In this document: positions 1 through 36,817 of the stretch, piece after piece
Numbering within the stretch: the stretch's first letter is position 1
Layout: each line of letters starts with the position of its first letter
Assembly: GCA_008501765.1 (NCBI GenBank)
Contig: QQUE01000014.1
Span: forward strand, 173,299 to 210,115
Length of the DNA stretch: 36,817 bases
DNA from: Calditrichota bacterium
GTDB lineage: Bacteria > Zhuqueibacterota > Zhuqueibacteria > Zhuqueibacterales > Geothermadaptataceae
Reading direction: 5' to 3'
Program-made: the position numbers and the translations under genes
Notes under the pieces: generated by a model
Databases searched by the model: none
What the model was told of the DNA's origin: nothing
What the model saw: only the letters and a program-made list of their open reading frames with translations

Positions 1-155
1 ATTAAATCAACCAGTCCGGCCCAGCCGCGACTGATGCCAAGCACGCGGTAGCCGTCCCGGATTGCGCGCAAAGTGACAGCCCGGATGGCTGGATTGAGTC
101 CAGGTACGTCACCACCACCAGTTAAAATTCCAATTGTGCCTTTATAATTTTTCAT
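1..155 (-). CDS. pfkA: 6-phosphofructokinase, N-terminal part (gene runs off the left edge)
   Basis: Only the first 51 codons are inside the window. The translation opens [20 protein letters not shown] and continues NPAIRAV, which is the nucleotide-binding glycine-rich start of the phosphofructokinase family (GGDxPGxN). Family members phosphorylate fructose 6-phosphate to fructose 1,6-bisphosphate in cytoplasmic glycolysis. The ATP- versus pyrophosphate-dependent type cannot be decided because the discriminating residues lie outside the window. The ATG at 153-155 is preceded by a purine-rich GAGGATGG. The HAD-like gene lies 33 bp upstream on the same strand, so the two are probably co-transcribed. 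The family call is firm; the symbol pfkA is used in the broad sense. Confidence 0.85.
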
Positions 156-188
156 TTTTTTCCATCCTCTGTTTATGTGTAAATTCAA

Positions 189-872
189 TCATTTTATATT
201 CAGTAGTGATTTTAGTTGGGATAACCGCTGAATTACCGGACATGGCGCTGCGTCAGCCAGACTGTACGGATCGAGCAGCACAGCCCACATTCCGACATTT
301 TGGGCGCCATTTATGTCAAATATCATATGATCCCCCACATAAAGGCTTGCAGCCGGTGCGCTTTGCAATGCCTCCAACGCTTGCAAAAATATGCGCGCAT
401 CCGGTTTTTCAATACCAACAACAGCAGAATCAAGAATACATTCAAAGAAAAAATCGAGCTGAAAATCTTGCAGTAATCTTGTTACTGAACCATCTGAATT
501 CGAAATAACCCCAAGTTTATATCCTGCATCACGCAAGTCGGAAAGAATGTGCGGAACACTCGGTTCCAGGACGCTCCATAAATGTTTTTCATTATGCCGA
601 TCCCAAATGGCATTAAAAACGCCATCCAACTCCCTGGCAGGTACACCAGCTTCCGTCATCCATTTTCCGAACCATAGCTTAAACGGGTCCTCGGGCGATT
701 CCCGGTAGGCCTGATCTTTGGTTTTTGCACCGATTAATTTAAATTTATCTTCAGATAAGGGAGAGAAAGGCTGCGCCAATTGAAAAAGAAAATTATCATC
801 AGGAAAAAGAAGAGTATGCCCGACATCAAAGATCACGGTGTTGATTTTTGCGGTAAATGGAAGCGGCTGCAT
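189..872 (-). CDS. HAD-superfamily hydrolase (phosphatase-like)
   Basis: 227 residues, a normal length for a HAD hydrolase with a small helical cap. All four HAD motifs are placed in order: motif I FDVGHTL with nucleophile Asp16, motif II around Ser124 (VISNSDG), motif III Lys156 (GIEKPDA), motif IV GDHMIFD with Asp181 and Asp186. Motif I is atypical: the second Asp of DxDxT, the usual general acid/base, is replaced by Gly18 (D-V-G-H-T). Such DxGxT variants occur in REG-2/HDHD3-like HADs, and the substrate is unknown. Residues 25-110 would form the C1 cap. No signal peptide is present, so it is cytoplasmic. It lies 33 bp upstream of the phosphofructokinase start, consistent with a sugar-phosphate context, but that is inference. 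The ATG at 872 has a GGGG tract a few bases upstream. Confidence 0.85.
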   Translation of the reverse strand: MQPLPFTAKINTVIFDVGHTLLFPDDNFLFQLAQPFSPLSEDKFKLIGAKTKDQAYRESPEDPFKLWFGKWMTEAGVPARELDGVFNAIWDRHNEKHLWSVLEPSVPHILSDLRDAGYKLGVISNSDGSVTRLLQDFQLDFFFECILDSAVVGIEKPDARIFLQALEALQSAPAASLYVGDHMIFDINGAQNVGMWAVLLDPYSLADAAPCPVIQRLSQLKSLLNIK

Positions 873-986
873 CGATGTCCCCAGCTCAAATTCACAGGAA
901 TTATTTTTTCAGAACTTACAAATTTGAGCCATTAAAACAAAAAAAATCGTGATGATTTGATGCGCCTGTTATAACTTTTTACAATT

Positions 987-2438
987 CTAATTCAGAATAC
1001 CTGCCAGGGGTTTTTCAAGGTCGAAACCAAAGAGTTCCGGATTTTCACCAATCACCGCAGCCGAAAAAATATAATACACATAATCCTGCGTTTCTTTGGG
1101 GAAATCAAACTTGTTTACAACATTCCAAAAGTTGCGCTCGCGTGGGTTTTGTGGCAGCTTATTTAAAATGCGAATGATTTTTCCTTCACCCCAATTGTAC
1201 GATGCCATAACCAAAAGGCCGGAGGCCTGCGCTTCCGTCCGATAGAGAAACCGCAAATATTTAACAGCAGCGTTGGTAGATTTTTTAAAATGGTGGCGCT
1301 CATCGCGGGGGTCGGGTTTTCGCACTTCGACCAATGGCCCGAGTTTCAAACCAAAGTGCACGGCAGTTGTCGGAATAAATTGCCACATTCCTTTGGCAAT
1401 CCCGTAGCGTGTGCGCGGGCCACAATTGTGGGTGTCAAAATCACTTTCCTGCATGGCCAAATAGAAAAAATGCGGCGGTAAATGGTTTTCGATCAACTTT
1501 TGTGAAATATACTTGACGTATCCCTGTTCGATGGCGCCTTCGATGGCTTTGCGGTAGCGTGGTGTTGAGCTCCATCGCTTGATGTAATCATTGATTCGCA
1601 CGATAAAATCTTTCGGCACATTCAATTCGCATTCGCCGAACACCCGTGCCACACGCAGGATGATACGTTCTTTTTCTGTCATGCCCTCGAGAAATCCCAG
1701 CTCTTCGAGGTATTGATCGTATTGTTTTTCCATCTCCTGGTATTTTTCCCAATGCTGCTGGCTTATTTGAGCGGATGAAGAATCTCCGGCAACGGCATAT
1801 ATTTCTTCAGTATTAAAAATTTGCAGTTCCATCTCTTTCATTTGATAAAACAAGCCGGACGCCAACGCGTTCAACCGGTTCAAATGGACCTGTTGATAAT
1901 AAAGAACAGCGCTCGCGAAAGCCAATAGAATGATGCCGGTCGCCGCAATTTGCAACATGCGTTTTTTATAATTGTTATTCAACCGGTTAAACCAGCGGTC
2001 AACAACCTTTCGCTGGTATGGTTTTTCCGAGGCTGCCATCGTGGCGTTGGCGACCATTGATGCGCTAAACGTACGCATTTCACGCAATCGCGCCGTCATC
2101 GTTTCGCCAACCATCTTCGTAACCCGAAAACCCGGGCCGTTCACGCGCCCAAATGATACGAGATCGCCGCCATGCAGGACGGTAACTTTATCAATCACTT
2201 TCCCGTTTACCCAGGATTCCTTCCCCTCAAGGGGCGTCAGTAACCATTCATCTCCATTTATCCGAATTGTGCTGTGATAATTTGAAATTTCATCCTCAGC
2301 AGAAAAACAAATATCACAATTATTCGAGGCACCAACTGTGATGACATTTTTTGAAAATTCTTTTTGGACTCCGTTTTCCGTGCAAAATAAAAGTTCAACA
2401 GAAAAATTCTTGTGTTGCTGGTGTTCTTTTTCAGACAC
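987..2438 (-). CDS. FHA-domain / single-pass membrane / lytic transglycosylase (SLT) fusion protein
   Basis: 483 residues beginning at a GTG (2436-2438) with GAGG nine bases upstream. Residues about 13-110 resemble a forkhead-associated domain (Ser52, His55, Asn78-Gly79 at the expected places). The canonical GR arginine that contacts phosphothreonine is Ala37 here (VGAS), so phosphopeptide binding is doubtful. Residues 161-182 are a hydrophobic membrane segment after a basic NYKKR, predicting a cytoplasmic FHA domain and a periplasmic C-terminus. Residues 185-250 are helical and charged. Residues about 315-425 form a soluble lytic transglycosylase domain with catalytic Glu331 in AMQESDFD, then GMWQFIPTTA and ASYNWGEGKI. 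Family members cleave the MurNAc-GlcNAc bond of peptidoglycan and form 1,6-anhydroMurNAc. The gene lies 114 bp upstream of the HAD gene on the same strand. Domain calls are strong; a signalling role is inference. Confidence 0.88.
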   Translation of the reverse strand: MSEKEHQQHKNFSVELLFCTENGVQKEFSKNVITVGASNNCDICFSAEDEISNYHSTIRINGDEWLLTPLEGKESWVNGKVIDKVTVLHGGDLVSFGRVNGPGFRVTKMVGETMTARLREMRTFSASMVANATMAASEKPYQRKVVDRWFNRLNNNYKKRMLQIAATGIILLAFASAVLYYQQVHLNRLNALASGLFYQMKEMELQIFNTEEIYAVAGDSSSAQISQQHWEKYQEMEKQYDQYLEELGFLEGMTEKERIILRVARVFGECELNVPKDFIVRINDYIKRWSSTPRYRKAIEGAIEQGYVKYISQKLIENHLPPHFFYLAMQESDFDTHNCGPRTRYGIAKGMWQFIPTTAVHFGLKLGPLVEVRKPDPRDERHHFKKSTNAAVKYLRFLYRTEAQASGLLVMASYNWGEGKIIRILNKLPQNPRERNFWNVVNKFDFPKETQDYVYYIFSAAVIGENPELFGFDLEKPLAGILN

Positions 2439-2739
2439 AATGGCTACCTCAGTTTCAATACAACCCTGATTTTTTAACTATTCGGATAAAATAATGAATC
2501 CTTTCGTCATGTGGAAAATCGGCAATTTGGGAGAGAGTATTGAGGAATTTCTGAATGTCGAACTTGAAATATTTTAACGCGGGCCGGAAGATTTAGTGCA
2601 GTGGGCTCAGATAACGAAAATGGAATTGAAAATATTGTAAATCGAGCAATTTGATACAGGCGTAACCTATATTTTTAAATTGATTAGGTCCTTAGCTCCG
2701 TTGCCTTTTCCCAGTTGGCCTTAGAAAAATGGCGTTAAG

Positions 2740-3021
2740 AAATTTTGGATTATTTCCGTTAAGAATCATTTTCTGTTTGAGTGGAGCGAGTTTAACCTGC
2801 TTTATTCACAATTATCTGTTAAAATATTCTTAACCTGTTGATAATTAGACATTTGAGATAAGACGAGAAGAGAAGCTAAGCTATCTATTAAAATTAGTTC
2901 TCACAAAGCCACGGAGCTCAAGAAATTATGATTTATAAGTATTTAAATAATTTTTTGTGGACTTAGTGCCCTTGTGTGCAAATTATTCAGGTTAAATGAT
3001 TTAGGAAATAATCCAAAATTT
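2740..3021. repeat. 18-bp perfect inverted repeat bracketing a 246-bp non-coding segment (MITE-like)
   Basis: AAATTTTGGATTATTTCC at 2740-2757 is the exact reverse complement of GGAAATAATCCAAAATTT at 3004-3021. The enclosed 246 bases have no ORF and contain dispersed repeat copy A. This has the form of a small non-autonomous element with terminal inverted repeats, but I find no convincing target-site duplication. GTTAAGAA occurs on both sides of the left arm (2734-2741 and 2758-2765) rather than flanking the whole unit. The right-hand copy of the internal repeat lacks equally good arms. Confidence 0.5.
2802..2995 (-). repeat. Dispersed intergenic repeat, copy A (inverted relative to copy B)
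   Basis: The reverse complement of this stretch aligns along its length with 36501-36690. The longest exact run is 30 bases (GCACACAAGGGCACTAAGTC followed by CACAAAAAAT). Other shared blocks are GTGGCTTTGTGAGA, TCTTCTCGTCTTATCTCAAA and AGGTTAAGAATATT. Similarity is roughly 80-85 percent by eye with a few small indels. It is non-coding. Confidence 0.8.
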
Positions 3022-3310
3022 ACGACTATCTGTTTGCTTCGCAATTAGTCATTTTTAGTCAGCCTTGATTTTGCTTCGCCGGCTTTCAGCTTTTTGTTTC
3101 TTTTTTGATCAAGCAAAGCCAAAGGCCCACGAAGCAAAAAGAAAAAATTAAATGGTTAATACTAAAGTAGTTATTCGCTTAAATGCGGAGTTAAAGGCTC
3201 AATCATTTTTTATATTTTCCGGAGTTAATTTGAAAATCACATTTCGAGTGAAATTTTTCAAGAATTATCCCCGGATTGGTCATTGGTTAAAAATCCGGCA
3301 CTATCTTTTT

Positions 3311-6076
3311 TTATACTAAAATAGAAGCATGAACTACCTGCTCTTCATAATCGGTTTTTATTTCAAAGCCAAGTTTTTCACATACGCGTTGCATGCCCCT
3401 GTTTTCCAGGAGAATTTGAGCAAAAACGCGTTTGATATTTTCAGCTTTGCCGATGGAAAGCAATGCCCCAAGCAACTGGGTTCCCAGCCCGGTTCGCTGG
3501 TACGAATCGCTGATGAGAACCGCAAATTCAGCATCGTCTTTTCCTGGAATTCGCGTCAGCCTGCCAACGCCGATAATTTTTGGTTTTTCATCGGATTTTG
3601 TGGATTCAACGACCAGGGCCATCTCACGATCAAAATCGTTAAAACATATCTGTGCAAGGCGGTCGTGATCAATGCGCTGGCCCAGAGCCACCGGGTGAAA
3701 ATAGCGAAAATAGATGCTCTCTTCAGATAAATGCTGGTGGAAATCAACAATTTCAGGCTCATCTTCCGGGCGAATTGGTCGAATTTTGACCGTTTCCCCA
3801 GTACGTAATTTGCAGTCGAAAACGTATTCAACCGGATATGGTCGAATGGCCAACTTGGGTAAATCCTGCTCTTTTAATTTGGGCGCATGCAATACTATTC
3901 GCGCATCGAGAGCGACAAATTCGCCATATTTATCATCATCATTTACAGAAGAGCGAACGAGCAACGGATTGATATCGATTTCTTTGATCCATCGCTGTTC
4001 AACCACAAGATAACTGAATTTAACGAGCAATTTTTCAAGTTTCTGCAGGTTGACCGTCTCGCCAAAAGTCGAATTTTTCATCGCTCCGTAGATGTTTGTT
4101 TGTTCCATCATCCGGCGAGCAAGCGTGGTGTTCAAAGGCGGCAGAGCTAAAGAACGATCCCGGAACACTTCGACCAATTGACCGCCTGAACCGAACTGTA
4201 AAACAGGCCCAATTTGAGTATCTGTGCTGACGCCGATTATCAGCTCATAACCATCATAATTTACCATGGGTTGCACCAAAATTCCATTAAAATTTTCAGT
4301 GCCAAGTTTTTGTGAAATATGCGATTGTATCGCCTTGAAAGCACCGGCCACTTCGTCTTTGTTAACAAGATTGAGCTTGACGCTGCTGCGGTCCCTTTTG
4401 TTGGTAATTTTCTCTGAATTATGCTTTAATACAACCGGATAACCTGTTTTTTCAGCGGCGGCGATGGCTTCCGCTTCCGACTCCACCACCGTCGACTGCG
4501 CGACGGGAATTCCATAAGATTCCAACATCAATTTCGACTCAACAGCCGTTAATTTTGTCCGGCCGGCTTTGCGAATTGCATCGATCTCCCGGGCAATTTT
4601 TTTCCGTAATTTATTATCGCCGTTCTCCGCATGTGCTTGTGCCGGTGTCTCGTATAATCCTTTCAGATTGTAGCTGTACCGCCACATATAATTAAAAATG
4701 CGTGTTGCAGTATCCGGGTATGGATAAGTTGGGATATCCGCCTTGCTCAAAATTGCATTGCCTTTTTCAACATCCGCGCCACCCATCCAGCTTGTAAGAA
4801 TGGGTTTGTTGCGGATTTTTTTAAAGGCCTTCAATTTTTCTGCCGTCTTCGTCGGATCCGTCATTGCCTGCGGCGAAAGAATGACAAGGATGCCATCGCT
4901 TTCGGGATCTTTGCTGATAATTTCAAGCGCTTTGCTATAAACTTCCGGCGTCGCATCCCCCTGCAGATCAATCGGGTTGCAATGACTCCAGTTTTTAGAG
5001 AGAATATCATCCAGTGCAGTCATGGTTTCCGGGGCTAATTCTGCGAGTTTCCCGCCATGACGAATCAGTGAATCGGCGGCAAGAACTCCCGGGCCACCTG
5101 CGTTCGTTAAAATGGCCAACCTTGAACCCCGTGGTCGCGGTTGTTTGGAAAGAATTTCAGCCATATAAAATAATTCAGCGATTGTATCGACGCGCAATAC
5201 ACCGATGCGGCGAAAGGCAGCATCAAGCGCTTCGTCGTGCCCCGCAGTTGAGCCGGTGTGTGAAAGCATGGCCCGGGAAGCGCCCTCGGTTCTGCCGGCT
5301 TTTATGACGATTATTGGTTTGCGCAGCGCGACTTCCCTGGCTGCGGAAAGAAATGCCCGGGCGTTGCCAATCGATTCCATATAAATTGCGATTGTTTTGG
5401 TTTTTGCATCATTGCCCAAATAATCAATTAAATCACCCCAATTGACGTCCACCATTGAGCCAACACTGACGAAGGCGCTGAAGCCGATATTTTCCTGCAA
5501 GCTCCAATCCAAAATCGCCGTGCACAAAGCCCCACTTTGGCTGATAAATCCAATATTTCCCGGCATGGCGATGTGTTTGGCACAGGTTGCATTTAGGCCC
5601 GAATTAGGCATCATTATACCGAGGCAGTTTGGGCCGATAATTCGCATATCACTATTTTGCGCAATTTCGTGTATCTCATTTTCCAGGTTATGCCCGTAAC
5701 TGCCGGTTTCTCGAAATCCGGAGGAAATTATCACGGCGCCTTTCACGTTGTTTTCCACGCAATCGCGTAAAACATCGGGGACGAGTTTGGCACGTGTCAG
5801 GATAACGGCAAGGTCAATGTCATCGGGGATATCTGCAATATTTTTATAGGCTTTAATTCCTAAAATAGCATCGAGGCTCGAATGGACCGGATAAACGACA
5901 CCACCAAACCGGTTCTGAACCAAATTGAGCATGATCGAGCGGCCAACACTGCCTTCTTCATCCGTTGCTCCAATGACGGCAATGCTTCGCGGTGAGAAAA
6001 CAGTTTCGAGTCGTATTTTCTTTTTGAACTGGAAATTTGGGATATTCTGTGTTGTTGGATTGTTAGGGGTGTCCAT
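3311..6076 (-). CDS. NDP-forming acyl-CoA synthetase fused to a C-terminal GNAT acetyltransferase
   Basis: 921 residues, the usual size of the bifunctional acetate-CoA ligase/GNAT family (relatives of bacterial Pat/PatZ lysine acetyltransferases). In order: CoA-binding Rossmann domain (about 22-150, [14 protein letters not shown]), two succinyl-CoA-ligase-like flavodoxin domains (about 160-480), ATP-grasp domain (about 490-725, [16 protein letters not shown]) and GNAT (about 755-921, acetyl-CoA loop [10 protein letters not shown]). The phospho-histidine of active NDP-forming enzymes is present as His273 in LSHTGSTAG. In Salmonella Pat, as I recall it, this His is lost and the ligase half is inactive. 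The protein could therefore both make acyl-CoA and ADP/GDP-type product interconversions and acetylate proteins; dual activity is inference. ATG at 6076 has AGGT upstream. It is cytoplasmic. It is flanked by long gaps, so probably a single-gene unit. Confidence 0.9.
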
Positions 6077-6251
6077 TTTTTATTACCTGTAAATTCGCAT
6101 TTTGTTGGTTAATTCCCCAATTCAAACGAAGCGATAAAAAGTATTGAGAACATTATTTGATAACAAATTGTTTTTTAAGTAAAATAGCAACAAAAATAGT
6201 AAGTATTTCAGGGAATTCATTCGCTGCCGATTTTCTCAGCAAATATTTAAG

Positions 6252-6728
6252 TTAAACGGCAGAAAGAGAGAGGGTCTGCTCAACAGTTTTCAGAAGCTCG
6301 ACGCGTTTTACAGGCTTCATGAGATAGGCATCAAAATCATGGATAGTGAATGTTTTTTCAAATTCACCCTGTTCAAATGTACTAATAATTATAACCTTGG
6401 CGGCAGGATTCAAGACACGCAGATGCTCGAGGCAGTCCAATCCAAAGTTGCTCGCATGCCGGATATCAATTATCACCAAATTGAACTGCAAATGGTCACA
6501 AAGCTCGCGGGCTTCCTTGTAGCTCTCAGCCACGAAAACATTGTAATTACTCTTGCTGAGAACCTTGAACAATGATCGCCGGTAGACCGTATCGTTTTCA
6601 ATTATGAGGATTCTGTTTTTATGAGGTAACAAAGTTGGCAGACCCAATTTCTGATGATTAAAACTGTGATGCACTTTATAATTGCATTGAAATATCGTTC
6701 CTGATTTGACTGTTTTCCAGTTCTTCAA
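6252..6728 (-). CDS. Stand-alone response-regulator receiver protein
   Basis: A single CheY-like receiver domain occupies about residues 38-152 of 158. The acidic pocket is Glu44/Asp46 (IIENDT), the phospho-acceptor is Asp88 (VIIDIRH), the switch Ser/Thr is in IIIST, and the conserved Lys138 is in LMKPVKR. No output domain follows, so it would signal through protein contacts or as a phosphate shuttle. The start is uncertain: the longest frame opens with TTG at 6726-6728, no ATG is in frame before the domain, and internal GTG or TTG codons are possible, so up to about 36 N-terminal residues may not be translated. It lies downstream of the NtrC-type regulator on the same strand, beyond a hairpin. 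Joint action with that system is plausible but unproven. Confidence 0.8.
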   Translation of the reverse strand: MKNWKTVKSGTIFQCNYKVHHSFNHQKLGLPTLLPHKNRILIIENDTVYRRSLFKVLSKSNYNVFVAESYKEARELCDHLQFNLVIIDIRHASNFGLDCLEHLRVLNPAAKVIIISTFEQGEFEKTFTIHDFDAYLMKPVKRVELLKTVEQTLSLSAV

Positions 6729-6767
6729 GAATAATGCCAGGCAATTATTTCCAAATTGGGCATAAAA

Positions 6768-6800
6768 AAAGAATGACTCACAATTCGTAAATCATTCTTT
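6768..6800 (-). terminator. Probable intrinsic terminator after the two-component operon
   Basis: AAAGAATGA (6768-6776) and TCATTCTTT (6792-6800) form a perfect 9-bp stem with a 15-base loop. Read on the minus strand, the stem is followed by further U residues. The stem is A/T-rich, so termination may be weak. It separates the regulator gene from the stand-alone receiver gene. Confidence 0.55.
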
Positions 6801-6917
6801 TTAAGTATGTTAAAGAAGGTGTCTTTTCATCTGCCAGAATAATTTATTCTAATTTCAAAAAATTTTAATTCTTAATCTCAAAAAAATAAATTCATCCCAT
6901 TCCCAAATTTAAGAAGT

Positions 6918-8300
6918 TTAAACCAGGTTTTCTTTGGGATCGAGCCCCAGTTCCGCCATTTTTCGATAGAGCGATGACAGGCTTAAATCCAACATCTTCG
7001 CCGCAGTTTTCTTGTCCGAATCTACGATCTCAAGAACTTTTGTTATTTGCATTTTTTCGAATTCTGCAACAGAATCTTTCAGCCCTTTATTCGACAGCAC
7101 CGGCACTGTTTCATCCGAAGAAAAGGATTGTGGCAGATGGTCCGTGGTAATTTTTTCCCCGTCACATAAAATCACCGCCCGCTCAATCGTATTCTCCAGT
7201 TCCCGCACATTGCCTTTCCAGGCATTGCCGAGAAAATACGGCATCGCGTCCATGCTGACACCGGAAATATTTTTATTCATATCACCATTGAAGCGATTGA
7301 GAAAATATTCGATAAGCAACGGAATGTCATCGCGGCGCTCGCGCAGTGGCGGAATAAAAACACCCACGACATTCAGGCGATAATATAAATCCTCTCGAAA
7401 ATTCCCGTTTTCGATTTCCTGTTCCAGGTTTTTGTTACTTGCTGCGATTATGCGCACATTTATTGGAACTGTCTGCCCAGCGCCGACAGGCATAATTTCC
7501 TGTTCCTGAATTGCGCGCAACAATTTGACTTGCAGGTTTAAAGGCAAGGTGCTTATTTCATCAAGAAAAAGCGTGCCACCCGAGGCCATTTTAAAGAGCC
7601 CCTCTTTATCCTTCGTCGCACCAGTGTACGAACCTTTTACGTGCCCGAAAAGTTCGCTCTCGATGAGATTTTCTGAAATAGCTCCACAATTTACAGCCAC
7701 AAATCGTTTATTATCACGCGGACTTTGTGCGTGCAGCATGCGCGCGACAATTTCTTTGCCGGTCCCACTCTCGCCAGTAATAAGCACAGTTGATGGCAGT
7801 GGTGCAACGCGCGTAATTAAATTTAAAACAGATTTCACTGCTTTGCTTTTGCCGATAAAATTATATTTCTTTGACTGGCTGTCGGCGAGTTGTTCTTTTA
7901 AAAAGCGGTTTTCTTCGCTGAGCGCATACCTTTCCAAAGCCTTGCTCACGGTGTGTAAAATTTCAACCCGTTTAAATGGTTTGGGAATAAAATCGTAGGC
8001 CCCGCGTTTCATTGCTTCGACAGCTTTTTCGACGGTTCCGTGACCGGTTAATACAACGACTTCAATTTCGGGCCAATTTTTCTTCACCGATTTCAATAAT
8101 TCATTGCCGCTCATTCCGGGCATCTGCATATCGGTCAGAACAAGCGATATATTTTCTCGCCCGAGAATCTCCTCAGCCTCTATTCCATTTGAGGCCAAAA
8201 AGGTCGTATATCCCTCTTTATTAATCACGCGCTCCAAAGATACTCGCACACTTTGCTCATCATCAACGATGAGAATGGTATGATTTGCCTGGTTTACCAT
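6918..8300 (-). CDS. Sigma-54-dependent NtrC-family response regulator
   Basis: 460 residues with the full three-domain layout. Receiver (1-125) has phospho-acceptor Asp57 (LTDMQMPG), Asp13/Asp14 and Lys107. The AAA+ domain (about 148-375) has Walker A GESGTGKE (176-183), Walker B GGTLFLDE (241-248) and the sigma-54 contact loop GSYTGA (223-228), a variant of the consensus GAFTGA. The Fis-type helix-turn-helix is at about 425-455 (KTAAKMLDLSLSSLYRKM). Phosphorylation by a partner kinase would license ATP-driven opening of sigma-54 promoters. The start codon overlaps the end of the kinase gene by 7 bp, so the pair is translated together. The regulated promoters cannot be told from the window. 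Confidence 0.95.
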   Translation of the reverse strand: MVNQANHTILIVDDEQSVRVSLERVINKEGYTTFLASNGIEAEEILGRENISLVLTDMQMPGMSGNELLKSVKKNWPEIEVVVLTGHGTVEKAVEAMKRGAYDFIPKPFKRVEILHTVSKALERYALSEENRFLKEQLADSQSKKYNFIGKSKAVKSVLNLITRVAPLPSTVLITGESGTGKEIVARMLHAQSPRDNKRFVAVNCGAISENLIESELFGHVKGSYTGATKDKEGLFKMASGGTLFLDEISTLPLNLQVKLLRAIQEQEIMPVGAGQTVPINVRIIAASNKNLEQEIENGNFREDLYYRLNVVGVFIPPLRERRDDIPLLIEYFLNRFNGDMNKNISGVSMDAMPYFLGNAWKGNVRELENTIERAVILCDGEKITTDHLPQSFSSDETVPVLSNKGLKDSVAEFEKMQITKVLEIVDSDKKTAAKMLDLSLSSLYRKMAELGLDPKENLV

Positions 8301-9832
8301 CTCGCTTGCATCTCCTCTTTTTGATGAATCATTTTGTGCTGAATCGGTAAAACAATGGTAAAAATCGTGCCCGCATTTTCTTTGCTGGTGAATGAAATTC
8401 GACCGCCGTGCTCCTGAACGATTTGCATCGCGATTGCCAGACCCAACCCTGTTCCCATATCGCGTGTCGTGAAAAATGGTTCGAATATTTTCTTCTTTTG
8501 CTCTTCAGGAATACCGTCCCCGGTGTCTCCCACCGAAATTTCGACATTTTCTCCAGCAGAAACAGCATGCAATCGCAGCACGCCGCCATCTTTCATGGCA
8601 TCAAAAGCATTGCGCATTAAATTGAGAATCACCCGGCGAATTTGATGGAAGTCGGCAGCAATCTTCGGCAAATCACTCTCAATTTCCCTGATAATTTCAA
8701 TACCTTGTGAATTTGCTTCCGGCTCAACAAAGTCAATTGTGTCTTCAAGAAGTTCATAAAGACCAACCAGATGAAAATCAGCCTCCGGCAAGCGGGAAAA
8801 CTGCAGATAATCCTCAGTCAAGTTGGTTACACGCTCGACTTCGTCCATAATGGCTTTTAACAGCGTTTCCCCTTCGGCGGAAACACCATCCGCATTACAC
8901 TTTAATTCATCACCCAAAAGTTCGGCATTCAAGCTGATTGAAGATAAAGGATTGCGTACTTCATGTGCCACTTTTGCCGCCATTTGCCCGATAATCGCCA
9001 GCCGTTCACTCTGAATAATTCGCTTCTCCAATTCCTGTTGCTTGCGCATATCAAACTCCACACCCATGTAGCCAACCGTTTTGTTGCGTTCAATAATTGA
9101 TGTAATCGAGAGCCAAACAGGGATTTCCTGCCCATCTTTGTGGCGGTTTATGATTTGCCCCGCCCAACTTCCTTTGGATTTTATCTCGGCCCATATCGCA
9201 ACATAATGTGAATTGGCTGTCCGGCTCGACCTTAAAATGGAGGTTCGCTGGCCAATAACTTCATCGTAGGTGTAGCCATAAATATCGAGGAATGCGCCGT
9301 TTACTTCGATAATGCGGGTCTTTAGATCGGTGATGAGAATTCCATCCGTGCTGCCTTGAAATGCGTTATAAAACAAATTTAACCGTGAAGGTTGGTGGCT
9401 TTTATCAGCTTCGGTGCTAGCTTGCTTTTTCGGTTCGGTCGCGCATAAATCAAGAATATGCATTCCCAGTTCATCAAAAATTGCATCTAAAAGCTGGTGA
9501 GTTTCCCTCAGCTCACTTATCAAATCAGACGACTGACCTAAGTCGTTTTTTATTTGGGATTTAACTACGTTAATTATTATTTGCAACTCCCGATTATTCC
9601 CCAATAAAAACGGATGTTTTTGGAAAAATGGTTCGAGCGATAACTGCTCGTGACTGACCTTTTCATTTTCTGCTGACCGGATCAGGCATTGCCAAATTTG
9701 TGCGATAAATTCCGGCAGCGATGCTGCTGGAAAAAAAGCCCGAATCGGCTCCGATGTATAAAGTCGCTTTATGAGCCCGCGAATTACAGAATCTTTTTTG
9801 GTGTTCAGATAGGTCAAAAGAAAGGAGTTCAT
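8294..9832 (-). CDS. Cytosolic PAS-domain sensor histidine kinase
   Basis: 512 residues. Residues 1-150 resemble no domain I recognise and hold no membrane segment or signal peptide. A PAS domain with PAC-like tail spans about 152-265 (GILITDLKTRIIEVN ... GYMGVEFDMR). The HisKA domain carries the phospho-acceptor His290 in AHEVRNPLSS. The HATPase domain shows the N box (ILNLMRNAFDAM, about 402-413), G1 (VGDTGDGIPEE) and G2 (GTGLGLAIAM, about 460-469). It should autophosphorylate and pass phosphate to Asp57 of the overlapping NtrC-type regulator. Without a membrane segment the input is probably intracellular, sensed by the PAS or N-terminal domain. No good ribosome-binding site is seen before the ATG at 9832, so the start is only moderately sure. 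Confidence 0.93.
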   Translation of the reverse strand: MNSFLLTYLNTKKDSVIRGLIKRLYTSEPIRAFFPAASLPEFIAQIWQCLIRSAENEKVSHEQLSLEPFFQKHPFLLGNNRELQIIINVVKSQIKNDLGQSSDLISELRETHQLLDAIFDELGMHILDLCATEPKKQASTEADKSHQPSRLNLFYNAFQGSTDGILITDLKTRIIEVNGAFLDIYGYTYDEVIGQRTSILRSSRTANSHYVAIWAEIKSKGSWAGQIINRHKDGQEIPVWLSITSIIERNKTVGYMGVEFDMRKQQELEKRIIQSERLAIIGQMAAKVAHEVRNPLSSISLNAELLGDELKCNADGVSAEGETLLKAIMDEVERVTNLTEDYLQFSRLPEADFHLVGLYELLEDTIDFVEPEANSQGIEIIREIESDLPKIAADFHQIRRVILNLMRNAFDAMKDGGVLRLHAVSAGENVEISVGDTGDGIPEEQKKKIFEPFFTTRDMGTGLGLAIAMQIVQEHGGRISFTSKENAGTIFTIVLPIQHKMIHQKEEMQARW

Positions 9833-10372
9833 TTATATGCTATATAGTCTGGACGACTATTCCTCACATTCCAGGTTCGAAAAAACAAAGATTATTCCTA
9901 AAATTTAAAAAACTGCAAAGCTATCTAATTAAGCGCCAAAAATCAAGCTGTTTCCATTGCATAATAAAAAATTTTCAGGTTAATCACCCAAATTTTTAGT
10001 ACAAAATTAGCACTTTACATTTGGATGCATTATTTTGGAAAAATCGACAACATAATACCTGCGTTACGCGCATTGCCAATTTATGTTGATCTGTCATCAT
10101 CGATGCGGATCCATTCGTACAAAGAGTGCATTTCATGAAGCGCGTTGGAATCGATAAATCTTAATTGGAAACTTCACAAATATATCTTAATTTACAACAA
10201 TCAGCTTCATTTATCAGCAAAATTATCATTTCTAATACAATAATTCTGCGGGGTGCCACAACCGCCTTGACTCTTCACATTGTTATTTAACAGCTTAGAG
10301 TTAAATTATCATCCAATATTTCAAAACGCTTTGCACAAAATTGATCAATTTTAATATACTACAGGAAGTAAA
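9833..10372. other. Divergent intergenic region
   Basis: About 540 A/T-rich bases between the kinase gene (minus) and the surface-protein gene (plus). It must contain promoters for both directions. I checked the minus-strand TGGCAC near 10252-10257 as a sigma-54 element, but GC does not occur at the required spacing. On the plus side AGGAAG sits just before the ATG at 10373. No coding frame, hairpin or repeat stands out. Confidence 0.5.
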
Positions 10373-11605
10373 ATGACAAATTTTAAGATATGCGTAATTG
10401 CTCTTTTCTTTTGCCTGGCAAATTTAATCCAGGCACAAATTCCCAAAGTGATCAGCTACCAGGGGCTGCTTTCGGAATCAACCGGGACACCGGTTACCGA
10501 TGGTGAGCACACAGTACATTTTCGCATTTATGACGACTCCACCAGCGGACAAATTGAGTGGCAAGAATCTGCATTAATCCAAATAAATCAAGGAATTTTG
10601 TCCCATAATCTCGGGACAGTAATCCCGCTCGAAATTCCATTCACAAAAGCATATTGGCTTGGAATCACAATTGGTGATGGCGCAGAACTTGAACCCCGGC
10701 TGCGATTCACTGCCGCCGCTTATAGTTTGGGGAGTGTCAATAGCCAAAATCTCGTGGGAACACGCAACAGATTTCCCTCCGAAGGTAATGTTGGAATTGG
10801 GCTCGAAACCGCCCCCGAAAGTGCCCTTGACGTCAATGGAACAATACGTTCCCGCGAGGGTGGCTTTCAATTTCCCGATGGCAGTGTGCAAACAACGGCA
10901 GCCAGCGGCAGCGCCATTTCTTCTGGCAATTCTCTCGACGCGAGCGATGGTGATCCGGCAAACGCTCTTTTTATCAACGCAAACGGCGACGTCGGCATTG
11001 GAACAACGCAGCCCAAAGCTGGTTTGCATGTTGAAAAAAGCGCTATCAAACTCAACGGTCACACGCAAATCAACCGTTTGCAAATTACAACGCCACGAAC
11101 GTTTGTGCACTGGCATTTGCGCACCGGTGATGACGTTCCCGGCCTGGCACCCCACCAATTGCATTTTCAGTACGATGTCTATGGAAATTATAAAACTAAT
11201 TTTAGCCTCATCTCCAACGGCAACGCGGTGTTTCACCACAATGTCGGAATCGGCACGAACATTCCCCGGGAACGGTTGTCGGTGAATGGCAGAATCCGGG
11301 CAAGAGAAGTGCTGGTCACCCAGAAAAATTGGCCGGATTTTGTCTTTGATCCTTCCTATTCGCTGATGCCTTTGGCGACGATAGAAAAATTCATCGCAGA
11401 GAATCAGCATCTGCCGGGTATTCCTTCGGCGATGGAAGCAGAAAAAGATGCTGTGCCACTGGGTGATATGCAGGCAAAACTGCTGCAAAAAATCGAAGAG
11501 TTGACACTTTATCTTATTGAGATTAAAAAAGAAAATACGGAGCTGGCATCACGGCTTGCCACACTTGAAAGTGATAAATCGAGTAAAAAGGTATCAAATA
11601 AATGA
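10373..11605 (+). CDS. Secreted tail-fibre-like surface protein with GIGT-type repeats and C-terminal coiled coil
   Basis: 410 residues with a signal peptide (about 1-21, ending IQAQ). Residues about 22-120 form a beta-rich domain (ISYQGLL...) common at the start of such FCB surface proteins. Then come spaced motifs of the kind NVGIGL, DVGIGTTQP and NVGIGTNIP, each followed by a short A/S-L-x-V-N-G unit, plus FQFPDGSVQTTA, as in phage tail fibres and trimeric beta-helix proteins. Residues about 325-405 (ENQHLPGIPSAMEAE then a heptad-like KIEELTLYLIEIKKENTEL) form a coiled coil, as seen in proteins with tail-fibre-type C-termini. A trimeric exported fibre is likely, but its ligand is unknown. 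AGGAAG precedes the ATG. The last four bases overlap the hydrolase start (ATGA). Confidence 0.8.
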   Translation: MTNFKICVIALFFCLANLIQAQIPKVISYQGLLSESTGTPVTDGEHTVHFRIYDDSTSGQIEWQESALIQINQGILSHNLGTVIPLEIPFTKAYWLGITIGDGAELEPRLRFTAAAYSLGSVNSQNLVGTRNRFPSEGNVGIGLETAPESALDVNGTIRSREGGFQFPDGSVQTTAASGSAISSGNSLDASDGDPANALFINANGDVGIGTTQPKAGLHVEKSAIKLNGHTQINRLQITTPRTFVHWHLRTGDDVPGLAPHQLHFQYDVYGNYKTNFSLISNGNAVFHHNVGIGTNIPRERLSVNGRIRAREVLVTQKNWPDFVFDPSYSLMPLATIEKFIAENQHLPGIPSAMEAEKDAVPLGDMQAKLLQKIEELTLYLIEIKKENTELASRLATLESDKSSKKVSNK

Positions 11606-13776
11606 TTAAAATTTTCCTGAATTCACTCGCTGTAATGTGCTTCGCTACAACTGTTTTGGCACAGGAGGGATACAAACCATACCAGGCAAAGAGGTATTCA
11701 TTTCAATCATCAGCACAGCCTTCGCAACTAACGCAGGCGCTGCAGCACCCATTCGCGAAGATAGACCGATCGAGTTTGCAGACCGGCATTTTGCACGATC
11801 GCGTGCTTTCATTTCAATCTGATCTTATTCACGAATTAACCGGAAATGAAGATGGCACGGCCATCGATTTCAAGCAATTTAAAGCCATTTATTTTGAGAT
11901 GGAAAAAGCAGCCCTGCCGCCATTCGAAAGTATGCCGCTCACAGTTTTGCTGCAAAATATTTCTACACACTTGAAATCTGAAAAAAACATCCCCATTCTC
12001 ATCGGTAATTTTCGATTTGAAACCACTGCGTCTGATGCTCTGCAGCGCGGTGTTTTGCGAAAAAATCAGGCTGAGCAATTTGAAATCGAGCCATTCAAAA
12101 ATGAATCTCCGTTTGAGTTGCACCAACTTTTCATGGCGGCAATGCCTAAAAAACAACTTTGGGGCCGAGCGTTTAATTTCCTGATTTCATCAGAATTTAT
12201 GGTTGGCAATTCTATGACACATCCAGTGAAAATTGAAATCGATTTTGACGATGGCAGCGGGTGGCGGCAGAGCAGTTCCGAGCAACAGCATGCCGTATTT
12301 TATTCGAGGACAGGAGTTAAACAAATTGCTGTGAAAATGGAATTTACAGATCAGGTTATGACAGGCATATTTCAGATTGACGTTGACACCACGCCTTTGC
12401 CGGAATACAGCACGATTCCCATTACAGCAGAAATCCCCTATCGCGGTGAATTCGGCGAGCTGACCGCATATCTGATCAAAAGTGAAAGCGAGCGCAGCCA
12501 AAATATCAAGCAGCCGGTTGTTTTTGTTGAAGGATTTGACACCGACAATGTCGATCCGACCGGGACAAAAGGTTTTGAAGAATTGTGGGCCAAAGCCAGT
12601 GAACAAAATCTCGCCGCTCAACTGCTGGAACGGGAATTCGATATTTTGCTGCTCAATTTTAATGATGGAGCTGATTTTATCCAGAAAAACGCCTTTGCGT
12701 TGCTGCAATTGCTGCAAGAAATCGAGCAGCAAAGTGAATATGCGGGCAATACGACCGTCATTGGCGCCAGCATGGGCGGCCTAGTGGGGCGCTATGCGTT
12801 GGCACATGCGGAAAAATATGGATTGCTGCACCACACGCATACTTTTATCACCTTTGACACGCCACACCGGGGCGCCAATATGCCACTGGGCGTGCAAGAG
12901 TGGCTGCGCTATTTTTCGGGTGAGAGCAGCGAGGCCAAAGACGCGGACAAGCAACTCAATACGCCCGCCGCAAAACAAATGTTGGCTCTCCATCGGACAG
13001 GGAATTTTGAACATGTTTACTTTTATGATGAGCTGGCTCAACTTGGTTTTCCGGGTCGGACGAGAAATCTGGCCATAGCCAATGGCAGCGGTGGTGGCAA
13101 AGGCTATCCTTTTGAGCCTGCGAATAAAATTATTGATTGGCATTTCCGTCATTTCTGTGTTGATATCGACGGCCATGCTTACGCAATAAATTCCGGGCGC
13201 ATATTTTATGGCTGGATCGATAAACTCGGTTTTGACAATCCAAAATCGACGGAAATAAAAGGCCCTGCAGAAGTGCCGTCCTGGGATAACAGCCCCGGCG
13301 GCGGCCGATTTACGATGGAATTTATTGCCAGTTCAACCCCGAAAGCCAAATGCGGATTTTCCACCATAACCTTGGGCAACATCAAAGCGCCGCATCCTGC
13401 CCACAGTTTTATCCCGACAATCAGCGCTCTCGATTTAGCGACGGATGACCTGTTTTATCCTGCAGAAATGGACAGCACATCGCTTTCGCTATCCCCTTTT
13501 GATGAATTTTATATGCCGCAGGAAAATCAGGAACACGTTCAGATTACGCCGGAAAATGTCGCCTGGCTTTTAGACAAACTGGACAGAATTCGGATTGTGA
13601 ATAAAAAATACGGCGGTGGACAAACCACATCAATTTTTGCTCCCGTTTCCATTGAGATGGCTGCCTCGCATGTTGAGGAAAGTGGTACCCTGGAATTGCG
13701 GGCCGGGCAGGAAATTAAACTATCCGGTGAATTTCAGGCAGTGGAGGGCAGTGAGTTTCGTGCTCAGGTAAAATAA
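11602..13776 (+). CDS. Secreted PGAP1-like alpha/beta hydrolase (lipase/esterase-like) with a C-terminal anchor-type domain
   Basis: 724 residues with a signal peptide (about 1-20, ending TVLAQ). Residues 1-280 are a beta-rich region I cannot assign. The hydrolase core spans about 300-620: nucleophile elbow GASMGG with Ser390, oxyanion-side motif FVEGFDTDN, FDTPHRGAN (419-425) typical of PGAP1-like and lipase families, and HPAHSFIPTISALDL, where a catalytic His is likely. Esters or lipids are expected substrates; which one is not visible. The final 50 residues (LELRAGQEIKLSGEF ... GSEFRAQVK) resemble the 3-coathanger-stack domain found at the C-terminus of secreted FCB proteins. The start overlaps the previous stop by four bases (ATGA), so the two are translationally coupled and probably work at the cell surface. 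Confidence 0.85.
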   Translation: MIKIFLNSLAVMCFATTVLAQEGYKPYQAKRYSFQSSAQPSQLTQALQHPFAKIDRSSLQTGILHDRVLSFQSDLIHELTGNEDGTAIDFKQFKAIYFEMEKAALPPFESMPLTVLLQNISTHLKSEKNIPILIGNFRFETTASDALQRGVLRKNQAEQFEIEPFKNESPFELHQLFMAAMPKKQLWGRAFNFLISSEFMVGNSMTHPVKIEIDFDDGSGWRQSSSEQQHAVFYSRTGVKQIAVKMEFTDQVMTGIFQIDVDTTPLPEYSTIPITAEIPYRGEFGELTAYLIKSESERSQNIKQPVVFVEGFDTDNVDPTGTKGFEELWAKASEQNLAAQLLEREFDILLLNFNDGADFIQKNAFALLQLLQEIEQQSEYAGNTTVIGASMGGLVGRYALAHAEKYGLLHHTHTFITFDTPHRGANMPLGVQEWLRYFSGESSEAKDADKQLNTPAAKQMLALHRTGNFEHVYFYDELAQLGFPGRTRNLAIANGSGGGKGYPFEPANKIIDWHFRHFCVDIDGHAYAINSGRIFYGWIDKLGFDNPKSTEIKGPAEVPSWDNSPGGGRFTMEFIASSTPKAKCGFSTITLGNIKAPHPAHSFIPTISALDLATDDLFYPAEMDSTSLSLSPFDEFYMPQENQEHVQITPENVAWLLDKLDRIRIVNKKYGGGQTTSIFAPVSIEMAASHVEESGTLELRAGQEIKLSGEFQAVEGSEFRAQVK

Positions 13777-13957
13777 TTTTTTGCATGATGGTTGCATTAC
13801 GTTTTATTTTTTTAAACTGCGTCTGAAAAGAATTGCCTTCCTTAATTATTTGTCATAACTTTTACCAGTATTTGTATCAACCGAAACCCGATTCTGCCCC
13901 ACTGTTCTTCCAAACAATCTCGATCCAAAAATCCAAAGTCCATTATGGAGGGTGAAA

Positions 13958-16628
13958 ATGCAAAAATGGATAATCGCGTTGTTGGCATGTATCTGCATTT
14001 TTTCAACAATGCAAGCTCAAGAATCGAACCTATTTAACGTAAACTCTCTCGAATCAAATTTTCTCAACAATCTGCCCACCCGTGATTTAAATCCCTGGCT
14101 TTATGGCTATTTTTCCGGCACTGTGGTGCAAAGCTATCGCGGTGTGCCCTACCTGCACGTTCACGGCAGCCGTGCTGACGAAGTTGGCTACCAATTTGAA
14201 GGCGTGAACATTCGCAGTGATTATACCGGACTTTCAGCCATGCGTTTTATCCCGGAAGTGCTCGGTTCAGTTTCGCTCAATAAAACACCATCAGTTTCAC
14301 TGAGCACAGCGAGCGCCCTTGTTTCGCACACCTTTCGAAATCCAACAGACAAACTCCGGTTTTCCATCCGCGAAACCAGCGATGCTTTTACCAGCGCCTA
14401 TGAAAAACGCATGGATACGTATTCCTACGGCTATAATAACCTGCTCTTTACAGGTGAAGGGAAAATGTTCAATGACAAACTACAGTTCATCGCCGGCTTC
14501 GAAATGGAGCATTTTGACGACCATTACAGGAAGTTTTGGCCGGGGTTTACTTTTGGGAGTGAGGAGAATCCCATTGAACTCGATTTAGAATGGGAGCCAC
14601 TTCCGTTTTCTGAAATTTATGGAACCAATCAAATTGTTGTGAAACCGGGCAATATTCCGGCAGCAAAAAGTGACCAATGGCTCTTCAACGGAATGTTGAA
14701 ATACGACGCATCCTTTGGCTTGGCTAAACTGATTTATCTCGACGATAAAAAGACATTTCAGGCCAATGACACGCCTATCCGGTGGTTATTCAACCAATCT
14801 CGCATTCCTGAGACGACAGATCACACACGCGTTGTGTCAGCCCAATTGGATTTCAAACTACCTCTTGGGATCGATTCCCATTGGCAGGCGGATTATTTTT
14901 CATCAAAGTCAAAAACATGGGATCCGTTGCAGGAAGATGATTTTTTTAAACTACAGTGAGGAGCAGGCTTATACAAATCTTGGCATTTCATCCGGAGGAA
15001 ATCCTTGGTCTTACCTAAGTTCTGAAATCCATGCGTTCGATTTTGTTTGGAACAATGCTTTAATTACAGATTATGAGAAACGAGAAGAAAACCGTTTTAC
15101 TTTGAGTTTAAATTTAACAAAAAAATGGAACAGCAATAGGATAAAAGGCGGAATCCAATTTGAGGAAGGAAAACATCGATATTATAAGATTTCCGTGGAA
15201 GCTTTAAAAGCTGAGAATACTCGGGAGTATTTGGAGCGTTATTACTGGTCAAACTTAGTAGAGAATTATGGTTATAATTTATATGGCGAAAAAATCCAGG
15301 AAGATGTAGGATTAAGCGACAAACCCAAATCCCCGCGCAGCACACAATTTTATTTAGAAGATGAAGTGATTTTCGATCAATCAATCTTCACGTTTGGATT
15401 GAATTATATTTCGATGAATACAGGCGCCTATCGGGATAAAAATTTAGTTTATCCATATTGGGACAGAGGGGCTCACCCCAATTCAACGTATATTAACAAA
15501 TACGAAACAGATCGATATCACTCCTATTTATTACCACATTTTTCGTGGCAATTTAAGCAGAATGAAAGGTTTGACCATAAACTAAAAATCTTTAAGTCAG
15601 CGACATTACCGAAACTAAGTGATGTCTATTTGGGAAGGACGCACAAACATAGGATTTATGATGGAGGGTGGTTCTATGCGTTCCCCAAAGGACCTAACGC
15701 CAATCCCGTAGAGTCGTCTAATATTTACCTGCAAACTGATTATAAATATTCAAGCACATTGCGACTGCAATTTGCTGTATTTCACCGCAAATCTGAAACG
15801 TGGTTGCAAACAGCACACATTGAAACTGACACCCTCGGCCCCGCCTCAAACTACATGACCTTGTTGAATAATGGCGAGAATCAGGGGCAAGGATTTGAGC
15901 TAAACTTTCAAATTAATAAACCTGGTGTCAAATTCCTGGCAAATTACACATATTCGCACACCACCGGAACTGCCAGCTACCCTAATTCAAACGTTCAGGA
16001 TATCGCACTCTTTGGAAATGATACTCAGCGGTATGACTTCAATCCAGACAAACGCAATCTTTTAGAATTCAATCAGGCTCATCGATTGAATGCCTGGCTC
16101 ACAATGCAGGCTGACAAGAATGCCGCGTTTGCTCTACGCAATTCTTCACTAACTTTTCTCTATCATTTCAATTCCGGACATACTTTTAAACAGTATCATG
16201 GATCTTTTGGCTGAGGTTGCGGTCCAGCAACGGGTTCGTTGCTCTCAGATTCCACGCCACGCGCTCGGATTTTTGTAAATGAAATTACTACTCCGTGGAT
16301 TCAAAATTTGGATTTGCTTTTCGAAAGGAGTTTTAATTTTGGTCAGTTCAGAACACGATGGTTTATCGCAATTCAAAATGTGTTTAATCGTCAGAACGAA
16401 CATCATGTTTACTGGCGTACCGGCAAAACAACTGATGACGGAAGTTTTTCAACAACGTGGCCGGAGCTTGTAGATATTTATAAAGCAAATTATGGCGCCG
16501 AATGGCAGGAATTATATCAAAAAATAAACATCGAGCACCGTCAACATTATGCATTAGAACAAGGCGGTGATCTCTTCGGTCACCCGCGCGAAATACGCTT
16601 TGGGGTGGCGCTTGATTTTAGCAGATGA
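13958..16628 (+). pseudogene. TonB-dependent-receptor-like outer-membrane protein, tandem copy 1, broken by a frameshift and an in-frame stop
   Basis: First of three tandem paralogs. The ATG at 13958 (MQKWIIALL) matches the other copies and has GGAGGG five bases upstream; a GTG six bases earlier is less likely. The frame is open to a run of seven T (14941-14947). The other copies have GATTTTTTG or GATTTTCTG here, and deleting one T restores FLNYSEEQ, so a single T was gained. The new frame then meets TGA at 16212-16214, after which the same frame continues with LLSDSTPRA and ITTPWIQN to the normal end GHPREIRFGVALDFSR. With the extra T removed the gene has 890 codons, against 893 and 889 for copies 2 and 3 (stop included), so nothing else is lost. 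Two separate lesions favour a true pseudogene, though a T-run indel is also a classic sequencing error. Function as for copy 2. Confidence 0.85.
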
Positions 16629-16640
16629 GTATTCATCAAT

Positions 16641-16673
16641 ACTGATTCCATCACTCAGAGTGATGGAATCAGT
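16641..16673 (+). other. Intercistronic hairpin between receptor copies 1 and 2
   Basis: ACTGATTCCATCACT (16641-16655) and AGTGATGGAATCAGT (16659-16673) form a perfect 15-bp stem with a three-base loop CAG. No U-run follows; instead AAGAAGGA, the ribosome-binding site of copy 2, begins about ten bases later. It is more likely an mRNA-processing or stability element, or a partial terminator, than a full terminator. Confidence 0.8.
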
Positions 16674-16694
16674 CCATTTAAAGAAGGAAAAAAA

Positions 16695-19373
16695 ATGCAA
16701 AAATGGATAACTATCCTACTGATTTCTTTCTTTTTCTTTTCAACAATCTCCGCGCAAGAAGAAACCAATTTCAACATTTTTTCGTTCCAGACAGACTTTC
16801 TCAACAATCTGCCAACCCGTGATTTAAATCCCTGGCTTTATGGCTATTTTTCCGGCACTGTGGTGCAAAGCTATCGCGGTGTGCCCTACCTGCACGTTCA
16901 CGGCAGCCGTGCTGACGAAGTTGGCTACCAATTTGAAGGCGTGAACATTCGCAGTGACTACACCGGGCTCTCGGCCATGCGTTTTAGCCCGGAAGTTTTG
17001 GGCTCTGTTTCGCTCAATAAAACACCTTCAGTTTCACAGAGCACAGCGAGCGCCCTTGTTTCGCACACGTTTCGAAATCCAACAGACAAACTCCGTTTCT
17101 CCATTCGCGAAACCAGTGATGCTTTTACCAGCGCCTATGAAAAGCGCATGGATACTTATTCCTATGGTTACAACAATTTACTCTTCACTGGCGAAGGCAA
17201 ATTTCTCGGTGATAAACTGCAGTTCGTCGCTGGTTTTGAGATTGAACATTTCGACGACCATTACAGGAAGTTTTGGCCCGGATTTACTTTTGGGAGTGAG
17301 GAGAATCCCATTGAACTCGATTTAGAATGGGAACCACTTCCGTTTTCTGAAATTTATGGAACCAATCAAATTGTTGTGAAACCGGGCAATATTCCTGCTG
17401 CGAAAAGTGACCAATGGCTCTTCAACGGAATGTTGAAATACGACGCATCTTTTGGCTTGGCTAAACTGATTTATCTCGACGATAAAAAAACATTTCAGGC
17501 CAATGACACGCCTATCCGGTGGTTATTCAACCAATCTCGCATTCCTGAGACGACAGATCACACACGCGTTGTGTCAGCCCAATTGGATTTCAAACTACCG
17601 TTTGGGATCGATTCCCATTGGCAGACGGATTATTTTTCTATGAAATCGAGGACGCGGGATCCTTTGCAGGAAAATGATTTTTTGAATTATAATCAAGATA
17701 ATGCTTTTATTGAAATAGGAATTCCTCCTGATGAACACTGGAGATCATACTCGCAAATATATGGTTATGATTTTAATTGGAACGGAGCTATAATATCTGA
17801 TTTTTACAAATATGATGAGAGAAGAGTTAAATTCAGTTTTAATGTGGTAAAATGCAACAAAATCACTAAATTTAAAGCTGGTGCCTATATTGAAAACAAT
17901 TTACATAGAAAGTTTAGCCTACCCTCCAATATATTCAGTTTTGATAACTTCAATAGCTTATTTGATGTTGAAAATCAAAATAAATTAATAGAATTTAGCA
18001 CCTTTTCAAATTGGGGGTATGATTGGTTTGGTGAAGAAATAGAAGAAGCAGACTATTGGAATGATGGCCCGAGAAAACCTCAAAATTTAGGAGTTTACCT
18101 TGAGAATTCATTTGAAATGGATAATTCCCTCATTACTATTGGATTACAATATGCGAGCTTTAAAACCGGAGCCTTGCAAATTCCATCACTGAAATCTCCA
18201 CCATTCAATGATTTTAATCGGGAGACTTTGGATTATGATTATCCGCCCTCCTCAGACTTTGATTCAAATAACAAAAAATCCCACATTTTACCTAAGCTAA
18301 ATTGGATATACAAATATAAACCCAATTCGTTTATTTCTCTATTTTATGGCCGATCTGCAACAATGCCAAAACTGGATGATCTATATTTATCAAAAGGTGA
18401 ACGGAATCAACTTTTTGTTGGGGGTTCATTAAATCCATTTCCAAAAGGACCTAACGCTAATCCTGTTCTCTCGACAAATGTCAATTTTAATATAAACCAT
18501 AGCGTCTCAAATCATATTCAACTAAACGTCAATTTATATACTCGTTTTTCCGATTCATGGTTACAATCCAATAAAGTTAAACCTAACGCAACTTCTGATG
18601 CTTCAGATTATGTAACTCTATTGAACAACGGAGAAAGTCGTTCGCAAGGCATTGAGTTCAACTTCAACTTTCAAAAACCAGAAATTAAAGTTGCAGCCAA
18701 CTATACATTTTCCAATATTAGAGGAACATCAAGTTATCCTAATTCTAATTTTAGAGATGTTTATATAGAATCTAATATCCATAAAAATTTCAACCCAACA
18801 GAACTATATCCTTTAGAGTTTAATCAGTCTCACAGGCTCAATACGTGGATATCTTTGCAAGCGACTAAAAGTTCACCAGCATTTATTCGAAACTCATCAA
18901 TACACTTTCTCTACCATTTAAATTCAGGTCATTCATTCTGGCAGTACGATAATCTAACCTATGCTGCACGTCCATTTCTAGGCGCTATTAATTCAGACCT
19001 TAAGCCCATGGTGAGAGACAATGCAAATGAAATTAGAACACCCTGGGTACACCGCCTTGATATTCTTTTTGAACGAGAGTTTAATTTTGGATTATCTAAT
19101 ATGCGCTGGTTTATTGCAGTTCAAAATATATTGAATCGCCGGAATGAACATCATGTTTATTGGCGAACTGGCACCACTAATAGTGATGGTACCTTTATAT
19201 CCAATGGTTGGATCATACCAGCCTGGACCGAAGAATACGGCTCATCTTCATTGGATCTCTACCAAAAAATAAACATAGACCACCGTCAACATTATGCATT
19301 AGAACAAGGCGGCGACCTCTTCGGTCACCCGCGGGAAATACGCTTTGGTGTGGCGCTAGATTTTAGTAGATGA
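16695..19373 (+). CDS. TonB-dependent-receptor-like outer-membrane protein, tandem copy 2
   Basis: 892 residues with a signal peptide (about 1-20, ending STISAQ). Residues about 35-130 resemble a receptor plug: the block LPTRDLNPWLYGYFSGTVVQ leads to VPYLHVHGSRADEVGYQFEG, the counterpart of the usual I-R-G-x-R-x-D-E plus D-G-V. No carboxypeptidase-like N-terminal domain and no obvious TonB box are present. From about 190 on, alternating aromatic strands (SQGIEFNFNFQKPEIKVAAN, FNQSHRLNTWISLQ) fit a large beta-barrel, closing with REIRFGVALDFSR, whose last Phe is third from the end rather than terminal. The class imports or binds siderophores, glycans or peptides. The substrate is unknown. AGAAGG precedes the ATG. 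The middle of the gene is markedly A/T-richer than its ends. Confidence 0.85.
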   Translation: MQKWITILLISFFFFSTISAQEETNFNIFSFQTDFLNNLPTRDLNPWLYGYFSGTVVQSYRGVPYLHVHGSRADEVGYQFEGVNIRSDYTGLSAMRFSPEVLGSVSLNKTPSVSQSTASALVSHTFRNPTDKLRFSIRETSDAFTSAYEKRMDTYSYGYNNLLFTGEGKFLGDKLQFVAGFEIEHFDDHYRKFWPGFTFGSEENPIELDLEWEPLPFSEIYGTNQIVVKPGNIPAAKSDQWLFNGMLKYDASFGLAKLIYLDDKKTFQANDTPIRWLFNQSRIPETTDHTRVVSAQLDFKLPFGIDSHWQTDYFSMKSRTRDPLQENDFLNYNQDNAFIEIGIPPDEHWRSYSQIYGYDFNWNGAIISDFYKYDERRVKFSFNVVKCNKITKFKAGAYIENNLHRKFSLPSNIFSFDNFNSLFDVENQNKLIEFSTFSNWGYDWFGEEIEEADYWNDGPRKPQNLGVYLENSFEMDNSLITIGLQYASFKTGALQIPSLKSPPFNDFNRETLDYDYPPSSDFDSNNKKSHILPKLNWIYKYKPNSFISLFYGRSATMPKLDDLYLSKGERNQLFVGGSLNPFPKGPNANPVLSTNVNFNINHSVSNHIQLNVNLYTRFSDSWLQSNKVKPNATSDASDYVTLLNNGESRSQGIEFNFNFQKPEIKVAANYTFSNIRGTSSYPNSNFRDVYIESNIHKNFNPTELYPLEFNQSHRLNTWISLQATKSSPAFIRNSSIHFLYHLNSGHSFWQYDNLTYAARPFLGAINSDLKPMVRDNANEIRTPWVHRLDILFEREFNFGLSNMRWFIAVQNILNRRNEHHVYWRTGTTNSDGTFISNGWIIPAWTEEYGSSSLDLYQKINIDHRQHYALEQGGDLFGHPREIRFGVALDFSR

Positions 19374-19385
19374 GTATTCATCAAT

Positions 19386-19418
19386 ATTGATTCCATCACT
19401 CAGAGTGATGGAATCAAT
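19386..19418 (+). other. Intercistronic hairpin between receptor copies 2 and 3
   Basis: ATTGATTCCATCACT (19386-19400) and AGTGATGGAATCAAT (19404-19418) form a perfect 15-bp stem with loop CAG. Relative to the hairpin at 16641-16673, the second base pair has changed from C-G to T-A on both arms, so pairing is kept. As there, the ribosome-binding site (AAGGATGG) of the next gene follows closely and there is no U-run. Confidence 0.8.
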
Positions 19419-19439
19419 CCTTTTAAGGATGGAAATAAA

Positions 19440-22106
19440 ATGCAAAAATGGATAACTACCCTGCTGATTGCTTTCTTTTCCTTTTCAACAATCTCCGCCC
19501 AAGAAGAAACCAATTTCAACATTTTTTCGTTTCAGTCAGACTTTCTCAACAATCTGCCAACCCGCGATTTAAATCCCTGGCTCTACGGCTATTTCTCCGG
19601 AACCGTCGTGCAAAGTTATCGCGGCGTGCCCTACCTGCACGTTCACGGAAGCCGTGCTGACGAAGTTGGCTATCAATTTGAAGGCGTGAACATTCGCAGC
19701 GACTACACCGGACTTTCAGCCATGCGTTTTATCCCGGAAGTGCTCGGTTCAGTCTCGCTCAATAAAAAACCATCAGTTTCACAAGGCACAGCGAGCGCCC
19801 TTGTTTCGCACACGTTTCGAAATCCAACAGACAAACTCCGTTTTTCCATCCGCGAAACCAGTGATGCTTTTACCAGCGCCTATGAAAAACGCATGGATAC
19901 GTACTCTTACGGTTACAATAATCTGCTTTTCACCGGCGAAGGCAAATTACTCGATGATAAACTGCAATTCATCGCCGGATTTGAAATGGAGCATTTCGAC
20001 GACCATTACAGGAAGTTTTGGCCGGGGTTTACTTTGGGAGGTAGCGAGAAACCTCTCGAAATTGATCCGGCTTCCGTTGTACCGCGTACTTTTGAAGAAG
20101 TATTTGGAACAGACAAAATCGTCGTAAAGCCGGGCAATGTTCCAGCTGCGAACAGTGACCAATGGCTATTCAATGGTATGCTTACCTATAAAACCTCATC
20201 TGGATTAGCGAAACTAATTTTCCTCGAAGATAAGCGAACCTTTCAGGAAAATGACACACCAATTCGCTGGATATTCAATCAAAAGCGCATTCCCGAAACG
20301 ACCGACCATACCCGAGTAATTTCTGCTCAGTTTGACGCAATAATGCCTTTTGGAATTAAATCCCACTTGCAAGCTGATTATTTTTCTTCGAAATCGAAGA
20401 CATGGGATCCGTTGCAAAAAAATGATTTTCTGAATTATCGAGAAGACGAAGCATTTGAAAACATTGGACTCTCCTGGGGCGAATACAAATGGTCCTCCCC
20501 GGCGTACTCAAGAGTATCTGGATTCTTTTTCGATTGGGATGAGGCACTTTTAACGAATTACCAGAAAAGAGAAGAAACCAACCTAACACTGAAATTTGAC
20601 ATCGAAAGATCGTTCAATTCAAATAAACTCAAAAGCGGGCTTAGCATAAACCATGGAACGCATCGGTACTATCGAATGTTAAATTCGCTCCAGGTTTCTC
20701 TAAGACGAGACGAACTCACTTTTCCTGGCGAAACTTTTACCACCGCCATGTATTACGTCACAAATTATGGGTTCAATTTATTTGGAGAAAAAATTGATAA
20801 TTCAACTTCATGGAGCGATGGACCGCGAAAACCACAACAGGTAGAAATCTTTCTTGAAGATGAAATAAGATTTGATCAATCGATTTTTACATTTGGATTA
20901 AATTATCTGAAAATTAATACCGGCGCTTACCGTTATCCGAGTCTAAATGATCCCATTTTTTATACGACTGGCGATCAATTTCAGAATTCGGGAAACGATT
21001 ATGATAAAGACAAAATCCACAACTACTTTTTGCCAAATTTTACCTGGCACTTTGAACAAAATAATCGGCTGACATACCAATTGCAGATTGCACGGTCAGC
21101 AAGTCTCCCAAAACTCGATACAATCTATATGGGTAAAGGCGAAAAAAATAAAGTTTTCTGGGGAAGCAGCTTTTATGGTGCTCCCAAAGGACCAAATGCA
21201 AACCCGGTTAAAAGTACGAACTATTATTTAGGAGCAGATTATAATTATTCAAAATCTGTATGGGTGAATTGTGCATTTTTCTATCGCAGTTCTGATTCAT
21301 GGTTACAATCAGAATTTATCAGAGTTCTGCCAGCTTCCAGCGCATCCGACTACTCTACATTGTCAAACGGGGGTGAAAACCAGGCGAAAGGATTTGAACT
21401 TAACATACATGCAGAAAAACCAGGAATGCTGTTGCAGGCAAATTACACTTTCAGCAATACAAAAGGCACCGCAAGTCATGCCCATTCGAATGTATGGGAT
21501 GAACAAATCGAGAATCCGCTTTTTGAGCCTGGTAAACTGTATGACCTGGATTTCAACCAGAGCCATCGACTGAATGCCTGGCTGTCACTGTATTGTGGAG
21601 AGAATAAACCGAGTTACTTGCGGAATTCAACATTGAGTTTGCTTTGGCATTTTAACTCAGGACATAGCTTCTGGAAATACGACGGATCAATTGGCAGCAT
21701 CACACCGCATTCTGGAAGTATTTTATCCGACAGAGATCCACGTTCGAGAAGTAATCCCCAAAAAACGACGACACCATGGATTCAGAATATCGATCTGCTT
21801 TTGCAACGAAAGTTCACTTTCGGACAATTCAGCACGCGTTGGTTTATCGCAATTCAAAATCTTTTTAATCGCCAAAATGAGCATCATGTTTACTGGCGCA
21901 CCGGAAACACCAACAATGACGGAACTTTTGATGCCTGGGACGGACTTGAAGCTACCTGGATCGATGCTTACGGTGAGCCAGTACTTGACCTCTACCAAAA
22001 AATCAACACCGAGCATCGCCAACATTATACAAATATGCAAGGCGGTGATCTCTTCGGCCACCCGCGGGAAATACGCTTTGGGGTGGCGCTGGATTTTGGT
22101 CGGTAG
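19440..22106 (+). CDS. TonB-dependent-receptor-like outer-membrane protein, tandem copy 3
   Basis: 888 residues with a signal peptide (ending STISAQ) and the same architecture as copy 2: plug region about 35-130, barrel beyond, C-terminal GHPREIRFGVALDFGR. The first 190 residues are almost identical to copies 1 and 2. From about residue 195 (WPGFTLGGSEKPLEID) it departs from the other two, which stay alike for roughly another 110 residues. Its barrel (for example LLTNYQKREETNLTLKFDIE and QSIFTFGLNYLKINTGAYR) is closer to copy 1 than to copy 2. AAGGATGG before the ATG is a suitable ribosome-binding site. It converges with the OmpA-like gene, the two stops being 35 bp apart with no terminator-like stem between them. 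Substrate unknown. Confidence 0.85.
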   Translation: MQKWITTLLIAFFSFSTISAQEETNFNIFSFQSDFLNNLPTRDLNPWLYGYFSGTVVQSYRGVPYLHVHGSRADEVGYQFEGVNIRSDYTGLSAMRFIPEVLGSVSLNKKPSVSQGTASALVSHTFRNPTDKLRFSIRETSDAFTSAYEKRMDTYSYGYNNLLFTGEGKLLDDKLQFIAGFEMEHFDDHYRKFWPGFTLGGSEKPLEIDPASVVPRTFEEVFGTDKIVVKPGNVPAANSDQWLFNGMLTYKTSSGLAKLIFLEDKRTFQENDTPIRWIFNQKRIPETTDHTRVISAQFDAIMPFGIKSHLQADYFSSKSKTWDPLQKNDFLNYREDEAFENIGLSWGEYKWSSPAYSRVSGFFFDWDEALLTNYQKREETNLTLKFDIERSFNSNKLKSGLSINHGTHRYYRMLNSLQVSLRRDELTFPGETFTTAMYYVTNYGFNLFGEKIDNSTSWSDGPRKPQQVEIFLEDEIRFDQSIFTFGLNYLKINTGAYRYPSLNDPIFYTTGDQFQNSGNDYDKDKIHNYFLPNFTWHFEQNNRLTYQLQIARSASLPKLDTIYMGKGEKNKVFWGSSFYGAPKGPNANPVKSTNYYLGADYNYSKSVWVNCAFFYRSSDSWLQSEFIRVLPASSASDYSTLSNGGENQAKGFELNIHAEKPGMLLQANYTFSNTKGTASHAHSNVWDEQIENPLFEPGKLYDLDFNQSHRLNAWLSLYCGENKPSYLRNSTLSLLWHFNSGHSFWKYDGSIGSITPHSGSILSDRDPRSRSNPQKTTTPWIQNIDLLLQRKFTFGQFSTRWFIAIQNLFNRQNEHHVYWRTGNTNNDGTFDAWDGLEATWIDAYGEPVLDLYQKINTEHRQHYTNMQGGDLFGHPREIRFGVALDFGR

Positions 22107-22141
22107 ATAGCAGTTGAATCAGATTGGATTTGTTCAAAGCA

Positions 22142-25027
22142 TCAGAGCGTATCACGAACGACTTCGACTCCAACGCGCCGATTTTTTTCTCGCCCCGCTT
22201 CAGTGGTATTTGGTGCGATCGGGAAATTTGCACCGTGCCCAACGGCCTTCATTCGGCTTCGCAATACATTTTTAGTCAAAAAATAAGCCAGAACCGCATC
22301 CGCACGCTCTTGTGATAATTTCACATTATTTGCCGCCGATCCTGTGTGGTCGGTATGCCCGGTAATCAGGAATATATTTTCTGCAGCTGCATGCAGTTTC
22401 GGTAAAAACTTATCCAGATAGCCGTCGAGAAGCGCTTCTGTGGTGGGAGAAATTTTTGATTCGTTTGTAGCAAAACGGATGGCCAAACTTGTCGGGATTT
22501 CCACCACAAATTTAGCATGATTATTGTCGGGATTTTGATCTTTTAATAACTTGATTTCACTGGTATTTACGATATCCATAAAAAAGTTGTCGCCAAATGA
22601 GACACGCCGGTTTCGCTGCCGGCCAGCGTCGGTCAAATTTGTTGCGATTGGCCGCAATTCACCGTAGCCTCTGGATATGAGTAATGTATCCGCTATCCAT
22701 TTAGCAATCTTCCCGGAAGTATCGATGCTGTCTAAAAATGTTAATACGCTGTTCGACCGCCTGTCGGAAAGTCCCTGATTGTAAGTTTCCGTCCCCTTCC
22801 AATCCGTATGCCCCTGAATTTCTACAGGTTTATGTGGATTGTAACGGATACGTTCGTGGAATATTTTTAAAATGCGCCCGAGTTCGCCTTGCAAGGCTGT
22901 TTGTGAAACGGGACGTAAACTCGATTTAGCAAAAGTAAATTCAATATTTTTAAATGGATCCACCAGCTCGACAGTATAATTTATTGTTTTTTCTTCCCCA
23001 ACCGCCAGTGTTGCAAATTCCCAGGTAATAATATTCTGACTCTCCGTGCCAGCATAATTGTTAAAACTTTTGAGCTTGACAAATGGCGATAATTCATCCA
23101 CAACCGTGACATTTTCAGCAGGTGCAAATCCTTCATTTTTTATTTTAAGCTCGTAAACCAGATCAACGCCGACATTGTTGGGAGTCAAATTTGTCAGGCA
23201 ATTTTTTGTGATGGAAACATCGGTCCAGCACGCACTGTCGGCCCTGGCGATATTATTCTGTTCGTCCGATTCGAGGATGCGGTTGCCCACGTCAACTTCC
23301 GACGTGAGACGGTATGCACCCTGTGCCTTTGCAAGTAAAAAGCGATTTTGATAAATCTCCCCCGGCGCAAACGTAGCCAACGTGTCCCGAAAAACCGCGT
23401 TCCGTAACTGTGGTAAATTAGTTTGCGATTTATCGGTGAATTGCTCCTCACTGATTTTTACCGCATAATCGAAGACGGCGATGTGAACATCGGAAACGTG
23501 TGTTTGCCCCTTATTTATGACCACAAACTCAGCGGCAGGAATCTCACCGCATTCAATTGTCAATTGCTGCATTTCAAGGTCAGGAATCCGAATTGTAAAT
23601 TCTGAGATATGCTCGCCATTGACATCGGAGACGCGGTAGTGGTGGTTTTTATCGTAAGAGATGACAGTCCAATAATAAGTACCGGCCTTTAATTTTTTTA
23701 GTGGGATATTATTTCGAAAAGCCTTGGAGCTAAGAATCACCGGATTCGTCCCAAATTCAATTAGAGAAGAATCGACAAACTGTTCTGTTTCGTTGTATTT
23801 TCTGCCATACTTGTCACGGACACCTTTGATAGTACAAGCAAGCCTGGCCTTATTTGTATCCACAAGAACCCAATATTCCACTGCATCAAAAAGGTCCCGA
23901 TCGATGGAATTTTCCCAGGTGAGTTCAACCGAATCCGTTTCGATGATTGCTGCAAATTCAGGAAGTTGCAGCCGGAATGGTTCCGGTGCGACAAAAAAGT
24001 GAGAAGCTGAAAAATGCAATGTATTGGCGAAGCTGCCAACTCCTTGTTTATCCGAATCTTCAATGCCCGTCAATTCAAGTTGGCCTGAATATTTTCTCCC
24101 AATCGTTTTGTTTTTGTAGATTCCCGCTTTATCATCCAGCCCAAAACTAAGTCCGAAGGAATAATTGGTCAATAAATTGCGATTTTTCAGATCGATCAGA
24201 TAGCCAAAATAGAATGAAAATACGCGCCCATAACTCCATTCCCAGGCCAGGCTGGCAAAGTCTGCTTCATCCTTTATCGCTCTGTATCCGAGCCCAAACC
24301 GGGTTTGATATCCATCGTGGGTGCCGAGATAAACGCTCGATCCGATGCGAAATGTTTGCGGCAGGGGTGTTTCCTCGGCCACATATTTTATTGGTTGACC
24401 AAAATTTTGCAGCGAAGCGCCAACCGAAAAACGCCATGATTTTAAGTACGGCACTTTATTGTTGAAAAACCGCCGTGTACCGGATTTAAAAATGGCGCCA
24501 AAATCGTAGGCGATCGTGTTTGCACCGAAACGGTCGAGTTCGCTGTTAAAATATTTAGCGTGAACCCCGAACGAGATTCTGTCAGCGAATCCCGGAACAG
24601 CTGCACCGTATCCCAGGCCAATAATATAGTCCCCAGCCTCAACTCTCGGCATGCGGCCCTTGGTGCTGTCAAATGCAGGAAGTGTGATATTGGAGAAACT
24701 GAGCATAATTTTCTGCTGTCGCAAGTTGCCAATTCGCAGCCGCTTGCCGGCGAATACTGCATTGGATGTAAAATCACTAATCCATTCCGAGCGCGCCACC
24801 GACCAGCCGATTTCACGGCCCATGCCAATAACTCCGGGATTGCCCCAGATGGTATACAAATTATCGACATCGCTTACCAGAGCCGTGCCGTTGACTTGTT
24901 GTTTGGCGCCGGGCAAAAATTTCAAAAATGCGCCACCGACACGAAGCTGTGCAGCCAAATCATGACTGAAAAAGGTGGCCAAAACGAGGCTCAGCGAAAT
25001 TTTCACAATGCTTTTTTTAGCAATCAT
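22142..25027 (-). CDS. PorV-like beta-barrel / CARDB / DUF11 / double OmpA-domain outer-membrane protein
   Basis: I choose the ATG at 25025-25027, giving 961 residues and a clean signal peptide (MIAKKSIVKISLSLVLATFF...LAAQ). It overlaps the upstream stop as ATGA, which explains the lack of a ribosome-binding site; an ATG 27 bases earlier would only add nine residues. Residues about 28-320 resemble the PorV/UPF0164 barrel family (VGGAFLKFLPGAKQ, WGNPGVIGMG). About 350-480 is fibronectin-like, 480-600 CARDB-like, 610-690 DUF11-like (KNEGFAPAENVTVVDELSP). Two OmpA peptidoglycan-binding domains follow: about 700-812 (QGHTDWKGTETYNQGLSDRR) and 850-955 (TGHTDHTGSAANNVKLSQER). The barrel would sit in the outer membrane and the OmpA domains would grip peptidoglycan. 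PorV relatives shuttle type IX cargo; that role here is inference. Confidence 0.85.
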   Translation of the reverse strand: MIAKKSIVKISLSLVLATFFSHDLAAQLRVGGAFLKFLPGAKQQVNGTALVSDVDNLYTIWGNPGVIGMGREIGWSVARSEWISDFTSNAVFAGKRLRIGNLRQQKIMLSFSNITLPAFDSTKGRMPRVEAGDYIIGLGYGAAVPGFADRISFGVHAKYFNSELDRFGANTIAYDFGAIFKSGTRRFFNNKVPYLKSWRFSVGASLQNFGQPIKYVAEETPLPQTFRIGSSVYLGTHDGYQTRFGLGYRAIKDEADFASLAWEWSYGRVFSFYFGYLIDLKNRNLLTNYSFGLSFGLDDKAGIYKNKTIGRKYSGQLELTGIEDSDKQGVGSFANTLHFSASHFFVAPEPFRLQLPEFAAIIETDSVELTWENSIDRDLFDAVEYWVLVDTNKARLACTIKGVRDKYGRKYNETEQFVDSSLIEFGTNPVILSSKAFRNNIPLKKLKAGTYYWTVISYDKNHHYRVSDVNGEHISEFTIRIPDLEMQQLTIECGEIPAAEFVVINKGQTHVSDVHIAVFDYAVKISEEQFTDKSQTNLPQLRNAVFRDTLATFAPGEIYQNRFLLAKAQGAYRLTSEVDVGNRILESDEQNNIARADSACWTDVSITKNCLTNLTPNNVGVDLVYELKIKNEGFAPAENVTVVDELSPFVKLKSFNNYAGTESQNIITWEFATLAVGEEKTINYTVELVDPFKNIEFTFAKSSLRPVSQTALQGELGRILKIFHERIRYNPHKPVEIQGHTDWKGTETYNQGLSDRRSNSVLTFLDSIDTSGKIAKWIADTLLISRGYGELRPIATNLTDAGRQRNRRVSFGDNFFMDIVNTSEIKLLKDQNPDNNHAKFVVEIPTSLAIRFATNESKISPTTEALLDGYLDKFLPKLHAAAENIFLITGHTDHTGSAANNVKLSQERADAVLAYFLTKNVLRSRMKAVGHGANFPIAPNTTEAGREKNRRVGVEVVRDTL

Positions 25028-28000
25028 TGGACGAGTAAAAATTTTAATTTGCAATGTTCATCAACTGTGTGAATTATGAGCACGTAGGCGCCGCTGCCCA
25101 TCTTTTTTCCCGAGCTGACAAATCCGTTCCAATAAACTTTATGTGGCACGCCAGCGGAAAAAACACCTTCCGTTACTGTCGTAACATGCGTGCCGACGAG
25201 GTCATAAATTTTAATTCTGACCCATTCCGTTAGACATATTTCAAAATTTATCTCCAAGTCGGAATCCACGGCGGGTGCATAGACATTTTTATCGAGAAAA
25301 CAATCGATGCCACAGGTTACCAGCATGCCTGCGTGCGAATGATTATTCCCCGGGATTTGATCCTCGGACGCGAAAACACTGGCAGAATTGAGCAAAGAAT
25401 CAGGCAATACCGGGATATTGGGCAGAATTCTGGCAGAGTAATTGATAAATATTTTATCTCCTGCATCGAACTGGCGATTAAAGGCCCAGCGCGCCACATT
25501 ATTTGTCAATACATCCGGCTGAACTGAGTAATCACCAAGCTCGAAATAGACGGAAGCCGTATCGGTAACCTCAAAATAATTGACGCTGGCAGGCCCATTA
25601 TTTGTAACTTCAAGCTCAAATTCAACACTATCCCCTATTTTGCCACTTTGCCGGGAAATTCGTTTCCTTATTGCCAGATCGGTAAAATCTGGAGTTTCAA
25701 ATCCCGGGCGAATTATAATTGCCGCCGAATCCTGGTTGTTGCTGAAAATGGTATCGACCGGGCTGAAAACCGTGACAAAATTTTGTAAATCTTGAAATTG
25801 CGAAGTATCAGAAACAGATATTTCGCCGGAAACCTGCAAAGTAATCGTTTCCCCGGACAGCAATGTGAATTCTGCCCAGCGGATTGTGTCGCCGCTGACG
25901 CTGAAATTGGTCTGTACCGAAGCATAATTGCGATTTGTAATTTCATCCGGCCAATTTTCGAGAAGATAGAACTGATCGGTGGAATCCGGGCCAAGGTTTG
26001 ATACTTCGATTTGGTAGTTTATTTCTTCGCCATTTCTGAGGGTATCTTTGAGCGCAGTTTTCGTTACCTGCAAATCAGCATAGTTTCTCAGGGGTGGTAC
26101 ACTTCCCGGGCGAACTGTGACTGCTGCCGAATCCTGGTTGTTGCTGAAAATGGTATCGACCGGGCTGAAAACCGTGACAAAATTTTGTAAATCATGAAAT
26201 CGTGAAGTATCCGAGACAGATATTTCGCCGGAAACCTGCAAAGTAACCGATTCCCCGGACAGCAATGTAAAATCTGCCCAGCGGATTGTGTCGCCGCTGA
26301 CGTTGAAATTGGACTGCGTCGAAGCATAATTCCTGTTCAAAATTTCATCCGGCCAATTTTCGAGAAGATAGAACTGATCGGTGGAATCCGGGCCAAGGTT
26401 TGAAACTTCGATTTGGTAGTTTATTTCTTCCCCATTTCTGAGGGTATCTTTAAGCGCAGTTTTCGTTACCTGCAAATCAGCATAGTTTCTCAGGGGTGGT
26501 ACACTTCCCGGGCGAACTGTGACTGCTGCCGAATCCTGGTTGTTGCTGAAAATGGTATCGACCGGGCTGAAAACCGTGACAAAATTTTGTAAATCATGAA
26601 ATCGTGAAGTATCCGAGACAGATATTTCGCCGGAAACCTGCAAAGTAATCGATTCCCCGGACAGCAATGTAAAATCTGCCCAGCGGATTGTGTCATCGTT
26701 GACGCTGAAATGGGACTGCGGAGATGCATATTTCCGGTTTATAATCTCTGCAGGCCAATTTTCCACGAGATAAAACCGGTCTGTTGAATCTGGCCCAAGA
26801 TTGGAAACATCTATCTGGTAATTAATTTCTTCGCCATTTCTGAGCGTGTCTACTAGCGCATTTTTCACTACCCGCAGATCAGTGAAATTCGGGGGTGGCG
26901 TATCGTCACATTCCTTAAAAATGACAGAAAGAGTGGCAGAATCATTCGAACTCAGACTATCATTTTTTACTAAAACTGTTGCCGAACTCGGTAAACTTCC
27001 TGCAAAGTCAGATGCAAGCACGGCATTGATAAAATATGTTTTCTCTGAATTGCCCGCAATCGAATCGAGTGCGACCTGCCAAACCTGAGTCGTTCCTGTT
27101 GAATCCGTTTTCAGATCGAAATTTGAATTTACCACCTTTAAATTTGCCACCAATTCAGCCTGCAATTTCACATTGTAGGCTGAGATCTGACTCAGATTAA
27201 AGACCGAAAAATGGTAACGGACTGTATCCTGCAAACAAAATGTATCCGCAGCAGCAGTATGGCTCACAGATAAATCAACGGGATAGAAAACATGCAATGT
27301 TGAGTCGGCATTATTGAAAGGATTCGTGTCGAATTCAGCTGAAACCATCACTATATTTTCCAATAAAAGCGATTGACGAAAATTGGCACTCTCACGAATT
27401 TGAGCGTGGTAAGTCAAAATCAACGAATCATTTGGCAGCAGCAAATTATTTTGTTGCCAGAAAAAGACGTTATTCGTAACTGAATCCGGTGGAAAATTAA
27501 ATAAAGTAGCAGAAAGTTTGGCGTCCAATGTATCACGAATGGAAAAACTGGTTACACTCTCCGGGCCTTCGTTTCGGACAATGATACGGTAATCAATGCT
27601 TTCGTGATCTGGTGCAGGCAGCCAGTTTCCCTGTTTTTTTATGGATAAATCATATTGCGGCGGTATACATTCCGGCTTCAGCTCAAGGGAGTCCCTGATA
27701 ATTTGATTGTCAATTTGGACATCAAATTTTGTAAAAAGCTGGCTGTTAATTTTCAGACCTACTGAACTATCAAGTTGACTAAATTTCAGGTTAAGAGTCA
27801 GAGTTTGGTCAAAAGTGAGAACATCAGCGTAATCTTCAGGTCGGGGAATCCACGTAAAAGAATAGAGAGATAGAGAATCTATTTTTTGCGGTACCCAGGC
27901 ACCAAGTTTAGTAGTATCAACATCAATCCCCTCCGGCATAATTGTCTTTAAAACCAGACTGTCGATTTCAGACACATTAAACAATCTTTGCTGCTCTTCA

Positions 28001-28707
28001 GCAATTTGTAACCTGGCACTTAATTGTCCGATGGAATCTTCACAGTTAAAAGTAAAATTACTCTCACTTGTGAGCTGGAGATCATTATCACATAGGTTTG
28101 AAACCATTTTTATAAAGAAGACTTCAACGCTTTCAGCACGTTTCTCTCCCCCCAGACTATCGCCACTATTCACACCGGGCGTTTCCGCATTGTCGGTGGT
28201 ATCGTAATAAACCACAAATTGAGGAAATGTTTCTGCTATCGTTTTGTAATGGTGAATTTCAATAATGTTGGTACCTTTTTCAAAATAAAAAAGGCCCGCG
28301 TCCTGGTCGATGTACTCATCAAAAGTTGCCTCGGGAACATCGGGGACTATTTTGTAGGTGGTACTATCGGTGGTAATATTAGGATCTTGCGGATACCGAG
28401 GCAAACTATTATTGACCAGCACATAAAAACTCTCATTCAACTGTTCATTTTCACTGTTGTAATGGACTAGAGTTTTAATATGAAAAAATCCCTCTTCTGG
28501 AAAATCTGTTATTTTGATTGTTTCAGTTCGAAGCCAACCAGTAACCAGCGAAATATTACTAAAAACACGTTTTTTATTATTTTTGAGATCTATTGAGTAG
28601 GTCGTGCAAATTTCTTGCGCAACAGCGGGGATGGATAGTGAAGCAACTAACGAAATGAGAAGTAATTTTTTAAAAAAACCAGGAGTAATTTTTGTGAATA
28701 TTTTCAT
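25024..28707 (-). CDS. Large secreted DUF11-repeat (adhesin-like) protein with FlgD-like C-terminal domain
   Basis: 1227 residues with a signal peptide (about 1-30, ending IPAVAQ). Residues 31-330 are beta-rich and unassigned. At least six DUF11/CARDB-type Ig-like repeats follow, marked by [N/S]-x-G-P-[D/E]-S (VRNEGPESVTSF, VSNLGPDSTDQF, VTNNGPASVNYF). Three of these are copies of one 134-residue unit. The final 80 residues (INFEICLTEWVRIKIYDLVG ... GSGAYVLIIHT) match the FlgD-like/type IX-like C-terminal fold, so export by a type IX-like route and display at the cell surface are likely. Acidic, Asn/Ser-rich Ig repeats suit a stalk or adhesin. The stop overlaps the ATG of the PorV/OmpA-like gene (ATGA), coupling a putative cargo to a putative anchor. 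The ribosome-binding site before ATG 28707 is weak. Confidence 0.85.
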   Translation of the reverse strand: MKIFTKITPGFFKKLLLISLVASLSIPAVAQEICTTYSIDLKNNKKRVFSNISLVTGWLRTETIKITDFPEEGFFHIKTLVHYNSENEQLNESFYVLVNNSLPRYPQDPNITTDSTTYKIVPDVPEATFDEYIDQDAGLFYFEKGTNIIEIHHYKTIAETFPQFVVYYDTTDNAETPGVNSGDSLGGEKRAESVEVFFIKMVSNLCDNDLQLTSESNFTFNCEDSIGQLSARLQIAEEQQRLFNVSEIDSLVLKTIMPEGIDVDTTKLGAWVPQKIDSLSLYSFTWIPRPEDYADVLTFDQTLTLNLKFSQLDSSVGLKINSQLFTKFDVQIDNQIIRDSLELKPECIPPQYDLSIKKQGNWLPAPDHESIDYRIIVRNEGPESVTSFSIRDTLDAKLSATLFNFPPDSVTNNVFFWQQNNLLLPNDSLILTYHAQIRESANFRQSLLLENIVMVSAEFDTNPFNNADSTLHVFYPVDLSVSHTAAADTFCLQDTVRYHFSVFNLSQISAYNVKLQAELVANLKVVNSNFDLKTDSTGTTQVWQVALDSIAGNSEKTYFINAVLASDFAGSLPSSATVLVKNDSLSSNDSATLSVIFKECDDTPPPNFTDLRVVKNALVDTLRNGEEINYQIDVSNLGPDSTDRFYLVENWPAEIINRKYASPQSHFSVNDDTIRWADFTLLSGESITLQVSGEISVSDTSRFHDLQNFVTVFSPVDTIFSNNQDSAAVTVRPGSVPPLRNYADLQVTKTALKDTLRNGEEINYQIEVSNLGPDSTDQFYLLENWPDEILNRNYASTQSNFNVSGDTIRWADFTLLSGESVTLQVSGEISVSDTSRFHDLQNFVTVFSPVDTIFSNNQDSAAVTVRPGSVPPLRNYADLQVTKTALKDTLRNGEEINYQIEVSNLGPDSTDQFYLLENWPDEITNRNYASVQTNFSVSGDTIRWAEFTLLSGETITLQVSGEISVSDTSQFQDLQNFVTVFSPVDTIFSNNQDSAAIIIRPGFETPDFTDLAIRKRISRQSGKIGDSVEFELEVTNNGPASVNYFEVTDTASVYFELGDYSVQPDVLTNNVARWAFNRQFDAGDKIFINYSARILPNIPVLPDSLLNSASVFASEDQIPGNNHSHAGMLVTCGIDCFLDKNVYAPAVDSDLEINFEICLTEWVRIKIYDLVGTHVTTVTEGVFSAGVPHKVYWNGFVSSGKKMGSGAYVLIIHTVDEHCKLKFLLVQ
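25702..26907 (-). repeat. Three tandem 402-bp (134-codon) repeats inside the DUF11 gene
   Basis: The block TCCCGGGCGAA recurs at 25702, 26104 and 26506, an exact 402-base period that keeps the frame. The second and third units share about 200 bases (from 26091 and 26493) with a single difference noticed (AAGTAACCGA versus AAGTAATCGA). The first and second are also near-identical over the GGCCAATTTTCGAGAAGATA stretch. The third unit in plus-strand order drifts after about 26700. This is recent internal duplication or ongoing homogenisation of Ig-like domains. Confidence 0.9.
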
Positions 28708-29269
28708 CGAAATAGTCCGGGTAAAGCTTTTCTACTGAGATTAGCTTTTTATGCCACTTGAAATACTCAAATTAACGAGTTTTCGATGAAAATTAAGAGA
28801 GTGAGAGTGCTGGAATGGCAATGAGAAAATTGTAGCTTGTAAATTATGATTCAATAATTATCATATTAATATGCATTTAAATTTATATATTCAAGTTAAT
28901 TAAATTAATCCTCAATTAGAAAATATCTAACTACCGTCTGTATTGAATAGCAGTAAATTCTTTCAAATTATCAAGTGTGTTTCGCCAATAAATATTTTTT
29001 TTAGAAAGTCATAGTAAAAATCAAGCATAAGTCAGTCATTTTTAGAATTTTGTGGGACGTTATCAGGTGCTCTTGAGCTGAATAGTTTAATTTATAGATT
29101 GCACTAAATTGAAAATCTACACTTACCAATTCTAAAATTCAAAACTATGCTTGAGATTCGTGCAAAAGTTCTTAAATTACTAAATTTTTCAGCCCACTAT
29201 ATCAATTATCCGTGGTAAAACTCGAATGATAATTTATACTTTTTATCCTAACGTGAGTGCATAGTAAAA
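28708..29269. other. Divergent A/T-rich intergenic region upstream of glnS
   Basis: About 560 very A/T-rich bases between the DUF11 gene (minus) and glnS (plus), with no coding frame. It must carry both promoters, but no element is clear enough to name. It contains an interrupted inverted repeat (29021-29154) and a 12-base direct repeat CATAGTAAAAAT at 29010-29021 and 29260-29271, the second copy spanning the glnS start codon region. Confidence 0.5.
29021..29154. repeat. Interrupted inverted repeat upstream of glnS
   Basis: TCAAGCATA (29021-29029) and TTTTAGAATT (29040-29049) are matched in reverse complement by AATTCTAAAA (29128-29137) and TATGCTTGA (29146-29154). The inner gaps are 10 and 8 bases and the arms are 78 bases apart. 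It could fold as a long bulged hairpin in a leader RNA or be a decayed small element. Confidence 0.45.
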
Positions 29270-30973
29270 ATGAACACAGAAATTCAAGATAAAACTGGCG
29301 CCGGCAAGCCATCTAATTTTATAAAAAATATTATCGATGAAGATATAAAAAATGGCAAAAACGACGGCCGGGTTCACACGCGGTTTCCACCGGAACCGAA
29401 CGGATATTTGCACATCGGGCATGCCAAGTCCATTTGCCTGAATTTCGGTCTCGCCGCGGATTATAACGGCCTCGCCAATTTACGATTCGACGACACCAAC
29501 CCGGTAAAAGAAGAAGACGAATACGTAAAATCGATCATTGAAGATGTCAAATGGCTTGGTTTCGACTGGCAAGACAGACTCTATTTCGCCTCCGATTACT
29601 TTGATAAAATGTACGAATATGCCGTTGAGCTGATCAACAAGGGATTAGCCTATGTTGAAGATCTGAATGCAGAAGAAATCCGGGAATATCGGGGTTCGCT
29701 TAAAAATCCCGGCAAAGAAAGTCCCTCCCGCGGGCGCAGTATTGCGGAAAACCTGGATCTGTTTAAAAGAATGCGCGATGGCGAATTTCCGGATGGCGCG
29801 AAAGTTTTGCGTGCAAAAATCGATATGGCGTCGCCAAACATGAATATGCGCGATCCGGTTATGTACCGCATTTTGCACGCATCGCACCATCGCACCAGCG
29901 ATAAATGGCCGATTTACCCCATGTACGACTGGGCGCACGGTTTAGAAGATTCAATCGAAGGCATCACCCACTCCATCTGCACCCTGGAATTTGAGGATCA
30001 TCGACCGCTTTATAACTGGTTTCTCGCAAATTTGGATGGCGCGCACCATCCGCAGCAAATCGAATTTGCCCGCTTAAATTTGTCGTACACTGTTATGAGT
30101 AAACGTAAATTGCTCCAACTCGTCATCGAAAGATTTGTTTCTGGCTGGGATGATCCGCGTATGCCAACATTGGCCGGCATGCGCCGGCGTGGCATTCCGC
30201 CCGCAGCAATTCGTGATTTCTGTGACAGAATTGGGGTAGCCAAAGCTGACAGCATGGTTGATCGCGCCATGCTGGATAGTTGCGTGCGCGAGGATTTAAA
30301 CAAAAACGCCCGGCGCGTCATGGTCGTCCTGGATCCGGTAAAAGTGATAATCACCAACTATCCGGAAGGTAAAGTTGAAAATTTAACGGCGGAAAATAAC
30401 CCGGAGGATGAAAATGCCGGTTCCCGCATGGTGCCTTTTTCACGTGAGATTTTTATCGAGAGAGAAGATTTTCTTGAAGAAGCGCCAAAAAAATTCTTTC
30501 GCATGGTTCCCGGCAGAGAAGTCCGGTTAAAACATGCGTACTATGTAAAATGTACTGATTTCGTAAAAGATAAAAACGGTGAAATTACTGAAATTCATTG
30601 CGAATACGATCCGGCAACCAAGGGTGGCTGGTCCGATGATGGCCGCAAAGTGAAAGGAACGTTGCACTGGGTCTCCGCCCAACATGCAGTTGATGTTGAA
30701 GTTCGACTTTACGACCACCTTTTCACCAAAGAAAATCCAGACGATGCGCGGGATACGGCCGATTTTAAAGAGTATCTCAATCCCGAATCGCTCATTACTC
30801 TTCCCAATTGCAAAGCCGAACCGGGGCTGCGGGAAAGCACACCGGGTGATTCCTTCCAATTTCTACGCAAAGGCTATTTTTGCAGTGATTTGAAAGATTT
30901 TACTGCGGAGAAACCGGTCTTCAATCGCATCGTCGCAATGCGGGATACCTGGAAAAAACTGGACCAGAAATAA
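29270..30973 (+). CDS. glnS: Glutaminyl-tRNA synthetase
   Basis: 567 residues, close to the 554 of E. coli GlnRS. It charges tRNA-Gln with glutamine using ATP in the cytoplasm. The class I signature HIGH is at 48-51 within [17 protein letters not shown], and the KMSKS equivalent is VMSKRKL near 283-288. The FDDTNP motif and the catalytic core run to about residue 340, followed by the paired beta-barrel anticodon-binding domains (about 345-555). GlnRS-type rather than GluRS-type features ([31 protein letters not shown]) suggest the organism charges Gln directly, though GatCAB elsewhere cannot be excluded. The ribosome-binding site before the ATG at 29270 is weak. A strong terminator follows, so it is a single-gene unit. 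Confidence 0.97.
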
Positions 30974-31014
30974 TCACCTCTATTTTTCTATTCCAAAATT
31001 TGTACACAACTCTC

Positions 31015-31040
31015 ATGCGGTAGCCTCTACCGCATTTTTT
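31015..31040 (+). terminator. Rho-independent terminator of glnS
   Basis: ATGCGGTAG (31015-31023) and CTACCGCAT (31027-31035) form a perfect 9-bp stem with loop CCT, followed by six T (31035-31040). It lies 42 bases beyond the glnS stop and insulates glnS from the VOC gene. Confidence 0.92.
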
Positions 31041-31098
31041 CGTTTTAAACGTGCCCCACTTTTTATAATGCTGTCTGAACTAAAAAACAGGAGTCTCT

Positions 31099-31515
31099 AT
31101 GAAATCCCGAATAAGCATGATTGCCCTTGCCGTCAATGATTTGGATAAATCAATAAAATTTTACCGAGATGGACTGGGATTCCCGAAATTGGATTCTCCA
31201 CCGGAAGTTGCGTTCTTTAATTAAAATGGTACCTGGCTGGGTTTAGCGAAAAAACAAGCCCTTGCCAATGACGCCAAAGTCTCATCCGAGGGTAGCGGTT
31301 ACAACAATTTTAACCTGGCGCACAATGTTGTCACGGAAGCTGAGGTAGATCAAATTGTTGAACAAGCGTTATCAGCTGGCGCGACTCTCGTAAAACCGTG
31401 CCAGAAAGCGTCATGGGGTGGCAATCATGGTTATTTTGCGGACCCCGATGGCCATTTATGGGAAATTGCCCACAATCCATTTGCCTGGATTGGACCAAAA
31501 GATGCGCCTGCCTGA
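31099..31515 (+). pseudogene. VOC-family (glyoxalase-like) protein interrupted by one in-frame TAA
   Basis: AGGAG precedes an ATG at 31099. The frame reads MKSRISMIALAVNDLDKSIK then FYRDGLGFP, a typical glyoxalase/bleomycin-resistance start, up to VAFFN and a TAA at 31222-31224. It resumes in the same frame with NGTWLGLAKKQ and runs through SAGATLVKPCQ and GYFADPDGHLWEIAHNP to a TGA at 31513-31515. The whole is about 138 codons, the normal family length, with no frameshift. TTA (Leu) or CAA (Gln) to TAA would explain it. The intact remainder suggests a recent lesion or a sequence error. Nothing supports stop-codon readthrough. The downstream DinB-like gene lies on the same strand and may be co-transcribed. 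Confidence 0.85.
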
Positions 31516-31644
31516 GGCAATTTGGGCTCAGATTTTATTAAAACCGAATTCAGGTGGCAGGCCTCGACAGTATCAAGTGATTTTAACAGATCACCTTTTG
31601 CATCTCTCACAATTTCAAAAATTAAATCAAACAGGTTACTACAA

Positions 31645-32130
31645 ATGAAAAATAAATACTATACCCTTCCTGATTTTCCAACAAATATTTCAGCTCCAAA
31701 CATAATTTGCCGGATGCTCGCCGGAATTGGTTTCCGGTTTTATTGGGCTACCGAGGAATTAACAGAAGTTGATTATGCTTTTCAGCCATGCGAAGGCGCC
31801 AGAAGTATCGGCGCCACGATTGAGCACATTTGGGATTTATTGAACTGGATTTATTGTACAATTGAACCTGATGGAAAAAGCAAAGCCGGGGCAGCCAAAC
31901 AGTGGCGGGAAAGTTCGCTTGAACTCATTGAAATTTTAGAAGACTCCTTTTCTAAAATGGAAAAAGAGGATCTGGCAGCACTGCAAATTCTCCAACGGCC
32001 ATTTTGGCTAATTATTAATGGACCACTCTCGGATGTTCTCACGCACATTGGTCAAATTGCAACGCTGAGACGTATCGCCGGTAAACCGGCGCCAGATAGC
32101 AATCCCTTTACGGGCACCGCACCTGCCTGA
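31645..32130 (+). CDS. DinB-like four-helix-bundle protein
   Basis: 161 residues from the ATG at 31645 (MKNKYYTLPDFP). An upstream in-frame ATG at 31522 would add 41 residues of non-family-like sequence just after the VOC stop and is not supported; AGGTTACTAC before 31645 gives a modest ribosome-binding site. Helical sequence with His in GATIEHIWDLLNW and VLTHIGQIATLRRIAGKP matches the DinB/YfiT-like superfamily, whose members bind a metal through three His and often act as thiol-dependent transferases or stress proteins. The third His is not obvious, so activity is uncertain. It lies 129 bp downstream of the broken VOC gene. Confidence 0.8.
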   Translation: MKNKYYTLPDFPTNISAPNIICRMLAGIGFRFYWATEELTEVDYAFQPCEGARSIGATIEHIWDLLNWIYCTIEPDGKSKAGAAKQWRESSLELIEILEDSFSKMEKEDLAALQILQRPFWLIINGPLSDVLTHIGQIATLRRIAGKPAPDSNPFTGTAPA

Positions 32131-32338
32131 AAATAAATAAGGGGAGTTCGATGTAAGAACAAAATGAATAAGAATCAAGTCATCCCATCTGGATAACTAC
32201 ACATATATATTTCAAAGTAAAATCAAAATATTGGGGAACGAACAACGCTTTTAAGATGTGACCAAAATCTGCAAACACTGATAGCGTTAAGACTTTTCAA
32301 ACTACCGTGGAAACATTATCCGACAATGATTGCGATGA

Positions 32339-32379
32339 TTTCCGGTTAGTCAACAAAAAGCATGCTGGCTAACCGGAAA
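32339..32379. terminator. Hairpin beyond the metalloprotease gene, possible terminator
   Basis: TTTCCGGTTAG (32339-32349) pairs perfectly with CTAACCGGAAA (32369-32379), an 11-bp stem with a 19-base loop. It lies 29 bases past the stop of the minus-strand metalloprotease gene, a typical terminator position, but no U-run follows on the minus strand. It may act as an mRNA 3' stabiliser or a factor-dependent stop. Confidence 0.5.
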
Positions 32380-32407
32380 ATATACAAAACTTAGGAGAAA
32401 GATTTCC

Positions 32408-35002
32408 TTATTTTAGCAGGCTCAGTTTTTTAATATCTTGCCACTGGCCAGCCTGAATCCGTAAGTAATAAACACCACTCGGAACACTTTCGCCAAAATT
32501 ATTGGTAGCATTCCAGAGCATCGTATGAACTCCGGCATTCATTTGTACGCCATCGATAAGTGTACGAATTTCCTGACCGATCGCATTGTAAACCTTGAGC
32601 GTGACATTTTCATTTGCACCAAGAGAGAAATTGAATTTCGTCTCCGGATTAAATGGATTCGGATAGGCTTCGCCAAGTTGATAGCCACTCAATGAACTGG
32701 TGAAATGCGAACCAGCACCATCGACAATTCCACCTCGACCACTGGCTTTCCCGGAACCGATTGTGATCGTAACCTGATCGGTATCTGTAGCGCCATCGTT
32801 ATCCGTCACACGCAACACGATTACATATGTACCCGGAGCTGAGCCGACGGCCGATCCCGATGCAGATGATGAAAAAGTTACTGGCCCAGCGCCATTGCGG
32901 TTGTACGACCAGGAGTAGCCAGTGATTGTACCATCGGTGTCCGTTCCAGTGCCGGCGTAATTAATTGTGGCGCCTACAGAATAGCTCGCTCCGTTTGCGG
33001 GAGAGTTAATAGTCGCTGTTGGTGGTTGATTTGCAGGAGCAGACACATTAATCGTAACCTGATCCGTGTCTGTCGCGCCATCATTATCCGTAACCGTCAG
33101 CACAGCCGTATAATTACCCTGACTGTTGTACGTATGGGATGGATTTGCTGCGGCTGAATTGCCACCATCACCAAAATCCCAACTGTAACCTGTAATCGTG
33201 CCATCAGGATCGCTGCTGCCTGCACTGCTAAAATTCACTGTTAAGGGCGCTGTTCCAGAAGTTGGCGTCGCTCCAGCAACTGCGGTCGGAGGCTGATTTC
33301 CTGATGTGGTAACATTGATTGTTACCTGGTCGGTGTCTGTTGCTCCATCATTGTCTGTGACTGTTAAAACGGCCGTATAATTTCCCGCACTGTTGTAAGT
33401 GTGAGATGGATTGGCTGCTGTTGAACTGCCACCGTCACCAAAATTCCAACTATAGCCGGTAATGCTGCCGTCGGAATCGTTGCTGCCTGCACTACTGAAA
33501 TTAACTGTCAGCGGAGCCGTACCAGAAGTCGGAGTCGCACCAGCTACTGCGGTTGGAGGCTGATTTGGTGTGCCGCCGACCGAAAAATCAACTGTTGTGC
33601 TGGCTGCCAATCCCTGGCTGTCTTCTACTTCAAGTTTGACCGTATAATTTCCATTTGCTGGAGGTACACCTGACGGGTTAGCCACGCCAGTAGCAAAAAT
33701 ATAATTTGGCGGCACGCCCGGGCCATTGACTGACCACACAAAACTGGAGGCGTTTAAAGTACCATCCTGGGGATCTGTCGCGCTGCCTGAAAAATTGACT
33801 GTCGCTCCGGAGGCAAAGTTCTGTCCTTGTGCCGGGGAAGAAATGACCGGAACGGGAGGATCGTTTGGCACAGTCACTGTAATATAATTCGTTTTTGTTT
33901 CGGTATCAGAGCAACTTGCACTCGTGGATGTGAGCGCTACTGTAAAAGTGCCACCACCTGTATAGGTATGGCTTGGGTTTTGTGCTGTTGAACTGCCACC
34001 ATCACCAAAATCCCAGCTCCAGGAAGTTACCGGACCCGTAGTCGCGTCTGTAAAATTCACTGCCAACGGAGCATTTCCGGAGGTAACATCGGCACTAAAG
34101 CCAGCCGTGACATCGCAGGGAGTACCACCAAAAGATGGGTGGTATTGAGCCATCATCTGCTGCATACGATCGCTCTGACCGGAAGTAAAATGATCCATGC
34201 AGTTATCGTCGGTATAATCCATAAAATTATGAATTGGATCAGGTCCGCCACCTGCACAGGTATCGCGGCCGTCTGGGCAGCCATATGCTGCGGAAGCTTC
34301 CGGGGCTGTATCATCAACTTCATCACCAGGTGCGGCACACCCACCCTGGAATGTGTGGTAAAGTCCAAAATAGTGACCAACTTCGTGCGTTCCAGTATCA
34401 CCTTCATCGTAAGGCGCTGAAGCTCCACCGGGTAACGAAGAATAAAGGACAACGACACCGTGCCGGTAATTGCTTTCCGGGTAAGACCATGGGAAAACTG
34501 CATATCCCAACAAGCCGCCACCAAGATCACAAAGATAGAAATTCAGAACATTTGTAGGATCGATAGCCAGGTTTTGTTTCATGGCATCACCAGCAGCGCT
34601 GCCGTGCGTGTGAGTTGACCACGACGTGTTGTTAACCCGCTGCGTTGAATGATGTGAAAACTGGTATCCCCATCCATCGTAAGCTGCGTTCAGAACATTT
34701 ATTTGGTCTGTAATCATCTGATCCGGTACATCACCTGTAACTCCGTCATCATGGCGCACAACGTGAAAAGCAATTGGGATAGTAAAATCACCAACAGCTT
34801 CCACACCTTGCGGGTGCGCCTTAAGCCATGCATCAAGAGAATTCCTTACTTGTAATGCTTCTGCGGCTGAGGGTGCCGGCGTGGAACAGCGGATAAAACC
34901 AGACGGGCTCTCCTCTGCCTGTCCGAACAATAATCCAGTCACCGACATGATGTAAAACATCCCCACCATTAAAATCCTGAGAGCCAAAGTGCCTCTTTCC
35001 AT
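32408..35002 (-). CDS. Secreted M43-type (pappalysin-like) zinc metalloprotease with PKD repeats and sorting-type C-terminus
   Basis: I take the ATG at 35000-35002 (864 residues) because GAGGAG lies ten bases before it; the ATG 18 bases earlier has that site inside its own codons. A signal peptide covers about 1-28 (ending LLFGQ). The protease domain spans about 75-290 with zinc motif HEVGHYFGLYH (206-216), catalytic Glu207 and Met-turn FMDYTDDNCMDHFT (from about 260), as in the M43 cytophagalysin branch. PKD domains follow at about 297-379, 483-566 and 567-655, with an Ig-like domain at 385-470 and a fourth PKD-like unit at 656-750. The last 85 residues (GEAYPNPFNPETKF ... SGVYYLRIQAG) are the FlgD-like/type A sorting domain. 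It is likely an exported protein-degrading enzyme; PKD domains aid substrate binding. The two central PKD units are near-identical. Confidence 0.92.
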   Translation of the reverse strand: MERGTLALRILMVGMFYIMSVTGLLFGQAEESPSGFIRCSTPAPSAAEALQVRNSLDAWLKAHPQGVEAVGDFTIPIAFHVVRHDDGVTGDVPDQMITDQINVLNAAYDGWGYQFSHHSTQRVNNTSWSTHTHGSAAGDAMKQNLAIDPTNVLNFYLCDLGGGLLGYAVFPWSYPESNYRHGVVVLYSSLPGGASAPYDEGDTGTHEVGHYFGLYHTFQGGCAAPGDEVDDTAPEASAAYGCPDGRDTCAGGGPDPIHNFMDYTDDNCMDHFTSGQSDRMQQMMAQYHPSFGGTPCDVTAGFSADVTSGNAPLAVNFTDATTGPVTSWSWDFGDGGSSTAQNPSHTYTGGGTFTVALTSTSASCSDTETKTNYITVTVPNDPPVPVISSPAQGQNFASGATVNFSGSATDPQDGTLNASSFVWSVNGPGVPPNYIFATGVANPSGVPPANGNYTVKLEVEDSQGLAASTTVDFSVGGTPNQPPTAVAGATPTSGTAPLTVNFSSAGSNDSDGSITGYSWNFGDGGSSTAANPSHTYNSAGNYTAVLTVTDNDGATDTDQVTINVTTSGNQPPTAVAGATPTSGTAPLTVNFSSAGSSDPDGTITGYSWDFGDGGNSAAANPSHTYNSQGNYTAVLTVTDNDGATDTDQVTINVSAPANQPPTATINSPANGASYSVGATINYAGTGTDTDGTITGYSWSYNRNGAGPVTFSSSASGSAVGSAPGTYVIVLRVTDNDGATDTDQVTITIGSGKASGRGGIVDGAGSHFTSSLSGYQLGEAYPNPFNPETKFNFSLGANENVTLKVYNAIGQEIRTLIDGVQMNAGVHTMLWNATNNFGESVPSGVYYLRIQAGQWQDIKKLSLLK

Positions 35003-35677
35003 TTTGTGGTTACTCCTCATGGTTTTGAAGTGAATAGTAATTGATGTGCTTTTTATTCGATGAAATTTTATCGACGTGTACAGTATGACATTTGATAGGC
35101 CAAGCCTATCCCCTATTCGAATTCAGATATCATCACCGGAAGTTTTATTCCATTTTTAAACAGGAAACACAAGGAAATTATCCTAAACTCCATTTCAGGT
35201 ATCTGAACATCCTTCATTTATTGGACATGTCTCTGATGGGAAGGAAGCAGATGTGCGCTCGATCTTGAGCTGATATTCCATTGATAAAAATAAGATTACA
35301 AGATACAGTTCGAAACCTATAAACGCAGATAATTATTGCATTTAAACTCTTGAATTTTCGCGCTATTTTTCGACTAAAACTCTAAATACCAAAGAAGTTG
35401 AGAGTTGATTTATCAAATCAATTCTGAGCTGAATTTTAGTCCCAACAATTATTCTTTCTGAGTGTTATCTACCCCATGTTAAATTAAAAGAAATTTCACC
35501 TAAAGATGCAACCTAATTCATAATATCTATTTATTATATCTATTAATATTAATTTTGTTTGCTCCATAATTTTAAAAAAAATTACCGTATAAATATTTTC
35601 TGACCAATTTCTGCTCTTCCCTCATCTAAACATCATTAACAAATTTAATTCTAACTTTTTTTTGAAATTATGGATTT
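35003..35677. other. Divergent A/T-rich intergenic region
   Basis: About 670 bases between the metalloprotease gene (minus) and the thioredoxin-like gene (plus), without a coding frame. A small perfect hairpin or palindromic operator-like site, GATAGGC (35094-35100) CAA GCCTATC (35104-35110), lies about 90 bases upstream of the metalloprotease start. No promoter can be named with confidence. Confidence 0.5.
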
Positions 35678-36274
35678 ATGAAAATAGATAAAATTCAGTT
35701 TGATGCAATCAAAAATGGATTGACCGAGGAACAGTTCCAGATCCATTTCGATGACAAGGTAAACGAAATTCCAGCCGAAAATGTGGATCCGGAGGCGATC
35801 GAACAGCATGAATATACAAAGCTAAACAAGCAACGGTCAAATCGAATTGACCGGACGTACGAAATTTCAAGAGAAATAAGGCTGGCCTTGGAAGCCATCG
35901 ACAATCCGCAAACCTGGCTGGTAATAACCGAAGCCTGGTGTGGGGATTCAGCGCAAAATCTGCCGTATATTCAGAAAATGGCAGCAACAAATCCCAACAT
36001 AACCTTGCGATTATTACTTCGGGATCAGAATCTGGAAATTATGGACAAGTATTTGACAAACAGCACACGATCCATTCCAATTCTCGTCGCATTTGACGAA
36101 TTCGGCAACGAACTTTTTCGTTGGGGGCCTCGCCCCAAAGAAGCTGCCGATTTGGTAAAGGACTTGAAATCGCAGGGTATGGAAAAACCACAATTCCTTG
36201 AAAAGTTGCATCTCTGGTACGGCCGGAATCGCGGGAAAGCCCTGGAAAAAGAACTTCTTCATCTCATATCATGA
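35678..36274 (+). CDS. Thioredoxin-fold protein (Thioredoxin_9-like) with a single active-site cysteine
   Basis: 198 residues, no signal peptide, so cytoplasmic. The thioredoxin fold occupies about 75-185. The active-site position is EAWCGDS (Cys88, Ser91), so the CxxC motif is reduced to CxxS, and the cis-Pro loop is RSIPILVAFD (Pro134). This matches the Thioredoxin_9 family, where members with WCGDS are common and the role is poorly known; a monothiol or non-redox function is likely. Residues 1-70 are helical and charged. A weak GGA sits before the ATG at 35678. A strong terminator follows directly, so it is a single-gene unit. Confidence 0.85.
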   Translation: MKIDKIQFDAIKNGLTEEQFQIHFDDKVNEIPAENVDPEAIEQHEYTKLNKQRSNRIDRTYEISREIRLALEAIDNPQTWLVITEAWCGDSAQNLPYIQKMAATNPNITLRLLLRDQNLEIMDKYLTNSTRSIPILVAFDEFGNELFRWGPRPKEAADLVKDLKSQGMEKPQFLEKLHLWYGRNRGKALEKELLHLIS

Positions 36275-36280
36275 CGCCCT

Positions 36281-36314
36281 GAAGGCCCGGCAATGTGCTG
36301 GGCCTTCGTTTTTT
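36281..36314 (+). terminator. Rho-independent terminator of the thioredoxin-like gene
   Basis: GAAGGCCCGGCA (36281-36292) pairs with TGCTGGGCCTTC (36296-36307), 12 pairs including one G-U, with loop ATG, followed by GTTTTTT. It starts seven bases after the stop codon. Confidence 0.95.
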
Positions 36315-36706
36315 CACTCTCATCAGAAATCATTTTTAATTCCTCGCAGTGTGGTCTAAAAAGTTCCTTTGCTTTCGATATATTCCGAGAAACCAATCAC
36401 ACAAAATTTCATTCAGCACCATCCTGTTTAGAAAATTGAATCAGGTCCTTTTCTGCACGACATTAAAACTTTTCGAGAATAATTCTATTTTGAATCTTGT
36501 TAGCCTGAATAATTCGCACACAAGGGCACTAAGTCCACAAAAAATATTTAAATACTTATAAAACATAACTTTGTGTACCCAGTGGCTTTGTGAGAGCTAA
36601 TTTTAATAGATAATTTAGTTTTTCTTCTCGTCTTATCTCAAATATCTAATTATCACAGGTTAAGAATATTATAAAAAATATTTGTGAATAATAGGGCTTC
36701 ACAAAA
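36315..36706. other. Gene-free region holding repeat copy B
   Basis: About 390 bases with no convincing coding frame between the terminator and the end of a minus-strand gene. The right half is dispersed repeat copy B (36501-36690). The left half (36315-36500) shows nothing I can name. Confidence 0.55.
36501..36690 (+). repeat. Dispersed intergenic repeat, copy B
   Basis: This aligns with the reverse complement of 2802-2995 over its full length, including a 30-base exact run beginning GCACACAAGGGCACTAAGTC. It ends 16 bases before the stop of the partial gene at the right edge. Unlike copy A it has no clear flanking 18-bp inverted repeat; only a GAAATTTTGG fragment follows at about 36718. Confidence 0.8.
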
Positions 36707-36817
36707 TTAATTTTTCAGAAATTTTGGTACAAATGATTTCACAAATCTGATTTTATCTTTGAATCCAGCTTTATTTGCTGTTCGCGCTACCAACAACACA
36801 GCGATATGAGCGATGGT
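36707..36817 (-). CDS. C-terminal 36 codons of an unidentified gene (runs off the right edge)
   Basis: On the minus strand one frame is open from the window edge to a TAA at 36707-36709, reading TIAHIAVLLVARTANKAG then FKDKIRFVKSFVPKFLKN; the other two minus frames close within 15 codons. A hydrophobic stretch followed by a basic tail could be a membrane-protein C-terminus, but the piece is too short to name, and it may be chance. Confidence 0.4.
   Translation of the reverse strand, partial: TIAHIAVLLVARTANKAGFKDKIRFVKSFVPKFLKN

Follow-up and report, generated by a model that had tools for sequence, protein, structure and literature searches.

The window (36,817 nucleotides of contig QQUE01000014.1, part of a 5.9-Mb genome in 21 contigs) carries three TonB-dependent-receptor-like genes arranged head-to-tail in a single orientation. 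Receptor copy 1 (c1; 13958..16628, + strand) is a probable selenoprotein gene with one frame change in a T run; copy 2 (c2; 16695..19373, + strand; 892 aa) is intact, has no in-frame TGA and contains an AT-rich barrel; copy 3 (c3; 19440..22106, + strand; 888 aa) is likewise intact and free of TGA. Aligning c1 with c2, c3 and receptors from four other genomes (L056, L065, L204 and L205) placed the frame change in a T run at 14942..14948 (+ strand), distinct from an in-frame TGA at 16212..16214 (+ strand), the proposed selenocysteine codon, which is followed by a SECIS-like hairpin at 16226..16243 (+ strand). Palindrome searches located a hairpin in the c1-c2 spacer (16643..16671, also recovered by folding) and another in the c2-c3 spacer (19388..19416).

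Comparison of the three copies in 90-base windows revealed a sharply structured identity profile. DNA identity is only 60% across the c1 signal peptide, rises to about 76–98% over codons ~30–190 among all three copies, falls to mostly 40–65% in every pair from codon ~335 to ~800, and recovers to 73–83% at codons ~810–840 and 81–93% near the gene end. The constant block is longer in c1 and c2 (~300 codons, at 92–100% identity to one another) than in c3 (about 190–210 codons, with identity of ~70% from codon ~210). Overall, the barrels are ~50% identical, the plugs and last 35 codons are near-identical across copies, and the spacers after c1 and c2 are conserved as well, at 92% over a 300-nt block that includes both. 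An alternation of high, low and high identity on this scale (2.7 kb) is far from what chance would give, and it confirms what an earlier note had read from the letters of this DNA: three tandem receptor-like genes with a fixed plug and end and divergent barrels.

The array is predicted to encode plugged 22-strand barrels

Of the intact copies, c2 alone exceeds the cut-off for the Pfam barrel domain (PF00593, 1e-9), and neither c2 nor c3 matches the Pfam Plug domain (PF07715), which homologous full-length relatives do match. Both align end to end with receptors of ~1000 aa composed of CarboxypepD_reg, Plug and barrel domains, which are widespread in related bacteria; records of candidate division KSB1 are among the named homologues and relatives. 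AlphaFold models of c2 (pLDDT 85.7, pTM 0.87) and L056 (pLDDT 88.7, pTM 0.88) each contain a plug and 22 barrel strands, and their fold matches in the PDB are BtuB, FepA, FrpB, OprC and other TonB-dependent transporters (E 1e-25 to 1e-28), supporting the receptor identity proposed earlier. The connections between barrel strands in the c2 model alternate regularly between long and short; if the topology is the usual one for this fold, the long connections L1–L11 would face outside. No clear TonB box was seen by eye; coupling to TonB is presumed.

Searching solved structures with the c2 sequence gave nothing useful, and a profile search gave mostly matches to the N-terminal domain and one weak match to the barrel. 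As a single-protein query of genome contigs, c2 likewise recovered zero relatives; an alignment query was needed. In the wider family, the KSB1 genome OFTM356 carries two tandem full-length receptors (L093:2322-5063 and 5977-8739).

Matching ends are young and divergent barrels are old

A codon-level comparison separates the two parts of the genes by age. In codons 30–190 the copies differ from each other by a dS of 0.47–0.55 and a dN of 0.02–0.06, as against a dS of 1.8 to saturated when each is compared with the one receptor gene that another genome of the genus, G001, carries at the syntenic position (L052). In codons 335–800, by contrast, dS is saturated between the copies and against G001 alike, and dN is 0.5–0.6. 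Trees give the same picture, with branch lengths of 0.01–0.03 at the N-terminus and 0.58–0.95 in the barrel, and the ends of the common tracts vary by copy pair. Low dS at the ends combined with saturated dS in the middle points to plugs, last 35 codons and spacers that have been kept alike by gene conversion or unequal exchange, and to barrels that diverged anciently. Selection, acting on the protein, does not rejuvenate synonymous sites and so does not explain the matching ends. A barrel split that predates speciation is unsupported (p-AU 0.42), the data being compatible with either order.

The earlier note had favoured barrels that evolve new ligand specificity, or antigenic or phage escape, on a constant chassis; as a history, this would be a recent triplication followed by fast diversifying selection on the barrels with the plug held constant. 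Some expectations of this view do appear on the c2 model: the alignment gaps among the three copies lie in external loops, and loops L5, L6 and L8 are the least conserved. However, within the variable part (c2 residues 335–835) the strands, at 37–53% identity, diverge as much as the external loops, at 39–45%, which is half of what the note itself had named as refuting; pN exceeds pS in no 60-codon window, a test whose power saturation limits; and barrels with saturated dS beside plugs at ~0.5 are segments of different age, a pattern that largely refutes diversifying selection as the cause and makes it very improbable. A second possibility is that the barrels did not diverge in place and were imported from foreign donors through homologous recombination that used the conserved ends as anchors. 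The GC3 of the c2 barrel (0.26, as against 0.51 in the c2 plug; 0.37–0.38 in the c1 and c3 barrels) and the lack of a supported c1/c2/c3 clade in the barrel tree would fit such cassette exchange, but no donor was found and a grouping of the three barrels is not rejected (p-AU 0.42), leaving import a possible though doubtful account. It is compatible with conversion of the ends, and both processes may operate together. More remote is a phase- or antigenic-variation array, with copies moving by recombination into a site of expression, or with the c1 T run acting as a contingency tract. Direct repeats of at least 300 nt spaced ~2.7 kb apart, the T run at the c1 frame change and the conserved hairpin-bearing spacers are features that such an array could use. 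Yet the copies all point the same way, each with a start and a signal peptide of its own; the spacer palindrome is the region's sole inverted repeat; promoter-like sites do not exceed background; and a T7 run is short for a contingency tract. We consider this reading unlikely.

Judged by its synonymous sites, then, the array appears to be a clear case of constant ends and a variable middle produced by gene conversion and not by selection. It is plausible that the three barrels take different ligands.

A recurrent palindrome and neighbouring genes

The hairpin in the spacers is long (z -6.2). Copies of its ~27-nt palindrome, GATTCCATCACT-N3-AGTGATGGAATC, lie between the receptor genes and, allowing up to 3 mismatches, in about ten other places; similar sites lie on contigs C3, C6, C10 and C11 of the same genome, and a reversed-pattern control returned none. 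The palindrome is possibly a dispersed REP-like hairpin. A variant lies inside a 91-bp tandem repeat of ~9.7 copies on contig C6 (L055:5036-5918). No known RNA family in Rfam matches within 13000–23000.

A DUF11-repeat surface protein of 1227 aa is encoded at 25024–28707, and its syntenic counterpart in G001 has 950 aa, a possible repeat expansion. The N-terminus of the product of 10373–11605 weakly matches, below cut-off, the 'mosaic adhesive trimer' fibre domain of Bdellovibrio (NF053851).

The in-frame TGA of c1 is conserved in five genomes

The TGA of c1 recurs at the equivalent codon in four other genomes, making five genomes in two phyla. The first relatives found with it were L056 (KSB1 CS3-K085) and L065 (Neomarinimicrobiota CP070787.1), and a search of the second phylum added L204 and L205. 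Reading the TGA as U, the contexts are GSFG-U-GCGP in c1, GGFG-U-PDPA in L056, ATSG-U-GRSL in L065, GGFG-U-PVAL in L204 and AFFG-U-ELLM in L205. At this site all four relatives carry TGA and none carries TAA or TAG; apart from it, the frames of L056, L204 and L205 run uninterrupted to the natural stop, and that of L065 is open across its unmasked record. Codons downstream of the TGA are as constrained as those upstream, with a pN/pS between L056 and L204 of 0.36 after the TGA and 0.40 before it. Reassignment of UGA as a sense codon is ruled out, since TGA is the normal stop of c1, c2 and L204, and chance decay is unlikely given the equivalent codon in five genomes. On the model, the site falls in the predicted extracellular loop 10.

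UGA-containing members group with cysteine-containing ones in a single clade (100/100) of receptors without CarboxypepD_reg. Two relatives carry cysteines within one residue of the UGA site, although not exactly aligned with it (CVCSC in L166 and VCSCC in L167). Other members of this clade (c2, c3, the G001 copy, L013 and L165) have neither U nor C at the site, so not every member needs this residue; the UGA codon of c1 may preserve an old condition of the clade. Cysteine beyond the signal peptide region is absent from four of the five UGA proteins, the masked end of L065 being unseen; c1 contains a single cysteine, two residues after U.

Selenocysteine machinery and SECIS-like hairpins

The genome of the window encodes a tRNA-Sec whose anticodon is UCA, scoring 66.4 bits against a gathering score of 47, and, ~2 kb away, a SelB above the curated cut-off. 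Genomes of L056, L065 and L204 also encode tRNA-Sec; in the draft genome of L205 a stricter search did not find one. Since tRNA-Sec is common in the sample of that phylum (42 of 58 genomes), its presence discriminates weakly. The genomes with the cysteine forms L166 and L167 (G059 and G058) yielded no tRNA-Sec above threshold. A survey of KSB1 reported selA, selB and selD in the phylum, no selC, and named no selenocysteine receptor (PMC9012183); unlike that survey, we detected tRNA-Sec in several genomes of the phylum to which the window belongs.

The published bacterial SECIS model requires a loop of 3–9 nt with G in its first two bases, a stem of 4–16 bp, a distance of 16–37 nt from the UGA and an MFE <= -7.5 (PMC13188914). 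Hairpins that fit these rules follow the UGA in all five members; that of c1 has a 7-bp stem and a 4-nt loop, GGTT, starting at the 19th nucleotide past the TGA. No comparable hairpin is present in c2, c3, G001 or L013, and hairpins at the UGA sites outscore those of 199 homologous sites that have no TGA (p 6e-5, Mann-Whitney), under a model loose enough that 10% of homologous non-UGA sites score >=5. The shuffle z of the L205 hairpin is -4.3; the other single-hairpin z-scores are modest, and the energies of the c1 and L056 hairpins do not fall below those of shuffles. The case for a SECIS element thus rests on common position and not on energy. L065 and L205 have a GGUCU loop in common, which we take to resemble the loop of the E. 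coli fdhF SECIS and regard as a lead only.

A probable selenocysteine codon and a separate frame change in copy 1

The earlier note had treated the TGA of c1 as damage in need of repair, probably wrongly, since the evidence now favours selenocysteine. The frame change is a separate matter. It would truncate the product, which counts against the selenoprotein reading, and it may reflect recent decay, slippage or an assembly error; judging from the long open frame after the T run, any decay of c1 would be recent. One could hold that c1 is simply a pseudogene, with frame change and TGA both products of decay and the match across genomes a coincidence. The second lesion in c1 speaks for this, as does the disruption of the receptor copy at the syntenic locus of G001, which carries three frame changes and a TAA elsewhere in the gene. 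A pseudogene would nevertheless have to account for four other genomes with TGA, never TAA or TAG, in genes that are open elsewhere, for a frame that stays conserved after the TGA and for the SECIS-like hairpins, and we judge this explanation improbable.

Two genes at the syntenic locus of G001, one lipase-like and the other the sole receptor gene (L052:6476-8583 and 8860-11412), are broken into several frames, and the flanking OmpA and DUF11 genes are intact. Decay or poor assembly would account for these breaks, and a relaxation of constraint at the locus across the genus is possible.

A proposed role for a selenol at the cell surface

Taken together, the computed fold, codon conservation, hairpins, tRNA-Sec and SelB genes and dS pattern support a tandem array of genes resembling TonB-dependent transporters, with ends homogenised by conversion and a UGA in c1 that is read as selenocysteine in loop 10; we put the probability of this reading at roughly 0.8. 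We infer that selenocysteine is actually inserted, and c1 may be expressed despite its frame change. Quite probably, the UGA-containing genes of KSB1 and Neomarinimicrobiota represent a new family of outer-membrane receptors with selenocysteine in extracellular loop 10, mostly as the sole Sec or Cys of the mature protein.

We propose that SelB and tRNA-Sec would insert selenocysteine at the UGA, directed by the hairpin just downstream, and that the last three strands, made after the UGA, would complete the barrel. The selenol would then be exposed in loop L10 on the outer face of the receptor, where it could bind a soft metal or a metal-bearing ligand ahead of plug-gated import. We put forward capture of a soft metal or metal ligand tentatively, as the less than even but preferred role, on two grounds: clusters of Cys take the place of Sec in two relatives, and redox chemistry would lack a partner thiol in four of the five members. 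The neighbouring genes of L056, L065 and L166 are mutually unrelated and gave no clue to the ligand.

Selenocysteine in bacteria is mainly known from redox proteins (see PMC13188914). If our reading is correct, a selenol at the cell surface would serve as a ligand-binding residue and not as that of a redox enzyme. A lone selenol in a receptor loop suggests substrate capture, and would give these uncultured bacteria a reason to spend selenium at their surface. Standard annotation would end such genes at the UGA and label them as fragments or pseudogenes, an error whose correction is immediate.

Comparison with known systems

As tandem paralogues under partial gene conversion, the three genes behave like other concertedly evolving arrays, with low dS in common tracts, saturation elsewhere and pair-specific tract ends; nothing is unusual in kind, and the converted tracts here are the plug and end strand. 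The proteins share with the TonB-dependent transporters (BtuB, FepA, FrpB and OprC; PF00593, PF07715) a plug within a 22-strand barrel and an aromatic/hydrophobic C-terminal end strand, but the array copies have neither a PF07715 match nor a clear TonB box, and some members carry a UGA in external loop 10. To the SusC-like receptors of KSB1, Ignavibacteria and relatives, built from CarboxypepD_reg, Plug and barrel, they are homologous over the whole plug and barrel, including the motifs SGH and PR-IR-G; the short receptors differ in having no N-terminal CarboxypepD_reg and in forming a separate 100/100 clade.

Selenocysteine has been predicted in one TonB-dependent receptor before (Desulfosarcina, deep-Sep, PMC12013277; NF049945, TonB-dependent receptor of the FCYXU motif type, PMC13188914). 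Beyond these papers, our full-text literature searches turned up none that links selenoproteins to TonB-dependent receptors in this way. Against NCBIfam release 20.0, which we assume to include the NF049945 model, c1 had no match to it at E<=1 and L056, L065, L204 and L205 had none at E<=10. Both groups are predicted selenocysteine-containing TonB-dependent receptors, but NF049945 has a CxxU motif (FCYXU), whereas the receptors described here have [F/S]G-U and, in four of five members, no Cys in the mature protein. Most likely, these outer-membrane receptors form a selenoprotein family that is new and distinct from NF049945.
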